Shown: one piece after another, positions 1-64,000 of the stretch | Layout of the letters: the number at the start of each line of letters is the position of its first letter | Numbering within the stretch: position 1 is the first letter of the stretch | Origin: Oceanobacillus zhaokaii | Lineage (GTDB): Bacteria; Bacillota; Bacilli; Bacillales; Amphibacillaceae | Assembly (NCBI RefSeq): GCF_003352005.1 | Contig: NZ_CP024848.1 | Location: 1,497,001-1,561,000, forward strand | Direction of reading: 5' to 3' | Length of the DNA stretch: 64,000 bases | Notes under the pieces: model-generated | What the model was told of the DNA's origin: nothing | Databases searched by the model: none | The model's input: the letters and a program-made list of their open reading frames with translations, nothing else | Made by a program: the position numbers and the translations under genes

Positions 1-2
1 AA

Positions 3-815
3 AAAGGTTCAGAGCATCCACTTGCAGAAGCAATTGTTGCTTATGCAACGGAGCATGATATTGATTTATTTGAAGTAGATAGTTTCAATGCTATACCTGG
101 GCAAGGTATCGAAGCTATGATTTCAAATAATACTATTCTTGTTGGTAATCGGAAATTAATGCAAGAGTGCCAAATTGAAGTTGGTGGTGCGGAACAAGAA
201 GTGGTCGATTACGAAGTGGATGGAAAAACTGCTATGCTAATTGCTATTAATGGTGAGTATCGAGGAATTGTTGCTGTTGCAGACACGATTAAAGAGACAG
301 CACCACAAGCGATTAGAGAGCTAAAAGAGCAGGGCCTGGAAGTTATCATGTTAACAGGAGATAATGAGAGGACTGCCCAAGCAATTGCAAAACAGGTTGG
401 CATTAATCAAGTAATCGCCCAAGTATTACCTGAAGAAAAAGCGGATAAAGTAAAGGAAATTCAGGTTAAAGGTAAAAAAGTTGCAATGGTTGGAGATGGG
501 GTAAATGATGCACCTGCATTAGCAATCGCTGATATTGGAATTGCAATTGGTACAGGAACAGACGTGGCAATTGAAGCTGCAGACGTTACAATTCTTGGTG
601 GTGAACTATTGCTCATACCGAAAGCAATTAAGATCAGCCATATGACGATTAGAAATATCCGTCAAAACCTCTTCTGGGCATTCGGCTACAATATAGCAGG
701 AATCCCGGTTGCAGCAATCGGACTGCTTGCACCATGGATTGCAGGTGCAGCAATGGCATTAAGTTCGGTAAGTGTGGTTTCTAACTCACTTCGCTTAAAA
801 CGAGTGAAACTATAG
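3..815 (+). CDS. copA: Copper-translocating P1B-type ATPase CopA, C-terminal part
   Basis: This is the C-terminal portion of a copper-exporting P-type ATPase of the cytoplasmic membrane; the gene begins upstream of the window and is open from base 3. The [10 protein letters not shown] motif typical of heavy-metal ATPases (nucleotide-binding domain) is near the left edge, followed by a GQG turn. The hinge motif [11 protein letters not shown] lies around base 500, and a last pair of membrane helices ends in the [16 protein letters not shown] signature of CopA. The metal-binding N-terminus, CPC motif and phosphorylation site lie outside the window. It sits 25 bp upstream of copZ, the usual copper-export operon. 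Family assignment is secure; copper as substrate follows from the copZ neighbour. Confidence 0.95.
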
Positions 816-840
816 ACTAATTTAAAGGAGGTGAATGGTT

Positions 841-1047
841 ATGGAAAAAACATTAATGGTACAAGGCATGTCATGTGGCCATTGCAAAGCGTCAGTAGAA
901 GGTGCATTAAAAAAATTAGATGGTGTATCAGCTGCTGAAGTTAATTTAGAATCTAGTAATGTAGAAATTACTTATGATGAAGCAAAAGTTTCATTGAAAA
1001 ATATGAAAGAAGCTATTGAAGAACAAGGCTATGATGTTGAAGCCTAG
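841..1047 (+). CDS. copZ: Copper chaperone CopZ
   Basis: This is a 68-residue heavy-metal-associated (HMA) domain protein that carries Cu(I) in the cytoplasm to CopA. The metal-binding loop GMSCGHC is at residues 9-15, with the two cysteines three apart. An ATG two codons upstream (835) is nearly fused to the AAAGGAGG ribosome binding site. The ATG at 841 has the normal spacing of about 8 bases and is preferred. It follows copA in the same operon and ends at a hairpin terminator. Length and motif match the family. Confidence 0.95.
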   Translation: MEKTLMVQGMSCGHCKASVEGALKKLDGVSAAEVNLESSNVEITYDEAKVSLKNMKEAIEEQGYDVEA

Positions 1048-1057
1048 AATATCAAAT

Positions 1058-1094
1058 AAAAGGCTGGTTTTCTTTTCGGAAAATCAGCTTTTCA
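1058..1094 (+). terminator. Rho-independent terminator of copA-copZ
   Basis: An imperfect hairpin pairs GGCTGGTTTT with AAAATCAGC (one G-U pair) and is followed by a T-rich tract, 10 bp after the copZ stop. Confidence 0.75.
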
Positions 1095-1234
1095 TCTTAA
1101 TTTTCTTCTTAATAGTGTCCAATGAATTACTGCTTCCATAATAGATGTAAAGCAATATTAATTTTACAATATTTGCATCTTTTGTAACTTAGCATTTAAA
1201 ATAGAGTTATACATAACTTAAGGAGAGAAGCATA

Positions 1235-1996
1235 GTGATTGGGATAATAAAGGAGAACGTAAATTCCATACCAAGTTTGGTTGTAGTTGATTCGAATAAG
1301 AAAAAAGAAGCATTACCAATGATTACTTATTTTCATGGATTTACGAGTGCGAAGGAACATAATTTAGATATCGCATTTCTACTAGCTGAAAAAGGTTTTC
1401 GTGTTGTACTTCCAGACAGTAAAATGCATGGAGAAAGAGACACAACAACATCAATCATTCAAAGGACAATCGGTTTCTGGGATATAGTGATGCAAAATGT
1501 AAAAGAACTTTCAGAGATTCGGGATTATTATGAGCAGAAAAAGCTCATCTTAGATGGTAGATTTGGTGTAGCCGGAACGAGTATGGGAGGAATTACAACC
1601 TCTGCAGCATTGACACAATACCCTTGGATTAAAACTGCAGCCGTCCTAATGGGCTCTCCACGAATAACGACGTTTGCTAAGCAATTAATTAATAATTATA
1701 AGAAGGTAATGGATCTTCCAGTTACAGACGTGATGATTGAAAATTTATATGTACAGCTTGAGCATTATGATTTATCGACACAGATTGAGAAGCTGAATCA
1801 ACGTCCAGTTTTATTTTGGCATGGTGATAAAGACCAGGTTGTGCCGTTTGACCATTCGTACTCGTTCTATGAAGAGGCAAGGAAGCTATATGACAAACAA
1901 GAAAATATCAAGTTTATTAAAGAAATAAATTGTGATCATAAAGTAAGTAGACATGCTATTTTGGAAACGATAAAATGGTTTGAACAGCACCTGTAA
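1235..1996 (+). CDS. yitV: Alpha/beta hydrolase, YitV-like esterase
   Basis: This is a cytosolic alpha/beta-hydrolase of 253 residues. The oxyanion-hole HGF motif is at residues 34-36, the nucleophile elbow GTSMGG has Ser116, the acid region WHGDKDQVVP is near 195-204, and the likely catalytic His is 235. The start is GTG, with AGGAGAG seven bases upstream. In B. subtilis yitV lies next to yitW, as here. The substrate is unknown; a prolyl oligopeptidase-like peptidase or esterase role is possible but untested. Confidence 0.85.
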   Translation: MIGIIKENVNSIPSLVVVDSNKKKEALPMITYFHGFTSAKEHNLDIAFLLAEKGFRVVLPDSKMHGERDTTTSIIQRTIGFWDIVMQNVKELSEIRDYYEQKKLILDGRFGVAGTSMGGITTSAALTQYPWIKTAAVLMGSPRITTFAKQLINNYKKVMDLPVTDVMIENLYVQLEHYDLSTQIEKLNQRPVLFWHGDKDQVVPFDHSYSFYEEARKLYDKQENIKFIKEINCDHKVSRHAILETIKWFEQHL

Positions 1997-2075
1997 ACTG
2001 AAATAATTTATATCGTTTATTAAAAAGCAAAAATATGGTTAAATAGAAACAAGAAGGTAAAGAGGAGGTATCGTA

Positions 2076-2387
2076 ATGGATGCAGATTTAAAAGAAAATA
2101 TTATGGGTGCGCTCGAGAACGTAATTGACCCCGAGCTAGGCATCGATATTGTAAACTTAGGACTAATCTATGATGTTGAATTAGATGATGAAGGATTTTG
2201 CACCGTATCCATGACCCTTACAGCAATGGGATGCCCGCTTTCAGCTCATATAGAACGAGATGTGCAATTTGCATTAGCAGATATTCCTGAGATAAAGGAA
2301 CTGAAAGTAGACATTGTTTGGAGTCCGCCATGGAGTAAGGACAATATGTCACGCTATGCGAAGATTGCTCTAGGAATTCCAGATTGA
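2076..2387 (+). CDS. yitW: MIP18/DUF59 Fe-S assembly protein YitW
   Basis: This 103-residue protein is a single DUF59 (MIP18-like, SufT/PaaD) domain. The N-terminal DPELGIDIVNLGLIYDV segment and the TAMGCP motif with the conserved cysteine are both visible. Members of this family help mature iron-sulfur proteins. The strong AGGAGG ribosome binding site is 8 bases from the ATG. It follows yitV by 79 bp and may be cotranscribed with it. The family call is firm; the client proteins are not known from sequence. Confidence 0.88.
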   Translation: MDADLKENIMGALENVIDPELGIDIVNLGLIYDVELDDEGFCTVSMTLTAMGCPLSAHIERDVQFALADIPEIKELKVDIVWSPPWSKDNMSRYAKIALGIPD

Positions 2388-2432
2388 TCAAGGCTCTGCA
2401 CTTAACGCAGGGTGCAAGCTAGCAAATAAAGA

Positions 2433-2472
2433 GTAAGCGAGGATTCGATTATCCAAGCTTGCTTTTTTTTTT
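2433..2472 (+). terminator. Terminator after yitW
   Basis: The stem AAGC..GGAT pairs with ATCC..GCTT and is followed by a run of ten T. Confidence 0.75.
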
Positions 2473-2669
2473 GAATATATTCCTTTTATTGATGTTGTGG
2501 CGAGATTGCCGTGTCCCGATCCACCTCTAAAGCGTTAACAATATATTTCCTTACTTCCTTAGTCGCTATTCAGGCGCTTGCGCATTTATTTTTGTAAGGT
2601 AATGTTCCGCCGGGCTATTCACCATTTATTTGGCTTATGAATAGGCTAGTTGGTGAGGAGGATGAGTTT

Positions 2670-2975
2670 ATGACGTCTATTAATGAACGAGAACAAATGT
2701 ATAATTTATGTAGAGATCATGTGCATGCTTATGTATATGCAGAATTACAGGATGGTAGAGCAGTTGATGGAATTATTACAGGGTTAGATGAAGAGAACGT
2801 ATATTTAGCAGTTCCGATTGAACATAGTCAGCAAGAACAAGGTCAGCATGATGATAATCGCTTCTTTGGCTACGGATTTCCAGGCTATGGTTTTGGCTAT
2901 CCAAGAAGAAGGTTTAGTCGATTAATCTTGCCACTTACAGCCTTAGCAGCAATAAGTTTATTGCCTTGGTATTAA
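2670..2975 (+). CDS. Hypothetical protein with Sm-like N-terminus and glycine/tyrosine-rich middle
   Basis: I do not recognise this gene by name. The ATG at 2670 has GAGGAGG eight bases upstream and is preferred over one at 2637, giving 101 residues. The first half contains DGRAVDGIITGLDEENVYLA, which resembles the beta-strand pattern of a small Sm-like fold. The middle is a low-complexity Gly-Tyr-Phe-Pro stretch, then an arginine patch and a hydrophobic C-terminal helix. This composition is common in spore-associated small proteins of bacilli, but no direct evidence links it to the spore. It ends inside a bidirectional terminator. Confidence 0.7.
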   Translation: MTSINEREQMYNLCRDHVHAYVYAELQDGRAVDGIITGLDEENVYLAVPIEHSQQEQGQHDDNRFFGYGFPGYGFGYPRRRFSRLILPLTALAAISLLPWY

Positions 2976-3021
2976 TAATAAACCCTTGCCATATCATGTA
3001 ACAGGCAAGGGTTTATTATTA
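2974..3021. terminator. Bidirectional terminator
   Basis: A near-perfect 17-bp inverted repeat (2974-2990 with 3004-3020) separates the convergent genes at 2670-2975 (+) and 3027-3203 (-). The A/T flanks provide T-tracts on both strands. Confidence 0.85.
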
Positions 3022-3026
3022 AGGGT

Positions 3027-3203
3027 CTAGTCTTTTTTCTCTTTTAAAATACCGTCACCCATTACAAATGCTGCAATTGCTAAAAATGCAGCAAGCAAAA
3101 GCCCGTCGGAAAGTACAAATGGCTCTCCACCCATGCTTGTTAAAACAAAAGCAATGGCTAAGCTGACAACGGCAGACCAAAAGATTGTCATTATGTATCG
3201 CAA
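3027..3203 (-). CDS. yjzD: DUF2929 small membrane protein, YjzD-like
   Basis: This is a small integral membrane protein with two predicted helices, a short loop and a lysine-rich C-terminus (KEKKD). It resembles the DUF2929/YjzD family found near the fabH locus in B. subtilis. Three starts are possible: GTG at 3212, TTG at 3203 and ATG at 3191. GAGGTG overlaps the GTG and stands six bases before the TTG, so I chose the TTG (58 residues). The function is unknown. Confidence 0.75.
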   Translation of the reverse strand: MRYIMTIFWSAVVSLAIAFVLTSMGGEPFVLSDGLLLAAFLAIAAFVMGDGILKEKKD

Positions 3204-3340
3204 AAATAACACCTCGCAATTTAATATCTAATCATAGTATAGCATGTTTTTATTCGCTTACATACTATTTATAGATTTTAATTAGCTCAATTGTTGTTGT
3301 ATGTTGATATTAAGTTAACTACGAACTAGGAGCAATGTGT

Positions 3341-3460
3341 TCCTTCCTTGACAATCGCTTTCCGCGGACAACGCGGTCTGCATCGGAAGAAGACCCCCCA
3401 ACGGATTTTCAGTCGTTGCTTTTCCGCAGGAGTCTACTGTCCTTCGCTTCAATACAACGG
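3341..3460. repeat. GC-rich dispersed-repeat half, inverted relative to the next copy
   Basis: This stretch contains CGCTTTCCGCGG and CCGCAGGAGTC blocks that match, in the opposite orientation, the blocks of the repeat at 3523-3624. It is much richer in G+C than its surroundings and has no credible reading frame. Confidence 0.5.
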
Positions 3461-3522
3461 CGATAAGAATTAATGACATAGTATCTTATAAGATAAAGTT
3501 AACCCTACAATCTCAGCGGAAG

Positions 3523-3624
3523 AAATACACGAAGACTCCTGCGGGAAGAAGAGCCTAGGTGAGACTCTGAATTGCTTCAGCACAAAGAGGCTCACCAGCT
3601 CCCCGCGGAAAGCGAAGTGTATTT
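3523..3624. repeat. Palindromic dispersed repeat, copy 1
   Basis: This is a roughly 100-bp element bounded by the inverted octamers AAATACAC (3523-3530) and GTGTATTT (3617-3624). It contains GACTCCTGCGGG, a GGTGAGAC/GCTCACC pair and CCCCGCGGAAAGCG. A second copy is at 31550-31647. Repeats of this look are scattered in Bacillaceae genomes. The 3204-3809 gap holds nothing else I can support. Confidence 0.65.
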
Positions 3625-3809
3625 CTGTAGCGACAGCCAAGGAAACAAATATCATTCACAATTAGTTAGTAGAGAAGAAAGTATTATAATTTTTTCATTA
3701 TATTAGGGTAGCTATTAGCTATGGCTATCATCTTAAAGATGGTGTCAACCATTTTATAAATACTGCAATTTTTTAGTGAAAATCTTTTATTTCGATAAGG
3801 AGGATTGTC

Positions 3810-4424
3810 ATGTCAGTCTTGGTAATTAATTGTAATCATTGGATTGGCTATCATATAGTAAATACATTACTTAATCATGATTATTTGGTTGAGGGGATAG
3901 AGAGTGAAATAGAACATGATGATTTATCGATGTTTTTCGGAAGAAATAGTTCTTTTTCTTTTTACAATAAAGAGGAGATGAAACGGTATGATACATGTAT
4001 TTGTGTTGGAGATTATGAACATATGGAAACAATTCACGCCGATCGTATCATTATGATTAATCCTCAAAAATCATATAGAAAATTAAACCCGGATAGTATT
4101 ACTACTTTACTTGCATCACATCTATTCGGGGAGTGGATGCCTATGACAGAAAAAGGATATTATCGTAATCAGGAATTTATAGCATTTCAGTCAAATGAAT
4201 TTATAGAGAATGCAATTTATATCGAGGATTTTTCCGAAAGATTAATACATTGCTTACAATCAGGCAATCTACCTTCTAATATCGAAGTAAAATCAGAACA
4301 TAGTAACGGAAAAGAAAGTAAAGAGAATGGGGATTCGATTTATATTTGTTCCAGTCTTCAGTTAGAGCAGAGGATGACAGCACTACAGAAACAGTACCAA
4401 TTAATTAAGGAAAAGAATAAATAA
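3810..4424 (+). CDS. Hypothetical protein, degenerate NAD(P)-binding Rossmann-like, possibly YjaV-type
   Basis: This is a 204-residue cytosolic protein. The N-terminus (VLVINCNHWIGYHIVNTLL) has the beta-alpha pattern of a nucleotide-sugar epimerase/SDR Rossmann fold, but the glycine-rich loop is degraded. No catalytic YxxxK is evident. A hydrophilic, charged tail follows from about residue 165. Its place just upstream of fabH matches B. subtilis yjaV, which is the main reason to suspect orthology. AAGGAGG is well placed before the ATG. The function is unknown. Confidence 0.65.
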   Translation: MSVLVINCNHWIGYHIVNTLLNHDYLVEGIESEIEHDDLSMFFGRNSSFSFYNKEEMKRYDTCICVGDYEHMETIHADRIIMINPQKSYRKLNPDSITTLLASHLFGEWMPMTEKGYYRNQEFIAFQSNEFIENAIYIEDFSERLIHCLQSGNLPSNIEVKSEHSNGKESKENGDSIYICSSLQLEQRMTALQKQYQLIKEKNK

Positions 4425-4513
4425 TAGATAGAAAGAGTAAAATCAGGGCATAGATAGAGGGTAGTCCACCACATGCTTACAAGAAAATATAAAGTATGCC
4501 TTCATTTTTTTAC

Positions 4514-4559
4514 TTGCCATTTACGGTTTTATCCATTAAAATTAGTACCAAGTCATAAT
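4514..4559 (+). promoter_or_regulatory. fabH promoter with FapR operator
   Basis: The promoter is TTGCCA (4514-4519), a 17-bp spacer and TAAAAT (4537-4542). Overlapping the -10 and start region, 4541-4559 reads ATTAGTACCAAGTCATAAT, close to the FapR operator consensus of an imperfect palindrome around TTAGTACC. FapR is the malonyl-CoA-sensing repressor of fatty-acid synthesis in bacilli, and fabHA-fabF is one of its known targets. Binding here is inferred. Confidence 0.8.
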
Positions 4560-4598
4560 ATTAGATAATAGTTATTTTAAATATAAGGGGTTGTAAAT

Positions 4599-5537
4599 AT
4601 GGGCGCAGGTATTTTAGGTACTGGTCATTATCTTCCAACAAGAGTGTTAACCAACCAAGATTTAGAGAAGATTGTCGATACGAATGATGAATGGATTCGG
4701 ACAAGGACTGGAATTGAAGAGAGAAGACTTGCAGAGGATGATATCGATACATCAGATATGTCCTATCATGCTGCACTTGGCGCATTGGAAGAGGCGGGTG
4801 TATCTGCAGAGGAAATCGATCTTATTCTAGTTGCAACTGTAACACCAGACACGCCATTTCCATCTGTTGCATGTATGATTCAAGACAAATTAGGTGCTAC
4901 GAATGCAGCAGCAATGGACATTGGTGCTGCATGTGCAGGGTTTATGTATGGATTAATCACGGCTAAACAATTTATTGAAACGAAGACATATAAGAAAATC
5001 TTAGTAGTCGGTGCCGACAAGCTTTCGAAAATTCTCAACTGGGAAGACCGGACTACATGTGTCCTTATGGGCGATGGTGCTGGAGCAGTTGTAGTTGGTG
5101 AAGTTTCAGAGGGCAAAGGGATATTATCCTTTGAACTTGGTGCAAACGGTGCTGGCGGAAAATATCTTTATCAAAATGAACTTGATCAACTTGTCATGAA
5201 CGGACGTGAGGTTTTTAAATTTGCTGTTAGGCAAATGCCACAATCGACTATTAATGTCGTTGAAAAAATAGGACTAAGTAAAGATGATGTCGATTATTTA
5301 GTACCACATCAAGCGAATATTAGAATAATGGATGCCGCACGCGAGCGTCTAGGTATTTCTGAGGACAAAATGGCAACAACAATTAGGAAATTTGGAAATA
5401 ATTCATCCGCATCGATTCCTATGGCTTTATCAGAATCGGTTAAAGATGGTAAAATAAAAGACAATGATTTAACCGTGTTGGTAGGCTTCGGTGGAGGTCT
5501 TACTTGGGGTGCGGTTGCAATGCGTTGGGGAAAATAA
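4599..5537 (+). CDS. fabH: Beta-ketoacyl-ACP synthase III FabH
   Basis: This enzyme starts fatty-acid synthesis by condensing an acyl-CoA primer with malonyl-ACP in the cytoplasm. The 312-residue length is typical. The catalytic triad is visible: Cys112 in GAACAGF, His237 in PHQAN and Asn267 in GNNSS. It corresponds to the fabHA copy of B. subtilis, which accepts branched-chain primers; that specificity is inferred from the position beside fabF. It is followed 29 bp later by fabF and preceded by a promoter with a FapR box. Confidence 0.97.
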
Positions 5538-5566
5538 GCAAGATTTCCTATGAGGAGGATTAACTT

Positions 5567-6808
5567 ATGGAAAATAAAAGAGTAGTTGTAACAGGCCTTG
5601 GGGCTGTAACACCACTGGGCAATGATGTTCATACATTTTGGGAAAACTTAATTGCGGGTAAATCTGGAGTAGACTTTGTAACCAAGGTAAACAAGGATGA
5701 TTACCCAGCAAAAGTAGCGGCAGAAGTAAAGGACTTTGATCCGACCGCGTTTATGGAGAAAAAAGATGCAAGAAAGATGGATCCATTTACACAATATGCA
5801 GTAGCAGCAGCGAAAATGGCTGTTGAGGATGCTAAACTAACAATCGATGAGACAAACAATACCCGTGTTGGGGTATGGGTTGGTTCTGGAATTGGCGGTA
5901 TGCAAACATGGGAAGATCAACATCGTAAACTAATCGAAAAAGGCCCAGGCCGTGTTAGTCCATTTTTCGTACCAATGATGATTCCAGATATGGCTGCAGG
6001 CCAAGTTTCAATTCAATTAGGTGCAAAAGGAATTAACTCTTGCTCTGTAACAGCATGTGCATCAGGTGCAAACTCAATTGGTGATGCGTTTAAAGTTATT
6101 CAACGCGGGGATGCTGATTATATGATTGCTGGTGGTACAGAAGCACCGATCTCAAACATGGCTTTCGCTGGATTCTCATCTGCTAAAGCATTATCAACAA
6201 ATGACGATCCAAGCACAGCTTCACGCCCATTCGATAAAAATCGTGATGGCTTCATTATTGGTGAAGGTGCAGGAATTCTAATTCTCGAATCACTGGAAAC
6301 GGCATTAGAACGTGATGCACATATTTACGGCGAAATTGTTGGTTATGGTGCAACTGGTGATGCGTACCATATCACTGCTCCAGCAGAAAATGGCGAAGGA
6401 GCAACACGAGCAATGCAAATGGCGTTAAATGATGCTGGAATATCACCTCAGAATGTTGATTATATTAATGCACATGGTACAAGTACTGCATTAAATGATA
6501 AATATGAAACAGCTGCAATTAAAAATGTATTCGGTGAAAAAGCAAAGGAAATTGCTGTATCATCTACGAAATCAATGACAGGCCATATGCTTGGTGCAGC
6601 AGGGGCAATTGAAGCAGTTATTGCAATCAAGACAATTGAAAATAGTGTGATTCCTGCAACAATTAATTATGAAACTCCGGATCCGGATTGTGATTTGGAT
6701 TACGTACCAAATCATGCAAGAAAACAAGATGTGAATGTTGTTGTAAGCAACTCATTCGGATTTGGTGGTCATAATGTTACATTAGTATTTAAGAAATATG
6801 AAGCCTAA
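5567..6808 (+). CDS. fabF: Beta-ketoacyl-ACP synthase II FabF
   Basis: This is the elongation condensing enzyme of type II fatty-acid synthesis, 413 residues. The active-site residues are Cys164 in TACASG, His303 in NAHGTST and His340 in TGHMLGAAG. The C-terminal SFGFGGHN motif is present. It forms an operon with fabH (29-bp gap, AGGAGG before the ATG) and ends at a strong terminator. Family length and all motifs are normal. Confidence 0.97.
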
Positions 6809-6837
6809 ATAATTGATTTATCTTTGATAAGATGAAC

Positions 6838-6873
6838 AAGCTGATCAGCAAAGCGCTGGTCAGCTTTTTTTTT
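6838..6873 (+). terminator. Terminator of fabH-fabF
   Basis: AAGCTGATCAGC pairs with GCTGGTCAGCTT across a short loop, followed by nine T. Confidence 0.9.
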
Positions 6874-7037
6874 CCTATTAGAATGTTTAGAGCCCTTGTT
6901 ACTGGAAAATATAACAAAAGAAGTTTCAAAAGAACCTGCTGATGCTAAATATTTTCAGAGACTAATCTTCATGTATTTGTCTGCAAGTGCATAAAATAAA
7001 AAAAAGGCTGGGACAAGCATAGGCGGTGGATAAACTA

Positions 7038-7244
7038 ATGGGGTATATATTCGTATTTTTAATCGGGTTTGGACTAGCTGTCACAGGCGGGGTTACAATG
7101 ATTGCATATCTAAACTTTCTACCTGCAGGGTTATCATGGGCGGACTATTTCATCTTTATTCAAGGAAGAATAGAGTGTTATTTTTTACCAATCGGAATTT
7201 TAATTATGGCGTTTGTAATCTATCGTTTTCCAAACAGACTGTAA
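7038..7244 (+). CDS. Small two-helix membrane protein
   Basis: I do not recognise this protein. It is 68 residues if started at the ATG at 7038; an in-frame GTG at 7026 would add four. Two hydrophobic helices (GYIFVFLIGFGLAVTGGVTM and FLPIGILIMAFVIY) flank a loop with acidic and aromatic residues. AGGCGG precedes the ATG by about 11 bases, a slightly long spacing. It stands alone between fabF and yjbA. Confidence 0.65.
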   Translation: MGYIFVFLIGFGLAVTGGVTMIAYLNFLPAGLSWADYFIFIQGRIECYFLPIGILIMAFVIYRFPNRL

Positions 7245-7442
7245 TGATGACATAGAAGAATATTTATCCTCTTATTTGGTCATAATGAAAAGTAAGTTGT
7301 ATCTGCTAGTAGGCTTTGTTGAGTAATGTCTTTACCTTTACTTAAAGGAAAAGCAAGTTTTGAAGCCTTTAATAAAGTGCAACGAATGCTGTCAACTAAA
7401 GTTTGGTGATGGCAGAGTTTCTAAAAAAGCGAGGGTTGTTTT

Positions 7443-8204
7443 ATGTTATATTTACATGATGTTTGGGTGAATTGGTTTGAGGGTGAAGAGAATGGGTATA
7501 ATGTCTGTCATTTTCACGAGTGGCGCAAAGAGGATGGAATTGAGTTATTGGATCAAGTGCCTCTGCTGTACATAACTGAAGTATTATTCAACTACATCGA
7601 AAATGATATGCATGACCTGCCTAAATCTCTACTTGATGCCATTTATAAACGCGCCTATGTTCGTAAAGGTCATGAACGCTCTGTACTTGATTATGCATGT
7701 GTTGTAACAGATGGTAATGATATTTTAGCAATTGACACGATTGGATATGAAATTCCAATTCGTAAAAGCAGACTCATCCCAAGGCAAGAGCAGCTTGTAT
7801 TTGATATGATTCAAAAAACAAAGCCCCAAGCCTTTCGTTTTGATGAGACAAACTACCAAAAAGAATACCATATGCTTTCCATGCCACCTGAGTTAGTCTT
7901 CGGATTAACGAGAAGGGAACGGCAACTGAAGCAATTGCTCATGATCGGTCTAGACCAATTACGCACTACGAATAATCTAGAGGAATTACGATACTGGTTA
8001 ACGGAATGGGATCCGAAGAAATATCCCTTTATCCGATTCATGGATGAGGATAAGGTTTGGGAAGCACTGTACAATGGCGTAAAAGAAGGCTGGAGTATAG
8101 CTCACGAAGAATTATGTTCAAAATTAATTCGTGGTCAGCATTTTTTAGAGAAAATGTGGGAAGTTGAAAATGGCGAAGAGCAGAGTATATCGAAGCAACA
8201 GTAA
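7443..8204 (+). CDS. yjbA: DUF3603 / UPF0736 protein YjbA
   Basis: This 253-residue cytosolic protein resembles the UPF0736 (DUF3603) family of bacilli, B. subtilis YjbA being the reference. It starts [20 protein letters not shown] and is rich in tryptophan and acidic residues. No catalytic motif is apparent and no function is established. Its location beside trpS matches the B. subtilis order. Confidence 0.85.
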
Positions 8205-8363
8205 TTACTAGAATGATTTGGGACAAGACCTAGTGTCATGCAATTCGATTGGGTTGGTCAAAGAGATCGTACAAAGGAGTTGAGTGCTCAAACAGCAGGC
8301 TTGCGTACGCTCGAGTCGTCATCCTGAGCACTAGGAATAATGAATAATCACATTAAAATGAAG

Positions 8364-8393
8364 CAGGCAAGCGATGTAAAGCTTGCCTGTTTT
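8364..8393 (+). terminator. Terminator downstream of yjbA
   Basis: CAGGCAAGC pairs with GCTTGCCTG and is followed by TTTTATAT. It lies 160 bp after the yjbA stop and is the nearest plus-strand terminator. Confidence 0.75.
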
Positions 8394-8449
8394 ATATATC
8401 AGCAAGAGACTATCCGACCTCCATACCGGCTGAGCCCTTTTCATCCACT

Positions 8450-8478
8450 AAAAAAGTGCTAGAATTAATTCCAGCACT
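8450..8478 (-). terminator. Terminator of trpS
   Basis: On the minus strand AGTGCT..AATTAATT..AGCACT forms a hairpin followed by six T, 12 bp past the trpS stop. Confidence 0.85.
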
Positions 8479-8489
8479 CCTTCTAAATT

Positions 8490-9479
<990 letters not shown>

Positions 9480-9507
9480 CTAACTCACACTCCATCAAAT
9501 TTTTTCA

Positions 9508-9722
9508 ACAAAAAAAGCCCATTAATCCCTTGAATAGGGACGAATGAACCGCGGTGCCACCCTGATTATCTTAACATTTCTAAGATCACTTAATTTCATA
9601 AATTAGCTCCAAAGTCCAATTCCAAATTACCTTGATGCTTGTTTTCACCAACCACAAGCTCTCTAAAATTCAGAGGGTAAACTGTACTACGCCTTTTTCA
9701 TTGCTAATGATATTCTTTTAAG
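9508..9722 (-). promoter_or_regulatory. T-box leader riboswitch of trpS
   Basis: On the minus strand the T-box AGGGTGGCACCGCGG occupies 9563-9549, followed by a hairpin region and a T-run (9517-9510). Upstream, the Stem I region carries AGTA near 9690 and GAGAGCTTGTGGTTGGTG near 9660, typical of these leaders. Several TGG triplets around 9605-9625 include the likely tryptophan specifier. T-boxes bind uncharged tRNA and switch between terminator and antiterminator. Confidence 0.93.
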
Positions 9723-9723
9723 T

Positions 9724-9752
9724 ATTATATACAGTTTGTAGTGAAAATACAA
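9724..9752 (-). promoter_or_regulatory. SigmaA promoter of the trpS T-box transcript
   Basis: On the minus strand there is TTGTAT (9752-9747), a 17-bp spacer and TATAAT (9729-9724), placing the start just before the T-box leader. Confidence 0.85.
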
Positions 9753-9931
9753 GAAAAAGACCGATTTATTTTTTTCAATGATGCAATAAAAGCAATAATG
9801 AAGTCAAAGGAATATCGCCATTAATATTATGAAATCGTTATTCGTAATAATTCAGTATAAAATTAATATTGTTTTTATCCTATCTTATAAATTTCTTCTG
9901 ATTGCCTTATAGAACTAATAAGTCAACTTTT

Positions 9932-10873
9932 CTAATTACTTACAAGGCTTACAATGAAATAAAGAAATGGAATTGTAATGATACATAATATTGTAGTTAA
10001 TAGTACACCCATTGATGCAAAAAAAGTGTCAGCGCCATACTTTTGTGAATAAATTGAAATTGTTGGGGCAGAGGGCATTCCAGATACAACAGCACCAATA
10101 ATCAGTATTGGAAATGGTACAGACAAAGCAGCAAACGGGAGTAATAATAAAGGAATTAGAATAAGTCTAGTTACTGCTGACTTCCATAAATAGATATTTT
10201 TTATCATTATGATTAATTCTTTATATTTTACATTTGCCATTAGGCTTCCAATTAGCAACATGGAAAGTGGAATGGTCATTTTTCCGACAATTTCTAAACC
10301 ATCGGAAATAACAACGGGAAAACTTATCGGCAATAGGAAAATTAACACTCCTGTAAGGGTGGAGAGAATGCCTGGATTCAAAAATATGCTTTTCCAGTTG
10401 ATCATAGTTGTATCTTTACTAAACAGATATATTCCATAAGTCCATATAAGAACTAAGTAACATAGGTTGAACATCGTTAAATATATAATGCCTTGCTCCC
10501 CTAAAAGAATAAAGCTGATGGCATAACCGATAAACCCTTGATTCCCAAAAATTATCAGACCTTCATAGACACTTTTTTGTTTGTCTGAAAGCTGTGAGTG
10601 TCTTCTCATCCAATATGCAATAAAACAAGAAATAATAAGTACATATAGTGACATCGAAATAAGCCAGATAAATTCTTTTGCTAAGTTAATGGAAAAAGAG
10701 ATATCAAGAGAGAACAAAATGAGAGCAGGCAATGTAATATATAGAATTAGCTGTGTTAAAACATCGTTCGCATTTTCGTTTAGAATTCCTGTTTTCCTAA
10801 CGATAAACCCCAATGAAGCAATTCCATACATCATAAACATTTCCTGCAAAAATGCTCCTATAGCCAGAACCAT
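9932..10873 (-). CDS. AEC family (auxin efflux carrier-type) membrane transporter
   Basis: This is a polytopic cytoplasmic membrane protein of 313 residues with about ten helices arranged as two repeats, as in the AEC/malate permease family. The start at 10873 is chosen because GGGGGG stands six bases upstream; a longer frame from 10948 lacks a ribosome binding site. Bacterial members export or import organic acids or amino-acid derivatives, and the substrate cannot be read here. It is monocistronic, next to a minus-strand general-stress-like gene. Confidence 0.85.
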   Translation of the reverse strand: MVLAIGAFLQEMFMMYGIASLGFIVRKTGILNENANDVLTQLILYITLPALILFSLDISFSINLAKEFIWLISMSLYVLIISCFIAYWMRRHSQLSDKQKSVYEGLIIFGNQGFIGYAISFILLGEQGIIYLTMFNLCYLVLIWTYGIYLFSKDTTMINWKSIFLNPGILSTLTGVLIFLLPISFPVVISDGLEIVGKMTIPLSMLLIGSLMANVKYKELIIMIKNIYLWKSAVTRLILIPLLLLPFAALSVPFPILIIGAVVSGMPSAPTISIYSQKYGADTFFASMGVLLTTILCIITIPFLYFIVSLVSN

Positions 10874-10995
10874 GAAGATCCCCCCTGGTTCACTGTATGA
10901 AACAATAACCCAGCATGTTAATTGAGTGAACTTATGAAGAATGGTCAATTACTTAGCTATAAGTAATAAACCGAGCAGTCAAGCTCGGCTTGTTA

Positions 10996-11418
10996 TCACA
11001 ATTCTAATATTTTCGGTTCCGTGCCCTTTTTATTCATCAAGCTTATTTGAATCGGCGTAATCTCTAACACAATATAATTAGGATCTTCCGGTCCCTCAAA
11101 CCAATTCTCCATATATGGATTCCACAATTCCTTTTTTAGTTCCTTAGAATCGGAAATTTGGATTTTTCCTTCGTACTCGACATATTCATCACCGAATCCT
11201 TCTCCTTCATAACCTAAGAGAATATGCGTAAAGGGATTTCCTTCAATTTCTTCAACTTTGTGGGTTTGCTTACTTGTAGCTGTATAAAGGTTTAGCCCAT
11301 TTCGGGAATATGTCATATATCTTGAATGTGGTTTATTTTGTTGGACGGTTGCCATCGTCCCAACTGAACTGTTCTGCAAAATATTCTCAATCGTTGCTTT
11401 AACTTCTGGTTGACTCAT
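10996..11418 (-). CDS. Pyridoxamine-5'-phosphate-oxidase-like general stress protein (YdaG/GSP26 type)
   Basis: This is a 140-residue flavin-binding split-barrel protein. The sequence (GTMATVQQNKPHSRYMTY, then LYTATSKQTHKVEEI) resembles the general stress protein 26 / YdaG group, which binds FMN or a related cofactor. The ATG at 11418 is favoured because AAAGGAG lies just upstream; an ATG seven codons earlier has none. No SigmaB promoter is obvious. The exact reaction is unknown. Confidence 0.85.
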   Translation of the reverse strand: MSQPEVKATIENILQNSSVGTMATVQQNKPHSRYMTYSRNGLNLYTATSKQTHKVEEIEGNPFTHILLGYEGEGFGDEYVEYEGKIQISDSKELKKELWNPYMENWFEGPEDPNYIVLEITPIQISLMNKKGTEPKILEL

Positions 11419-11563
11419 ATAACTGCACTCCTTTAACAATTTAAATTTACATTATTCCTTAATGGTTAATTGTATGTAGCACAATATATTTATTTGTCCT
11501 ATTTGTAATTTTAGAAAAAATAGTAGAATTATCCATGAAGAAAGTGGGTTAGATAAGGATATA

Positions 11564-11587
11564 AGGCCATACAATAGTGTATGGCCT
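11564..11587 (-). terminator. Terminator of the yuzA-like gene
   Basis: A perfect hairpin pairs AGGCCATACA with TGTATGGCCT and lies just past the stop at 11595 on the minus strand. Confidence 0.8.
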
Positions 11588-11594
11588 AAACTAG

Positions 11595-11903
11595 CTAAAG
11601 ATCTCTGTCCTGTTTTTCAACGCTTGAAAAGTCGGTTTCTTCACCTAACTCAGTACCATAATTTAAGTTTCTTTTTTGACTGAAATTATCTCTGTTACTA
11701 TCTTTTTCCTCCATTGGATCAAATAAGATAGTTAAACAATATAAACCACTTAATCCGACTAGGCCGTAGACAATTCTTGCTAATACAGCATCCTGACCAC
11801 CAAAAATTGAAGCAACCAAATCAAATTGGAAAAATCCAATGAGTCCCCAATTTATCGCACCTATAATAACTAGTGCGAGGGCAATACGTTTTAATGTATT
11901 CAT
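11595..11903 (-). CDS. yuzA: DUF378 membrane protein, YuzA-like
   Basis: This is a 102-residue inner-membrane protein. The DUF378 core NWGLIGFFQFDLVASIFGG is near residues 19-37, between two hydrophobic helices (residues 5-27 and 43-60). A hydrophilic acidic tail of about 40 residues extends beyond the usual DUF378 length. The function is unknown. GGAGG-type bases precede the ATG on the minus strand. Confidence 0.85.
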   Translation of the reverse strand: MNTLKRIALALVIIGAINWGLIGFFQFDLVASIFGGQDAVLARIVYGLVGLSGLYCLTILFDPMEEKDSNRDNFSQKRNLNYGTELGEETDFSSVEKQDRDL

Positions 11904-11956
11904 ACTTTTTACCTCCGTAAAAATTTTAGTTAATAGTATATCTTTGTACAGTGACC

Positions 11957-12130
11957 TTAGCGATGTTCGACTAAATCAATGGTTCCTAACACAACATGTG
12001 CTAACCCAAAGCCTATTATCGAACCAGTAAGCATTGGTTTCATGTTTCTATTGTTCCGTAATGCAATTCCAGTTGATGCAACAGCTGTTTCTAGAACTGT
12101 TGGAATTAAACCCTCTCTTACTTTTGCCAT
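11957..12130 (-). CDS. Small hypothetical protein (57 aa)
   Basis: This short frame runs from ATG at 12130 to TAA at 11957. The product begins MAKVREGLIPTVLETAVAST and has a glycine-rich hydrophobic segment (MLTGSIIGFGLAHVVLGTID) near its C-terminus, looking like a small membrane-associated protein. The ribosome binding site is weak. The absence of stops and the sensible amphipathic composition favour a real gene. No function can be given. Confidence 0.55.
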   Translation of the reverse strand: MAKVREGLIPTVLETAVASTGIALRNNRNMKPMLTGSIIGFGLAHVVLGTIDLVEHR

Positions 12131-12270
12131 AAATAACCCGTGATTTGAAAAGAATTATTATTATCTTTTGCCATAATAAATTATTTATACCGAGATGTTG
12201 AAGATAATCAGTAAATTTAATGGAAGTAGGTGGACAAAATGGTTATCGATCAAACCTCAACATAAGAAAA

Positions 12271-12295
12271 GGGATGCAGCTATGAACCACATCCC
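12271..12295 (-). terminator. Terminator of the DUF3243 gene
   Basis: On the minus strand GGGATG pairs with CATCCC across a 13-base loop, followed by TTTTCTT. Confidence 0.75.
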
Positions 12296-12303
12296 GCTTT
12301 GTA

Positions 12304-12561
12304 TTAATGGGCTTTTGAGTTTTTAACTAGGTTTATCATTGTACTGGCCAAAACCTGCTGTTGATTCTCATCGGCTGAATTCCATAGATCGGCTAGTAAT
12401 CTTTGCTCACCATTTTTCGGTTCTACATTAGCTGCAAGGTAGTCTCCAATTTCAGCTGCTATGGAGTTCATTATACCTTCGCTCATTCCATTATCTTGTG
12501 CCTGTTGAAGGCGGTTTCCTAGGAAATCTTTCCACGTTTCAAAATTATCAAGTACTGACAA
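12304..12561 (-). CDS. ymfJ: DUF3243 protein, YmfJ-like
   Basis: This is an 85-residue, mostly helical soluble protein matching the DUF3243 (YmfJ) family in length and in the FETWKDFLGNRL and LADLWNSADENQQ segments. It starts at a TTG with AAGGAGGG at the right distance; no ATG competes. The function is unknown. It is monocistronic and has its own terminator. Confidence 0.8.
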   Translation of the reverse strand: MSVLDNFETWKDFLGNRLQQAQDNGMSEGIMNSIAAEIGDYLAANVEPKNGEQRLLADLWNSADENQQQVLASTMINLVKNSKAH

Positions 12562-13157
12562 AGCTATCCCTCCTTAGTAATTTAGTGATGAAATAAATAT
12601 TTGGGAGCGCCCATGACTTGCTGCCTAATTGCAAGTATAAAGATCAGCTCTTGACTCTTATTGTGCAGATATTTTACATAATTATTCACACGTTTTCACT
12701 AGCTATTCTTTTGCAGACAATACATTGGTATAAAATGAAAAAAGTAGAAATAATATAATGACTGAGCGAACAGATTAATGAAAAACATTAAACATTCAGG
12801 TAAGAACGGGAACCGGATGCCATATGTTTAAGATTAAACAAATTATATTATTGTCATTAAAATGCTTCTAGTTAAGTTATATTAACGTTTCCATCCAAAA
12901 GCCAAGAAGAAAAATGAAAAATGAACGAGTAAAAAATGTTAAAAGAAAGTCCGGGAAAAAAGAAAACAGCATTTAGGTGAGGAAGCATAAACATAAGCGG
13001 CCATCAGGTTTCTGGTTGGCTGCTTATGTTTAATTATTACTGGGATATTCCATCAAAATAAAATCCATTTCCTATAATCTAATCATTTTTTACCATTCAA
13101 ATCAGCTCTATTTTCCGATATACTAGATTCATACATAAATAGAGGAGATTGATAAAC
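12562..13157. other. Intergenic gap with an orphan strong hairpin
   Basis: No protein gene of normal size is visible. A strong inverted repeat at 12988-13032 (AAACATAAGC..GCTTATGTTT) looks like a terminator, yet no gene precedes it on the plus strand except a lysine-rich 20-codon frame at 12914-12976 with a weak ribosome binding site. A short transcript ending there is possible. Confidence 0.5.
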
Positions 13158-14369
13158 ATGGGGAAAAGACAACGTATGATTTGTACATATATGATGATTC
13201 TCCTTTTCAGTATGCTTTTACCAATTACAAGTTACGGTGAAGAGGCAGAACCTGCAAGTGAACATGAAGAAAGACAAACGAATATCAAATTGTTGGATGC
13301 TGAGCAATCGATGAAACGTTTTACATTTGATTCTGGGTATGATTTTGAATATCCTGATGCGGTCCGAGGGATTTATGTTACGGGAAACTCAGCTGGTGGC
13401 AGTCGGTTTGAATCATTAGTAGACCTTGTAGATACGACAGCTTTAAATGCAATGGTCATTGACATCAAAGAGGATCATGGTAATTTAACTTTTAAACCGG
13501 AGGAAGGATCGCCGTTCGCAGATATTGCGATGAATTATATATCTGATCCAGAATCTATGATGAAAACATTGGAAGAAAAGCAGATTTACCCAATTGCTAG
13601 AATTGTAGTTTTCAAAGATTCTGTTCTTGCAAAGGAAAGGCCGGATCTATCATTTACTGAAAACGGTAAGGTTTGGGTGAATAATCGTGGAGAAGCATTT
13701 GTTAATCCCTTTGAAAAAGAAGTTTGGGAATATAATGTAGAAATTGCAAAGATAGCCGCCAAAATGGGATTCAAGGAAATTCAATTTGATTATGTGCGCT
13801 TCCCAGAAGGCTTTGAAACAAAAGACGAACAATTCCAGTATTCGCAGGGTGACTACGCAGATTCTGAATTAAGTAATATTAAAAAACGTGTAGAGGCAGT
13901 ATCTGATTTTGTTGCATATGCCAGGGAAGAACTTAAGAACTATGATGTTGACGTTTCCGTTGATATCTTTGGTTACGCTGCAACCATTGAAGAGGCACCA
14001 GGAATTGGGCAAAATTTCTCGAGGATCGCAGAAAATGTTGATGTTATATCATCGATGATTTATCCAAGCCATTGGACGACTGGGTATTTTGGTCTTGAGA
14101 ATCCAGATGAGGAGCCATATCGCCTTGTTAAAGAATACTCTAAAGTGGAAAATGAAGTTCTAGGTGCACTGGAAACACCGCCAGTTTCAAGACCATGGCT
14201 GCAGGATTTTGAAGCTCCGTGGTTATATAGTGGGGCAACAAAACAATATAGTAAAGCAGAAGTCGAGGATCAAATAAAGGCCTTGTATGAGAGTGGGATA
14301 GATGAATTTCTACTATGGAATGCAGGAAATACGTACACAGAAAATGTGGATTATCTAATCGGTAAATAA
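13158..14369 (+). CDS. Secreted putative glycoside hydrolase (DUF4015 type)
   Basis: This 403-residue exported protein has a signal peptide (MGKRQRM, a hydrophobic core and a likely cleavage after SYG near residue 28). The body matches the DUF4015 putative glycoside hydrolase family: AVRGIYVTGNSAGG, the MVIDIKEDHGNL strand, FDYVRFPEG and VDIFGYAA. The aligned acidic residues (Asp and Glu at strand ends) fit a TIM-barrel glycosidase. The ATG at 13158 has AGAGGAG well placed; the TTG at 13149 overlaps the site. The substrate is unknown and may be a cell-wall or biofilm sugar. Confidence 0.83.
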   Translation: MGKRQRMICTYMMILLFSMLLPITSYGEEAEPASEHEERQTNIKLLDAEQSMKRFTFDSGYDFEYPDAVRGIYVTGNSAGGSRFESLVDLVDTTALNAMVIDIKEDHGNLTFKPEEGSPFADIAMNYISDPESMMKTLEEKQIYPIARIVVFKDSVLAKERPDLSFTENGKVWVNNRGEAFVNPFEKEVWEYNVEIAKIAAKMGFKEIQFDYVRFPEGFETKDEQFQYSQGDYADSELSNIKKRVEAVSDFVAYAREELKNYDVDVSVDIFGYAATIEEAPGIGQNFSRIAENVDVISSMIYPSHWTTGYFGLENPDEEPYRLVKEYSKVENEVLGALETPPVSRPWLQDFEAPWLYSGATKQYSKAEVEDQIKALYESGIDEFLLWNAGNTYTENVDYLIGK

Positions 14370-14377
14370 AATAAATT

Positions 14378-14404
14378 GCAGGTCTCTTATAATGGGACCT
14401 GCTC
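14378..14404 (+). terminator. Terminator-like hairpin after the glycosidase gene
   Basis: GCAGGTCTC pairs with GGGACCTGC; only a weak T-rich tail follows. Confidence 0.6.
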
Positions 14405-14448
14405 TTATCTAGAAAAATATAGTTATACTTAATGTTAGGAGTTTAATA

Positions 14449-15021
14449 ATGAACTGGTATGAGAAGCTGAATAAATATTTTCCGATTGAAGAAATGAAAT
14501 CTAAGCAGCATATGGAATTGCTATTAGAAGATACGAATGGCCATTATCAAAAAGATGAAAGTCCAGAGCATGTGATGATGTATGCAGAGTTTGATACTTG
14601 TATCTTTATTGATTATCTATGGGTGTCAGCGGAAACAAGAGGACAAGGAACGGGTCATAAATTGATTGAAAAGCTAAAGAAAAAGAAGAAGCCAATCTTA
14701 CTTGAAGTTGAGCCCGTTGATCCGAATGAAATAGATACGGAAAAAAGACTTAAATTTTATCAAAGAGAAGGATTTAAACATGCAGCGTCCATTATTTTCC
14801 AGAATCGTTCCTTTCAAACAAAAGAGATCGCACCACTGGAAATATTGTATTGGTCAGTAGAAAATGAAGGACAGGCCTTTATTTTTGAACAGATGAAGAA
14901 GATTTACCAATCTATCCATAGTTATAAATCAATAGAGATTTATGGTCGAGAATTGGGCGATGTTGAGGAAGTTTTACAGCTAGATAAAAATCGAATTACC
15001 AGAAATCTACTAACAGTTTAA
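14449..15021 (+). CDS. yjbC: GNAT acetyltransferase YjbC
   Basis: This 190-residue GNAT-fold protein has the acetyl-CoA pyrophosphate loop at ETRGQGTGHKLIEKL (residues about 62-76). A characteristic C-terminal extension follows. It stands directly upstream of spx, as yjbC does in B. subtilis, where the two genes are partly cotranscribed and stress-induced. The substrate is unknown. TAGGAG precedes the ATG. Confidence 0.87.
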   Translation: MNWYEKLNKYFPIEEMKSKQHMELLLEDTNGHYQKDESPEHVMMYAEFDTCIFIDYLWVSAETRGQGTGHKLIEKLKKKKKPILLEVEPVDPNEIDTEKRLKFYQREGFKHAASIIFQNRSFQTKEIAPLEILYWSVENEGQAFIFEQMKKIYQSIHSYKSIEIYGRELGDVEEVLQLDKNRITRNLLTV

Positions 15022-15303
15022 TGAAAAACATTAATAATAGGTTTTCTCAATTAATTTCAATTGGGATGTTTAAATGAAAATACTTTAGGGTAAGGTACAT
15101 AATAGGAAGAAACATTTGTCATCACATTACATTGTTTTTAGAAAAAATCTGAAATTACTAAGGTAAACCTACCTTTTACTTGACAAATGTTGTATACTTA
15201 AATTAAAGGTTATTTAAACTTATTTTAATTTAATAATGGAATAAGTTAACCCATGTTTTATTAAAGTAACATATATACTTTTAGAATGAGGAGTGAAGTT
15301 TTA

Positions 15304-15699
15304 ATGGTAACACTTTATACCTCACCAAGTTGTACATCTTGCAGAAAAGCAAAAGCATGGTTAGAAGAACATGATATCCCATTTAAAGAACGCAATATTT
15401 TCTCTGAACCGCTTTCTTTAGATGAGATTAAGGAAATATTACGCATGACTGAAGATGGAACTGATGAGATTATTTCAACACGTTCAAAGGTATTTCAGAA
15501 GTTAGACGTTAATATCGACCAATTACCGATGAAAAATCTATTCAGTTTAATTCAGCAAAATCCTGGCTTATTAAGAAGACCAATCATACTTGATGAAAAG
15601 CGTCTGCAAGTAGGCTATAACGAAGATGAGATTCGTCGATTTTTACCAAGAACAGTGCGTACTTTTCAATTACGAGAAGCACAAAGAATGGTTAATTAG
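15304..15699 (+). CDS. spx: Redox-sensing transcriptional regulator Spx
   Basis: Spx binds the alpha subunit of RNA polymerase and redirects transcription under disulfide stress. It is 131 residues, with the redox switch CTSC at residues 10-13, the arsenate-reductase fold, and the RRPI motif with the RNAP-contacting arginines. The C-terminus ([10 protein letters not shown]) is the ClpXP-degradation type. The true start is the ATG at 15304 with GAGGAG upstream. A TTGACA box lies at 15180 and an inverted repeat AAGGTA..TACCTT just before it (15160-15175), a possible operator; no good -10 was found. Its adaptor gene spxH is also in this window. Confidence 0.97.
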
Positions 15700-15718
15700 A
15701 TTGGATTTTTTGGCAGAT

Positions 15719-15795
15719 AAGAAAGAATAAATTCTTTCTCACTGCATATGCGCAACTAAGGCTGTCGCTAAAAAGCCTGGCTAAGCCTTCTAATA
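15719..15795. repeat. Dispersed repeat, copy A (near spx)
   Basis: This element begins AAGAAAGAATAAATTCTTTC (a small palindrome) and continues CGCAACTAAGGCTGTCGC..AAGCCTGGC..GCC..TTCTAAT. It matches the element at 16936-17016 along its whole length, but the inner stem is decayed here. Confidence 0.7.
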
Positions 15796-15821
15796 AACGC
15801 ATTGATATATTGAAACAGCAT

Positions 15822-15856
15822 AAAACACAGATCTGATCCATGGTCTGTGTTTTTGT
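15822..15856 (+). terminator. Terminator downstream of spx
   Basis: AAACACAGA pairs with TCTGTGTTT and is followed by further T. The rest of the 15700-16227 gap shows only repeat copy A. Confidence 0.75.
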
Positions 15857-16227
15857 GTGCTGCTTCTAATACAGCAGTTATATCTCGTGACAAATAGGTA
15901 GTAATAGTTTAGAATGTAACTTTAATAATATTTAATTACAATATAATAAATGGCAATCATTCATGGTTAAAATTGGATTCTATATATAGGCATATTAATT
16001 TCCAAAATACTGTACGCTAACATACAATAGCAGTAAGCATACGAATATGAATGGTTAGTAATGCAGCAAAGCGGGTATTGTAATACAGAATTCATTCTCA
16101 ATTAAATTAGAAAATGGTAAATTGTCTCTTCCGCCTAACTGTTTATAACAAAAGGAAAGTTACGATAAAAAGTTTAGGAAGAACAAAAGCGCAGGATAGT
16201 TTTCTACGTGAAGGGAGAGAAACAAAA

Positions 16228-16896
16228 ATGGAGATAGAAAGAATAAATGAAAACACAATAAAGTTTTATATTTCTTATATCGATATTGAGGATCTCGGGT
16301 TTGAACGAGAAGAAATTTGGTATAATCGCGAACGAAGTGAACAGCTATTTTGGCAAATGATGGATGAAGTAAATTATAAGGAAGATTTCAGTGTTGAAGG
16401 ACCATTATGGATTCAAGTTCAAGCATTAGAAAAAGGGCTGGAAATCGTGGTTACAAAAGCCAAACTTAAAAATGGTGAGTTACATCCCGATGAATCCTTT
16501 GATGAAGAAACGATTGAAACAATGCTAGAGGATAAATTCGGTAAAAATGTGGAGCATATTCATGAAGATGATGAGGATGACATTACAGAAGAAACTTTAT
16601 GGATCATTGTTGACTTTAATGATTTTGAAGATGTTATTCAGTTAAGTCATTATTTCCAAGACTTTTCGGGTACTATAGAAGATGCACTATATCATTATAA
16701 TGATAAATATTATTTATATATCGGTTTCTCCCAGGATTTACTTGATGACAATGAGCAGGAGAACATCATTAGTCAAGTATTGGAATTTGCCAATGACTCC
16801 GATATGTCAATTCATTACCTTGAGGAATACGGAAAGACTATATTTGAATCAGATACCTTTGCACAGGTTCGTTCATATTTTCCATTACAAGCATAG
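16228..16896 (+). CDS. mecA: Adaptor protein MecA
   Basis: MecA is the ClpC adaptor that delivers ComK, ComS and Spo0A-type targets for ClpCP degradation. It has 222 residues, starting MEIERINENTIKFYISYIDI as in the family. An acidic linker at about residues 95-125 (EDDEDDITEE) separates the substrate-binding and ClpC-binding domains. An upstream in-frame region from 16114 has no ribosome binding site; AAGGGAGAG precedes the ATG at 16228. It lies between spx and coiA as in B. subtilis. Confidence 0.95.
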   Translation: MEIERINENTIKFYISYIDIEDLGFEREEIWYNRERSEQLFWQMMDEVNYKEDFSVEGPLWIQVQALEKGLEIVVTKAKLKNGELHPDESFDEETIETMLEDKFGKNVEHIHEDDEDDITEETLWIIVDFNDFEDVIQLSHYFQDFSGTIEDALYHYNDKYYLYIGFSQDLLDDNEQENIISQVLEFANDSDMSIHYLEEYGKTIFESDTFAQVRSYFPLQA

Positions 16897-16929
16897 ACAC
16901 TCTTTTACAGAAGGGTGTCTATTTTTTTA
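16895..16929 (+). terminator. Terminator of mecA
   Basis: AGACACTC pairs with AAGGGTGTCT and is followed by seven T. The hairpin begins at the mecA stop codon. Confidence 0.9.
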
Positions 16930-16935
16930 GTAGTT

Positions 16936-17016
16936 AAGAAAGTATAAAAACTTTCTTACTACATAAGTGCAACTAAGGCTGTCACCAAAAGGCTTGGTGA
17001 CAGCCAAGTTTTCTAA
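16936..17016. repeat. Dispersed repeat, copy B (mecA-coiA gap)
   Basis: This starts with AAGAAAG..CTTTCTT and contains a perfect stem, GGCTGTCACC with GGTGACAGCC (16977-17004). It is homologous to 15719-15795 and ends only about 60 bp before the coiA start, so it may lie in the coiA leader. Confidence 0.75.
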
Positions 17017-17077
17017 TGTTTTTCAAGCAGGAATTTGTTTTTCTCTGTCGAATTGTTTTATTGACGGAGGTGAATAT

Positions 17078-18271
17078 GTGCTACAGGCAAATACAGCTGA
17101 AGGAAATGCCATTACACTAGCAATGTTGTCACGTGTTGAACTAAAGAAATTAAAGGAAAAGCAACTTAACTTTTATTGTCCGGTATGTAAAGGGAAGGTA
17201 ATTATGAAAGTCGGTTCCAAGGTTATTCCTCATTTCGCACATCACTCGATTATTGATTGTCCTGCAAGTGATGGTGGGGAAGGTAAGTATCATGAGCAAG
17301 GGAAATTATTATTATACAATTGGTTGAAAAGTCAAGAGCTTGACGTTGAATTGGAAGCGTATATCTCAGAAATTAACCAGCGACCAGACATTTTGCTAAC
17401 AATAAATAAACGTAGAATTGCAATTGAATACCAATGCTCTAAAATTCCAATCGAGCAGGTAAAGAAGAGAAATAATGGCTACAAGAAAATTGGTATCATC
17501 CCAATTTGGATATTAGGAGAGAACCGCTTAATCAGGCAATCCGCAAATCATTTTAAACTTGATCAGCTTACCCTTCATTTAACACATCAATTTTCTAAGA
17601 ACACCCCACTTGTTTTATACTACTTTTGCCCAATCACACTAACATTTATCATGATTCAGAATCCATATCTTACGAGAGTCGGCCAAGCATTAGGAAAATT
17701 TAAGATAATGTCTTTAAGGAGAATAAATATAAAAGACCTCTTTATAACGGAAACATTCTCAAGTTTTGAATTATATCAGCATTGGAGGAAAGAGAAAGTT
17801 AAGTTTCGCTTAAAACAGCGAAAGAAATTGTATGGCAATGAATTAGCATGGTTCCAGTGGTTATACTTGAAGGGAACCTATCTTGAATATTTACCATCAA
17901 TTATCCATTTGCCGATTGTCTCCTCGTATCGAATAGTTTCTCCGACCTGGAACTGGCAGAGTAGAATTTGCATTGATCTTTTAGAGCAACTTCCAATTGG
18001 AAACGAATTTTCGCTCCGAAACTGTGAACATCTTCTTAAAAAACAGCTTCTAAAAAAGGAAGCATACCCATTAATCCATTCTAACGACCATCCAATTAAA
18101 CAATATCTCAATCAATTAGAACAACTGAACTTAATAAAACAAACCTCTGCTACAACATATCAGAAGCTGACTGCGATTACCTTTTATAATCACATCGATT
18201 CAGCTTTAAGAGGTGACGAAGAGCTAATCAATAAATTCATTTCGCTTCATAATAAAACTCCAGAGACATAA
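17078..18271 (+). CDS. coiA: Competence protein CoiA
   Basis: CoiA acts during natural transformation, probably on incoming DNA with RecA. The protein has 397 residues from a GTG at 17078 that has GGAGGTG upstream; the frame is open further upstream but there it reads through the repeat. A zinc-finger-like FYCPVCKG motif is near residue 32, then HFAHHS and a PD-(D/E)XK-type nuclease core (RPDILL..IAIEYQCS). Its position between mecA and pepF matches B. subtilis yjbF. It is a little longer than the B. subtilis protein. Confidence 0.88.
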   Translation: MLQANTAEGNAITLAMLSRVELKKLKEKQLNFYCPVCKGKVIMKVGSKVIPHFAHHSIIDCPASDGGEGKYHEQGKLLLYNWLKSQELDVELEAYISEINQRPDILLTINKRRIAIEYQCSKIPIEQVKKRNNGYKKIGIIPIWILGENRLIRQSANHFKLDQLTLHLTHQFSKNTPLVLYYFCPITLTFIMIQNPYLTRVGQALGKFKIMSLRRINIKDLFITETFSSFELYQHWRKEKVKFRLKQRKKLYGNELAWFQWLYLKGTYLEYLPSIIHLPIVSSYRIVSPTWNWQSRICIDLLEQLPIGNEFSLRNCEHLLKKQLLKKEAYPLIHSNDHPIKQYLNQLEQLNLIKQTSATTYQKLTAITFYNHIDSALRGDEELINKFISLHNKTPET

Positions 18272-18403
18272 CAGGCATAAATGAGCAAAAAACGAGCATG
18301 AAACGAATATACTTCGGTATACTAACGAAATAGGGAATATTAAAGGAATTTTTGAATTAAATCTCGAATTAATAATGGTAAAGCTGAATAAGGAGGAACT
18401 ATA

Positions 18404-20215
18404 ATGGCAAAATCGACAAAAGAATTACCAAAACGTAGTGAAATAGCAGAATCATTAACATGGAAATTAGAAGATATATTTGCAAGTGATGATCAATGGT
18501 CAGAAGAGTTAAAGAGTTTACAAGTAGCAATTCCTGAAGTATCAAAATATCAAGGGAAATTGGGGGGATCTGCGGACACGCTATTTGAATTGTTGAAGCT
18601 CCAAGATACTCTTTCTGAGAGACTAGGAAAGCTATATACATATTCACATATGCGATATGATCAGGATACAACGAATTCATTCTATCAAGAAATGAATTCT
18701 CAAGCAGAAACGGTACTTACATTAGCATCAAGTACAATGAGCTTTGTTGTCCCAGAGATTCTTGCAATGGATGAAGGTAAAATTGATGCTTTCTTAGAAG
18801 AAAAAGAAGAACTGAGATTGTATAAGAAAGTATTAGATGAAATTACAAGACAGCGCCCACATATATTAAGTGAGCGTGAGGAAGTATTGCTGGCAGAAGT
18901 ATCAGAGCCACTTTCAACTGCATCACAAACATTTAGTATGTTAAATAATGCAGACTTAACGTTCCCATCGGTTAAAAATGAGGATGGGGAAGAGGTTGAT
19001 TTAACACATGGACGATATAGTAAATTCTTAGAATCAAAAAATCGCCAGGTGCGTAAGGATGCTTTTAAAGCAATGTATGATACGTACGGAAAATTCAAGA
19101 ATACATTCGCATCAACGCTTAGTGGAAATGTAAAGGTTCATAATTTCTCTGCAAAGATTCGAAATTACGATTCCGCACGACAATCAGCATTAGACAACAA
19201 TAATATTCCTGAGTCTGTGTACGATAATTTGGTAGAAGCAGTAAATGAAAAATTACCATTATTACATCGCTATACGAAATTACGGAAAAAAGTTTTAGGA
19301 TTAGACGAGCTTCATATGTATGATCTCTATACATCGCTTGTACAGGATTTAGATATGAAGGTTTCTTATGATGAAGCAAAGGAATATGTATTGAAAGGAC
19401 TAGCTCCACTTGGAAGTGAATATAGTGAAATCTTGAAAGAAGCATTTAGTAATCGCTGGATTGATGTTGAAGAAAATAAAGGTAAGCGAAGTGGAGCGTA
19501 TTCATCAGGTGCATATGGCACAAATCCATATATCCTGCTTAACTGGCAGGATGATGTGAATAACACTTTTACGTTAGCACATGAGCTTGGACATTCGGTG
19601 CATAGCTATTATACAAGAAAATCACAGCCATACCGTTATGGCAACTATTCCATATTCGTTGCAGAGGTTGCATCTACATGTAATGAAGCATTGCTGAATG
19701 AATACCTAATAAATAATTTAGATGATGAGAAACAAAAGCTTTATATTCTTAATCACTTCCTGGAAGGTTTTCGTGGAACGGTATTCCGTCAAACAATGTT
19801 TGCTGAATTTGAACATGATATTCATGTGAGAGCACAAAACGGTGAAGCATTAACAGCGGATAAACTTACTGAAATATATTATGAGCTAAATAAGAAATAT
19901 TATGGTGAAGATGTTGTATCTGACGAAGAAATTGGCTTAGAATGGGCGAGAATTCCCCATTTTTACTATAATTATTATGTGTATCAATATGCGACAGGAT
20001 ACTCTGCTGCAACATCACTAGCGAACCAAATTCTAACAGAAGGCGAAAGTGCGGTTGAACGCTATCTTAACTTCTTAAAAGCCGGAAGCAGTGATTTTCC
20101 AATTGAAGTACTGAAAAAAGCAGGCGTTGATATGACATCGAAACAACCGATTTTAAATGCGCTTGATGTATTTGAAGAAAAGCTAAATGAAATGGAAAAA
20201 ATATTATTAGGATAA
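18404..20215 (+). CDS. pepF: Oligoendopeptidase F (M3B metallopeptidase)
   Basis: This is a cytosolic zinc peptidase of 603 residues that cleaves oligopeptides. The zinc motif HELGH starts at His393, with the downstream glutamate ligand expected in the EVASTCNEALLNEY segment. The N-terminal helical lobe and the C-terminal GLEWARIPHFY motif are typical of PepF. AGGAGG is 7 bases from the ATG. It is separated from coiA by 132 bp and followed by a strong terminator. The RoxS small RNAs lie directly downstream. Confidence 0.95.
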   Translation: MAKSTKELPKRSEIAESLTWKLEDIFASDDQWSEELKSLQVAIPEVSKYQGKLGGSADTLFELLKLQDTLSERLGKLYTYSHMRYDQDTTNSFYQEMNSQAETVLTLASSTMSFVVPEILAMDEGKIDAFLEEKEELRLYKKVLDEITRQRPHILSEREEVLLAEVSEPLSTASQTFSMLNNADLTFPSVKNEDGEEVDLTHGRYSKFLESKNRQVRKDAFKAMYDTYGKFKNTFASTLSGNVKVHNFSAKIRNYDSARQSALDNNNIPESVYDNLVEAVNEKLPLLHRYTKLRKKVLGLDELHMYDLYTSLVQDLDMKVSYDEAKEYVLKGLAPLGSEYSEILKEAFSNRWIDVEENKGKRSGAYSSGAYGTNPYILLNWQDDVNNTFTLAHELGHSVHSYYTRKSQPYRYGNYSIFVAEVASTCNEALLNEYLINNLDDEKQKLYILNHFLEGFRGTVFRQTMFAEFEHDIHVRAQNGEALTADKLTEIYYELNKKYYGEDVVSDEEIGLEWARIPHFYYNYYVYQYATGYSAATSLANQILTEGESAVERYLNFLKAGSSDFPIEVLKKAGVDMTSKQPILNALDVFEEKLNEMEKILLG

Positions 20216-20242
20216 CTTGTTTGCTGAAAGGCAACTAGGCTT

Positions 20243-20273
20243 ATGGGGAACTGAATATCAGTTTCCCATTTTA
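20243..20273 (+). terminator. Terminator of pepF
   Basis: ATGGGGAACTGA pairs with TCAGTTTCCCAT across three bases, followed by TTTAC. Confidence 0.85.
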
Positions 20274-20291
20274 CAAACCCTGTAATTAAAA

Positions 20292-20317
20292 GTGAACAAT
20301 ATGTGAAAATATGAACA
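20292..20317 (+). promoter_or_regulatory. Direct repeats upstream of RoxS copy 1 (ResD-like)
   Basis: GTGAACA (20292), GTGAAAA (20303) and TGAACA (20312) recur at roughly helical spacing. ResD/SrrA regulate RoxS/RsaE in B. subtilis and Staphylococcus and bind short tandem motifs of this kind. The same two first units, 11 bp apart, precede copy 2 at the same distance from the predicted start. Confidence 0.55.
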
Positions 20318-20323
20318 AATATA

Positions 20324-20352
20324 TTGATATCGTATTAATCGCTTGTTATAAT
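20324..20352 (+). promoter_or_regulatory. Promoter of RoxS copy 1
   Basis: TTGATA (20324-20329), a 17-bp spacer and TATAAT (20347-20352); predicted start about 20359. Confidence 0.85.
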
Positions 20353-20358
20353 ATAATT

Positions 20359-20479
20359 GTTAGTTTAGTAAACAAACAAAAACCCCTTTTGTTTGATCAT
20401 GAAACTTTCTCCCATCCCCCCTTTGTATATACAAAGAACGGATAAAGGGATATACGCTGCCCCGTATATCCCTTATTTT
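20359..20479 (+). ncRNA. roxS: RoxS/RsaE small regulatory RNA, copy 1
   Basis: This is a trans-acting small RNA that pairs with mRNA ribosome-binding sites through C-rich loops; known targets concern central metabolism, respiration and redox. The first hairpin AAACAAAA-acccc-TTTTGTTT presents one C-rich loop. The single-stranded CTCCCATCCCCCC stretch is the second C-rich motif, as in RsaE. A small CTTTGTATATACAAAG hairpin and a terminator stem (20445-20474, AAGGGATATACG with CGTATATCCCTT) complete it. The position next to pepF-spxH matches the roxS neighbourhood of B. subtilis as I recall it. Confidence 0.9.
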
Positions 20480-20544
20480 ATAAAAGATATATAAGCGCTT
20501 TCAAGGAGAGGGCGCTCCGAAGCCTTATCTATCATATAAAATCC

Positions 20545-20721
20545 TCATCTCATCCTTCGATAAATATTTCGGTGTGTCAATGAATAAATCGTTAAATAAA
20601 TTGAAATAAATAATAATGGCAATGTAAAATAAAGAGGAATCAACTGCATTAAACCTAAAATATTTAACACAAAGGAAAATAAAGTTAGTAAAATAAATAT
20701 TAAAGGATAGATATTTTCCAT
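20545..20721 (-). CDS. yizD: Small membrane protein, YizD-like
   Basis: A 58-residue frame runs from ATG at 20721 to TGA at 20545 on the minus strand, with AGGAGG seven bases upstream. It encodes two hydrophobic helices (MENIYPLIFILLTLFSFVLN.. and PLYFTLPLLFISIYL) and a basic C-terminus (RNIYRRMR). B. subtilis yizD, a similar small gene, sits between pepF and yjbH. It lies between the two RoxS copies, in antisense orientation. The function is unknown. Confidence 0.72.
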   Translation of the reverse strand: MENIYPLIFILLTLFSFVLNILGLMQLIPLYFTLPLLFISIYLTIYSLTHRNIYRRMR

Positions 20722-20770
20722 AAAATCAGCCTCCTGTTTTCATTATATGAATGAGAATATAAAAATAGAA

Positions 20771-20787
20771 GTGAACGTTTTGTGAAA
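20771..20787 (+). promoter_or_regulatory. Direct repeats upstream of RoxS copy 2 (ResD-like)
   Basis: GTGAAC (20771) and GTGAAA (20782) repeat the spacing seen upstream of copy 1, with the second unit 56 bp before the predicted start in both cases. Confidence 0.5.
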
Positions 20788-20802
20788 ATATACACATGGT
20801 TA

Positions 20803-20831
20803 TTGTGTTTTATATAATTAATTGGTACAAT
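20803..20831 (+). promoter_or_regulatory. Promoter of RoxS copy 2
   Basis: TTGTGT (20803-20808), a 17-bp spacer and TACAAT (20826-20831); predicted start about 20838. Both boxes are weaker than those of copy 1. Confidence 0.75.
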
Positions 20832-20837
20832 AAATTT

Positions 20838-20959
20838 GTAAGTTAATTACAAACAAAAACCCCTTTTGTTTGATCATGAAACTTTCTCCCATCCCCCCCT
20901 TTGTATTTATACAAAGAACGGATAAAAGGATATACGCTGCCCCGTATATCCTTTTTTTA
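20838..20959 (+). ncRNA. roxS: RoxS/RsaE small regulatory RNA, copy 2
   Basis: This is nearly identical to copy 1 from the ACAAACAAAAACCCC block to the terminator. Differences are one extra C in the second C-run, TTTATA for TATA in the short hairpin, and compensated changes in the terminator stem (AAAGGATATACG with CGTATATCCTTT). The T-tract (20951-20958) is stronger than in copy 1. Both C-rich seed regions are preserved, which argues that both copies are functional. Confidence 0.88.
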
Positions 20960-21067
20960 TTGCCTTTATATATCGTATTGCTCATTGCTCACAGTCTGTA
21001 ATCACAGCCTAGTTCATACTTTATCTAATAACAAACACTGTTAATTAAGGCTATCTATTCATTACCC

Positions 21068-21098
21068 ATAAAAAATAGCCTTAATAATTCAGGCTATT
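21068..21098 (-). terminator. Terminator of spxH
   Basis: On the minus strand AATAGCC pairs with GGCTATT and is followed by six T. A second AAGGCTAT block at 21047 could form an alternative stem. Confidence 0.75.
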
Positions 21099-21102
21099 TG
21101 TA

Positions 21103-21993
21103 TTAACTAATATATTTCCAAAAGGATCCATATTTTGCTGGGATTCTTTCTACTTTTCGGGAAAATTGCAGTTTTTTCATTTCTTTTTCTGTTTTTACTA
21201 ATGTCCAATTATAAACAACAGAAATCTCCTTGCTTCCTACCACTTCATAATGCTTCATAAACTCTTCCAGTGGTGGTTTTTCAGATGGAATTGGATTTCT
21301 TTGTAACATTTCTTGTAAGACAAGTTCATAAATTTCATAAGGATAAAGACCAGATACTTTTATTCCTTGTTCGTCCACTTCCTGATTAAAGAGGACAATG
21401 GTCGGAATATAATCCACTTCCATTTCTTCTGTTAATTTAATATCATCTTGTAATGCCTTCTTTGCAGAAGTGGAGTATAGATCAGTTTCAAATTCATCAA
21501 TATCAAGTTTAGCTTCTTCTGCAATCTGGATGAGAACATCTTTCTCTGAAATGTTTTGTTTCATAAGAAAAAGGCTTTCTTGTAATTTCCTTAAAAATAC
21601 TCGACCTGCTCTTTTACCTTGTAACTCAGCAGCTTTAATTGCGAGAGAGGCGATGGTTGGGAAATAGACAGGGTTTTCTAACCATAAATCTCCATCACAG
21701 CTCATACCTGTTCGTTTCGCAGTTCGTTCCCAAATTTCTTTTAGTTTTCGTGGTTGACCAAATGAATCTTTAGTTATGGAATTTAATAATCCTGTGACAA
21801 CCGGACGTATTGTAAAAAAGCGTCCGTATTCCATTGCAAGCTTTCTTAAATAAGGTTCCAGTGACCAGCATTCAGGACAAAGAGGATCAATGAAAACATA
21901 TAGTTCAATCGGTTTTTGTACTAGATTTAAATAGCGATAATTTGCCGATGTGCTTGTTTTATTTGAGCCGGTAAGCTCTTGATTCCAACTCAC
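21103..21993 (-). CDS. spxH: ClpXP adaptor SpxH (YjbH)
   Basis: SpxH binds Spx and presents it to ClpXP for degradation in the absence of stress. The protein has 296 residues with a DsbA/thioredoxin-like fold and a CPEC motif at residues 39-42 ([10 protein letters not shown]). It is slightly longer than B. subtilis YjbH. It is followed by yjbI in opposite genomic order on the same strand, with an 18-bp gap, suggesting a yjbI-spxH transcript. Its client Spx is encoded 6 kb away. Confidence 0.93.
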
Positions 21994-22011
21994 ATCGAAT
22001 TCTCCTTTCTT

Positions 22012-22398
22012 TTATTCCGGTGTATTCATCATGTGATTAGCAGTTAGGGTTAATCTTTCAAGTATTGCTATTCGAATGGGTTCTTCAATTTCAACTTCGA
22101 TAAGTGCACCCTCCAAGCATTCTAACCATGCATCTTTTCTTGTTGGTGTTATTTCAAATGGAAGATGCCGCCTTCTTAACATTGGATGGCCGCGTTCTTC
22201 CTCATATAGCCTTGGACCGCCAAAAAATTGTACAAAAAAGAGTAACTGAATTCTTGCAGTCTCCGTTAAATCTTCTGGGAAGATAGGTATTAAATCAGGA
22301 TGTTGTGCAACACGTGCATAAAAAGCAGTATTTAGGCGTTCTACTGCATCATATCCGCCGATTGCTTTATATATTGTTCCATACTTTATTGTTGTCAT
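22012..22398 (-). CDS. yjbI: Truncated hemoglobin YjbI (group II)
   Basis: This is a cytosolic heme protein of 128 residues from the ATG at 22398; a GTG at 22410 overlaps the GAGGTG ribosome binding site. Tyr27 (FYARV, position B10) and the proximal histidine in MLRRRHLPF (about residue 78) are present. The trHb2 fold and the HPMLRRRHLPFEIT block are typical. It probably handles oxygen or reactive species. It is linked to spxH, as in B. subtilis. Confidence 0.93.
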   Translation of the reverse strand: MTTIKYGTIYKAIGGYDAVERLNTAFYARVAQHPDLIPIFPEDLTETARIQLLFFVQFFGGPRLYEEERGHPMLRRRHLPFEITPTRKDAWLECLEGALIEVEIEEPIRIAILERLTLTANHMMNTPE

Positions 22399-22487
22399 AG
22401 TACAGTTCACCTCGCATTTGCTTATATTGTAACAATGGAACTATAGATGAGCAACAAATCTGATTGGAATCTAGTTAATACTTCCTA

Positions 22488-23057
22488 CTATGGTAAAGAT
22501 TCGAAAAAACGCTGAATCTTATTCGGAGTTTGCTTTTTTCTAATATTATATTCAGATAAGATGTTAAGAAATGTTTCTAAACCAACATCCTTATTCTGTG
22601 CTTCTAATTCGAATTCATAATCTGTTTTTCCATTATATTTGCTAATATCTAAGACAATTAAAACGCCTTTATATTGCGCTTCACGCCGCTCTGTTATTAG
22701 GCTCCCATAGTAACTCAAGGATTCAAATGCGATTCCTTTTTCCAATAATTGCTTCGCGATATGCTCTTTTGGTATGATTTTACCGTTAACCCAATCGGTT
22801 GCTTCTTGTTTCGTTAACACATCATGGGTTTCAAGTAGTCCAAGTGTATGTGGTTCTTTTAATGTTAGACGGTAACTTCCATTTTTTTCGCGTATTCGGA
22901 GTGCACTTCCATTTTCTTTTAGCTGGAAGTCCTTAGTTTCAAAATAATAGTTGGTTTGTACTTCACTATATTCAGGGAAAGGTAAATTATCCAATAATCT
23001 TTGAAATTCATCTTTCGTTAGTAAATTTTTATATTCAATTTCAATTTCCTGTGCCAT
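22488..23057 (-). CDS. yjbK: CYTH domain protein YjbK
   Basis: This 189-residue protein carries the EIEIEYK signature of the CYTH (CyaB-thiamine triphosphatase) superfamily at residues 4-10. The tunnel-lining basic and acidic residues recur (RIREKNGSYRLTLKEP). These enzymes hydrolyse triphosphates or polyphosphate with a divalent metal. It is divergent from the alarmone synthetase gene. The reaction here is inferred from the fold only. Confidence 0.88.
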   Translation of the reverse strand: MAQEIEIEYKNLLTKDEFQRLLDNLPFPEYSEVQTNYYFETKDFQLKENGSALRIREKNGSYRLTLKEPHTLGLLETHDVLTKQEATDWVNGKIIPKEHIAKQLLEKGIAFESLSYYGSLITERREAQYKGVLIVLDISKYNGKTDYEFELEAQNKDVGLETFLNILSEYNIRKKQTPNKIQRFFESLP

Positions 23058-23201
23058 GTTTTGCTGCGGCCTCCAGTATAAAAAATTAGGTACTATTGAT
23101 TATGGCTAATAATAATAAAATATGCAATGAATAACCATTCTGTAGCTAGTATGTTAAAATGATATAAGCTATAATTTTTATGGATACAGAGGTGTCAACA
23201 G

Positions 23202-23810
23202 ATGAATTGGGTAGAATTTCTAGCTCCTTATAAACAGGTTGTCGAAGAATTAAAAGTTAAGTTAAAAGGGATGCGCCCACAGTTCGAATTCGAATCAAGT
23301 CACTCACCGATTGAATTTGTGACTGGGAGGGTAAAGCCAATTCCTAGCATAATCGAAAAAGTGAAGATAAGAGAAATTGCTGCAGAAAACATAGAGAAGG
23401 AAATTCAGGATATTGCTGGTTTACGTGTAGTGTGTCAATTTGTTGATGATATTTATACGGTTGTAGATATGCTGCGAACAAGAAATGATTTTACAATCGT
23501 TGAAGAGAGAGATTACATCACAAATAAGAAAAAAAGTGGATACCGCTCATATCACATGATCATTGAATATCCAGTCGAAATGATTCATGGGAGAAAGATG
23601 GTACTCGCGGAAATTCAAATCCGTACTTTGGCAATGAACTTTTGGGCAACAAATGAGCATTCTTTAAATTATAAATATGATGGAAGAATTCCAACAGAGA
23701 TTAAAGAAAGATTACAAAATGCTGCAGAGGCTGCATTTTTGTTAGATGAAGAGATGTCCAAAATTAAACATGAGATCCAAGAAGCACAAAGGATTTTTCA
23801 TAGAAAATAA
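23202..23810 (+). CDS. relQ: Small alarmone synthetase RelQ/SasB (YjbM)
   Basis: This enzyme makes (p)ppGpp from GTP/GDP and ATP. It is 202 residues with only the synthetase domain: GLRVVCQFVDDIYTVVDML, KKSGYRSYHMIIEYP and the EIQIRT motif followed by WATNEHSLNYKY. No hydrolase or TGS domain is present, which defines the small alarmone synthetase class. It starts the relQ-nadK-rluA cluster; nadK follows by 29 bp. Confidence 0.93.
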   Translation: MNWVEFLAPYKQVVEELKVKLKGMRPQFEFESSHSPIEFVTGRVKPIPSIIEKVKIREIAAENIEKEIQDIAGLRVVCQFVDDIYTVVDMLRTRNDFTIVEERDYITNKKKSGYRSYHMIIEYPVEMIHGRKMVLAEIQIRTLAMNFWATNEHSLNYKYDGRIPTEIKERLQNAAEAAFLLDEEMSKIKHEIQEAQRIFHRK

Positions 23811-23839
23811 AAATAAGTTAATCATAGGGGATGACTTAA

Positions 23840-24649
23840 TTGAAATTCAAGATTGTTTCAAAAGGTGATAACCGATCGGATAAAATTAAAGAAACGATGA
23901 AGCGATATTTAACAGATTTTAATCTAGTATACGATAAGGAAGAACCAGATCTTGTCATATCTGTTGGTGGTGATGGTACATTTTTAGAAGCATTCCATCG
24001 ATATGTCCATCGTTTGGAATCGACTGCTTTTATTGGGGTACACACTGGACACTTAGGATTTTATGCGGATTATTTACCGAGTGAGATAGAGAAATTAGTA
24101 ATTGAAATTGCGAAAACACCTTTCCAGGTTGTAGAATACCCTCTATTAGAAGTGACGATTCGTTCAAAAACAGGTGGGAAGGAAGATAGTTTTTTAGCAT
24201 TAAATGAAGCAATGATTAAAACGATTGAAGGCTCGGTAGTTCTTGATGTAGAGATTAAAGGGGAGCATTTTGAAACCTTCCGCGGTGATGGGATATGTGT
24301 GTCAACACCAACAGGAAGTACAGCGTATAATAAAGCGCTAGGTGGAGCAATTTTACATCCTTCTTTAGAAGTAATCCAATTAACCGAAATGGCATCAATT
24401 AATAACCGTGTATTCCGTACAATTGGCTCACCTCTTGTTTTGCCAAAGCATCACCCATGCATTTTAAAACCTATGGTTGACAGCAGCTTTATCATTGCAA
24501 TTGATCATTTTACGAAAAGTTTTACAAATGTTCATTCGATTCATTGTCATGTAGCGAAAGAGAAAGTTCGCTTTGCAAGGTTCAGACAGTTTCCATTTTG
24601 GAATCGAGTTCGAGATTCATTTGTTGCGGAAGATAAGTATTTGTTTTAG
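23840..24649 (+). CDS. nadK: NAD kinase
   Basis: This cytosolic enzyme phosphorylates NAD to NADP. It is 269 residues; the diagnostic [11 protein letters not shown] is at about residues 42-52, with ALNEAMIK and [15 protein letters not shown] further on. The start is a TTG at 23840 with AGGGGATGA upstream. It lies 29 bp after relQ and 15 bp before the pseudouridine synthase gene, so the three are probably one operon. Confidence 0.95.
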
Positions 24650-24664
24650 TGAGGTAGAATAAGA

Positions 24665-25558
24665 ATGAATTGGGTAATCAAAAAAGAACATCATGGATTG
24701 ATTATCCGTGATTTTTTACAAAAGAATCAAGCATTTTCAAGAAGAATGTTAACAGCTGTAAAGAAGGAAGAACGGATACTTGTTAATGGTGTGCCACAAA
24801 CTGTACGCTTTTGTTTGTCAGAGGGAGATCATTTAGAAGTTATATTACCTAGTGAAACCATTGGTGATAATATGATTCGGGAGAATATTGAGCTAGCGAT
24901 TGTGTATGAGGATGATGCAGTTATCGTTCTAAATAAACCAGCTGGTATTGCTACGATTCCGTCACGAAATCATCCTAAAGGAACGATAGCAAATGGTGTG
25001 TTAGCATATTATGAAAAAAATAATATACCTTATACAATTCATGTAGTCACAAGGCTTGATAGAGATACATCGGGTTTACTATTGATTGCAAAGGATCGAT
25101 ACAGCCATTCGATACTTGCTGCTTCACAAAAGCAAGGGGCAATTAAGCGGAAATACCAAGCAATTATCAAAGGGCATCTTGATCCTATGGGTGGAACAAT
25201 TGATGCACCGATTGATCGAAAAGAAGGATCCATTATTGAACGTGCAGTAATTGAAACAGGGAAAAGGGCAATCACACACTATCACATAATCGAAGAATTC
25301 GCGGATACAAGTCTAGTTGAAATTGAACTTGAAACAGGAAGAACCCATCAAATACGAGTGCACTTTTCCCATATAAATCATGCCCTGTTAGGGGATGATT
25401 TATATGGCGGCAGTGTTGATAGAATATTGCGTCAAGCATTACATTGTGTCGAAATCAGTTTCGAGCATCCGTTTACAAAAGAGATAATCAATCTTAAGTG
25501 TCCGCTTCCAGAGGATATGCTTCGTTTAATTAGCAAATTAGGGGAGGAAGCTAATTAA
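24665..25558 (+). CDS. yjbO: RluA-family pseudouridine synthase YjbO
   Basis: This enzyme isomerises uridine to pseudouridine in RNA, probably 23S rRNA. It is 297 residues. The catalytic motif RLDRDTSG carries Asp132, and [11 protein letters not shown] is the second family motif. A reduced S4-like segment occupies the N-terminus. Its stop overlaps the end of prpE by 8 bp in a tail-to-tail arrangement. The exact target nucleotide is unknown. Confidence 0.92.
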
Positions 25559-26291
25559 AATAACTAAATTTCTCTTCTATTAATGGCTGATTTGATGGAA
25601 CCGATACGACTGCTTCTTCAGGCAAACGAAACGCAGTCAATTCATTACCGAAAACACAGCCAGTATCAATATTAATCGTCTTATTTACCATCCGGGGCTC
25701 TTTCACAGGAGTATGTCCGTAGATTATCCACTGTGTACCATGATAGTGCTTAGCCCAGTCCCTGCGAATGGGTCTTCCATCGGCATCGAACTGGCCAGAA
25801 ATATCACCATAAAGGACGAAAGTTTTCACTTTTTTGTCAGTCCGCCCAATCAACTCTTCTTTGATTCCTGCATGGGCAATAATCGCATTTACCTCAGGGA
25901 CTTGCAGATACAATGGAGCCTGTTCATAAAGTAATATAAACATCTTTTTGATTTTTAATTGTTCCTTCTTTGGCAATGCTTCATATTCGGCAACGGTTGT
26001 TTCCAGACCATAGCGATGAAGCACATTATTCCCTAGAAAAAATCGATATAATTTATTGCAATGATTACCGGGTACGTATCTGGCTTTTTTATGGACAACA
26101 ACCATATTGTGTACAAGTCTTATGACTGAGAGTGAGTCTGGTCCACGATCTGTAATATCACCGACGAAGATAGGTACTCTATCATTTGGGTGAATAAAGA
26201 TATTATTCTCCAGTTTGTATCCCAGTTTATCAAATAGATTGCATAGTTCCTCCATACAACCATGAATATCACCAATTACGTCAATTTTCAT
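25551..26291 (-). CDS. prpE: Bis(5'-nucleosyl)-tetraphosphatase PrpE
   Basis: This metallophosphatase hydrolyses Ap4A-type dinucleotides; in B. subtilis it affects spore germination. It is 246 residues with the motifs GDIHGC (residues 7-12), [10 protein letters not shown] and GNHCNKL of the PPP phosphoesterase fold. AGAGGTG precedes the ATG. It converges on yjbO with an 8-bp overlap, so the two transcripts are antisense at their ends. Confidence 0.92.
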
Positions 26292-26715
26292 CTAATATTC
26301 ACCTCTTTCATAAACAGATGATCAAAAGTGGAACCTCCCGATTAGCCGACGTATAAAAATGAGGAAAGTCTTGCAGCAGTTTAAGCGCTGGGTTTGGCCT
26401 AACTCATCACGGGAATATATACATTCTTATATTTATACTGAAAAAGAATTGCAATACAAATTGGATTCGATTATTATATTGCACGTAGTTTAAATAAAAT
26501 ATTGAATGAAATAATATTAATATCTATTGTAATTGTACACCAAATGAGTAATTATTACTCCTAAAATTACTAGTGGGATTAGTAGCATGTTTAGAATAGG
26601 AATGACCGGGAATATCATAAGTTGTCTTTTATTTGAATTACCGAGTGACTCAATTAAATTGTTTTTTAATCGTATGTTATATCTTACATATGTAGTTGGC
26701 AAGGGGAGTGAGTAA
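26292..26715. other. Intergenic gap between prpE and mgtE
   Basis: No gene, RNA or clear terminator is supported here. A minus-strand frame at 26517-26702 has a hydrophobic tail but no ribosome binding site. I saw no M-box magnesium riboswitch motif before mgtE. Confidence 0.5.
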
Positions 26716-28101
26716 ATGGAGGATACACAAAAGAATTATGATGATCAATATGAGGAAAAGTATCAGGAGCACTGGCAGAAGGTTCAAACAGCGTTAGCTA
26801 ACGAGCATTTAGATGAATTTCGAGAAGAATTTTTAGCGATACATCCGTATGATCAAGCGATGTTCTTCATTGAACAATCAAAGGAAAATAGATTGAGAAT
26901 CTATGCTTATTTATCTCCAGAAGAGATTGCGGAAATTATGATAAATATTGAATTGGAGGAAACGAAGCAATATTTCATAGAGATGGATCCACGATTCGCT
27001 GCAATGGTTTTCTCCGATATGCCTGCGGATGATTCTGTAGATATATTAAATGAATTGAACAAAGAAGAGGTTGCAAGCTTCTTAACGATTATGGATAAGG
27101 AAGCGGCAGACGAAATAAAACAATTGCTTCACTATGAAGAGAAAACCGCCGGAAGTATTATGACGACGGAATATGTTGCAGTATTCAAAGCACAAACGGT
27201 GGAACAAGCAATGCGGCATCTAAAGAAAGAAGCACCAAATGCAGAAACGATTTACTACTTATATGTACTAAATGATGTTAAGCGATTAGTTGGTGTGCTG
27301 TCCTTGCGTGATCTTATTGTTGCGGATGAAAATACCAGAATAGAAGAAATTATGAGTGAAAAGATTGTCGCCGTATCTGTTGGTAAGGACCAAGAAGAAG
27401 TCGCACAAATGTTTAGAGATTATGATTTCCTTGCACTGCCAGTTGTGGATTTTCAGGATCATTTACTCGGAATCATAACTGTCGATGATATCTTGGATGT
27501 TATGGAAGAAGAGGCGAGTGAGGATTACTCCAAGCTAGCTGCGATGTCAGACACAGACCGGCCGAATGATACTGCTTTTTCTTCAGCTAAAAAGCGATTG
27601 CCATGGTTAGTTATTTTATTATTTTTAGGGTTATTTACAGCAAGCTTAATTGGTCAGTTTGAATCAACATTAGATCAGGTTGCCGTATTAGCAATCTTCA
27701 TACCATTAATTGGCGGAATGGCGGGTAATTCAGGTACACAAGCACTTGCTGTTGCTATTCGTGGTCTTGCGACAGGGGAATATGAAAAACTTGGGAAAAT
27801 GAAATTAATTGTACGAGAGGCTACGACTGGATTAATGATTGGTACCGTATGTGGTATCGTCATTATGCTTGTCATATACTTCTGGAAAAGCGATATTTAC
27901 TTAGGTATATTAGTTGGTGTATCAATTATGGCATCTTTAACTGTCGCAACCTTTGCTGGATCACTTGTGCCAATGATAATGGATCGTTTAAAAATAGACC
28001 CAGCAGTTGCTTCAGGTCCATTTATAACAACGATTAATGATATTATTTCTATATTAATTTATTTTGGTTTAGCAACTACATTTATGGCATATTTGAGTTA
28101 G
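26716..28101 (+). CDS. mgtE: Magnesium transporter MgtE
   Basis: This is a Mg2+ channel of the cytoplasmic membrane, 461 residues. Order: an acidic N-domain (to about residue 135), two CBS domains (about 140-270) that sense intracellular Mg2+, a plug helix, and a five-helix membrane domain with the conserved GGMAGNSGTQ and PFITTINDI motifs (about 333 and 434). AGGGGAG precedes the ATG. It stands alone between prpE and the coat genes. Confidence 0.96.
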   Translation: MEDTQKNYDDQYEEKYQEHWQKVQTALANEHLDEFREEFLAIHPYDQAMFFIEQSKENRLRIYAYLSPEEIAEIMINIELEETKQYFIEMDPRFAAMVFSDMPADDSVDILNELNKEEVASFLTIMDKEAADEIKQLLHYEEKTAGSIMTTEYVAVFKAQTVEQAMRHLKKEAPNAETIYYLYVLNDVKRLVGVLSLRDLIVADENTRIEEIMSEKIVAVSVGKDQEEVAQMFRDYDFLALPVVDFQDHLLGIITVDDILDVMEEEASEDYSKLAAMSDTDRPNDTAFSSAKKRLPWLVILLFLGLFTASLIGQFESTLDQVAVLAIFIPLIGGMAGNSGTQALAVAIRGLATGEYEKLGKMKLIVREATTGLMIGTVCGIVIMLVIYFWKSDIYLGILVGVSIMASLTVATFAGSLVPMIMDRLKIDPAVASGPFITTINDIISILIYFGLATTFMAYLS

Positions 28102-28178
28102 ATTTATTCCCTTCCTTCTCACAAATAAAAACTGGGTACATATACTAGTTTAGTGGGTAAGAAAGGGGAGAAGATTTA

Positions 28179-28703
28179 ATGAGCAACAAGAAATTTGCAA
28201 ATGAACCAATGCTTTATATTCAACAGCCAAGTATAAAAATACCGGAAGCACCCATGCAACATCATTATACAACACCAAATAAGCGAAAAGATGCAATAAA
28301 TTCCGAAGCAGTAACGAAACAAACAAAACCAGCTGCTGTACCGAACAAAAGAAAAAAGTATAATACATTTCAGCGAGAATTAATGGGAAAAGTTACGGAA
28401 GAATTGGCAAACGTTGATGAGATTGCTGATCAAGAAAAGCCCAACAAGGAAAATGAGCAACCAACAACTAATAGGAAAAAGCAATTTAAAGAAATGACAC
28501 TTGAGGAGAAGCTGCTATATTTAGCTGATTCACCAACATATGCTCCTAAAATAAAATGTGAAATAAAAACAGAAGATAAATCCTATCGAGGGATAGTTAC
28601 TGATTTCAGTGATGGTACAGTATTTATGCAGGTTGGCAAAAGGTCAGCTGCAACATCCATTCTATTTGAAAGCATCACAGAAATTCGCTTAATCGGATTT
28701 TAA
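28179..28703 (+). CDS. cotO: Spore coat protein CotO
   Basis: CotO is a morphogenetic coat protein needed for outer-coat assembly. This 174-residue version opens with ANEPMLYIQQP, has a charged, disordered lysine-rich middle, and ends with a folded domain (TLEEKLLYLADSPTYAPKIKCEIKTEDKSYRGIV..). It is shorter than B. subtilis CotO, mainly in the linker. It converges on cotZ, the same pairing as in B. subtilis. Expression by late mother-cell sigma factors is expected but not visible. Confidence 0.85.
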   Translation: MSNKKFANEPMLYIQQPSIKIPEAPMQHHYTTPNKRKDAINSEAVTKQTKPAAVPNKRKKYNTFQRELMGKVTEELANVDEIADQEKPNKENEQPTTNRKKQFKEMTLEEKLLYLADSPTYAPKIKCEIKTEDKSYRGIVTDFSDGTVFMQVGKRSAATSILFESITEIRLIGF

Positions 28704-28715
28704 TAAGTACAAAAT

Positions 28716-28757
28716 AAAACACCATGAAGTTGGGATTACCCAATTAAATGGTGTTTT
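28716..28757. terminator. Bidirectional terminator between cotO and cotZ
   Basis: AAAACACCAT pairs with ATGGTGTTTT, and an inner TTGGG..CCCAA stem extends it. It serves both convergent genes. Confidence 0.85.
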
Positions 28758-28770
28758 TATATTGATTTAT

Positions 28771-29256
28771 TTAGCGGAAAGCATTAATTGCTGGTAAGCA
28801 TGTTACGTGGCAGAAGCAATCTAAATTAACAGTGATGCAAATACCAGTAGCTTCTAAATGTTTCGTGTTTTGATCTGTTGGATCTTTAAGATGGTCATGT
28901 CCGCAAGTTTCCCCATCCGATAGTAATAATTCAAGAACAGCACAATTGTCATCAAATACTTTTTTCACTCTGAATATGAAGCTAGCTACAATTTCTCCAA
29001 TTTTATGATGTTCTTTTGGTGCACCAAATCCTTTAAATGGTGAGCCATCTTTATTATATAAGATAACTGGAACAGTATCTAATCCATTTCCATTATCCGT
29101 CTCACCTAGTAGATCATTAATTGATTGTTCGCAGCCAGTATCACAGCAATTTTCTACGATATCGTTCTGAGCTTCGACTATCTCTTTTAGAATATCAGCT
29201 ACACAGTTACCTGTGTCGAAATCTTTTCCACAACCCATGGTAATTACTCCTTTCAA
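28771..29256 (-). CDS. cotZ: Spore coat/exosporium cysteine-rich protein CotZ/CotY/ExsY
   Basis: This 161-residue cysteine-rich protein belongs to the CotY/CotZ/ExsY family that forms the disulfide-linked crust or exosporium lattice. Cysteines cluster in the N-terminus (CGKDFDTGNC, ENCCDTGCEQS) and in the C-terminal DCFCHVTCLPAINAFR segment. AAGGAG precedes the ATG at about 29239; an in-frame upstream start (29256) is also possible, so the first few residues are uncertain. Outer surface of the spore. Confidence 0.88.
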   Translation of the reverse strand: MKGVITMGCGKDFDTGNCVADILKEIVEAQNDIVENCCDTGCEQSINDLLGETDNGNGLDTVPVILYNKDGSPFKGFGAPKEHHKIGEIVASFIFRVKKVFDDNCAVLELLLSDGETCGHDHLKDPTDQNTKHLEATGICITVNLDCFCHVTCLPAINAFR

Positions 29257-29674
29257 AAATGTATTGACTTTCTTTAATACAATATGTGGGACGACATGGA
29301 AGGTGTGGGCATTTGCATATATTTCTGTAGAAAATACCTATAGGAGTTTGTTCAAAAAGTCAGGGCTAAAATGACAAGTTGAATTTTTCCGTTCCTTGGA
29401 AAAGAAAAAAGCTTTTCCTGTGTGCAAGATCGTTTGCTCACGCTAAAACAGTCTAGGAACTTCTATTAATAATGCTCATATCCTGTGGGCAACATAGAAG
29501 TCACCAAATCCTATGGAAGCCCGCTACTCTAGGCTGTGCCGCTCGAACATCTAGGTCATTAATCCGCTTTTTCACAAAATATAAACGAAAGATTTTCGTA
29601 ACAGGGCGAATGACCATGTCTAATTTAAGCGAGTATCATAAACTAATATCGACTAATGGAAGGAGTGTGGGAAT
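29257..29674. other. Intergenic gap upstream of the histidine-rich gene
   Basis: This stretch is more GC-balanced than its flanks. It carries TTGTTCAAAAAGTC at 29347 and short frames in both directions that show no recognisable protein. It looks like decayed repeat DNA, but I found no second copy in the window. Confidence 0.4.
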
Positions 29675-29941
29675 ATGTCTGATAAAAAGCAAGTTATTCA
29701 CGTAAAAGATTTAGTGATTAAGGCTGATAATGTTTTCATTGAGAATTCACACCGTCGAGATCCATTCTTTGGCAATAGGAGAGAGCGAAGAGAAGAAGAG
29801 GAAGTACTAGAACACCATGACCACCATGACCACCAAGACCACCATGACCACCATGAACACCATGAACACAAGGAATCAAGAGAACAAAATAAGGAAGAAA
29901 GAAGAGAAGAAAGAAATGAAAGAAGACCGTTTTGGTTTTAG
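29675..29941 (+). CDS. Histidine-rich probable spore-associated protein
   Basis: This 88-residue protein is not a family I can name. Its N-terminal third (IHVKDLVIKADNVFIENSHR) is ordered-looking. The middle is a tandem of His-His-Asp/Glu units (about residues 47-69), and the end is a Glu/Arg-rich helix closing with RRPFWF. The gene lies beside cotO/cotZ and has a GGAGTG ribosome binding site. Metal binding by the histidine tract and a place in the coat or exosporium are inferences from composition and context. Confidence 0.72.
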   Translation: MSDKKQVIHVKDLVIKADNVFIENSHRRDPFFGNRRERREEEEVLEHHDHHDHQDHHDHHEHHEHKESREQNKEERREERNERRPFWF

Positions 29942-30161
29942 GTTGGGAGAAAATAATAATTAATTAAGAAGATTAGAAAAATAAAGATCTCCTCTCACAT
30001 AAAAACAAAATCATCATTGAACAATGCTATAAAGCATAGATTATCAAAGCAGCTGAACTTAGCTGCTTTCTATTTTTTAAATCATTGGATTTTTAAATTA
30101 TGAAGATGTATTTACCAATCAAAAGTAAGAGCCTAAACATTATATATGAGGGGGATGGAAT

Positions 30162-30371
30162 ATGAAGGGGCCAGATTTGCCTTGGCTGAAACATTTTACA
30201 GACATTGAAAAGCATTTAGATAAAAATGAGAAATGGTTTCAGCATCCAGAAAAGAAGATGCATACATTTGAAAGTAATGCAGCTAAATGGGAAGGAGATT
30301 TTATTGAGGGGATAAAATCAATTGAAGGAATGATGAAAGAATTAGAGAAATATATGGAAAATAAAGCATAA
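30162..30371 (+). CDS. Small hypothetical protein, coat-gene neighbourhood
   Basis: This 69-residue, soluble, helical and charged protein starts MKGPDLPWLKHF and contains IEKHLDKNEKWFQHPEKKM. GAGGGGG precedes the ATG. I do not recognise the family. It has no signal peptide or membrane segment. Its position within the run of coat-linked small genes suggests, but does not show, a sporulation role. Confidence 0.62.
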   Translation: MKGPDLPWLKHFTDIEKHLDKNEKWFQHPEKKMHTFESNAAKWEGDFIEGIKSIEGMMKELEKYMENKA

Positions 30372-30472
30372 TTTTTGAAAGATAGGGTAGAAGTTAATAT
30401 AGTTGTTTTTAAACGGACGTAAAATAGCACTTTCATCGTAATGTATAGTAACAGTAGGAAGGAGAGGGAATA

Positions 30473-30712
30473 ATGGGATATATTCTACCAATAGAAATGT
30501 ACCAATATAGTGATTATCAAAAGCGGATATCAGCAGAAAAAAGAAAAGTTAGTTCAATCGACAGCCCATTTAAAGTGGTTCTGGAAAAGAAACATCAAGA
30601 AATTGCTAATCAGTTTGATCGAACGTTTACAAGTACGTATCAAACCCCTCAGCAAGTAATACCAGATGAAATAATAACAGGAAAAGGCAGGTACTTTAAT
30701 CAATTCGTTTAA
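30473..30712 (+). CDS. Small hypothetical protein
   Basis: This 79-residue hydrophilic protein starts MGYILPIEMYQYSDYQKR and has an excellent AAGGAGAGG ribosome binding site. No motif, signal or membrane segment is evident. It is convergent with the DUF421 gene that ends 28 bp further on. Function unknown. Confidence 0.68.
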   Translation: MGYILPIEMYQYSDYQKRISAEKRKVSSIDSPFKVVLEKKHQEIANQFDRTFTSTYQTPQQVIPDEIITGKGRYFNQFV

Positions 30713-30740
30713 TAGTACTAAGTAAAATACCTGTAAATCC

Positions 30741-31442
30741 TCAGACCTTCTCGTTTGTATGATTAGTAAATGGCTGGAGAAACAGCTTTTCTCCTTTGAT
30801 ATATTCAGCATAGAATACATCTTCAACGTGTTCAAAATCCTGCTCCTTTAATTCTTGAAGGAGCCATTCTTCTGTGAGATCCTTTTCTAAAAGATTATCA
30901 TAAATAACTTCTCCGTCGTTTATTAATGTTGTTGATAAATCGACATCCTGTGGAGCTAATTTTAAATCCTTCCGAATAGGCGTCTGAAAGGATGACTTTT
31001 TTAATACAGATAATGTTCCATTCGTTTCTAATATGGCGAATTCGACCTCTTGTATGGAAAATACATCTTTTGCACGCAGTAGATGCTGAAGCTGATTTAT
31101 ATCAAGTTTATTTTTTTTCATTACATCACGTATTAATTTCCCATTGTAAACAATAATTGACGGGCTGCCTTCAATGAATGAACGGGTAGATTTGTATTTC
31201 TGTGTAATAATTTCTGTAATGTACATTAAACCTCCCCAGAGAAGGACAACAAAACCAACTTGCAGAATCCCTACTTCAGGATCAAATAATCCATTCCCTA
31301 CAAGCTCCCCCAACAATAAAGAGGAAATAAAATCAAATGTTGTAATCTGTGAAATTTGTGTTTTTCCAAGTAGCTTCGTTAAAGTAAACAAGGCAATAAA
31401 ACCAAACATTGTATCTGTAAACATTTGAAAATAATTAAACAT
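30741..31442 (-). CDS. DUF421 membrane protein (YetF/YcaP family), paralog 1
   Basis: This 233-residue protein has an N-terminal membrane part (three helices, with GKTQISQITTFDFISSLLLG) and the cytosolic DUF421 domain. The latter carries PSIIVYNGKLIRDVMKKN and EVEFAILETNGTLSVL. The ATG at 31442 has GAGGAG well spaced; an ATG at 31460 overlaps that site. The family function is unknown; some members are linked to the spore envelope or stress. Two relatives lie at 59895-60755 and 60865-61565. Confidence 0.85.
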   Translation of the reverse strand: MFNYFQMFTDTMFGFIALFTLTKLLGKTQISQITTFDFISSLLLGELVGNGLFDPEVGILQVGFVVLLWGGLMYITEIITQKYKSTRSFIEGSPSIIVYNGKLIRDVMKKNKLDINQLQHLLRAKDVFSIQEVEFAILETNGTLSVLKKSSFQTPIRKDLKLAPQDVDLSTTLINDGEVIYDNLLEKDLTEEWLLQELKEQDFEHVEDVFYAEYIKGEKLFLQPFTNHTNEKV

Positions 31443-31549
31443 ATAAAATATACTCCTCATGTAAGTATCATCTTTTATCTTAACCAGTTCATGATGAAAT
31501 AATTCATATGATTAGTCTGATGTTAGTGATAGTAGAGGTTAACATCACT

Positions 31550-31647
31550 GTACACAAAGACTCCTGCTGGAGGAAGGGCCTAAGCGAGACTTCGAAATGC
31601 GCAGCACAAGAAGACTCACCATCCCCCCTAAGGTGCGCGAAGTGTAC
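31550..31647. repeat. Palindromic dispersed repeat, copy 2
   Basis: This element is bounded by GTACAC (31550) and GTGTAC (31642-31647). It shares GACTCCTGC, GGGCCTAAGCGAGAC, CAGCACAAG and AGACTCACC blocks with the copy at 3523-3624. Confidence 0.65.
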
Positions 31648-31737
31648 TTATTAAGCGAGCGGCCTGAGAGAAATCTCTTAACTATGTTAGTCCGAAGTTT
31701 ATCTAAATAGTGAGTAATTATATGAAAAGAACCAAAG

Positions 31738-31782
31738 AAAACGGGCATTCCGCTTATATATAAGTGGAATGCCCGTTTTTTC
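31738..31782. terminator. Terminator of yjcG-yjcF
   Basis: AAACGGGCATTCC pairs with GGAATGCCCGTTT with T-tracts on both sides; it ends at the yjcF stop. Confidence 0.85.
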
Positions 31783-32204
31783 TATAATTGTTTAATCATT
31801 GTTACATGGGGAATACCAGCATCTAAGAAATCGCCAGATACTGTATCATATCCTAGTTTTTGATAAAAACCTTCAGCTTGTGTCTGTGCATTTAATTTAG
31901 CTTGTTTGTATCCTTTATCGATAATAACAGACTCCATAGCATTAATGATTTCCATCCCGTGGGACTTGCCACGGTAATCTTTTAGAATACAAATCCGCTC
32001 AAGTTTGCCATATTCCTCAACGAAACGAAGACGGCTTGCTGCTATTGGCTTTGCACCCTCGTAACCAATAAAGTGAGTTGCAGCATCTTCATGTTCATCT
32101 ATTTCAATTTCTTCCGGCACTTTTTGTTCATTTACAAAGACTTCCATTCGTACTTTGTATGCTTGCTGTAATTCGTTATCTGATTCTACTATTTTGATGA
32201 TCAT
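31782..32204 (-). CDS. yjcF: GNAT acetyltransferase YjcF
   Basis: This 140-residue GNAT enzyme has the acetyl-CoA loop in ILKDYRGKSHGMEII and the EGFYQKLGYDTVSGDFLDAGI tail. It is the expected length for YjcF. Its start overlaps the yjcG stop by four bases, so translation is coupled. The substrate is unknown. Confidence 0.9.
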   Translation of the reverse strand: MIIKIVESDNELQQAYKVRMEVFVNEQKVPEEIEIDEHEDAATHFIGYEGAKPIAASRLRFVEEYGKLERICILKDYRGKSHGMEIINAMESVIIDKGYKQAKLNAQTQAEGFYQKLGYDTVSGDFLDAGIPHVTMIKQL

Positions 32205-32719
32205 ACTAATTCCTTTCCAAAAACAAACGTTTCATACACTGTCCATGATCCATTATCTAATTGATATAGTAATTGAAAACGATCAATTTTGTCTTCAAAT
32301 TGGAATTTATCCATATTAAGTCGGCCAAAAACATCAGAATATTCATCATTCGTAAGCTTTTGAGCGATTGTAATATGCGGTACAAATGCATGCTCTCTTT
32401 CAATTTTGAATTTACTTTGATGTATTTTACTTTCTAGTTCTAGAAGTTCTTTATTCGGTTCTACTTTAAAATAAATGGTATTTGAGACAGGTGTAAATGT
32501 GCTGACTTTATTAATATTGATAGTAAAAGGTTTTGTTTCATTAGCGATAACCTTTAAATCATGAATTAATTGATCTACTGATTTCTCATCAAATTCAAAA
32601 GGTTCCCCTAATGTTAAATGTGGTGGTATTAATGAATAATGTGGATCATACCTTTTTCGATAAGAGTTTGCCTCGTCCTGGATTGGTTTCGATGGAAAAA
32701 TTGTAATACCATATTTCAT
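32201..32719 (-). CDS. yjcG: 2H phosphoesterase superfamily protein YjcG
   Basis: This 172-residue protein has the two HxT motifs of the 2H phosphoesterase (2'-5' RNA ligase-like) fold: PPHLTLGEP near residue 34 and VPHITIAQ near 116. Members cleave cyclic phosphodiester or 2'-5' linkages in RNA-like substrates. AGGAGG precedes the ATG. It overlaps yjcF and follows yjcH in the same order as in B. subtilis. Confidence 0.9.
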   Translation of the reverse strand: MKYGITIFPSKPIQDEANSYRKRYDPHYSLIPPHLTLGEPFEFDEKSVDQLIHDLKVIANETKPFTININKVSTFTPVSNTIYFKVEPNKELLELESKIHQSKFKIEREHAFVPHITIAQKLTNDEYSDVFGRLNMDKFQFEDKIDRFQLLYQLDNGSWTVYETFVFGKELV

Positions 32720-32837
32720 AATAAAGCCTCCTCAATCAAGATATAGTTGTAATCTTTATTTTCGGAACATTTTTAGAACATAATATTTTATTATTTATTA
32801 TAGCAGAGTTTAGACTATTTTACCTTTAAATAAAGCA

Positions 32838-33563
32838 TTAGTTAAACATTGTCGTTAATACTCGTTCCATATCTCTTTGCCAGTACTTCCATGTATGGTC
32901 GCCATCTTTTAGTTCATCATACATATAATTAGCATTTTTTTCTTCTATTAACTGGTGCAGCTCTCGATTTGGTGTCAGCTGGTCTTCCTTTTCACCATCA
33001 GATAAGACTGCCTCTATTTCCGCAGTACCGGTTGTATGATAAATATCAAGTGTTTCAAGAGTTGTTGCTTCCTTTACTTTGTGAAGTAATACATCATCAA
33101 CATAAGGGGATTGCATAATTACTTTTCCAAATGTATTTGGATAGCGAATTGCCGTGGAAAGGGCGAATGACCCTGCAAGCGAGTCTCCAATTAATGCTCG
33201 TGATCTTCCCATCTGGAGATTTGGGATAATTTCATCCAGCATAGGTATTACTTCACGAACAATGAAATTTGTATAAGCTTCGTGCTCTTCGCCCTCAAGA
33301 TGATATTTTTTGCGGCGATCTGCTCTATTTTTATAATGAATGCCAGCAAACACTGTATTCTCAATTTCACCATCCGTGTGAAGACGATCACTTAAAGTTG
33401 CTATTCTTCCCATCTGGAAATAATCATTCCCATCTTGCATAATACAAAGATTGTATTTATTAAGAGGAGAAAATGATTCAGGCAAATATATCTTAATAGT
33501 CTTAACTTCATTTAAATAATTGCTTTTGATTTCCCTGTCAATAAAGGTACCTTTTCTACCCAT
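32838..33563 (-). CDS. yjcH: Esterase YjcH (esterase D/enterochelin-esterase-like)
   Basis: This 241-residue alpha/beta-hydrolase starts MGRKGTFIDREIKSNYL. The start at 33563 has GAGGTG at the correct distance; an ATG six codons earlier does not. The nucleophile elbow is GDSLAG, and a late DGDHTWKYW supplies the histidine. The family includes esterase D and siderophore esterases; the substrate is unknown. It is upstream of yjcG by 118 bp. Confidence 0.87.
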   Translation of the reverse strand: MGRKGTFIDREIKSNYLNEVKTIKIYLPESFSPLNKYNLCIMQDGNDYFQMGRIATLSDRLHTDGEIENTVFAGIHYKNRADRRKKYHLEGEEHEAYTNFIVREVIPMLDEIIPNLQMGRSRALIGDSLAGSFALSTAIRYPNTFGKVIMQSPYVDDVLLHKVKEATTLETLDIYHTTGTAEIEAVLSDGEKEDQLTPNRELHQLIEEKNANYMYDELKDGDHTWKYWQRDMERVLTTMFN

Positions 33564-33617
33564 CCTATTCACCTCAAGCATGTTAAGTTTAGCAATAGTT
33601 TATCACGTAATATTGGA

Positions 33618-35453
33618 TTACTCTAATGTTTCATTTGCTTCCTCTATTAGCTGTCCTTTATACAATTGATAATAATGACCCTTTTGCTTTATAAGTTTTT
33701 CGTGGTTTCCCTTTTCCACTATTTTACCATGCTCCAGCATAATAATCTGGTCAGCATCCTGAATCGTATTCAAACGATGGGCAATTACGAAGCTTGTTCT
33801 TCCTGACATTAGGCGGTGCAAGGCATCTTGAATCTTTATTTCTGTAATGGTGTCGATATTACTTGTAGCTTCATCAAGAATAAGAATTGAAGGTTTAGCG
33901 ATAAGTGCGCGAGCAATCGTTAGCAGTTGCTTTTGACCTTGACTAATCCCGCTTCCTTCTTGATCGAGAATTGTTTCATACCCATTCGGCAGCTGTTTAA
34001 TAAATTCATGGGCATTGGCATCCATTGCTGCTTGTTCAACATCTGAATCCGTTGCATCTAGCCGACCGTATCGAATATTTTCGCGAATCGTTCCTTGGAA
34101 AAGGAAGGAATCCTGCAAGACAAATGCCATATGCTTACGAAGGCTGGTACGTTTAATTTTAATTAATTCATTTCCGCCCAGCGTAATGCTTCCATCATCA
34201 TAGTTGTAGAAGCGGGAGATAAGATTGATAATCGTCGTTTTTCCTGCACCAGTATGACCAACGAAAGCAATCTTTTCTCCTGGTTTGGCTTCAAAGCTTA
34301 TATTTTTTAGTATTGGTGTAGCTTCATAGGCGAAAGATACGTTATCAAAAATAATATGCCCAACAGTCGACGTAATTTTTAATGCGTCTTGTTCATCTTC
34401 TTCCTCGAGTGTCTCGTCCATGACATTAAATACTCGTTCTGCACCTGCCACAGCTGAAAGCAGTAGATTAAATTGATTGGAAAGTTCATTTAATGGTCTA
34501 GTAAATTGCCGTGAATATTCGATAAAAATGACAATTATCCCAACTGTTACAAGGGAGGTGTTTATCGACAGAATCCCACCAACTAGAGCGATTAATCCAA
34601 AGCTTAAAAAGTTTAATGTGTTCATAACTTTTGGGATAAACCCAGCTATATTTTGGGCCCAGAATCCTGTCTGCTTTAACTGATTATTTTTCTGCTCGAA
34701 TTGATGGATTACTCTTTTTTCTTGTGAATAGGCCTGTACAACATGCTGTCCAGATAAAACCTCTTCAATATAACCATTGATCTCGCCTAAATCATTTTGC
34801 TGCATTTTGTAAAGTGGTCCAGTACGCTTTGTAATCCATCTAGTAGCAATATACATCAACGGAATAATAATCATTGTAACGAGTGTTAAAATAGGACTGA
34901 GGAGCAGCATTACAACCAAAGTCCCTACTAAGGTTAAGACACTAGAAAAAATTTGAATAACTGATGAATTAAGTACGTTATTCACGTTGTCAATATCATT
35001 TGTTAAGCGACTCATCAAATTTCCATGCTGACGTTTATCAAAATACGAGATTGGAAGTCGGTGAAATTGCTTGAATAAATCCTTTCGTAAATCATAAACA
35101 GTATTCTGAGCAATTCCAATCATCCAATAGTTTTGTAAAAATAAGGATAAAGATTGAAAGAGATAAATGAATAGCAAGCTAATGAGTAACATACCAAATC
35201 CAGATAATTCCTGCGTTACAATAAACTCATCAATAGCGGTACCAACTAGATACGGGCCTAATAAACTAAGAACTGCACTGATGGTGACCATAAGAATGAC
35301 GAGTGATAATTTCCCTTTTTCTCTAGCTAGATAGGACCAAATTCGCATTAGCGTTTCAGTCGTATTCTTTGCTTTCTTCTTATCTTTTATAGAATGTTGA
35401 TCGATTGGAATCTTTTTATATTGAAAAGGTGCCTTTAATTCGTTATTCGACAT
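33618..35453 (-). CDS. ABC exporter subunit, catalytically competent half (YfiC-like)
   Basis: This 611-residue half-transporter has six N-terminal membrane helices and a C-terminal ATPase. Walker A is GHTGAGKT and Walker B ILILDEATS keeps the catalytic glutamate. The H-loop is IAHRLNT. The signature is altered to SGISQGQ. The start at 35453 has AAAGGAG; it overlaps the end of the partner gene by 11 bp, so the two are translated together. It resembles multidrug or lipid exporters of the BmrCD/YfiBC type; the substrate is unknown. Confidence 0.88.
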   Translation of the reverse strand: MSNNELKAPFQYKKIPIDQHSIKDKKKAKNTTETLMRIWSYLAREKGKLSLVILMVTISAVLSLLGPYLVGTAIDEFIVTQELSGFGMLLISLLFIYLFQSLSLFLQNYWMIGIAQNTVYDLRKDLFKQFHRLPISYFDKRQHGNLMSRLTNDIDNVNNVLNSSVIQIFSSVLTLVGTLVVMLLLSPILTLVTMIIIPLMYIATRWITKRTGPLYKMQQNDLGEINGYIEEVLSGQHVVQAYSQEKRVIHQFEQKNNQLKQTGFWAQNIAGFIPKVMNTLNFLSFGLIALVGGILSINTSLVTVGIIVIFIEYSRQFTRPLNELSNQFNLLLSAVAGAERVFNVMDETLEEEDEQDALKITSTVGHIIFDNVSFAYEATPILKNISFEAKPGEKIAFVGHTGAGKTTIINLISRFYNYDDGSITLGGNELIKIKRTSLRKHMAFVLQDSFLFQGTIRENIRYGRLDATDSDVEQAAMDANAHEFIKQLPNGYETILDQEGSGISQGQKQLLTIARALIAKPSILILDEATSNIDTITEIKIQDALHRLMSGRTSFVIAHRLNTIQDADQIIMLEHGKIVEKGNHEKLIKQKGHYYQLYKGQLIEEANETLE

Positions 35454-37173
35454 GTGCATACTCCTTTCCAAATTGAGATTCAACTATTTGCTTATAAAGT
35501 GAAGAGGAGGCTAATAATTCCTCATGTGTGCCGACTGCTAGAATCTCACCAGCGTCTAGTAATACAATGCGGTCGGCAGTACTAGCTGTTGAAATCTTTT
35601 GAGTAATAATCAATGTCGTGCATTGGTAGGTTTGGATTGCTTTAAGGAGCTTTGCCTCCGTTGCTAAATCAAGAGCACTTGTACTGTCATCAAGCATTAA
35701 TATTCTTGGTTTACGGACAAACGCACGGGCAATCGAAATCCTTTGCTTCTGCCCGCCCGAGAGATTAACTCCTTTTTGACCAACTTTTGTATCATACTGA
35801 TCTTGTAAATCCATAATCGTTTCATGGATTTGTGCATCCTTTGCAGCTTGAATAACTTCTTCTTTTGTAGCATTCGTTTTCCCCCAAGCAATATTATCTT
35901 TGATTGAACCGGTAAATAATAATGGACTTTGCGGAACATAACCAATACTTCCGCGAAGCTGATCCAATTGATAAGTGGTTATCGGTTGATCATCTACAAG
36001 TATTTGACCCTCTGTCGGATTATAAAGTCTTGGAATAAGCTGGAAGAGGGAAGTCTTTCCAGAACCTGTCGCACCCATTATGGCTAATGTTTCGCCGGGA
36101 TTTAATACGAAAGAAATATTTCTCAGCACCGATTTATCTGTATCAGGATAGGAAAAGGAAACCCTGTTGTATTCTATTTTTCCCTTCATAACAGATAAAT
36201 TTGGATTTGCTTCTGGCATGTCGCTTAAATCAACTGTAACAGTTAAAACCTCATCAATTCTTTCAGCAGATGCCTTTGTTCGGGAAATAATCATTATGAT
36301 AAAGGAAAACATGGATATTGACATTGCTACTCTTAATGCATAATTTACAATTGTGACAACCTGACCAACATCCGTTTGCCCTGTGCCAATTTGTGCATTA
36401 CCAAACCATAAGATAATAATTAGACTTACGTTCATTACAAAGAGTAAAACCGGCATGGAAGCTTCTATCATTCGGAAAGTTGTTTTTGTTGTGTTTGCCA
36501 AATTCTCATTTACTTCATCAAATCTAGATTCCTCGTAATCACGTCTCATAAATGCTTTAATTAAACGCATGCCAACTAGATTTTCTTGCATCACGCGATT
36601 GACATTATCCACATTATGCTGCAATTTCATAAACATTTTACTTGCATACTTCATAATCCATAATAGGAAAACGATTAATAGAGGTACCGTTACTAGAAAT
36701 ATGAGTGCTAGTCGAGCGTTTACAATAAATGCCATCGTCACACCACCGATAACAGTTAATGGTGCCTTTGCCATGATTCTAAGAGACATGAATACTGTAT
36801 TTTGAATTTGACGCACATCGTTGGTAAAACGTGTCACGAGTGCAGAAGTTGGGTATTGATTCATATTTTTATAAGAGAATGATTGAATTTTCTCAAATAA
36901 TTTTTGTCTTAGATCATATCCAAATGCAAAGCTTACATGCGATGAATAGAATGAATTTGTTACACCAATCGCGAGTGAAAGGATAGCCAGGCCAAGCATA
37001 ATGCATCCCCACATCACAATATTACTTATATCTTGATTCAGTACCCCATCATTAATCATCTTTCCAAGGAATAATGGGAGAAGAAGTTCAATGGCTAATT
37101 CAGTAAGCATCAATAAAAATGCAAATACTGCGGGGAATTTATACGGTTTTAAAAATGATAGGACATTTCTCAC
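35443..37173 (-). CDS. ABC exporter subunit, degenerate-ATPase half (YfiB-like)
   Basis: This 576-residue half-transporter is the partner of the gene downstream. Walker A GATGSGKT and the signature NLSGGQKQR are canonical. Walker B reads ILMLDDSTS, with aspartate replacing the catalytic glutamate, and the H-loop histidine is glutamine (IITQKIS). This asymmetry is the hallmark of heterodimeric exporters: the consensus ATP site joins this subunit's signature with the partner's Walker B. It is the first gene of the pair. Confidence 0.9.
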   Translation of the reverse strand: MRNVLSFLKPYKFPAVFAFLLMLTELAIELLLPLFLGKMINDGVLNQDISNIVMWGCIMLGLAILSLAIGVTNSFYSSHVSFAFGYDLRQKLFEKIQSFSYKNMNQYPTSALVTRFTNDVRQIQNTVFMSLRIMAKAPLTVIGGVTMAFIVNARLALIFLVTVPLLIVFLLWIMKYASKMFMKLQHNVDNVNRVMQENLVGMRLIKAFMRRDYEESRFDEVNENLANTTKTTFRMIEASMPVLLFVMNVSLIIILWFGNAQIGTGQTDVGQVVTIVNYALRVAMSISMFSFIIMIISRTKASAERIDEVLTVTVDLSDMPEANPNLSVMKGKIEYNRVSFSYPDTDKSVLRNISFVLNPGETLAIMGATGSGKTSLFQLIPRLYNPTEGQILVDDQPITTYQLDQLRGSIGYVPQSPLLFTGSIKDNIAWGKTNATKEEVIQAAKDAQIHETIMDLQDQYDTKVGQKGVNLSGGQKQRISIARAFVRKPRILMLDDSTSALDLATEAKLLKAIQTYQCTTLIITQKISTASTADRIVLLDAGEILAVGTHEELLASSSLYKQIVESQFGKEYAHVE

Positions 37174-37392
37174 ATTGACCCTCCATAATAAAATAATGCA
37201 GTTTTGTTATTATTATAATGGGATGGCGGAATTTTCGCTAGTTTAGTATTTCGAGGGGCGAAGTAAATAGTTGGGTAGGGGTTAGAGGTCCCGAGAGAAG
37301 GAGTAAACGCTTGGAAATTTTACGAGGAGATATTTTGATGTTGACAGAATTGGCTAAAGCGATTATAGTAATAGTTACCAATTATTCCATAC

Positions 37393-37465
37393 GATTCCGT
37401 AGCTCAGCTGGGAGAGCGCTACCTTGACAGGGTAGAGGTCGTTGGTTCGAGCCCAATCGGAATCA
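37393..37465 (+). tRNA. tRNA-Val (anticodon GAC)
   Basis: The 73-nt cloverleaf has an acceptor stem GATTCCG/CGGAATC, D-loop AGCTCAGCTGGGAGAGC, anticodon stem CTACC/GGTAG with loop TTGACAG (GAC), and T-arm GTTGGTTCGAGCCCAAT. CCA is not encoded. Its 3' 42 bp are repeated at 50511-50552 and, degenerately, at 53675-53709. Confidence 0.97.
37424..37465 (+). repeat. Attachment-site direct repeat inside tRNA-Val (left end)
   Basis: These 42 bp from the anticodon loop to the discriminator base recur exactly at 50511-50552, the pattern left by a tRNA-targeting integrative element. Identity stops at the next base on both sides. Confidence 0.85.
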
Positions 37466-37473
37466 TTTATTAA

Positions 37474-37508
37474 AACGCTTGTCCTATAAGGGATTGAGCG
37501 TTTTTTTA
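37474..37508 (+). terminator. Terminator of tRNA-Val
   Basis: AAACGCT pairs with AGCGTTT, inner TCC/GGGA pairs assist, and seven T follow. Confidence 0.85.
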
Positions 37509-37663
37509 TTGTTTAAAATAATTTTGATGACACTCTGATGACAGTTTTTGAAAATAGAATATTTGTTCTTGTAAAAGGCAAAGAAAAACACCTGTTTAAA
37601 TCAATTTTATTTATGTATTTTATTAAATTTCAGATATTTTATGTGGTACACTTAATTATGAGA

Positions 37664-37904
37664 TTGTGAAGAAATGTACTTAAACTACCATGGAAGTTTA
37701 CATCCGAAAATCCTAAAAAAGACAAAAACAAACTAGACCCAGCATTTTATGATTTTTTTAAATGCTGAGACAAGATTGTTGTGAATGTACCCAAAAGTCA
37801 TTATAGACATAGAAACAAACATTCATTCTCTGTGGTGAAGCGCAGGTTTTTGCGCTTCATGAATGGCTAACGGGGCAGTTTAGCTTAAGTACATTTCTTC
37901 ACAA
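37664..37904. repeat. 241-bp element with perfect 20-bp terminal inverted repeats
   Basis: The left end 37664-37683 is the exact reverse complement of the right end 37885-37904 (outer bases TTGTGAAGAAATGTAC). Inside are two hairpins (CAGCATTT/AAATGCTG near 37741; GAAGCGCA/TGCGCTTC near 37837) and a CTAACGGGGCAG core at 37867. Left-end-like sequence also occurs at 42850 and 50089. The remainder of the 37509-38172 gap shows no gene. Confidence 0.75.
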
Positions 37905-38172
37905 AGAAAAAAAGCGAATTTTCCTAATTTTTATTTATAACAGCTTAACGTTGATTCGGGAATATTGAACTTCGCTACCTGCTAATTGAATTCTACTTCA
38001 TCTGGAGACCTTTAAATTAAAATGTTTCCTTTCTTCTGACAGATTTATTAAATTTCGAAAACAATCAATTCAATCATCTTTTCGTATAGAAAAACTTATT
38101 AAGAAACATGCACTAGAAAAAATATAAATCATATATATGAGATATCCCGTTTGAATGCTTGAGGAGGATATT

Positions 38173-39270
38173 ATGAAACCTATGTTACCTAGTGAAAAAT
38201 ATTTCGGTAATTTAGAACTAGTTTATGCATTTTATGGGGCTATGCCTACAGGTGTTACTGTTTCAGAAACCGGTCGTATTTTCATTTGCTTTCCGAAATG
38301 GGGAGACGATGTTAAATTTACGGTGACAGAAATTGTTGAGGATAAATTGCAGCCTTATCCTAATTTACAAACCAATTTGGTTAACCCCGAGAATATCACA
38401 ATGACTTTCATCAGTGTCCAAAGTGTAGTTGCTGATGGAAGGGGAACGCTTTGGATATTAGATACAGCGGCACCCAATTTTTCTGAACCTATTGAAGGGG
38501 GGGCAAAATTAGTCGCTGTTGATTTAGAAACCAATACAATAAGAAAAGTATATACCTTTACAGAAGATGTTGTCCTGCCTACAACTTATCTGAATGATGT
38601 CCGTTTTGATTTTCGTGTTGGAAAAGCAGGTTATGCCTATATAACGGATTCTTCTTCAAGAGGACCAGGAGCTATTATCGTCGTAGATTTATCAAATGGA
38701 AACGCGTTTAGACGGTTAAATGGGGCAAATTCAACTTCACCCGATCCCTATTTTTTACCGAAAGTAGAAGGTCAAATTTTAATGAATCGAAACAAAGACG
38801 GTTCAACTTCTCCATTTAGATTGGCGTCTGATAGTCTTGCGATTTCTCCCGATGGAAAGATATTATTTTTTGCTCCACTAACCAGTCGTCATTTGTTCTC
38901 GATCTCAACAGAAGCCCTGAGAGACAGAACGATACCGGACATGGATTTACCTTATCATGTGGAGTATTGGGGAGAAAAAGGTGCGTCTGATGGAATGATC
39001 ACCGATGCAAAGGGAACTGTTTATGCTGGAGATTATGAAAACAACAGTATCCGTAAGATATTGCCAAATGGCATAATGGAAACTATCGCACATGATCCGA
39101 GAATTTTGTGGCCGGATACTTTTTCAATTGGTCCGGATCAATATTTGTATGTCATTGTTAACCAATTACATCGACAGCCTAGATTTCATTATGGAAAAGA
39201 CTTACGACAGAAACCTTATAGTTTACTTCGTATCAAAATTGATGAATTTCCTACTCCGACCTTTTCATAA
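38173..39270 (+). CDS. Major royal jelly / yellow-family protein (lactonase-like beta-propeller)
   Basis: This 365-residue protein resembles the bacterial MRJP/Yellow family, six-bladed propellers related to gluconolactonases. Family-like blocks include GVTVSETGRIFICFPKWGDD, GTLWILDTAAP, YLNDVRFDF, GYAYITDSS and SDSLAISPDGKILFFAP. No signal peptide is present, so it would act in the cytosol or the mother cell. The ATG at 38173 has GAGGAGG; the upstream ATG at 38155 overlaps it. It is the first gene inside the tRNA-bounded module. The substrate is unknown. Confidence 0.85.
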   Translation: MKPMLPSEKYFGNLELVYAFYGAMPTGVTVSETGRIFICFPKWGDDVKFTVTEIVEDKLQPYPNLQTNLVNPENITMTFISVQSVVADGRGTLWILDTAAPNFSEPIEGGAKLVAVDLETNTIRKVYTFTEDVVLPTTYLNDVRFDFRVGKAGYAYITDSSSRGPGAIIVVDLSNGNAFRRLNGANSTSPDPYFLPKVEGQILMNRNKDGSTSPFRLASDSLAISPDGKILFFAPLTSRHLFSISTEALRDRTIPDMDLPYHVEYWGEKGASDGMITDAKGTVYAGDYENNSIRKILPNGIMETIAHDPRILWPDTFSIGPDQYLYVIVNQLHRQPRFHYGKDLRQKPYSLLRIKIDEFPTPTFS

Positions 39271-39378
39271 TAAAAATAGTTAATTAATTGTTTTCATTAT
39301 ATAGTGTAAAACAAACACGAGTAAGCAAGAAGTATTAACTTTATTTACTTCTGCCAAATAAACTCAAAATGGTTTAAT

Positions 39379-39414
39379 AGGAACAGTTTATTTGGTGAGT
39401 GTTAAACTGTTCCT
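39379..39414. terminator. Bidirectional terminator between the MRJP gene and yraD
   Basis: AGGAACAGTTTA pairs with TAAACTGTTCCT across 12 bases; it lies between convergent genes. Confidence 0.75.
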
Positions 39415-39422
39415 GGAAATTT

Positions 39423-39722
39423 TTATAATGTCGGTAAGTTCAATGCTGTATTGATATTATTTAAATCCAAACTGATCTGTTCGTTTGTATCCCAAGCATG
39501 GTACCATCCTTTTTCTACCATATATGCGGATATTTGTTCATGCATATCAAGAGCTTCCACTAAATGGCGAGTGAGCATTTCTTTAATTTCCGGTGTTCCT
39601 GCCTCCGTAACTGCCATGGCATAATTTCTAATTCCACTTTTAGCTGAAATGAGTAGATCCATTGCAACGACCTGATCCGATAGTGCGTCCATGCCAGTTA
39701 AAGTTTCAATGATTGGATTCAT
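39423..39722 (-). CDS. yraD: CotF-family spore coat protein, YraD-like
   Basis: This 99-residue helical protein belongs to the CotF-like coat group. It begins MNPIIETLTGMDALSDQVVAMDLLISAK and contains EAGTPEIKEMLTRHLVEALDMHEQIS, matching the pattern of YraF (41108-41476), its relative in the same operon. It is the last gene of yraG-yraF-adhB-yraE-yraD, a forespore-expressed arrangement in B. subtilis. Confidence 0.85.
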   Translation of the reverse strand: MNPIIETLTGMDALSDQVVAMDLLISAKSGIRNYAMAVTEAGTPEIKEMLTRHLVEALDMHEQISAYMVEKGWYHAWDTNEQISLDLNNINTALNLPTL

Positions 39723-39740
39723 GTTTATTCATCTCCTAAT

Positions 39741-39935
39741 TTACTTCTTAGCGTTGGAAAGGATAGAAGCATATTCTTGTAATTGTCGCGTAGATACATC
39801 AATGTCTTGCTGCATAATATCTTTTAATAACTGATCTGTAACTAATGCTTTCATCGTTTTGGATTTAGTTAAACAAGTGGTCTTAAATGCAGCCATCTCA
39901 TGGACCTCAAGAACTTCATGTAAGGCGTAGTTCAT
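39741..39935 (-). CDS. yraE: YraE-like small spore protein
   Basis: This 64-residue protein begins MNYALHEVLEVHEMAAFKTT. The ATG at 39935 has AAGGAGG eight bases upstream; a longer frame starting at 39980 overlaps adhB and lacks a site. It shares the LHEV..FKT.CL.KSK core with YraG (41493-41738). Gaps to adhB and yraD are 17 and 18 bp, so it is cotranscribed. Confidence 0.82.
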   Translation of the reverse strand: MNYALHEVLEVHEMAAFKTTCLTKSKTMKALVTDQLLKDIMQQDIDVSTRQLQEYASILSNAKK

Positions 39936-39952
39936 TTTTTTTACCTCCTTCC

Positions 39953-41089
39953 TCAAGGTTTCAACACGACTTTTATACAATCATCCATTTTTGTGTCAAA
40001 AATCTCATAGCCACGCTTTGCCTCACTAAGTGGAAGTACATGACTTACGACATCTCCTGGATCAATTTTTCCGGTCGAAACTAATTCAAACATATATGGC
40101 ATATAATGAATCACAGGTGCTTGCCCAGTGCGTATATTGACGTTTCGGTTCATAATATCACCCATTGGGAATCCATTATATCTTCCACCATAAACGCCTG
40201 TGACCTGGATGTTTCCGCCTTTTCGAACTGCCTGTGAAGCGATGATAAACGCGCTAAACGCTCCCCCTTGAAGTTTCATTCCGCTAGCAAGGAACTCTAT
40301 ATCAGTCATTTTACCGTCCATACCAACTGCATCAATGACAACATCAGCGCCGCCATTCGTCATTTCTTTTAAATGCATTCCCACATTTTCAAAGTGTTCG
40401 AAATTTACAATTTCAACTTTGTTGGTACGTTTGGCGTGTTGCAAACGATAGTCTACATAATCTACGGCAATGACACGCTTTGCTCCTTTTAGCCAACAGA
40501 ATTTTTGAGCAAAAAGACCAACCGGACCACAGCCAAGAACAATAACTGTATCTCCATCCTTTACGCCTGCATTGTCAACACTCCAAAAACCAGTAGTCAT
40601 TGCATCGGCAATAACTGTTAACTTTTCATCTGGTTCTTCACAAGTCTCTGGAATTTTGAAATGAGTAAAGTTGGCAAATGGCACTCTTAAATATTCAGCT
40701 TGCCCACCTGGATAGCCCCCCGTCGTACCAGAATATCCGAAATAGGCACCCATATCACCATTATCATTAGAATTATCACATTGGCTTTCCAAATGGTTTT
40801 TACAAAAAAAGCATTCACCGCATGCTATATTAAAGGGAATAATTACTCGATCTCCCTTTTTTAGTTTAGTCACACCTGGACCAACTTCTTCGACGATTCC
40901 CATTGGTTCATGACCAATCACATAGTTTTCTTGCAGGTTAGGAATCATGCCATGAATTAAATGTAAATCAGACCCACATATAGCTGTACTCGTTACTTTA
41001 ATAATCATGTCATCTGGCTTTTCAATCTTTGGATCTGGAACTTCTTTGACTACAACATTTTTAATACCTTGATACGTTACTGCCTTCAT
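39953..41089 (-). CDS. adhB: Zinc-dependent alcohol dehydrogenase AdhB
   Basis: This 378-residue medium-chain dehydrogenase oxidises alcohols or aldehydes with NAD(P). The catalytic zinc ligands are in AICGSD and GHEPMG; the structural zinc site is CGECFFCKNHLESQC. The Rossmann motif is VLGCGPVG near residue 190. It resembles the glutathione-independent formaldehyde dehydrogenase-like group. It sits between two coat-like gene pairs, as in the B. subtilis yra operon. Confidence 0.92.
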   Translation of the reverse strand: MKAVTYQGIKNVVVKEVPDPKIEKPDDMIIKVTSTAICGSDLHLIHGMIPNLQENYVIGHEPMGIVEEVGPGVTKLKKGDRVIIPFNIACGECFFCKNHLESQCDNSNDNGDMGAYFGYSGTTGGYPGGQAEYLRVPFANFTHFKIPETCEEPDEKLTVIADAMTTGFWSVDNAGVKDGDTVIVLGCGPVGLFAQKFCWLKGAKRVIAVDYVDYRLQHAKRTNKVEIVNFEHFENVGMHLKEMTNGGADVVIDAVGMDGKMTDIEFLASGMKLQGGAFSAFIIASQAVRKGGNIQVTGVYGGRYNGFPMGDIMNRNVNIRTGQAPVIHYMPYMFELVSTGKIDPGDVVSHVLPLSEAKRGYEIFDTKMDDCIKVVLKP

Positions 41090-41107
41090 GCTATACAGCC
41101 TCCAGTG

Positions 41108-41476
41108 TTAGTGATCATCAGGTGTCCGGTCAAACATACCTTTTCTATTGGTCTCAACAGGGAATAGATTCATTTTGCCAATCATCAATGTATTGTTGGC
41201 AGAGAGTTGATCTAGTTTATACTGTTCACTTAGTTCGTATGGATGGAACCATTTTTTATTAATCATTAGTTCTGTAATTTCTTGGTGCATGGCAATAGCT
41301 TGCATTAACTGGTTTCGTAAGAGGGTTCTAACATCAGGTGATGCAGACTCCGTTAATGCGACAGCAATATTGCGCACACCTTCTTTGGCACGAAGAAGTA
41401 AATCCATCGCAAATGTGGTATCTGCTAGCTCTGGTACGTGTAGCGCGTTTATAGGGTCTAAATAGTCCTGGTTCAA
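41108..41476 (-). CDS. yraF: CotF-family spore coat protein, YraF-like
   Basis: This 122-residue CotF-like protein ([42 protein letters not shown]) is a longer paralog of YraD, with an extra C-terminal tail ending RTPDDH. GGAGG precedes the ATG. It is the second gene of the operon, 16 bp after yraG and 18 bp before adhB. Forespore expression is inferred from the B. subtilis operon. Confidence 0.85.
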
Positions 41477-41492
41477 TGAATTTGCCTCCTTT

Positions 41493-41738
41493 TCAATTTA
41501 TTATTGGTGTTGGCCGGTTTTGAGGAACTGGAGCTTCAAAAGGTGCGCGTTGATAAATTGCCTGTAATTCTCCAAGCGCTTGCATGGATTGTTCAACATC
41601 TTTTTGCATTAATGCTCTCAAATCATGATCAAATACCAGTCCTTGCATTAGTTTTGATTTCGCTAAGCATAGGGTTTTAAAATTAATAACTTCATGTAGA
41701 TCCAATGACTCATGATCAGCTAATTTTTGAATATCCAT
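41493..41738 (-). CDS. yraG: YraG-like small spore protein
   Basis: This 81-residue protein is the first gene of the operon, with AGGAGG before the ATG. It shares [20 protein letters not shown] with YraE and has a proline-rich tail ([10 protein letters not shown]). The function is unknown; a coat or spore location is inferred from family context. Confidence 0.85.
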
Positions 41739-42966
41739 TTTGGTTCCCTCCTTTTTGACTAACTATACACAAAGGTATTATTCCAAATATATAATGAATC
41801 ATTCTTTAATAGTTTTTTTAAGAGGTAGGAAAAACGCTGATTAAATGGCTGGATTAATCATAATGTAGTGAAAATTCATTCATAAGGTATCGCTAATAAA
41901 TATTCGATATATTTTATAAGGGCATAGGGTTAACCCATACAACTTAGGAAAAGAAAATGAAAACTTAAAGCTGTATCTACTTAAAAGTGTCTATTATTGG
42001 GGTCCTGCCGACAAGCTGATTTTTCTATGCTAAGCAGAAAAATCAGGGCTTTTTATGTTTTGAGTGTTTTATATCCATAAACGACCGTTTTCGGTGCTTA
42101 TTAACAGAAAATCAGTAGGATATTTAAGTTAATGTAGAGAAAAAATGTGAATAATTGAAACAAATATGCAGATTTAATCATTCTTCAAATATTCCTATAT
42201 TCTTTTTGACTCTTATTGTTGATTAACAACCTCGATCTAAGATAAATCGTATTTATTATTGAAGATACGTCTTATAACAGACATTGTAAATCTAACCAAT
42301 AATAAGGAAAAAGAGAGAGAATAAAAAGTAGTTGTCCAATTCCATCCATTTTTATATTTAATAATACATGTATTTTTTTCTAACCATAGCTCAGCAATAG
42401 TCATAGGTATACTGAAATACAGAACTTTTAAAGGCACTGAATGATGCGGGAATCGTTAGTTAGTTGATTATAAAAGACACAAGTAATTGGGAAAAGTATG
42501 TAATCAAACAACACGCTTGTTTTAACTTGTTTTGGAAATCGGGTGGGATATTGAACATAGCCTCTTTTTACAACCAGATTAGCGACCAATGATGCATAGT
42601 AACTTTTTTATAAAGAAAACAAGGAGCCAGTCCTTTGCAAGTGGTTTTTTTATTAAGTATATAAAAGAACTAATACCAAAGAAATAAAGGAATTTTATAA
42701 GGTTTATTTCAAATTTTTGACCCAATGTTTAGCACCTCCACAAAGATAGGTTATCTTTGATGCAGGAGTTTATACTAAGGACATTCCGAAATTAGATAAG
42801 TAAACAGTGAATAAACAAGGCTCTATTTTGATATAAAATTGTTTCCTAATTGTGAACATTTTCACTTAAACTAACGGGTGCTTTACTGCAAGAGCAATAA
42901 TACTTCTTGTCTATCCAATTTAATGAACAGAATTAATATGACATTGAAAATAAAGGAGAGATGATA
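41739..42966. other. 1.2-kb gap with an orphan terminator and a cassette-type repeat
   Basis: No convincing gene is present. A terminator-like stem (CTGATTTTTCT with AGAAAAATCAG, 42016-42046, then CTTTTT) stands with no gene before it. A minus-strand hydrophobic frame at 42237-42437 lacks a ribosome binding site and may be debris. The right end holds a GGTGC-type repeat at 42871. Confidence 0.5.
42850..42893. repeat. Cassette-type repeat 1 (GGTGC core, with long left arm)
   Basis: The core is CTAACGGGTGCTTTACTG (42871-42888), preceded by TTGTGAAC..CACTTAAA, which matches the left terminal repeat of the 37664 element. Confidence 0.65.
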
Positions 42967-43149
42967 ATGAGCAATTTTTTTAGACTTATTATCTGTTGTT
43001 TAATCATATTCTTAGTTTTTTGGTCAATAGATTTTACCAGTGAGTTATCCTTATTTACAATTATTTTTTGCTCTATCGCTTTTGGCTATGGACTAAATAT
43101 GTTTTGGAACTTATATAAAAAATTTGAGGCGAATGTGAAAGATAGATGA
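42967..43149 (+). CDS. Small two-helix membrane protein in the cassette region
   Basis: This 60-residue protein starts at the ATG at 42967 with GGAGAG six bases upstream. It has two hydrophobic helices (FRLIICCLIIFLVFWSI and LFTIIFCSIAFGYGLNMFW) and a basic tail. I do not recognise it. It is flanked by GGTGC-type repeats at 42871 and 43163. Confidence 0.65.
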   Translation: MSNFFRLIICCLIIFLVFWSIDFTSELSLFTIIFCSIAFGYGLNMFWNLYKKFEANVKDR

Positions 43150-43162
43150 TTACCTTATTCAA

Positions 43163-43183
43163 CAAACGGGTGCTTTAGTTTGA
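43163..43183. repeat. Cassette-type repeat 2 (GGTGC core)
   Basis: CAAACGGGTGCTTTAGTTTG, a short imperfect palindrome, lies 14 bp after the preceding stop codon. Confidence 0.65.
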
Positions 43184-43304
43184 GAAGGAAAAGTTAAAAG
43201 TCGATCTAAAATGTCGGCTTTTTTTAAGTTTCGTTAAAAGGAACGGTTTCATAACTCAAGAGTTGATGAATTTTTTATTAAATCGATTTATGATAAAAAA
43301 AACG

Positions 43305-43325
43305 GACTCCTTTATTAAAGGAGTC
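43305..43325. repeat. Palindrome GACTCC..GGAGTC, unit 1
   Basis: A 21-bp inverted repeat with no gene attached. It heads a stretch that is duplicated in degenerate form from 43481. Confidence 0.7.
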
Positions 43326-43480
43326 ACAAGGATGATATATCTATTAAAAGAAAATGAAAGTGATGTCAGTTCTCACACTAATAATATATGTTACGTATTC
43401 AAAAAGGGAAGGGACGAATGAATCAAGCCTTTAGATTGATTTTAGGACTATGTATAAAAATATACGTTGGCAAATAAATT

Positions 43481-43501
43481 GACTCCTTTAATAAAGGAGT
43501 C
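43481..43501. repeat. Palindrome GACTCC..GGAGTC, unit 2
   Basis: The same 21-bp inverted repeat recurs 176 bp downstream, followed by similar bases (AAAGTGA.., ATTCA..AAAGGGAA, GACGAAT). No gene lies between 43184 and 43656. Confidence 0.7.
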
Positions 43502-43656
43502 AAAGGAATGATTTACTCTATGAAAGTGAGTCATACATAATAATTTATGATATGGATTCACAAAGGGAACGACGAATAAATTAGGTTATTTTAATCTTTT
43601 TTGTGTTAAATGATGCGTTAGTGGAAGAAGAACATTTGAAAGTAGGGGCGAATGTT

Positions 43657-44199
43657 ATGAAAAAAGGAAAGGTACCACTTGTTATTTCCATTGCTGGAGT
43701 CTCGGGTGGAGGGAAAACAACCATTGCGAAGTATTTAAACGAAAGATTACTTAATTCCAAAACACTTTTTTTTGATGACTACAATTTTGATGGTCCAAAT
43801 GACATTATTGAATGGGTTGACAATGGAGCTAATTATGACGAATGGAACTTGGCTCCGTTAATTAAAGATATAGTATCGTTACTTGCTGAACCTTTAGACT
43901 ACATTGTGCTTGATTTTCCATTTGCTTATAAACACTCTAAAATTAATAACTTGATTGACTTTGCTGTTTATATTGATACTCCATTGGATATTGCAATGGC
44001 ACGTCGAGTAATAGGAGATTTCAAAAATAGTTCTAATGAAAGTATCTTGATTGAAATGGAAAACTACGTATCGGATGGAAGACGGGGCTATCTTGAAATG
44101 CTAAAGTCGATTAAACCGAATTCGGACATCATTGTGGATGGTTCGCTATCGGTATCTAAAATTACAGATAATATTTACCAAGCAATTTCAAGGCGGTAA
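43657..44199 (+). CDS. P-loop kinase, uridine-kinase-like
   Basis: This is a cytosolic P-loop NTPase of 181 residues from the ATG at 43657 (AGGGGCG upstream); an open frame extends back to a GTG at 43603. Walker A is GVSGGGKTT near residue 15, and FFDDYNFD and VLDFPFAY supply the acidic residues of a nucleoside/uridine kinase-like fold. The substrate is unknown; family members include pantothenate and uridine kinases. It lies alone between a GGTGC repeat and a repeat region. Confidence 0.78.
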   Translation: MKKGKVPLVISIAGVSGGGKTTIAKYLNERLLNSKTLFFDDYNFDGPNDIIEWVDNGANYDEWNLAPLIKDIVSLLAEPLDYIVLDFPFAYKHSKINNLIDFAVYIDTPLDIAMARRVIGDFKNSSNESILIEMENYVSDGRRGYLEMLKSIKPNSDIIVDGSLSVSKITDNIYQAISRR

Positions 44200-44216
44200 G
44201 ACAGTGTAACGTTATT

Positions 44217-44236
44217 GTGCTAACTGGTGCTTTAAT
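44217..44236. repeat. Cassette-type repeat 3 (GGTGC core)
   Basis: GTGCTAACTGGTGCTTTAAT, 18 bp after the kinase stop. Confidence 0.65.
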
Positions 44237-44310
44237 ATAATAAGGATAATCTCACTAATAATAACAGCCTTCTTTTGCTGAAAAGTAGAATACAAGAGGA
44301 GGTATTTTTG

Positions 44311-44680
44311 ATGGAATTGACTCACACTCGGTTTCTTGTAGACAATTATAAAGAATGTTTTCTATTTTACAGAGATATATTGGGATTCGATGTTACTTGG
44401 GGAGATGAAAACTCTAGTTATGTTGATTTCAAATTTAGAGGTGCTACTTTAGGTATTTTTGATCGTAAACAGATGGTTGAAGCTATTGGTGAAGAATATT
44501 CTACTAATATTGAAAAGGCTGATAAAACAGCTTTAATCTTTAAGTAAAAAATGTGGAAGAGACATATCAAGAATTAAAAAATAAAGTAGAGTTTATTACT
44601 AAACCGGCTGGACAAAAGGAATGGGGTATTAAGGTGGCTCATTTTTTAGGGATCCTGCTGGTTCACTAACAGAAATTTAA
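44311..44680 (+). pseudogene. VOC/glyoxalase-family protein, two frameshifts
   Basis: The gene starts MELTHTRFLVDNYKECFLFY, a vicinal-oxygen-chelate domain. The frame closes early at 44547 after TALIFK. The next frame continues with NVEETYQELKNKVEFITKPAG..WGIKVAHF, and a second one-base shift in a T-run restores RDPAGSLTEI before TAA at 44680. Together these make a normal-length VOC protein of about 123 residues. GAGGAGG precedes the ATG. Decay or sequencing error are the two explanations. Confidence 0.8.
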
Positions 44681-44716
44681 GAAAGAATATAAAATAAACA
44701 ACTCATATATACACCG

Positions 44717-44799
44717 ATTGACCGGTGCTTTACTTAAACAAGGAGATCGTCAATGTGACATTCTTCTTTTTCTTACGGGGCAGGTTAGTTCAAGAAGGA
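44717..44799. repeat. Cassette-type repeat 4, composite (GGTGC half plus GGGGC half)
   Basis: GACCGGTGCTTTACTTAAAC (44720-44739) leads into an imperfect hairpin (AAGGAGA..TCTTCTT) and ends with ACGGGGCAGGTTAGTTCAAG (44775-44794). It is one of the two most complete units of the family. Confidence 0.7.
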
Positions 44800-44855
44800 G
44801 TATAAAGTAATTTGGCGTATTTTAAATTTATCCTTTTGAAAGGAAGTGATTTATA

Positions 44856-45300
44856 ATGAAATATCAATAAATATCAACAAAAGGATTTCAACGCAGAATT
44901 AGAGGAAAATATTAGAATTACAGAAATTGCATTAAAAGACCATATGGAAAAATTGTTAAAAGAAAATAAGTCTGTTTTTGCTAAGAAAAACTTAGATTTT
45001 GATGCTGGGTTTAATAAAGAAGGCAATAACCCTTTTAAGCCAGATTACAGTTCCTCTGTTTCAATAGGGATTGCTGATAAAAACGGTGAACTTATTGATT
45101 TACATATAATTAAAATATGGGAATGCGAACGTTCCCTGTTAGGTATGCCAATTTCAAAGAACATTCCAGGAAGTAGGATTATCGGTGAACTACTTGATGA
45201 ATCATTGGAAGAAGTAAAAGAGGAATTGAAGGAATATATTGAAGAAGTATTAAATGATGTTAAATTCCTTCTTGAGCGAACGGATGCGTTTCTTAAATAA
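44856..45300 (+). pseudogene. Hypothetical protein interrupted by a 10-bp tandem duplication
   Basis: ATG at 44856 has AAGGAAG upstream and reads MKYQ before a stop. The ten bases TAAATATCAA are repeated in tandem there; removing one copy joins MKYQ to QKDFNAELEENIRITEIALK and on through MEKLLKENKS to the TAA at 45300, about 144 residues. The downstream frame alone could start at ATG 44944 (118 residues). The protein is acidic and soluble; I do not recognise the family. Confidence 0.65.
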
Positions 45301-45346
45301 GGATTGTATTTTCAGTCAGGGGAAAACTAAATATACGGGTTATAGG

Positions 45347-45390
45347 AGAAGCGTTAGCTGAATTATATGCTTCTTCTGATCTGTTTTTTT
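45347..45390 (+). terminator. Terminator downstream of 44856-45300
   Basis: AGAAGC pairs with GCTTCT across a loop, followed shortly by seven T. The preceding ATACGGGTTATAGG resembles a decayed cassette repeat. Confidence 0.55.
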
Positions 45391-45527
45391 CCTTCAACCA
45401 CCGATATGTTTTGTAATGTAGTGTAGAAGCAAATGCTTGTGGAATAGCTGTGATAGAATCCAGAGTATGAAAGGGTTATTGAACAAAATATGCATCAGAA
45501 GGTAGTGGATCTATAATTCTACTGTAA

Positions 45528-45578
45528 AGACTGACTCAAAAAATTATAAATCATAATCTTTTGAGTCAGTCTTTTATT
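45528..45578. terminator. Terminator, probably of the Hsp20/GerP-like operon (minus)
   Basis: AGACTGACTCAAAA pairs with TTTTGAGTCAGTCT; T-tracts are available on both strands. Confidence 0.75.
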
Positions 45579-45637
45579 TTTAATGATTTAAAGAACAGTG
45601 AAATAGCGTTCCTGTAAGAGAGCATGGCATAGGTACC

Positions 45638-46105
45638 TTACCAGCTGAATTGTAATGGTGTTATTTCGTTCAAGCGTGGATATATTATTTGAATCACTCC
45701 ATGGTATAAACCTAGTTGAATTAGTTGTGGTTCGGTTGGTTCAGGGAGTTGGATGGTTCGTTCAAAGTCTCCATAATATCGTTCTGTGTTGATGGCTGTT
45801 TCTGGTGAAAGCGATGGTTGCTGAACCGTTCCCTTAATGATTAATTGATGTTTTGACTGTAAAGATATGTGAATAGCTTTCGGGTCTATTCCAGGAGCTT
45901 CAATGAAAATGTAAATATGCGTACCATCTTTATAAACATCGATTTTAGGATAATCTGTTTCTTTCTTTAAAACTACGGAATCTTTCTTTTCTTCTCTTTT
46001 GAAGAATTTTTCTGGTGGATAATTATCATTCATATTAGGCCATAATCCGCTTTTTTGGAAGTTATGCGTAAAGTCAACCCACTTTTTTACTTTCTCCACA
46101 TCCAT
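45638..46105 (-). CDS. Hsp20/alpha-crystallin-like spore protein
   Basis: This 155-residue protein carries a small heat-shock (alpha-crystallin) domain at about residues 48-140 (IDVYKDGTHIYIFIEAPGID, LIIKGTVQ, YGDFERTIQLPE). Similar proteins (CotP, CotM) are coat components in bacilli. It is downstream of two GerP-like genes on the same strand (23-bp gap), so it probably belongs to a spore-specific operon. Function inferred. Confidence 0.78.
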   Translation of the reverse strand: MDVEKVKKWVDFTHNFQKSGLWPNMNDNYPPEKFFKREEKKDSVVLKKETDYPKIDVYKDGTHIYIFIEAPGIDPKAIHISLQSKHQLIIKGTVQQPSLSPETAINTERYYGDFERTIQLPEPTEPQLIQLGLYHGVIQIIYPRLNEITPLQFSW

Positions 46106-46128
46106 AACATCACCCCACTAATATCCGC

Positions 46129-46371
46129 TTAGACCTGACCAACAATTGGCAGTGATGGGTTTGCGATTTGATCTTGATCACTAACATCTGAATCAACAAT
46201 ACCTGTATTTAACTGTGAATTAATTGCAGCCAAATCTCCCAAAGAAAAGTTAGTACCAAATAATTTAGTATTAGAGGTATGGCTGTTATGAACAGTTGGC
46301 CCAATATCTAGATTCCCATTTTGTGTCATACCATTAACTTTAATACCTAGAATGTTTATCTGATAAGGCAT
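46129..46371 (-). CDS. GerPA/GerPF-family spore germination protein
   Basis: This 80-residue protein has the GerPA/GerPF pattern: hydrophobic VNGMTQNGNLDIGPTVHNSH near the N-terminus and a final PLNPIV-like patch (PSLPIVGQV). These proteins help germinants cross the coat. The start at 46371 has AAAGGAG; the longer frame to 46401 overlaps the neighbour. It sits between a paralog and the Hsp20 gene. Confidence 0.82.
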   Translation of the reverse strand: MPYQINILGIKVNGMTQNGNLDIGPTVHNSHTSNTKLFGTNFSLGDLAAINSQLNTGIVDSDVSDQDQIANPSLPIVGQV

Positions 46372-46387
46372 TCGAATTCTCCTTTTA

Positions 46388-46654
46388 TTAAAATTCTCCA
46401 AGATTTAGGGATGGAATCCCTACATAAGCTGAATCAGCATTTCCGATATCTGTTTGATCATTTACATCTGGATCAATATAAATATTTTCCATCATTGCTT
46501 CATTGTTTGATAAATCACCATAAGATGAATTTACCCCCTGAGATTTAATTTTGGAAGTATGACTATTATGGAGCGCTTCACCTATTGTTATCGAGCCATT
46601 ACCCGAAATATTATTAACTTTAAAATTATATAGGTTAATCGTAATGTGCATCAT
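46388..46654 (-). CDS. GerPA/GerPF-like spore protein, second copy
   Basis: This 88-residue protein resembles the downstream one (VNNISGNGSITIGEALHNSHTSKIK; DQTDIGNADSAYVG). It is the first gene of the Hsp20/GerP-like run. Several in-frame ATGs exist; the one at 46654 is spaced six bases from AAGG. It is a divergent GerP-type protein and a spore role is inferred. Confidence 0.75.
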   Translation of the reverse strand: MMHITINLYNFKVNNISGNGSITIGEALHNSHTSKIKSQGVNSSYGDLSNNEAMMENIYIDPDVNDQTDIGNADSAYVGIPSLNLGEF

Positions 46655-46883
46655 ACTCATCCTTAAGAAGTCTTTGAAGTACTATATGCAAGTTTATAGG
46701 TATACGTTCATGTGGAACGGGCGGAAAGTTTTTCTATTCTCCCCGTTCTGACTAATCGGATTACTCTGTATTATTTACTTAACTAGCAAAAAATAACTCC
46801 CGAAAAAGTAATTATGCTACATCATCGGATTTTAGTTCCATATCTGCATGGGGTTTTTCTCGTCTATTTTTTGTTTCCTTTCC

Positions 46884-47174
46884 AGAAGAATAAAATTTGT
46901 TGGTTCCTTCATCTTTGGAATGGTTGGGATAGGTGGAACAATCATTATTATCCGATGAAATTATATGTCCCTGCAATGATAGGGCTATCCACATTTACGG
47001 CGCATGAAGTTTCGGGCACAGTGTCATTCAAGTATTGTTTGCAACCATTGGTGGTGTATGGGCATATCGAACAAAGCCTTAACCATTTATATGTGTGCTG
47101 CTATTCTGATTGGGGATTTTAGTTCCCAGTCCATGTATGAAGATGGATCAGCTTTTAGAAGACCATGCTCATAA
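46884..47174 (+). pseudogene. TauE/SafE membrane permease remnant
   Basis: Pieces in three frames together spell a TauE/SafE (sulfite exporter-type) segment: FVGSFIFGMVGIGGTIIII, then LYVPAMIGLSTFTAHEVSGT, then VLFATIGGVWAYRTKP, then CAAILIGDFSSQSMYEDG, ending at TAA 47174. At least three frameshifts separate them and the second half of the permease is missing. A continuous 102-codon frame here is a frame-mixed artefact. Confidence 0.75.
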
Positions 47175-47225
47175 ATAGGTATCTAACTATATTGTTAATA
47201 AATACCTTTTTAGGAGGGGGGTGTT

Positions 47226-47351
47226 TTGTACTACTATAATGATCCGTATTTGAACGATAATTTTGATACGCAATATCTATATCCCAGTACAATAAGAGGG
47301 AAAAGCCCGATGCGTAAAACTATTTATTTGATTATATGGGTAGGTTCATAG
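47226..47351 (+). CDS. Tyrosine-rich 41-residue peptide
   Basis: A TTG at 47226 with a strong AGGAGGGGG opens a 41-codon frame. The product begins YYYNDPYLNDNFDTQYLYPS and ends in a short hydrophobic helix. Tyrosine-rich small proteins are frequent in spore coats, but no link is shown. It ends 11 bp before the GNAT gene and may be translated with it. Confidence 0.45.
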   Translation: MYYYNDPYLNDNFDTQYLYPSTIRGKSPMRKTIYLIIWVGS

Positions 47352-47362
47352 GGGGGAGAAAG

Positions 47363-47872
47363 ATGGTAAAAGTATTAGAATTAGCAAATAAAGAAGTTTT
47401 ACATAAAGTATCGGAACTCTATAAACAGGTTTGGAAGAGTGAGGAACATTCAATAAAAGAACGAATCTTGAAACATAGCTTATACGAGGGGTTTCAAGGG
47501 TTTGTGATTCTGTCTAACGAAGATAAATTGATTGGTTTTTCATATGGTTATACCTCATTACCTGGACAGTATTATCACGAGTTGCTCGCAAAGGAGTTTT
47601 ATTCCGAACAATATAATAAATGGCTAAAAGATTGTTTCGAATTTGTTGAATTAGCAGTCAATCCATCATTTAGAAAACAGGGTTTTGGTAATATGTTAAT
47701 TACAAAACTATTAGAAGAAGTTGATAATAAGACCGCCATATTAACAACCCAAATCGATAATAAACCCGCACGTTCACTATATGAGTCCTTACAATGGAAG
47801 GTCCTAAAAGAGCCTTTTTATCAAAATAATTCGAAACAGCCATATGTAATTATGGGTAAGGAATTAATGTAG
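47363..47872 (+). CDS. GNAT acetyltransferase in the cassette region
   Basis: This is a 169-residue N-acetyltransferase-fold protein. The acetyl-CoA loop is VNPSFRKQGFGNMLITKLL (about residues 106-124) and the C-terminal strand contains NKPARSLYESLQW. GGGGGAG precedes the ATG. It is bounded downstream by a composite GGTGC/GGGGC repeat starting 6 bp after its stop. The substrate is unknown. Confidence 0.85.
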   Translation: MVKVLELANKEVLHKVSELYKQVWKSEEHSIKERILKHSLYEGFQGFVILSNEDKLIGFSYGYTSLPGQYYHELLAKEFYSEQYNKWLKDCFEFVELAVNPSFRKQGFGNMLITKLLEEVDNKTAILTTQIDNKPARSLYESLQWKVLKEPFYQNNSKQPYVIMGKELM

Positions 47873-47877
47873 TTCTT

Positions 47878-47957
47878 GTTCAACTAACGGGTGCATTAGT
47901 TAAAGATGAAATCGAACGGCAGCTATTGTACTAAAGGGGCAGGTTAGTTGAAAAACG
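47878..47957. repeat. Cassette-type repeat 5, composite (GGTGC half plus GGGGC half)
   Basis: TTCAACTAACGGGTGCATTAGTT (47878 onward) and AGGGGCAGGTTAGTTGAA (47935 onward) are the best-matched arm pair; TTCAACTAAC and GTTAGTTGAA are exact reverse complements. Confidence 0.75.
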
Positions 47958-48002
47958 GATTTATAAAATATCTTGATTTGAAACCAATAAGGGGCTAATT
48001 AG

Positions 48003-48380
48003 ATGAAAAAGGTTGGATTTATACTTGGTATTGTAATAGTTATTATTGCTGTGTTCATATTTGTAAATAAATTATACTATCCCTCTCTTCCAATAGAAAA
48101 TTTATCAGCAAAAGATGCAATTGATATACTAAAAGAATCGGATAGTAAAATAGCTGAATTTGCAGTAGAAGGCGATTCTATTTGGTATATCACAAGTAGT
48201 GAAAATAAAGGCATTTCGATTGCTGATGAAAATATTAAACAAATGATTGTTTCAAATGGATGGGAATTTAAACAAAAAGATGGCAGTGGTTTGTTCTTTG
48301 AAAAAGATGCAGCAAAATTAATTGCTACTACTCAAATGTGGACTAAAAATTATGTTCTCGTCAAAACTCCAAAGTTTTAA
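48003..48380 (+). CDS. Hypothetical membrane-anchored protein
   Basis: This 125-residue protein has one N-terminal hydrophobic helix (FILGIVIVIIAVFIFVNKL) and an extracytoplasmic domain with alternating polar residues. No lipobox cysteine is present. I do not recognise the family. AAGGGG precedes the ATG. It is bracketed by a GGGGC-type half upstream and a GGTGC-type repeat downstream. Confidence 0.72.
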   Translation: MKKVGFILGIVIVIIAVFIFVNKLYYPSLPIENLSAKDAIDILKESDSKIAEFAVEGDSIWYITSSENKGISIADENIKQMIVSNGWEFKQKDGSGLFFEKDAAKLIATTQMWTKNYVLVKTPKF

Positions 48381-48396
48381 ATACTTTTGAGTCTTT

Positions 48397-48421
48397 TAAA
48401 CAAACTGGTGCTTCGCTGCAA
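48397..48421. repeat. Cassette-type repeat 6 (GGTGC core)
   Basis: AAACAAACTGGTGCTTCGCT, 17 bp after the preceding stop. Confidence 0.6.
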
Positions 48422-48506
48422 TATTAGCCTATTTAAGTAGTGTAATTGAGTTGGATGTAATTACTTCATTTGGGAAAAATACCTACTAAAACAGTAGGTG
48501 ATAAAA

Positions 48507-48857
48507 TTGAAAAGAATTTTTTTGTTCTTCTTTTGCTTTCTCTTTTTGTTAACGACAACAGCCAATGCTAACCAGCCAACAAAAACGGAAGCAACAAGAG
48601 AAAATTTGTTAGAAGATGCAGTGATTGATCTCCTGCAACCACAAATGTATGTAGCAGTTAAAGAATTTTATGGAACTACATATGATAAGGCTTTTCAATG
48701 TTTAAAGGTAGTGGACATTAAAAAGCTCCATCATCCAGGATCGTGGATGTTTGAAGCTACCCTAGAAGGAATGACATATTCTGGGGCACATAGCCCACCA
48801 CACGATATTTTTACAGTGACAGTAAAAAAAGTTGGGAAGATAATAATTGGTTTTTAA
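48507..48857 (+). CDS. DUF3888 secreted protein
   Basis: This protein of about 116 residues has a signal peptide (MKRIFLFFFCFLFLLTTTANA, cleavage after ANA) and a body matching DUF3888: TRENLLEDAVIDLLQPQM, YGTTYDKAF and HPPHDIFT-like SGAHSPPHDIFTVTV. A TTG at 48507 is spaced correctly from GTAGGTG; a GTG at 48498 overlaps it. The function is unknown. It is a single gene between two cassette-type repeats. Confidence 0.78.
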   Translation: MKRIFLFFFCFLFLLTTTANANQPTKTEATRENLLEDAVIDLLQPQMYVAVKEFYGTTYDKAFQCLKVVDIKKLHHPGSWMFEATLEGMTYSGAHSPPHDIFTVTVKKVGKIIIGF

Positions 48858-48931
48858 AGGATTACAAGGTGAGAAAGTATGACCCAAATCAAGAATATGA
48901 ATGTAGAGACCCTGCATAAATTAGCCTTTTT

Positions 48932-48990
48932 ATTCAACTAACTGGTGCAATAGTTCAACAAGGCGGTCATCTAAACGATCGTCTTTTTTC
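48932..48990. repeat. Cassette-type repeat 7 (GGTGC half with terminator stem)
   Basis: TTCAACTAACTGGTGCAATA leads directly into a hairpin (GGCGGTC with GATCGTC) followed by six T, so this unit also works as a terminator. Confidence 0.7.
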
Positions 48991-49030
48991 GGAAATTTTT
49001 TGGAATATTATGATATTATGAAGAGGGAGT

Positions 49031-49066
49031 TATTCAACTATCGGGGCAGGTTACTGCACGAAGGTA
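49031..49066. repeat. Cassette-type repeat 7, GGGGC half
   Basis: TTCAACTATCGGGGCAGGTT, ending just before the ribosome binding site of the next gene. Confidence 0.65.
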
Positions 49067-49076
49067 GGTGACGAAA

Positions 49077-49518
49077 TGGAATACTGGGACTTAACTGAAA
49101 ACCCTGCGGATGAAATTTATTGGAAACTAAAGTTCTATGTGATAATTCAGATAAGTTCTATTTTGTGAACAGGAAAGAACTTAAATACAATCAGGAAATA
49201 CTTGTACACTTTAAACCTTATATCATAGAAAGTTATAAAACGAAAGAATGGGCAAATACAATGACAAAAGGTCCATCAGCAACGGTTTATGTAACTGAGT
49301 CAAACAAAGAAACGTGTAAACTATTACAACAATTTGCGAATACTTTATATGATTGGGTAGCTCCAAATTTACCTGAAGATTTAACATTTATAAAGAATGA
49401 TTTTGCTTGGTTTTCCTGTACAACCCACGAAGAATTTGGAGGTTTTTCAATTCGTTCGGATTATTACAGAAATCTAATTGGTGAGATTCACGGTTTAAAA
49501 ATACAAAAAGTAGAGTAG
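49077..49518 (+). pseudogene. Hypothetical protein with one frameshift
   Basis: ATG at 49077 follows AGGTAGGTG and reads MEYWDLTENPADEIYW, then runs to an early stop. A one-base shift near 49118 continues with ETKVLCDNSDKFYFVNRKEL through to the TAG at 49518, about 146 residues in total. The rest is a soluble protein (KPYIIESYKTKEWANTM, FAWFSCTTHEEFGGFSI). Translation from a TTG at 49120 would give only the second part. Family not recognised. Confidence 0.6.
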
Positions 49519-49525
49519 TTCTTGT

Positions 49526-49575
49526 TGTGCTAACTGGTGCAATAATTGAACAAGAAGGCCTTCTGTCTAATATAG
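49526..49575. repeat. Cassette-type repeat 8 (GGTGC core)
   Basis: TGTGCTAACTGGTGCAATAATTG begins 8 bp after the preceding stop and runs into GAAGGCCTTC. A decayed AATTCGGGGTATATT lies at 49601. Confidence 0.6.
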
Positions 49576-49686
49576 AAAGAGGAATGTTTTTTTTTGAGTA
49601 ATTCGGGGTATATTATGAATAAATTAATTGCAATAGCAGAACAACCAAAGAAAAAACTTATATTATGCACAATGGAGGAATGTTAT

Positions 49687-49887
49687 ATGAACACAGGTAC
49701 AGTAAAATGGTTTAACGCAGATAAAGGTTTCGGTTTCATCGAAGTTGAAGGTGGAGAGGATGTATTCGTACACTTCACAGCAATTCAAGGCGACGGTTTC
49801 AAAAGCTTAGATGAAGGTCAACAAGTTTCTTTCGATATTGAAGAAGGTAACCGTGGACCACAAGCAACAAACGTTGTTAAATTATAA
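49687..49887 (+). CDS. cspB: Cold-shock protein (CspA/CspB family)
   Basis: This is a 66-residue single-domain RNA chaperone of the cytosol. RNP1 KGFGFI (about 16-21) and RNP2 VFVHF (about 28-32) are intact, and the N-terminus [14 protein letters not shown] is normal. GGAGG stands before the ATG at 49687; an upstream frame to 49594 is untranslated leader. It is the last plus-strand gene before the right att repeat, so it may be a cassette cargo rather than the chromosomal copy. Confidence 0.93.
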
Positions 49888-49932
49888 TAAATTAGAGAAA
49901 AAAGCTCTTCTGTGATAGTAAAGGGTTCCGTT

Positions 49933-49967
49933 TTGAGGTGCATTTTCAAAAAACACGCCTCAAATGA
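49933..49967 (+). terminator. Hairpin downstream of cspB
   Basis: TTTGAGG pairs with CCTCAAA around an AT-rich loop. Confidence 0.6.
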
Positions 49968-49996
49968 CATTATAATTGACCGATAAAATGGCATAT

Positions 49997-50024
49997 AAAA
50001 TCCGTCTAAATTTAGACGGATTTT
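49997..50024. terminator. Perfect 28-bp palindrome, terminator-like
   Basis: AAAATCCGTCTAAA is followed at once by its own reverse complement; T-tracts lie on both sides. Confidence 0.7.
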
Positions 50025-50088
50025 AATATTGTAATGACAAGGATATTGTTTAGTTTTCTGATAATTACTAATATATGGTATAATAACT

Positions 50089-50124
50089 TTGTGAAATATT
50101 GTACTTAAACTATCGGTGCTTTAG
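50089..50124. repeat. Cassette-type repeat 9 (GGTGC core, long left arm)
   Basis: TTTGTGAA..TTGTACTTAAAC followed by TATCGGTGCTTTAGG matches the left end of the 37664 element and repeat 1. From here to the att repeat at 50511 I see no gene; a weak hairpin at about 50245-50290 (CTCC..GGGAGG, then T) is the only other structure. Confidence 0.65.
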
Positions 50125-50510
50125 GTGCTTATATCTTAATTTGAATATAAAGAAAATGTTGTTCAAAGCGTTAAGTCCCAAGAAACCACCAACATCCTAT
50201 TGTGTTGCCTATTACATTCGACACAGTTTGAATGTAATTCTAATGAAGAACTCCTAGAAATATATTTGTTAGAAGGGAGGTTTTTTGTAAAGACCTAATC
50301 TGTTTAAATGGAAGAGGTTTAACTGTTATATAATGTATCATATAGAATTTGTAATACAGACCACTTACTTACCTATCAGTCACACAAAAAGTCACAGAGT
50401 TATTTTTCTGGTATTAATTTATTTTACTGAGCTGATTTCCAATGCCCCAAAAACCCTTCTAAATCGCACTTCTTTAACTGAATTGATTCAAATTTATTTT
50501 AGAAACTAAT

Positions 50511-50552
50511 TTGACAGGGTAGAGGTCGTTGGTTCGAGCCCAATCGGAATCA
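50511..50552 (+). repeat. Perfect 42-bp copy of the tRNA-Val 3' end (att repeat)
   Basis: This stretch is identical to 37424-37465 of tRNA-Val, from TTGACAGGGTAG to CGGAATCA. It lacks the 5' half and so is not a tRNA gene. It is followed by its own terminator hairpin, as the real tRNA is. Confidence 0.92.
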
Positions 50553-50565
50553 CTAACTAAGAGAG

Positions 50566-50604
50566 GTGTCAATCCTTTGTATATCAAGGGGTTGACGCTT
50601 TTTT
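50566..50604 (+). terminator. Terminator after the att repeat
   Basis: GTCAATCC pairs with GGGTTGAC and is followed by GCTTTTTT. It is probably the terminator of a formerly intact tRNA 3' end. Confidence 0.8.
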
Positions 50605-50694
50605 AAAAGTATATTTATACATTGCACAAATATTGCACTAACCCAGTTTGGGACGTCAGCTCATCCATTGATTCCAAACGGTTTTTTACGTCCA

Positions 50695-50918
50695 TTAATT
50701 CCAGAAATTATTGTCGAATCTGTCTGCCGATCGCCGCTGTATTTCTTGGTTTGTGTGTTAGTAGATATCCAATGTGATACCAACTCGTGCATGTCCCAGT
50801 CGTTCACTGATTACTTTTAGATTTTCGCCCATTCGCATAAGAATAGTCGCATGGTTATGTCGCAAATTGTGAAACGAGATATAGGGAACGTTCGCTGCTT
50901 CATCCTGGATCGTGTTGC
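50695..50918 (-). pseudogene. Tyrosine recombinase (phage/ICE integrase) C-terminal remnant
   Basis: The minus strand encodes the catalytic end of an integrase: VPYISFHNLRHNHATILM (the HxxR box), then KVISERLGHARVGITLDIY with the Tyr expected as nucleophile. A TAA replaces the codon after that Tyr; reading through gives HTNQEIQRRSADRFDNNFW before a second stop at 50695. Everything before VPYISF is missing, cut at the junction with the permease remnant. It lies 140 bp from the att repeat, the usual place for int. Confidence 0.85.
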
Positions 50919-51278
50919 TCAAACAAAGGGGGAGTTCCGACACTTCCTGTTGTGGTCGTTGTAGGTACTGGAATTTTATTATCGGGGTTCTCATCTATCG
51001 GTGAATTAGCTGAATTAGCAAATATTGGTGGACTTACTGCCTTTGCCTTAACAATTCTAAGTGTTATTGTTTTACGTTTCACTAAGCCTGATGAGCCAAG
51101 AGTATTTAAAGTTCCAGCATTATGGCTAGTTGGAACCATTGGTATTGGAGGATCACTTGCATTAATCTTTAGTCTTCCACTATTCACCATTGCCCGTTTT
51201 TTAATCTGGCTAATTATTGGATTTGCAATATACCTCTTCTATGGTTATAAAAATGCTAAAATAGACAATAATAATTAA
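50919..51278 (+). pseudogene. Amino-acid permease (APC family) C-terminal remnant
   Basis: The frame reads GVPTLPVVVVGTGILLSGFS, ELAELANIGGLTAFALTILS and RFTKPDEPRVFKVPALW, then two more helices, typical of the last third of YfnA-like cationic/neutral amino-acid permeases. The first two thirds are absent and no start or ribosome binding site exists. It abuts the integrase remnant head to head, so one deletion or insertion explains both truncations. Confidence 0.83.
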
Positions 51279-51287
51279 GCATAATAA

Positions 51288-51329
51288 AAAAACAGGAAAA
51301 ACCGTTGAATAGGTTTTTCCTGTTTTTCT
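51288..51329 (+). terminator. Terminator of the former permease gene
   Basis: AAAAACAGGAAAAACC pairs with GGTTTTTCCTGTTTTT, 10 bp after the stop. Confidence 0.9.
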
Positions 51330-51460
51330 TTGTTTAGGACCACGCATAAACGATTGTAGTTATTACCTAAGTGCCAAAAAGCTTTCAACTTATAAAGGAA
51401 TTTGGACAAAACGTCTAACATATACATTAAATGATATATGACCCATGAAGGGAGGATTTT

Positions 51461-51688
51461 ATGTCTACCGAATATAAATATTGGCACCCTTTTATCAGTC
51501 CATTTGATCCATGTGAACCGATTGAAGTTAAAAGTTTTAATACCCCACCTCAACTGTATTTAGGCTTCCAGCCGCCTGGACTGCCTCAATTCGAGAATCC
51601 GAGAGATGCATTGTTCCATGGAACACTTTGGCCGATTCTGGTAAGCCCTTATCCTGATCCAAATAAAAGGGGGAATCAAATTGAGTAA
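51461..51688 (+). CDS. cotJA: Spore coat-associated protein CotJA
   Basis: This 75-residue proline- and aromatic-rich protein (YWHPFISPFDPCEPI, PPQLYLGFQPPGLPQF, LFHGTLWPILVSPY) is typical of CotJA. It is needed for CotJC incorporation into the coat of B. subtilis. AGGGAGGA precedes the ATG. Its last codons overlap cotJB by 8 bp. The operon is SigmaE-controlled in B. subtilis; no promoter was assigned here. Confidence 0.93.
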   Translation: MSTEYKYWHPFISPFDPCEPIEVKSFNTPPQLYLGFQPPGLPQFENPRDALFHGTLWPILVSPYPDPNKRGNQIE

Positions 51689-51944
51689 GAAGATGCCTCC
51701 GGAATTTTACCAAATGCTTGAAGAAATTCAGGCAATTGACTTTGTCGTCTTGGAGTTAAATCTATATTTAGATACACATCCAGACGATTACGCAGCCATT
51801 GAACAATTTAATGATTTTTCTGAGAAAAGTATGCAGCTAAAAATTCAATTTGAACAAAAATTTGGCCCGCTTATGCACTTTGGGAGAAGCTTCTCAGATT
51901 TTCCCTTTAATTGGGGAGATACGCCTTGGCCTTGGCAAGTTTAG
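51681..51944 (+). CDS. cotJB: Spore coat protein CotJB
   Basis: This is an 87-residue CotJB: MLEEIQAIDFVVLELNLYLDTHPDD and a C-terminal tryptophan-rich end (FNWGDTPWPWQV). It begins at a TTG/ATG region inside the end of cotJA, so translation is coupled; the first residues are SKKMPPEFY. It is part of the cotJABC operon. Confidence 0.93.
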   Translation: MSKKMPPEFYQMLEEIQAIDFVVLELNLYLDTHPDDYAAIEQFNDFSEKSMQLKIQFEQKFGPLMHFGRSFSDFPFNWGDTPWPWQV

Positions 51945-51983
51945 TACGATCAAACTGCGCGTGAATGATGGGAGGTACAGGTA

Positions 51984-52553
51984 ATGTGGTACTATGAAAA
52001 GAAGCTTCAATATCCTGTGAGAGTAAGTACCTGTAATCCAATGCTGGCAAAATTTCTTATTGAACAATATGGCGGTGCAGATGGAGAGTTAGCTGCTGCA
52101 CTCAGATATTTAAATCAACGTTACACCATTCCAGATAAAGTTGTTGGTATTTTAAATGATATAGGCACGGAAGAATTTGCTCATCTTGAAATGATTGCGA
52201 CCATGGTTTATAAACTTACCAAGGATGCAACTCCAGAGCAGCTAAAAGCAGCGGGTATTGGAGACCACTATGTCAATCATGATAAGGCGCTCTTTTATCA
52301 TAATGCTGCAGGTGTACCATTTACCGCAACCTACATTCAAGCAAAAGGAGATCCAATTGCTGATTTATATGAAGACATTGCTGCAGAGGAAAAAGCAAGG
52401 GCTACCTATCAGTGGATTATTGATATGTCAGATGATCCAGATTTAAATGATGGATTAAAATTCCTTCGCGAGAGAGAAATTGTTCATTCTCAACGCTTTA
52501 GAGAGGCTGTTGAGATTCTGAAAGAAGATCGAGGGAAGAAAAGAGTTTTTTAA
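51984..52553 (+). CDS. cotJC: Manganese-catalase-like spore coat protein CotJC
   Basis: This 189-residue four-helix-bundle protein of the Mn-catalase family detoxifies or senses peroxide in the coat. The metal ligands are in GGADGELAAALRYL, GTEEFAHLEMI, EDIAAEEKARATYQ and REREIVHSQRF. GGGAGG precedes the ATG. It closes cotJABC, which lies in the second tRNA-Val-linked module. Confidence 0.94.
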   Translation: MWYYEKKLQYPVRVSTCNPMLAKFLIEQYGGADGELAAALRYLNQRYTIPDKVVGILNDIGTEEFAHLEMIATMVYKLTKDATPEQLKAAGIGDHYVNHDKALFYHNAAGVPFTATYIQAKGDPIADLYEDIAAEEKARATYQWIIDMSDDPDLNDGLKFLREREIVHSQRFREAVEILKEDRGKKRVF

Positions 52554-52590
52554 TCTTAATCTATACAAGCAATCTAAACAGAACATTAAT

Positions 52591-52624
52591 ACTCCAACAT
52601 AGCTATGTTGGAGTATTATTTTTT
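52591..52624 (+). terminator. Terminator of cotJABC
   Basis: ACTCCAACATAG pairs with CTATGTTGGAGT, followed by a T-rich tail; a perfect 24-bp palindrome. Confidence 0.9.
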
Positions 52625-52635
52625 ATGAATGAGAA

Positions 52636-53463
52636 TTAATTAGATACAGTTTGTCTAGTCCATACTGCTTTTGTATAGGCTATCCTCATCCCCATCTTTT
52701 CCATATTTAGCTGACTAGTAGAACCAACTCCCGTTTGACTCGCTATGTATTTGCAGTTCATTTTTCTTGCTTCTGTGAACCGTTGCTGTATTAGTAATTT
52801 TTGGATGCCTAGGTTTTGAAATTTCGGAATGGTGGTTGCTACAGCTAATGTTGCAACCACATCTTTGGTGAATAAAACACCGATTCCTGCTGGCTCATTA
52901 CCAACACTAGCAAGATAAAAATGCCATCCCTCTTTATCAAATAGAATTTCATTTCTTTGTGCTATATGGTTCCTATATGAATCAGGTAATTGAAACCCTT
53001 CAGCATAAAGTTGACCAAATATGTCAAACTCATCTTTTTTGAGCTGGCGTATAGAAACATTCGGACTAGTACCTTGGCTCTCTATGTCCATATTGTCAGT
53101 CAACGGAGCATATAGCACTGTCCTGAAACCTGAATGAAAAAAACCTTTTTGGTATAATGTCATTAATAATTCTAAGGTAACAAAGGATGGAATGATTTCC
53201 AATACTGTCGGAACTTCTTTTTCTTCATAAAATTGAATGATTTCATCTATAAATTCTTTATCTTCTTCATGTATTCCTTTCACAGAATTAAATAATGGAT
53301 CAGGGATTTCTTTTACTAAAAAAGCAGTTGCTCTACCAAACTTTTTTATTTCTACTCCACAAACATTGCCATTCCAGGTCTGCATGGAGGTTAATTGAGA
53401 ATGTAAAATATCAACTCCAGACTGCTCCAGCATTTGTAAATTATTAAAGGAAGTATTTTCCAA
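52636..53463 (-). CDS. GNAT-fold acetyltransferase, two-domain
   Basis: This 275-residue protein has an acyl-CoA-binding GNAT half at the C-terminus (TLAVATTIPKFQNLGIQKLLIQQR and CKYIASQTGVGSTSQLNMEKMGM) and an N-terminal GNAT-like domain without the loop. It starts at a TTG with GGGGGG upstream. It converges on cotJC. The substrate is unknown. Confidence 0.78.
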   Translation of the reverse strand: MENTSFNNLQMLEQSGVDILHSQLTSMQTWNGNVCGVEIKKFGRATAFLVKEIPDPLFNSVKGIHEEDKEFIDEIIQFYEEKEVPTVLEIIPSFVTLELLMTLYQKGFFHSGFRTVLYAPLTDNMDIESQGTSPNVSIRQLKKDEFDIFGQLYAEGFQLPDSYRNHIAQRNEILFDKEGWHFYLASVGNEPAGIGVLFTKDVVATLAVATTIPKFQNLGIQKLLIQQRFTEARKMNCKYIASQTGVGSTSQLNMEKMGMRIAYTKAVWTRQTVSN

Positions 53464-53674
53464 AACACACGCCCCCCATATTGTATTAAGTCGATGATTA
53501 TTTTATTGCTTCTTATGTAATTAGTATTCTAATTTTTTTTACGTATGCTTTATAAAAACATTATTCTGTAATTGGATTACTTGTAGAAAAAGATGGTATC
53601 CGTAATATTCGCTTTATTAAATTACAATATTTAACTAAAACTTTATACTTAAGAAAATATTCATTATATAGATC
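53464..53674. other. AT-rich gap before the third att-like copy
   Basis: No gene, repeat or hairpin is supported in this stretch. Confidence 0.5.
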
Positions 53675-53709
53675 TATGACAGGGGAGAGGTCGTTAGCAA
53701 TAGGAATCA
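53675..53709 (+). repeat. Degenerate third copy of the tRNA-Val 3' end
   Basis: The stretch ATGACAGGGG-AGAGGTCGTT matches the tRNA anticodon-to-variable-loop region with one substitution; about eight bases of the T-loop are deleted; then CAATAGGAATCA matches the acceptor end with one substitution. A terminator-like stem follows at once. Confidence 0.75.
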
Positions 53710-53720
53710 TAACAAAATAA

Positions 53721-53753
53721 CGGGATCCTTGAACATCTAAATCCCGCCTTTTA
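53721..53753 (+). terminator. Terminator-like hairpin after the degenerate att copy
   Basis: CGGGAT pairs with ATCCCG, followed by CCTTTTAA. A hairpin follows each tRNA-Val 3' copy in the window. Confidence 0.65.
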
Positions 53754-53958
53754 ATTGATCTTTCTGTACTGGTTTACTAACTCTATATGGAGCTATAACT
53801 CTATAGAAGGGAATTTTCTTAACAATAAATTACTATAAGGTTTATCCATTCAGTGAAAAAACAATTCTTTTAATAATTTACTCGATTCTCGAATATGTCG
53901 TTGAATTATAGGGAATATATCTCTATAAGGTCAAATATAACATTGAGGAGGTTTGAAA

Positions 53959-54810
53959 ATGGACAAGGATATTTTTTATGGTGAAGATTATAAATATATT
54001 CCAGCTACATCAATAGGAAGTGGTCGTAGCTTGGAGGTATTGCCAGATATACTTTGTCATACGATTCAAATTGTTAATATATGCATAGTTGGTAATCCGA
54101 ATACTAAGGATTTTGTTTTAGTTGATACTGGGATGCCAAAATCGGCAGATAAAATTATTTCTGTTGTTGAAGAACATTTCGGGACTAATAGCAGTCCTAA
54201 AGCAATTATTTTAACACATGGTCATTTTGATCATGTTGGAGCTATTATTGAGTTAGTAAAAAAATGGGAAGTTCCTGTATTTGCTCATGAGCTAGAAATG
54301 CCTTATTTGACTGGGAAAATGAGTTATGCAGAGCCGGATGCTAGCGTGGAAGGTGGATTAATAGCAAAAATGTCTCAGCTGTTTCCGAATGAGTCAATCA
54401 ACCTAGGTGACCATGTACAAGTATTGCCTGCGGATGGAAGTGTGCCATATTTGTCAGATTTCCGTTGGGTACATACACCTGGTCATTCACCAGGGCATAT
54501 ATCATTATTTCGAGATGAAGATGGAGTCCTTATTGCTGGAGATGCCTTCGTTACAGTCAAACAAGATTCACTCTACAAGGTTGTTACACAGGAAATGGAA
54601 ATAAATGGACCACCAAGATATTTTACAATAGATTGGAATGCAGCTAGGAAGTCTGTTGAAAAATTGCAGGACTTAAAACCGAATATTGTCATACCAGGCC
54701 ATGGAAGGCCTGTATCAGGCGAAACACTTTCGAAGGGGCTTCAAAAGTTAGTGAGAGAGTTTGATGAAATTGCTGTTCCAGATTATGGGAAGTATGTAGA
54801 TAATAGCTAA
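53959..54810 (+). CDS. MBL-fold metallohydrolase, YflN-like
   Basis: This 283-residue metallo-beta-lactamase-fold hydrolase has the metal site THGHFDHVG near residue 90, a HTPGHSPGH motif, AGDAFV and a late PGHGRPV. The ATG at 53959 has GAGGAGG; a TTG two codons before is too close to the site. The substrate could be a lactone, thioester or other ester; no specific call is possible. Confidence 0.88.
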   Translation: MDKDIFYGEDYKYIPATSIGSGRSLEVLPDILCHTIQIVNICIVGNPNTKDFVLVDTGMPKSADKIISVVEEHFGTNSSPKAIILTHGHFDHVGAIIELVKKWEVPVFAHELEMPYLTGKMSYAEPDASVEGGLIAKMSQLFPNESINLGDHVQVLPADGSVPYLSDFRWVHTPGHSPGHISLFRDEDGVLIAGDAFVTVKQDSLYKVVTQEMEINGPPRYFTIDWNAARKSVEKLQDLKPNIVIPGHGRPVSGETLSKGLQKLVREFDEIAVPDYGKYVDNS

Positions 54811-55005
54811 CCTTAAGTTTCAAGCAATAACTGAATTGGTGTGCAATACCTATAAAATAATTATAACAAGTATATCCTGTTGTATGTTATGAGATGGCTC
54901 TAGGTAATTAGTGAGTGATCGTATAATAGATAAAAAGATTTAATTGTTGAAATAACGTTAAATAAAATCCAAGTACCTAAATTAAATAGGGGCTTTGATT
55001 TCGAC

Positions 55006-55599
55006 TCAATTATTACCTTTTATAAATGATTCTTCCGGATACACTCCAAATTTTCTAAGCTCTCTAACTACACGGGAAATAGGTAACCCCATGACATTGT
55101 AGTAATCGCCAATAATTTGTTTAACGAACATAGCACCAATACCTTGAATTCCGTAGGCACCTGCTTTATCGTACGGCTCATTTGTGGATATATACCATTC
55201 AATTTCATCTTTGGTTAACGGCCAGAATTCAACCTTTGTTCGTTCAGCAAAAACAATTTCGTTATCAACTGAACGAATCATGACACCAGTATAAACCTCG
55301 TGTACGTCTCCGCTTAATGCAGTAAGCATTTGTATTGCATCTTCTTTATTCTTGGGTTTCTCAAATATCTTTTGATTGTAAGAAACAACCGTGTCAGCAG
55401 ATAAGATTACTTCGTCCTTATGTTCAATCGGAACATTCCCTTTTAGGAGAGATAATTGTTGTACTTTTTCTAATGGATCGCTAGTATTGATAAGTGATTC
55501 ATCTATGTCCTGTTTACGGAAAGCAAAAGGAATTTTCACCTGCTTTAATAGTTCCTTTCTTCTTGGTGACGATGAGGCTAGAATGAGTTTTTTTGTCAT
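55006..55599 (-). CDS. maf: Maf-like nucleoside triphosphate pyrophosphatase
   Basis: This 197-residue Maf/YhdE-type enzyme hydrolyses non-canonical or dTTP/UTP nucleotides. The signature LASSSPRRKELL is near residue 7, and SADTVV and DKAGAYGIQGIG are present. It is monocistronic here, not beside mreB as in many bacteria. It may be a second Maf paralog. Confidence 0.88.
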   Translation of the reverse strand: MTKKLILASSSPRRKELLKQVKIPFAFRKQDIDESLINTSDPLEKVQQLSLLKGNVPIEHKDEVILSADTVVSYNQKIFEKPKNKEDAIQMLTALSGDVHEVYTGVMIRSVDNEIVFAERTKVEFWPLTKDEIEWYISTNEPYDKAGAYGIQGIGAMFVKQIIGDYYNVMGLPISRVVRELRKFGVYPEESFIKGNN

Positions 55600-55978
55600 T
55601 AGTTATTCCTCCTGCAGGGCTTATTGCCTTTCCATTTTAGTGTATTTTCGATGAAACATTTTATATAGTATAGACTTCTTTACATCACAAAGCTAATCTA
55701 AGGCTGCTCACCTTCTGACAAGTTTCTTTCATTAAAACATATATAAGCAAATTATAGAGAGTGTTAAACCCACGCCGTTATAAGTATTAATGAATACGAA
55801 AATATATCGAGGGCAATGTTTAATATTTGTTACTTTGTTATGATTTTAGTATTCATAAACAATACATCAATCATAATAGAATTACTTATTTTGTCCACAT
55901 AATTAACTTTTTGTAGTAAAATAGAGCTCGGTGTTTATGAAAATACCACAAAATATGGTTCGAGGGTGGTATTTTAAT
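55600..55978. other. Gap between maf and the DUF457 gene
   Basis: AT-rich, no gene or RNA supported. GAGGGTGG at 55961-55968 is the ribosome binding site of the next gene. Confidence 0.5.
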
Positions 55979-56605
55979 ATGAATGGAACAGCACATGTTG
56001 CAATTGGTGCGGCGGCAGGGTTTGTTGTGGCAAATAATTATCAATCTTCACCAGCTGCCACTATTTTATTAGTTGGAATAGGGGGCATTTCGGGGTTGAT
56101 CCCAGACCTTGATATTGATGGTAAGCTTCGAAATAAAATCACCTTATCACATAAGGTGATTCAGTCCGCAGCCCTGTTAATTGGGATGCTGATGATTGTT
56201 TATAGTATCTATGAAGGTACTGCAACAGACCGTTATCTCGGCATTGCTATTGGACTAGCAATGATGATAGGATCGTCGTTTATTAAGCAGAGGCATATGC
56301 TAACTATCACGGGGATTGGTGTACTTGCAGGTGGTATTTCCCATCAAGAGATGTGGTTGCTGCTACTTGGAATTTATATCTTAGTGGCATCCTTTGTCGC
56401 ACATCGGAGTTATACTCATTCAATACTAGGAGTAATTTTCTTTGGGATTATTGTTTCAAATTTAGAGGTTTCTTTAGGAATTGAAGGGATTTTCTATACA
56501 GGACTTGCGGGATACATAAGCCACTTAGTCGCTGATAGCAAATTATTGCCATTTAATAAACGTGGAATTAAGCTTTTTTTACCAATCTCATCGAAGGAAA
56601 TATAA
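55979..56605 (+). CDS. DUF457/YdjM-YvsG-type membrane metal-dependent hydrolase
   Basis: This 208-residue membrane protein starts MNGTAHVAIGAAAGFVVANN. Characteristic features are the GLIPDLDIDG motif, THxxLG-like HRSYTHSILG near residue 140, and six or so helices. The ATG at 55979 is chosen for its site. Family members are annotated as metal-dependent hydrolases and lie near SOS or envelope genes; the function is unknown. Confidence 0.83.
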   Translation: MNGTAHVAIGAAAGFVVANNYQSSPAATILLVGIGGISGLIPDLDIDGKLRNKITLSHKVIQSAALLIGMLMIVYSIYEGTATDRYLGIAIGLAMMIGSSFIKQRHMLTITGIGVLAGGISHQEMWLLLLGIYILVASFVAHRSYTHSILGVIFFGIIVSNLEVSLGIEGIFYTGLAGYISHLVADSKLLPFNKRGIKLFLPISSKEI

Positions 56606-56650
56606 AACCTCGGAGTTACTTTACAAGCAAAGTAACTCCGAGGTTTTTAT
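56604..56650 (+). terminator. Terminator of the DUF457 gene
   Basis: AAACCTCGGAGTTACTTT pairs with its complement ending in CGAGGTTTT; one of the strongest hairpins in the window. Confidence 0.93.
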
Positions 56651-56909
56651 TATTTTTCTCAATACCTTTGACATTGTTAGAATATTTATTATATACTGTA
56701 TTCAACAAAGTTGAATCATACTAAACCATATTGAATATAATATATTATGAATGCAAGATCACGTTGAATTCTAATAAAAATGAAACCGAAATCATTGCTG
56801 TTTTTCTAATTAAAAGATCATTCGCACGGGTGCGTTCCTTTGCTCATAAACTATAAGAGGTTATTATCCAGTATGAATCGTTAATATCATAAAGCTAGGA
56901 GGGTTATAC

Positions 56910-57815
56910 ATGTCGAATCTCCCCCAATATGTGCAGATTAAAGAAGTTGGACCTCGTGATGGCTTACAGAATGAAAAGACATGGATAGACACTGCTGACA
57001 AAGTTGCTTGGATTAATATGCTGTCTGAATCTGGAGTGAAGGAAATTGAGTATACCTCTTTTGTTAATCCGAAATGGATTCCCGCATTAGCTGATGCTCG
57101 CGAAGTGGGAAAAAGGATAATGCGTAATCCAGATGTTTCTTATTCAGCTCTGGTACCAAATGTAAAAGGGTTAGACTTAGCATTGGAGGCTGGGATTGAT
57201 CGGGCTTCGGTGTTTATGTCAGCAAGTGAAACACATAATCTAAAAAATATAAATAAATCAATTGATGACACCTACCCAATTATAAAACAGGTTATTCATC
57301 AAGCAAAACAGGCAGGAAAATTTGTAACAGGATATGTTTCGACTGTATTTGATTGCCCGCATGAAGGGAAAATTGCACCAAATGAGGTGCATCGTGTATG
57401 TGAGAAATTATTTGAGTATGGTGTCGATGATATCTCTCTAGGTGATACGATTGGTTCTGCAGTTCCAACTCAAGTTGAGCAATTGCTTGAAACAATGATG
57501 ACCTACTATCCAAAGGAGAAAATCATTATGCATTTCCATGATACAAGAGGGATGGCAATAGCCAATATTATGACCTCAATGCAATATGGTATCCATCGTT
57601 TTGATAGTTCGATTGGTGGTCTTGGTGGTTGTCCATATGCTCCAGGTGCTTCAGGGAATGTCGCAACAAATGATGTATTATATCTTTTACATGGTTTAGG
57701 AATTCATACGGGAATATATGAAGATAAAGTACAGGAGGCATCATTATTTATTCAAGATAAATTGGGAAAAGCATTACCGAGTAGATCATTAGCTTATCTT
57801 GCAAGTGCAATATGA
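56910..57815 (+). CDS. Hydroxymethylglutaryl-CoA lyase-like enzyme (YngG type)
   Basis: This 301-residue TIM-barrel aldolase splits HMG-CoA (or a related 3-hydroxyacyl-CoA) to acetoacetate and acetyl-CoA. VGPRDGLQNE at residues 13-22 carries metal and catalytic residues, HFHDTRG supplies further metal ligands, and GGLGGCPYAPGASGN carries the flexible-loop cysteine. It is monocistronic; leucine degradation genes are not adjacent. AGGAGG precedes the ATG. Confidence 0.92.
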   Translation: MSNLPQYVQIKEVGPRDGLQNEKTWIDTADKVAWINMLSESGVKEIEYTSFVNPKWIPALADAREVGKRIMRNPDVSYSALVPNVKGLDLALEAGIDRASVFMSASETHNLKNINKSIDDTYPIIKQVIHQAKQAGKFVTGYVSTVFDCPHEGKIAPNEVHRVCEKLFEYGVDDISLGDTIGSAVPTQVEQLLETMMTYYPKEKIIMHFHDTRGMAIANIMTSMQYGIHRFDSSIGGLGGCPYAPGASGNVATNDVLYLLHGLGIHTGIYEDKVQEASLFIQDKLGKALPSRSLAYLASAI

Positions 57816-57841
57816 AAATGATTATTATAAATTTGGAAAAT

Positions 57842-57888
57842 ACACCGTAATTTTAAGTATAAGCAAGTACTTAAAATTATGGTATTTC
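57842..57888 (+). terminator. Terminator of the HMG-CoA lyase gene
   Basis: TAATTTTAAGTA pairs with TACTTAAAATTA, and ATACC/GGTAT extends the stem, then TTTCT. Confidence 0.8.
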
Positions 57889-58112
57889 TATTTGCTAATG
57901 GATTTTTTTAAAAAAAGTCCATCCTCTTGTTTAATTTACTAAATTATTGTATATATGCTAGTCTACATTGTAATAGATCAATTTTGGGATAATGGACTAA
58001 TATTCGTCTTTCCTTGAGCACTGCGAGAATGTACATATAGTTATGATTTTCTTGACGCTTTTCAATGTCTATTTTATGATAAAATCACTAATAGTTGATT
58101 AATTTGAAAGGA

Positions 58113-58679
58113 ATGAGATTCATCGATCTTTACATTATTGGCTCCAAGATAAAAGAAATACGATTGCGAAAGAAAAAAACGCAGCAGCAAATTGCCGATC
58201 AATGTGGGATTTCGAAAAGCATGCTATCAAAAATTGAAAATGGACAAACAGCTTCTGCTGTTGCTACCCTTTCAAAAATTAGCGAAGCATTAGAAGTTCC
58301 CCTTGCATGGATTCTAGATGATAAAACAGAAGAAGATCTGGTTCTCCAAAAAAGATCGAATCGACAGTCAAAGGTGGGGGATGTGAGCATGGGATATTCC
58401 TATGAGTTGCTGGCAAACCGCTCCCTTGTTAGTGGAATTGAACCGACGATTGTGCATGTTACGCCAAAACATATTAATCAAAGGAAAGATTCGTATACAC
58501 ACTCCCAAGATGAGTTTATTTATATTTTAGAGGGTGCAATTTTCTTATATTATAATGGGGATAAGCATTTTATGGAAAAGGGGGATAGTGCTTATTTTCA
58601 AGGATCTAAGCCACATCTATTTATCCCGGTAAATGATGAAGAGGCAAAGGTTTTTACATTATTTATCGATCGTCCGTAA
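58113..58679 (+). CDS. XRE-family regulator with C-terminal cupin
   Basis: This 188-residue DNA-binding protein has an N-terminal helix-turn-helix (QQQIADQCGISKSMLSKIE, residues about 23-41) and a C-terminal cupin barrel (HSQDEFIYILEGAIFLYYNG). This HTH-cupin pairing typically senses a small ligand, often an amine or amino acid. The start is uncertain: AAAGG is unusually close to the ATG at 58113, and a TTG at 58095 is in frame. Targets are unknown. Confidence 0.85.
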   Translation: MRFIDLYIIGSKIKEIRLRKKKTQQQIADQCGISKSMLSKIENGQTASAVATLSKISEALEVPLAWILDDKTEEDLVLQKRSNRQSKVGDVSMGYSYELLANRSLVSGIEPTIVHVTPKHINQRKDSYTHSQDEFIYILEGAIFLYYNGDKHFMEKGDSAYFQGSKPHLFIPVNDEEAKVFTLFIDRP

Positions 58680-58735
58680 TACATAACGAGAATTAAATTT
58701 GTTTGATAATATCATTAATAGTCAGAGGTGATGTA

Positions 58736-59332
58736 ATGGAACTGTTCATTGAGATTCTAATCGCAGCAGTCATCTTATTCTACATCTATCGTTTTGTTCT
58801 AATTATAGCCAAGATGAAGGAGAAGGTTGTTTTTCCAACTTCATCTGAAGGGATAGCGGACATAAGAAAATTCCCGCAAAAAATTGTCAATGCTCCTACT
58901 TATTTCGGACAAAAATGGGGATTGATTACATATGCGATAATTCTTGCATATGTAATCACGATGTTTTGTTTAGTAAAATATCTGGAAATAAATTGGGCAA
59001 CATACTTATTAGTCCTGCTTCCATTGTTCAATTTCTCGAATCTCCTAAATATGTTTGTAATCGTACAAGATGGCATTTTATGCGGTGGACACTTTGTATC
59101 ATGGAAGAAAATCAAAACATTTGAATTTGTGCTTATTGACGCAAATCATCGATACTATGGCCATTCTGAAATAGTTAATAATCAATATGAAATAAAAATA
59201 AAGACAGGGATTCTAACCCTGAGTAGTATAATCACCTCAGAAGAAATGAGGAAAAAACTAAGATCCATTCTTTATGAACATAATGTAATCGAATTAGGAC
59301 CTACTGAAGATTTACTTACAGATAAAGCGTAA
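58736..59332 (+). CDS. Hypothetical membrane protein
   Basis: This 198-residue protein has an N-terminal helix (LFIEILIAAVILFYIYRFVL), a basic loop, and a second helical pair around residues 60-105. The C-terminal 80 residues are soluble (SWKKIKTFEFVLIDANHRYYG). GAGGTG precedes the ATG at 58736. I do not recognise the family; a DUF5673-like arrangement is possible. Confidence 0.7.
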   Translation: MELFIEILIAAVILFYIYRFVLIIAKMKEKVVFPTSSEGIADIRKFPQKIVNAPTYFGQKWGLITYAIILAYVITMFCLVKYLEINWATYLLVLLPLFNFSNLLNMFVIVQDGILCGGHFVSWKKIKTFEFVLIDANHRYYGHSEIVNNQYEIKIKTGILTLSSIITSEEMRKKLRSILYEHNVIELGPTEDLLTDKA

Positions 59333-59455
59333 GGGGAAGAAGGGGGCAAGGAACGGTTGTGTCCCTTACTCCATATAAAATTACTCCTGTTCAGCTTTAT
59401 TTTACCTATGATGAGCGAATGCAACTGAAAATGATATGATTAACTGAAAAATAAG

Positions 59456-59797
59456 TTATAGAGAATAAATGTCCTTAATAAAAGATTTTATTGTAGCGAG
59501 TTCAATCCTCGCATTAAGTCTGTCCTCTTCTTCAATAGCTGTAATAAGTATTGCAATATGATTTCTTAAATCTTCGTATTCACCTTCATCTCCTAATAAT
59601 TGTAATTTCCATTCATTTTTATGGTATAGATTTTTTAGTTCGAAACATTCCTCTTTCGCTTTTTTCCAATCTGTTTCTTGCTGTGCGATGTTTTGATCGA
59701 TTGTGTTAATTTTATTAAAAAAATAGTCGCCGCCGATTGGTTTGGAGCATCCTGTTAGCATGATGACACCAATTAATATAAAAAGTACTTTTTTCAT
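59456..59797 (-). CDS. DUF4363-type lipoprotein
   Basis: This 113-residue lipoprotein has a signal peptide with lipobox LTGC (Cys17) and a helical domain (KINTIDQNIAQQETDWKKAK, ELKNLYHKNEWKL). It is divergent from a DUF421 gene 97 bp away; DUF4363 lipoproteins are often next to DUF421 genes, so the pair may act together at the membrane. Function unknown. Confidence 0.78.
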   Translation of the reverse strand: MKKVLFILIGVIMLTGCSKPIGGDYFFNKINTIDQNIAQQETDWKKAKEECFELKNLYHKNEWKLQLLGDEGEYEDLRNHIAILITAIEEEDRLNARIELATIKSFIKDIYSL

Positions 59798-59894
59798 TTT
59801 TATTGTACAACCTCCTAATTCTCTGTATGGTTATAATTAGATTGTCCAATAATAATAAATGCTTTCATATTATTGGACATTTGGAGTGATAATT

Positions 59895-60755
59895 GTGCCA
59901 GAGTATGTTTTAATATTAATCCGTTCAATCGGAGCCTTTCTTTTGCTTCTACTGATGACTAGAATAATGGGGAAGAAGCAGATTTCTCAATTGACCTTCT
60001 TTGATTACTGCGTTGGAATTACCATCGGTTCAATTGCTGCAAGTATGTCGGTTGACCAAAATATAAAAATAACAAATGGGCTTGTTTCCTTGGTGATTTG
60101 GGGACTATTTCCGATTATTTTATCTTATCTGGGAATTAAGTCGAGACTTTTTTCTCGAATAACAGATGGAAAACCAGCGATTATTATAAAAAATGGCGAA
60201 GTGTTAGAGAAAAGCATGAAGAAGAACCAAATAACCCTTGATGAGTTATTACTCTTGTTACGTACCCAAGGGGCTTTTAGAGTTTCAGATGTTGAAATGG
60301 CAGTATTAGAAACAAATGGCGAACTTAGTGTTATGAAGAAAACTGACCAGCAGCCAATAACTCCAAGTGCACTTGGACTCAAGCTTGAGCAAGAACATAG
60401 CCCAACCGCTCTCATATTAGATGGTAAGCTAATAACGGAAAATCTATCAATCCTCGGATATACCGAAGAATGGATTGTAGGTGAAATTGAAAAACAAGGC
60501 GCATCAGCTATTAAGGAAGTATTTCTAGCACAAATCGATTCTAAAGGGGAGCTTTATGTCGACCTTTATGACGAAAGATCCAAACGAGCAGTTGTAAAGC
60601 AACGACCATTACTTGCAGCAGAGCTAAAAAAATTACAAGCGGATCTTGAAATTTATTCATTAGAAACCGATAATCGTGAAGCTAAGGAAATGTATTCCAT
60701 ACAAGCAGCCAGGCTACAGGATGTCATTGAAAGGGTCTCGCCTTATTTGAAATGA
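59895..60755 (+). CDS. DUF421 membrane protein (YetF family), paralog 2
   Basis: This 286-residue protein starts at a GTG with GGAGTGAT upstream. Three N-terminal helices with MGKKQISQLTFFDYCVGITI are followed by the cytosolic DUF421 domain (KPAIIIKNGEVLEKSMKKNQ, DVEMAVLETNGELSVMKK). A C-terminal helical tail makes it longer than the family norm. It is the first of two adjacent DUF421 genes. Confidence 0.85.
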   Translation: MPEYVLILIRSIGAFLLLLLMTRIMGKKQISQLTFFDYCVGITIGSIAASMSVDQNIKITNGLVSLVIWGLFPIILSYLGIKSRLFSRITDGKPAIIIKNGEVLEKSMKKNQITLDELLLLLRTQGAFRVSDVEMAVLETNGELSVMKKTDQQPITPSALGLKLEQEHSPTALILDGKLITENLSILGYTEEWIVGEIEKQGASAIKEVFLAQIDSKGELYVDLYDERSKRAVVKQRPLLAAELKKLQADLEIYSLETDNREAKEMYSIQAARLQDVIERVSPYLK

Positions 60756-60864
60756 GTGTTTCTTTGTTCAAGATGTGTTTATTTAAATGTGCATTTTGCT
60801 TAATGCAATCAGTTAGTAAGATCAAAAAAGTTTAAATAAAAATAATCATGCAAAAGGAAAAAGT

Positions 60865-61565
60865 ATGCTGCCTAATTTTGAATTCTTCGAAATCATTTTT
60901 CGTTCAACCATTGTTTTTCTAGTTCTTTTAATTATGGCTCGTATATTAGGAAGAAAACAATTGAGTCAATTAACGTTTTTCCATTACATAACGGGGATAA
61001 CGATTGGGTCGATAGCAGGTGAGATAGCTGGTAAGTCTCATACTTCAATGCTAAATGGTCTAACGAGTATCATCAGGTGGTCTCTTCTTGCGATATTTAT
61101 CAGCTATTTGGGGTTGAAGTTTTCTAAAGTCAGGGTAATCATGGATGGGGAACCAGTTATTATTATTAAAGAGGGGAAAATTCTTGAAAGGGAGCTAAGG
61201 AACATCTCAACATGGATGATCTCAGTATGCTGCTTAGAGAGAAGGATGTATTTTCGACAACTGAGGTTTACCATGCAGTATTTGAACCAAATGGGCAGTT
61301 AAGTATTTTGTTAAAGCAAGATTACCTGCCACTAACAAAGAAGGACCAACATGTATTTACTGTTAAACCCAAGTATATGCCTATGGAGCTAATTGTTGAT
61401 GGGAAAGTCGTAGAAAAGAATTTAAGAGAAGCAGGGATAACAGAAGAATGGCTTGATAATCAATTGAAAATATTGGAATTTAATCTTGAAGATATATTTT
61501 ATGTAGAATTGCAACAAGATGGTTCTCTTTATATCGATAAGCGTGATGAAAACCAAAAAGAGTAG
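60865..61565 (+). pseudogene. DUF421 membrane protein, paralog 3, frameshifted
   Basis: The first frame (60865 onward) encodes the helices (LGRKQLSQLTFFHYITGITI) and the start of the soluble domain up to KILERELR. Around 61200 the sequence shifts by one base in an A-run, and the other frame continues with MDDLSMLLREKDVFSTTEVY to the TAG at 61565. The joined product of about 233 residues matches paralog 1 in length. A single missing A explains it: decay or a sequencing error. Confidence 0.8.
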
Positions 61566-61605
61566 TGCATAATAAGACATCGCAAATCTATCTAACGAAA
61601 GAAAA

Positions 61606-61650
61606 AATCCTAGGCAAAGGATCTTTTAATTGATCCTTGCTAGGATTTCA
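61606..61650. terminator. Bidirectional terminator between DUF421 and floT
   Basis: AAATCCTAGGCAAAGGATC pairs with GATCCTTGCTAGGATTT; the minus strand then has a run of T, fitting floT. Confidence 0.88.
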
Positions 61651-61665
61651 TAACGGCTTACTAAA

Positions 61666-63204
61666 TTAATTCTTGCTCTCTGCTTTCTCTGCCTCATATC
61701 GAATTCTTCCAAGGTCAAGATCTTGTGTGATGTTATTTTTTCCAGTTACATTCTCAAGTAATTCCTTTACATCAATACCAGAAGAAGCCTTGAGTGATTC
61801 TTGTAAAGTTGACATTAGATTTGTTGCATAACCGGTAATTTTGTTCGCACCGCCATCTGTACCACTGCTTCCTGTATCAACAACTGTAATCTTATCGATA
61901 TTAGCAAGTGGGCTTGCAATTTCCTTCGCATATTCAGGAAGCATCTTCATTACCATATCAAGCACAGCTGCTTGCCCGAACTGTTCGAATGCTTCGGCGA
62001 TTTTTTGCTTCGCTTCCGCTTCGGCAATCCCTTTTAGACGGATAATTTCTGCTTCTGCTTCCCCTTGAGCACGTTCTGCATCTGCTTTTGCTAGACCATC
62101 CACGCGAACCCGTTCTGCTTCTGCTTTTGCCTGAGATTCAATGCGATATTGGTTCGCATCTGCTGCAGCAATTTGCTTCGCTTTATCCGCTATTGCCGCT
62201 TGTTCAACGGAATAACGGTCCGCGTCCGCTTTCTTCTTAACTTCTGAATCATATTGCTTCTCACGGCGAAGAATTTCTTTTTCTTCTAGTTCTATTTGTT
62301 TTTGACGCTCAATAATTTTAATTTGCATCTGTTGCTCTGTAACCTGCTGCTTCGCACGGGCTGTTTCGAAGTCATATGCTTGGTCGGCTCGTGCTTTAGC
62401 AATATCTTGCTCGCGACGATACTCCGCAGTCTTTAATTGATTCACTTTTTCCGCCTCGGCAATTTCAGTTGATCTTTCCAGTTCCGCTTTCTGTGCTTCT
62501 TTTGCTGCCTCAGCACGTTTAATTCTTGTTTCTTTATCTGCTTCAGCTGTTGCAATATCTGCATCACGTTTTACTTGCGCAATTCGAGGCTTACCTAATG
62601 AATCTAGATAGCCATTTTTGTCTTTTACTTCTTTAATTGTAAAGGATACAATAACTAACCCCATTTTCGCTAAATCCTGAGAAGCGACACGTTGCACTTC
62701 TTGGGAAAATTTATCACGATTCTTATAAATCTCTTCAACAGTCATTGATCCCAGAATTGAGCGTAAATGACCTTCGAGCACTTCTTTTGCTTCGTTTTCT
62801 CGATCATCTCTCGATTTTCCGAGAAATTGTTCTGCTGCTGTAGCGATTTCACTAATAGATCCACCTATTTTAATAATTGCTGTTCCGTCGGCCATAACTG
62901 GAACACCTTGTTCCGTATATACCTCAGGAGTAGAGACTTCAAGTTTACTAGATAGTAAGCTTAGTGGTTCCGCTTGTTGAAATACAGGAAGTACGAACGT
63001 ACCGCCACCGCGAATAATTTTAATTTTATTCCCTGATTCATCTACATGTACATTTTTGCCGCCAAGATAACTACCGGTAACAATTAATGCTTCATCAGGT
63101 CCTGCAGTACGATACTTTGTTACAAATACACCAATAAGTGCAACTACGATAAAAATGACGATTGCAATTGCAATCCAAATAAATGCTGAAATACCTAAGA
63201 ACAT
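61666..63204 (-). CDS. floT: Flotillin-like protein FloT (YuaG)
   Basis: FloT scaffolds functional membrane microdomains. It is 512 residues: an N-terminal membrane hairpin (residues 3-30), an SPFH domain (about 30-200), and a long coiled coil rich in Glu-Ala repeats (about 215-400) that mediates oligomerisation. AAGGGGG precedes the ATG. It lies 52 bp downstream of yuaF, as in B. subtilis, and should share the SigmaW-type promoter. Confidence 0.96.
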   Translation of the reverse strand: MFLGISAFIWIAIAIVIFIVVALIGVFVTKYRTAGPDEALIVTGSYLGGKNVHVDESGNKIKIIRGGGTFVLPVFQQAEPLSLLSSKLEVSTPEVYTEQGVPVMADGTAIIKIGGSISEIATAAEQFLGKSRDDRENEAKEVLEGHLRSILGSMTVEEIYKNRDKFSQEVQRVASQDLAKMGLVIVSFTIKEVKDKNGYLDSLGKPRIAQVKRDADIATAEADKETRIKRAEAAKEAQKAELERSTEIAEAEKVNQLKTAEYRREQDIAKARADQAYDFETARAKQQVTEQQMQIKIIERQKQIELEEKEILRREKQYDSEVKKKADADRYSVEQAAIADKAKQIAAADANQYRIESQAKAEAERVRVDGLAKADAERAQGEAEAEIIRLKGIAEAEAKQKIAEAFEQFGQAAVLDMVMKMLPEYAKEIASPLANIDKITVVDTGSSGTDGGANKITGYATNLMSTLQESLKASSGIDVKELLENVTGKNNITQDLDLGRIRYEAEKAESKN

Positions 63205-63256
63205 AAATTTTCCCCCTTATTATTTTTATTATAAAAATACCATAGCAAAGGTATGA

Positions 63257-63802
63257 TTAACTTAACTGATGGATGTCTAAATTATTTTCATATGATTCTA
63301 CATACAAGACACCTTTTTCGACATTAATAATAAGTACTTGCTGTCCTTCTTGAATTATCTTATTTTCATAGCATGCGGCAGGCTTTGAAATACGACCGCT
63401 CTTACTTTCAATAACAACCTCACCAAAACCATTTTCAGGAATCGATATAATTACTTTGCCTACTCTTCCTTTTAAAGACTCTTCTGTATAACTAAGAGAT
63501 TCCTCAGCAGAAGACATCGGAATAAGTATGAAGATGTTTAAAAGGGTGACTAATAAAAGTCCAAATAAGATGGATATAATTAATATTAAAATGCTGTTGA
63601 GTGTTGTGACACTTTCAAGAATATAGCCAGAAGCTGATGTAAATGTTAGAAATGCCAAAATTAAAACTGGATTAAAAAATCCGAACATCTCGCCAATACC
63701 TTCTAATATATCTCCAAAAAAAAGGAAGAGAATGGTTAAGATTCCTGCGATAATAAGTGTAGTAAGGTAAACTGTTTCGATTGGAGTACCAAAAAGAACC
63801 AT
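63257..63802 (-). CDS. yuaF: NfeD-like membrane protein YuaF
   Basis: This 181-residue protein has four N-terminal helices and a C-terminal OB-fold (GRVGKVIISIPENGFGEVVI) typical of NfeD. It associates with FloT in B. subtilis. The ATG at 63802 has GAGGAG; an ATG three codons earlier is inside it. It heads the yuaF-floT operon. Confidence 0.92.
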   Translation of the reverse strand: MVLFGTPIETVYLTTLIIAGILTILFLFFGDILEGIGEMFGFFNPVLILAFLTFTSASGYILESVTTLNSILILIISILFGLLLVTLLNIFILIPMSSAEESLSYTEESLKGRVGKVIISIPENGFGEVVIESKSGRISKPAACYENKIIQEGQQVLIINVEKGVLYVESYENNLDIHQLS

Positions 63803-63843
63803 GGAAATCACTCCTCTATATATATTTTAGCTATTAATCTTTA

Positions 63844-63870
63844 TACGGATTTATATTCCAATAGGTTTCA
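63844..63870 (-). promoter_or_regulatory. SigmaW-type promoter of yuaF-floT
   Basis: On the minus strand there is TGAAAC (63870-63865), a 17-bp spacer and CGTA (63847-63844), matching the SigmaW consensus; B. subtilis yuaF-floT is a known SigmaW operon. The start would fall about 35 bp before the yuaF ATG. Bases beyond 63871 show nothing else. Confidence 0.88.
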
Positions 63871-64000
63871 AAAAAGTGGGGGAATTTTTAAAAAATAAAT
63901 TTGAGTACTATTTTGCAAACTCCTATTAACTATATTCAAGTTAATTCTATATATCAACTTATTTATGGGTAATATTTACTGTTATGTACTAATTAGAAAT

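Follow-up and report, generated by a model that had tools for sequence, protein, structure and literature searches.

Integrons are the textbook device for gene capture and shuffling. They are reported to be nearly absent from Firmicutes, for which the available part of one survey counts one complete integron and a few CALIN (PMC9024848). The IntI-specific insertion in the catalytic domain is not fully conserved, according to the accessible section of another study (PMC8138268). Acinetobacter dif/pdif modules, as the available parts of their descriptions present them, have 28-bp XerC/XerD sites with 6-bp spacers in alternating orientation, on which the host XerCD acts (PMC13141974, PMC12907356). 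Here, we describe arrays in Oceanobacillus zhaokaii that probably form an integron-like, site-specific recombination system for gene cassettes with its own recombinase; recombination itself we infer from comparison of sites and their neighbours. The starting point was an initial annotation of a 64-kb window, the whole stretch of DNA analysed (64,000 nucleotides), which had noticed single genes bracketed by palindromes. This observation was confirmed and reaches far beyond the window, and the interpretation given with it is partly supported.

The L-type pattern, at up to three mismatches, matched the window 6 times versus 0.03 in shuffled sequence, and the R-type pattern 4 times versus 0.00. 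A position matrix, trained on the own genome with the window included, placed 10 L sites and 4 R sites between 37855 and 49557, each of them in plus orientation, and gave a further weak L match at 32936. The core is GGTGC in 8 of the 10 L sites and GATGC in the other 2. Together with a truncated copy at about 50100-50125, this agrees with the at least nine GGTGC repeats reported initially. The sites had been placed a few to about 75 bp past stop codons, which holds for 6 of the 8 ORFs that precede an L (0-69 nt); the L at 45265 overlaps its ORF end, and that at 44706 sits 159 nt past an early stop. Three L..R composites were obtained with the matrix (44706/44760, 47872/47919 and 48926/49026) instead of the two claimed. 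Pfam recovered the kinase, GNAT, DUF3888 and cold-shock cargo, but the supposed VOC gene has an early frame stop and no match at E 0.001.

In the window, the array is small and lies within a tRNA-Val island (Table 1). The tRNA boundary was borne out, since 42 bp from the 3' end of tRNA-Val recur without a mismatch. Copies of the segment 37679..37871 precede other sites of the genome, at 959071 and 2758452 (98%) and at 2018380 (92%); possibly, this segment is a leader or promoter. The recombinase remnant beyond the right boundary is probably the island's own recombinase. An empty version of the window locus was not found in relatives; three genomes of the genus kept one flank gene, and tRNA-Val and sites were absent from the 20 kb taken.

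Table 1. Features of the array and its island in the window (positions counted from the first nucleotide of the window).
Feature	Position	Strand	Basis
tRNA-Val(gac), left boundary of island	37393..37465	+	ARAGORN, Rfam
Repeated segment ending in R site	37679..37871	+	self-BLAST
R site, first of array	37855..37894	+	pattern, matrix
L site	42859..42898	+	pattern, matrix
62-aa ORF, no Pfam match	42961..43149	+	ORF list, Pfam
L site	43151..43190	+	pattern, matrix
Degenerate L site, GATGC core	43594..43633	+	matrix
PRK/uridine-kinase-like gene	43603..44199	+	Pfam PF00485
L site	44208..44247	+	pattern, matrix
90-aa ORF (VOC of initial annotation), early frame stop, no Pfam match	44275..44547	+	
L of composite 1	44706..44745	+	matrix
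R of composite 1	44760..44799	+	pattern, matrix
118-aa ORF, no Pfam match	44944..45300	+	ORF list, Pfam
Degenerate L site, GATGC core, overlapping ORF end	45265..45304	+	matrix
GNAT gene	47336..47872	+	Pfam
L of composite 2	47872..47911	+	pattern, matrix
R of composite 2	47919..47958	+	pattern, matrix
125-aa ORF, no Pfam match	48003..48380	+	ORF list, Pfam
Weak L site	48389..48428	+	matrix
DUF3888 gene	48498..48857	+	Pfam PF13027
L of composite 3	48926..48965	+	pattern, matrix
R of composite 3	49026..49065	+	pattern, matrix
132-aa ORF, no Pfam match	49120..49518	+	ORF list, Pfam
L site	49518..49557	+	pattern, matrix
Cold-shock protein gene	49690..49887	+	Pfam PF00313
Segment, 97% identity to stretch 5' of another array's first R (2761507-2761307)	49919..50119	+	self-BLAST
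Truncated L-like site, TGTACTTAAACTATC-GGTGC, under matrix threshold	50100..50125 (about)	+	direct reading
Perfect 42-bp repeat of tRNA-Val 3' end, right boundary of island	50511..50552	+	
Tyrosine recombinase remnant	50746..50904	-	PF00589

An L site is the palindrome CTTnTTnAACTAAC-kGGTGC-nnTAGTTnAAnAAGG, mostly directly 3' of a stop codon, and an R site has L-like arms around a GGGGCAG core, 5' of the next gene. The 13-bp arms are alike, and the core measures 6 bp in L versus 7 bp in R (13-6-13 and 13-7-13 palindromes). L and R alternate, giving the array order R-gene-L-spacer-R-gene-L, and self-BLAST revealed one segment that ends in L at one place and in R at another. The consensus ends AACTAAC/GTTAGTT differ at only 1 of 7 positions per side from RYYYAAC/GTTRRRY (the motif as quoted in the initial annotation), and therefore the statement that such ends are not seen was too strong. 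Covariation was absent from every arm pairing, within L, within R and between L and R (738 L, 560 R, 254 composites). This speaks against sites that fold into hairpins as attC does. Hence, the attC-like fold and an RNA hairpin were dropped, and the suggested recombinogenic single-strand stem found no support. Rfam at gathering scores gave no match at the sites. Spacers resembled sense-strand terminators in 88 of 251 cases (1 in the shuffled control), and the terminator, where present, falls between L and R, outside both sites.

All copies had been thought to lie inside the tRNA-bounded module. This is true within the window, but confinement to the module is ruled out by matches elsewhere in the genome, where the L pattern matched 69 times on the plus and 33 on the minus strand (control 9/5) and the R pattern 40 and 8 times (control 0/0). 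The stretches fetched from this genome hold about 127 L and 91 R in some ten arrays, versus 3 in the reversed control. If the terminus lies mid-genome, 47 of 48 R matches are co-directional with replication. Beyond this genome, the R site was matched in 127 of 397 Bacillales genomes versus 0 of 391 sampled outside the order, so that about one third of the sampled Bacillales genomes have at least one match. Five Bacillales genomes hold 51 to 73 matches each, and stretches of three further genomes gave 446 sites versus 2 in the control. Soil and marine bacteria related to Oceanobacillus have such arrays as well. Among open-access papers, searched with few terms, no account of such a system was found.

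Outside the window, arrays contain a gene for an Xer-like tyrosine recombinase in antisense orientation, in many cases with an L on one side and an R on the other. The initial remark that no integrase is seen needs correction: other arrays of the same genome hold broken recombinase copies (three found; no intact one was seen in this genome), and relatives such as Paucisalibacillus globulus PG hold intact ones. All 78 recombinase loci kept from the scan have sites (1033, versus 6 in the reversed control), of which 987 lie on the strand opposite to the recombinase gene and 46 on the same strand. An L lies within 110 nt past the recombinase stop in 50 of the 78 loci and is lacking there in 28, a site lies within 200 nt before the start in 47, and both flanks are occupied in 34. 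An extended left arm is enriched beside the gene (27/50 versus 196/742 L). Across 9 aligned proteins R138, K162, H228, R231, H254 and Y263 are invariant; we take these to be the catalytic residues. The proteins score 97-99 bits against TIGR02249 (IntI), versus a cut-off of 265, and their best profile matches, XerA/XerD/XerC, are likewise under cut-off. Of the 128 genomes that lack a recombinase match, 24 had an R match; of the 31 that have one, 17 showed no R at one mismatch. Four phage records were found at E 1e-40 (best 36% identity), and no plasmid copy fit for insertion comparison was among the matches listed. Near distant recombinases (about 58%), the second site type is sparse.

The initial suggestion of exchangeable cassettes is supported by gene-neighbour turnover and by breakpoints. 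The 348 unit proteins fall into 295 families, 258 of them singletons, and neighbours common to copies numbered 0 of 75. Conserved neighbours of array genes amounted to 2 of 135; at 80% identity or more, they were found for 2 of 39 array genes versus 7 of 15 genes far from sites. The longest ORF was antisense in 61 of 349 units. Only two empty/filled pairs were found, one of them ambiguous, and neither pair came from two strains of the same species.

The ends of shared blocks tend to fall in site cores, clearly so for part of the comparisons but not for the rest. The first mismatch of left-shared L fell at positions 17-24 in 18 of 28 cases, against a fraction of 0.26 expected under uniform crossover; with three genomes added, 23 of 49 did so and 26 lay outside the core. 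Left-shared change-points were in the core in 23/56 L (0.20 simulated) and 10/20 R (0.17 simulated), and those of right-shared L in 11/25, the simulation covering left-shared sets. Conversely, right-shared first mismatches at 17-24 (L 1/11, R 6/28) were about at the uniform expectation. Of the 38 change-points of right-shared R, 10 were located in the core and 24 below the core, and change-points past position 36 were seen in 10/56 left-shared and 8/25 right-shared L.

These observations have to be weighed against other explanations. A true integron or CALIN, in which IntI moves single-strand-folded attC sites, would agree with cassette arrays that have an antisense recombinase, with the near-canonical site ends, with a cargo gene that is Cass2 (PF14526), and with the orientation of R matches along the replichores under the same terminus assumption. 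It is nevertheless very unlikely, in view of the composites lacking covariation, the low IntI score, breakpoints in both L and R, and a recombinase located mid-array (256 sites array-upstream, 285 downstream in 36 full loci). Little probability attaches to Acinetobacter-type modules as well, where host XerCD would act on dif-like sites that bound genes. The available part of PMC13141974 describes alternating site classes, inverted arms flanking a short core and an Xer-like recombinase, all of which recur here. In contrast, nearly all our array sites point one way, they alternate by core instead of orientation with both arms alike, and many arrays have a dedicated recombinase.

Alternatively, MITE- or REP-like repeats might have spread and settled behind stops, with shuffling through homologous recombination between them. 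The many copies, the left-shared L mismatches outside the core, the scattered right-shared ones and the sites in genomes without a recombinase match fit this idea. We consider it improbable, because two site types alternate, mostly on one strand per array, left-shared breaks are enriched in cores, and the recombinase gene adjoins L and R in many genera. Terminator-linked repeats without mobility have next to no probability: a third of the spacers do look like terminators, yet these lie between the sites, the arms do not covary, gene neighbours turn over and a recombinase is linked.

In the recombination system that we favour, the recombinase would bind the arms and join L to L and R to R. Both reactions would release an identical circle consisting of one gene and one L-spacer-R, and this circle could integrate again at any L or R. 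Through the unequal cores, R-gene-L order and strand would be preserved. Many spacers contain a terminator, and in some the recombinase gene takes its place. Points against this reading are the weak right-shared breakpoints, the loci where no L adjoins the recombinase gene, the imperfect match between genomes with R sites and genomes with the recombinase, the units with an antisense ORF, the scarcity of empty/filled pairs, the segment that ends in either site type, and the broken recombinase copies of the own genome. We see an even chance that the superintegron was invented a second time, independently, as a cassette system spread through one Bacillota order and based on an Xer-derived recombinase and double-stranded palindromes with 6- and 7-bp cores, where mainly like sites recombine, the circle is always gene, L, spacer and R, and the recombinase rides in the spacer. 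On the same reading, arrays whose recombinase gene rides in the spacer would need no fixed platform and could self-seed on chromosomes, islands and megaplasmids. If our interpretation is right, the Bacillales genomes with R-site matches carry a counterpart of the integron that differs in its enzyme and in the chemistry of its sites. It would be a store of small unknown genes, would offer recombination on double-stranded DNA as an alternative to the attC route, and would allow one to ask whether two core lengths enforce cassette order.

The initial view of an array that resembles integrons without being one is supported. In common with chromosomal (super)integrons are long arrays that run mostly one way and whose cassettes, most of them with a single gene, have varied, often unknown function, as well as the antisense tyrosine recombinase and the gene turnover. 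By membership the system is not an integron: an array of exchangeable cassettes is present, but IntI, a conserved attC-type fold (by covariation) and a terminal attI beside intI are not. Instead, the recombinase is Xer-like and far under the IntI cut-off, the palindromic sites are conserved in sequence, fall into two core classes and have no covarying fold, no fixed attI end was seen, the recombinase often lies between L and R, and about one third of the spacers are terminator-like. With Acinetobacter dif/pdif modules, as far as the available parts of the sources describe them, the arrays share modules of genes bounded by sites of two types that alternate, and paired gain or loss; like-with-like recombination has been shown for those modules, and we infer it here (PMC13141974, PMC12907356). 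In place of 11-6-11 XerC/XerD sites in alternating orientation, our sites have mostly one orientation, alternate by 6-/7-bp core between like arms, and have their own recombinase. XerS/difSL and XerH/difH, according to the accessible part of PMC5357621, likewise combine a single Xer-like enzyme with a site of two inverted arms, and the XerS gene lies beside its site. Those systems serve chromosome dimer resolution, whereas the arrays described here comprise tens of sites with gene cargo.

The arms of the L and R sites have the consensus CTTnTTnAACTAAC and nnTAGTTnAAnAAGG, and from the palindrome axis the core measures 6 bp in L (kGGTGC) and 7 bp in R (GGGGCAG). Arrays most often run R, gene, L, spacer, R. 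In a set of 349 R-to-L units from 115 sequences, the longest ORF was sense in 287, antisense in 61 and absent in 1, and sense units had a median of 19 nt between stop codon and L. Of 251 L-R spacers, 88 were terminator-like on the sense strand (shuffled 1) and 7 on the opposite strand (shuffled 3), while 158 contained TTTTT (shuffled 29).

Both repeat types of the initial annotation were recovered in the window: at ≤3 mismatches the L pattern gave 6 matches (shuffles 0.03), and the R pattern gave 4 (shuffles 0.00). A position matrix trained on the genome of Oceanobacillus zhaokaii placed 10 L and 4 R sites at 37855-49557, every one on the + strand, and a weak match lay apart from these at 32936. 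The carrier of this array (37393-50552), with its duplicated tRNA-Val end and integrase remnant, is an ordinary tRNA island. Within the array, an HSP20 gene and two 90-aa ORFs (45638-46660, - strand) lie without bracketing sites.

Limits of the island carrying the window array, and the adjacent recombinase remnant
Feature	Position in window	Role
tRNA-Val	37393-37465	left limit of island
Perfect 42-bp copy of tRNA-Val 3' end	50511-50552	right limit of island
Recombinase remnant	50746-50904	

The repeats extend beyond this module and beyond the window. Genome-wide, the L pattern matched 69 times on the + and 33 times on the - strand (control 9/5), and the R pattern 40 and 8 times (control 0/0). 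Matches were grouped at ~10 places, with the biggest group at 1961-2046 kb. In fetched stretches of this genome, the matrix found 127 L and 91 R sites at score >10 (reversed sequence, 3). A DnaA domain is encoded at 1.2 kb; assuming a terminus near mid-genome, 47 of 48 R matches are codirectional with replication, the lone exception being at 3988916.

This genome has other repeats as well. Three places in the array regions (1160281-1161729, 1964233-1965681 and 1995756-1994308) carry a 1449-bp segment, probably an insertion sequence, that was identical in those pairs that were compared. A tandem repeat with an 18-bp step (2031507-2031886) lies within the largest of these regions. Another type of palindromic site, TTCAACAATC-GGGCCA or GGGCGC-GATTGTTGAA, occurs at 1157466, 1961525, 1965759, 1164035 and 1990718, and in two further sequence stretches (L197:17503, L202:8831). 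It is sparse near distant (~58%) recombinase relatives, and is perhaps a sister system.

The 348 unit proteins fell into 295 families, including 258 singletons, and neighbours matched in 0 of 75 comparisons between homologous units. A neighbour was kept in 2/135 comparisons of homologous array genes versus 7/45 of control genes, located >2.5 kb from any site. Only the band of at least 80% identity discriminates, because below 80% the control also keeps no neighbour (0/30). In that band neighbours were kept in 2/39 cases in arrays versus 7/15 in the control, which agrees with the earlier reading of the units as exchangeable cassettes. A Pfam search covered 49 units: 9 from the window and 40 from random draws (20 of the 40 units drawn outside the O. 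zhaokaii genome were used). At E 0.001, 25 units had a match and 24 had none; the cargo included GNAT, glyoxalase, SUKH, Imm26, Rce1-like, LysE, methyltransferase, several DUFs, one Cass2 and one IS transposase. The Cass2 array gene (PF14526; L062:14450-14854, another sequence stretch) belongs to a family described as integron-associated.

In two arrays of the O. zhaokaii genome, PF00589 recombinase genes lie antisense, both broken by stops; a third copy, partial and broken, lies at 2002707-2003033. A 1065-bp L-to-R unit around the gene shows 78% identity between the first two of these arrays (self-BLAST). No intact array recombinase was seen in this genome, and therefore its arrays may be static or dependent on another enzyme. 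Relatives at E 1e-25 occurred in 31/159 Amphibacillaceae genomes (15/46 genera), many with an open frame.

Among named genomes, a scan turned up 350 relatives; the best 80, representing 78 distinct loci, were kept. The titles of these loci name Oceanobacillus, Paucisalibacillus, Virgibacillus, Gracilibacillus, Neobacillus, Peribacillus, Mesobacillus, Psychrobacillus, Sporosarcina, Lysinibacillus and further genera of Bacillales, and in one case Chryseobacterium (L174). All 78 loci among these best 80 of 350 contained sites, 1033 in total (reversed control 6), with 987 on the strand opposite to the recombinase gene and 46 on the same strand. An L site followed the recombinase stop within 110 nt in 50/78 loci, a site preceded its start within 200 nt in 47/78, and 34/78 had both; the gene was not placed at one array end. 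An extended left arm, TTGTGAA-n-TGTACTTAAACTAAC, was present in 196/742 L and 45/564 R sites and was commoner at recombinase-adjacent L sites (27/50). A role as a promoter or as an attI-like element is possible.

The models nearest to the protein were XerA, XerD and XerC, all scoring under their cut-offs, and the IntI model gave 97 bits against a cut-off of 265. XerD was the best solved relative by sequence. Plasmid-borne relatives were found in Sporosarcina and Cytobacillus at 75-76% identity, others being lower, and the Sporosarcina plasmid stretch carries 9 sites. On the Sporosarcina psychrophila plasmid pSP10-266k (L195), where a recombinase of this family is also annotated, an R and an L site enclose merR, merA and a NUDIX gene (2098-4840), which form a multi-gene unit. 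XerA-type recombinases with 34-36% identity occur on Lactococcus, Ligilactobacillus and Methanosphaera plasmids.

Blocks common to different places of the O. zhaokaii genome often terminate in a site. L sites end the block on both sides in 959259-959915 versus 1967700-1968356 (99.2%) and in 1175937-1176726 versus 1975936-1976724 (98.7%), and an R site starts the block from 1157427/1961487. In a set of 120 sequences with 1536 sites (core window, positions 17-24), the first mismatch of L left-shared pairs (n=28) fell in the core in 18 cases, before it in 8 and after it in 2, where uniform crossover predicts fractions of 0.26, 0.33 and 0.41. With three genomes added, the counts before, in and after the core were 21, 23 and 5 for L left-shared (n=49), 8, 7 and 4 for R left-shared (n=19), 4, 1 and 6 for L right-shared (n=11), and 12, 6 and 10 for R right-shared pairs (n=28). 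Change-point estimates, which allow for point mutations, lay in the core in 23/56 (L left), 11/25 (L right), 10/20 (R left) and 10/38 (R right). Simulated core fractions for left-shared pairs were 0.20 (L) and 0.17 (R) under uniform crossover versus 0.72 and 0.58 under core crossover. The left-shared counts, compared with these simulations, therefore favour a noisy process centred on the core. Right-shared change-points were mixed, with 24/38 below the core for R and 8/25 past position 36 for L.

Two empty/filled pairs were found: a 3976-bp R-R segment, from comparing two arrays in a single Paenisporosarcina genome, and a 1854-bp L-L segment between two genomes (G426 and G504), which is ambiguous because the first post-core bases are common to all three sites. 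One segment is joined to L in one place and to R in another (1164477 and 1961498, O. zhaokaii genome), and hence L-R exchange seems possible at times.

L and R are probably the core sites on which the array recombinase acts. Exchange between like sites, of either class, would excise one gene plus one L-spacer-R, the unequal cores would preserve order and strand, and a spacer-borne recombinase gene could travel with a cassette. An alternative, named initially as a point to check, is that the sites act as a recombinogenic single-strand stem. Folded strands or RNA should make arm bases covary. Yet arm pairing was near the shuffled expectation in 738 L sites, 560 R sites, 254 composites (L and R together) and 350 same-cassette pairs, with extremes of z 2.8 (positive) and z -4.5 (negative), which argues against such folding. 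The palindromes are instead explained by a conserved, putative binding sequence.

At ≤2 mismatches, with no control match in any row, R sites matched in 127/397 Bacillales genomes and 60/135 genera, with a maximum of 73 per genome. In a Bacillota sample they matched in 3/398 genomes, all among its seven Bacillales, and in 0/391 outside the order. Within Amphibacillaceae, a match at one mismatch (control 2 hits) was found in 14/31 genomes with a recombinase hit, and in 11/17 for hits of at least 75% identity (one partial). It was also found in 24/128 without a hit; thus, sites in genomes without a recombinase hit are common.

The array logic is common ground with integrons, whereas enzyme, site and platform differ. 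Integron integrases are described as one subgroup of simple recombinases, whose catalytic-domain insertion is not fully conserved (PMC8138268), and Firmicutes as nearly without integrons (PMC9024848). The dif modules, as presented in PMC13141974 and PMC12907356, share site alternation and pairwise gain with the L/R arrays, but differ in using XerCD sites of alternating orientation; the central regions of most dif sites are given as 6-8 bp (PMC5357621).
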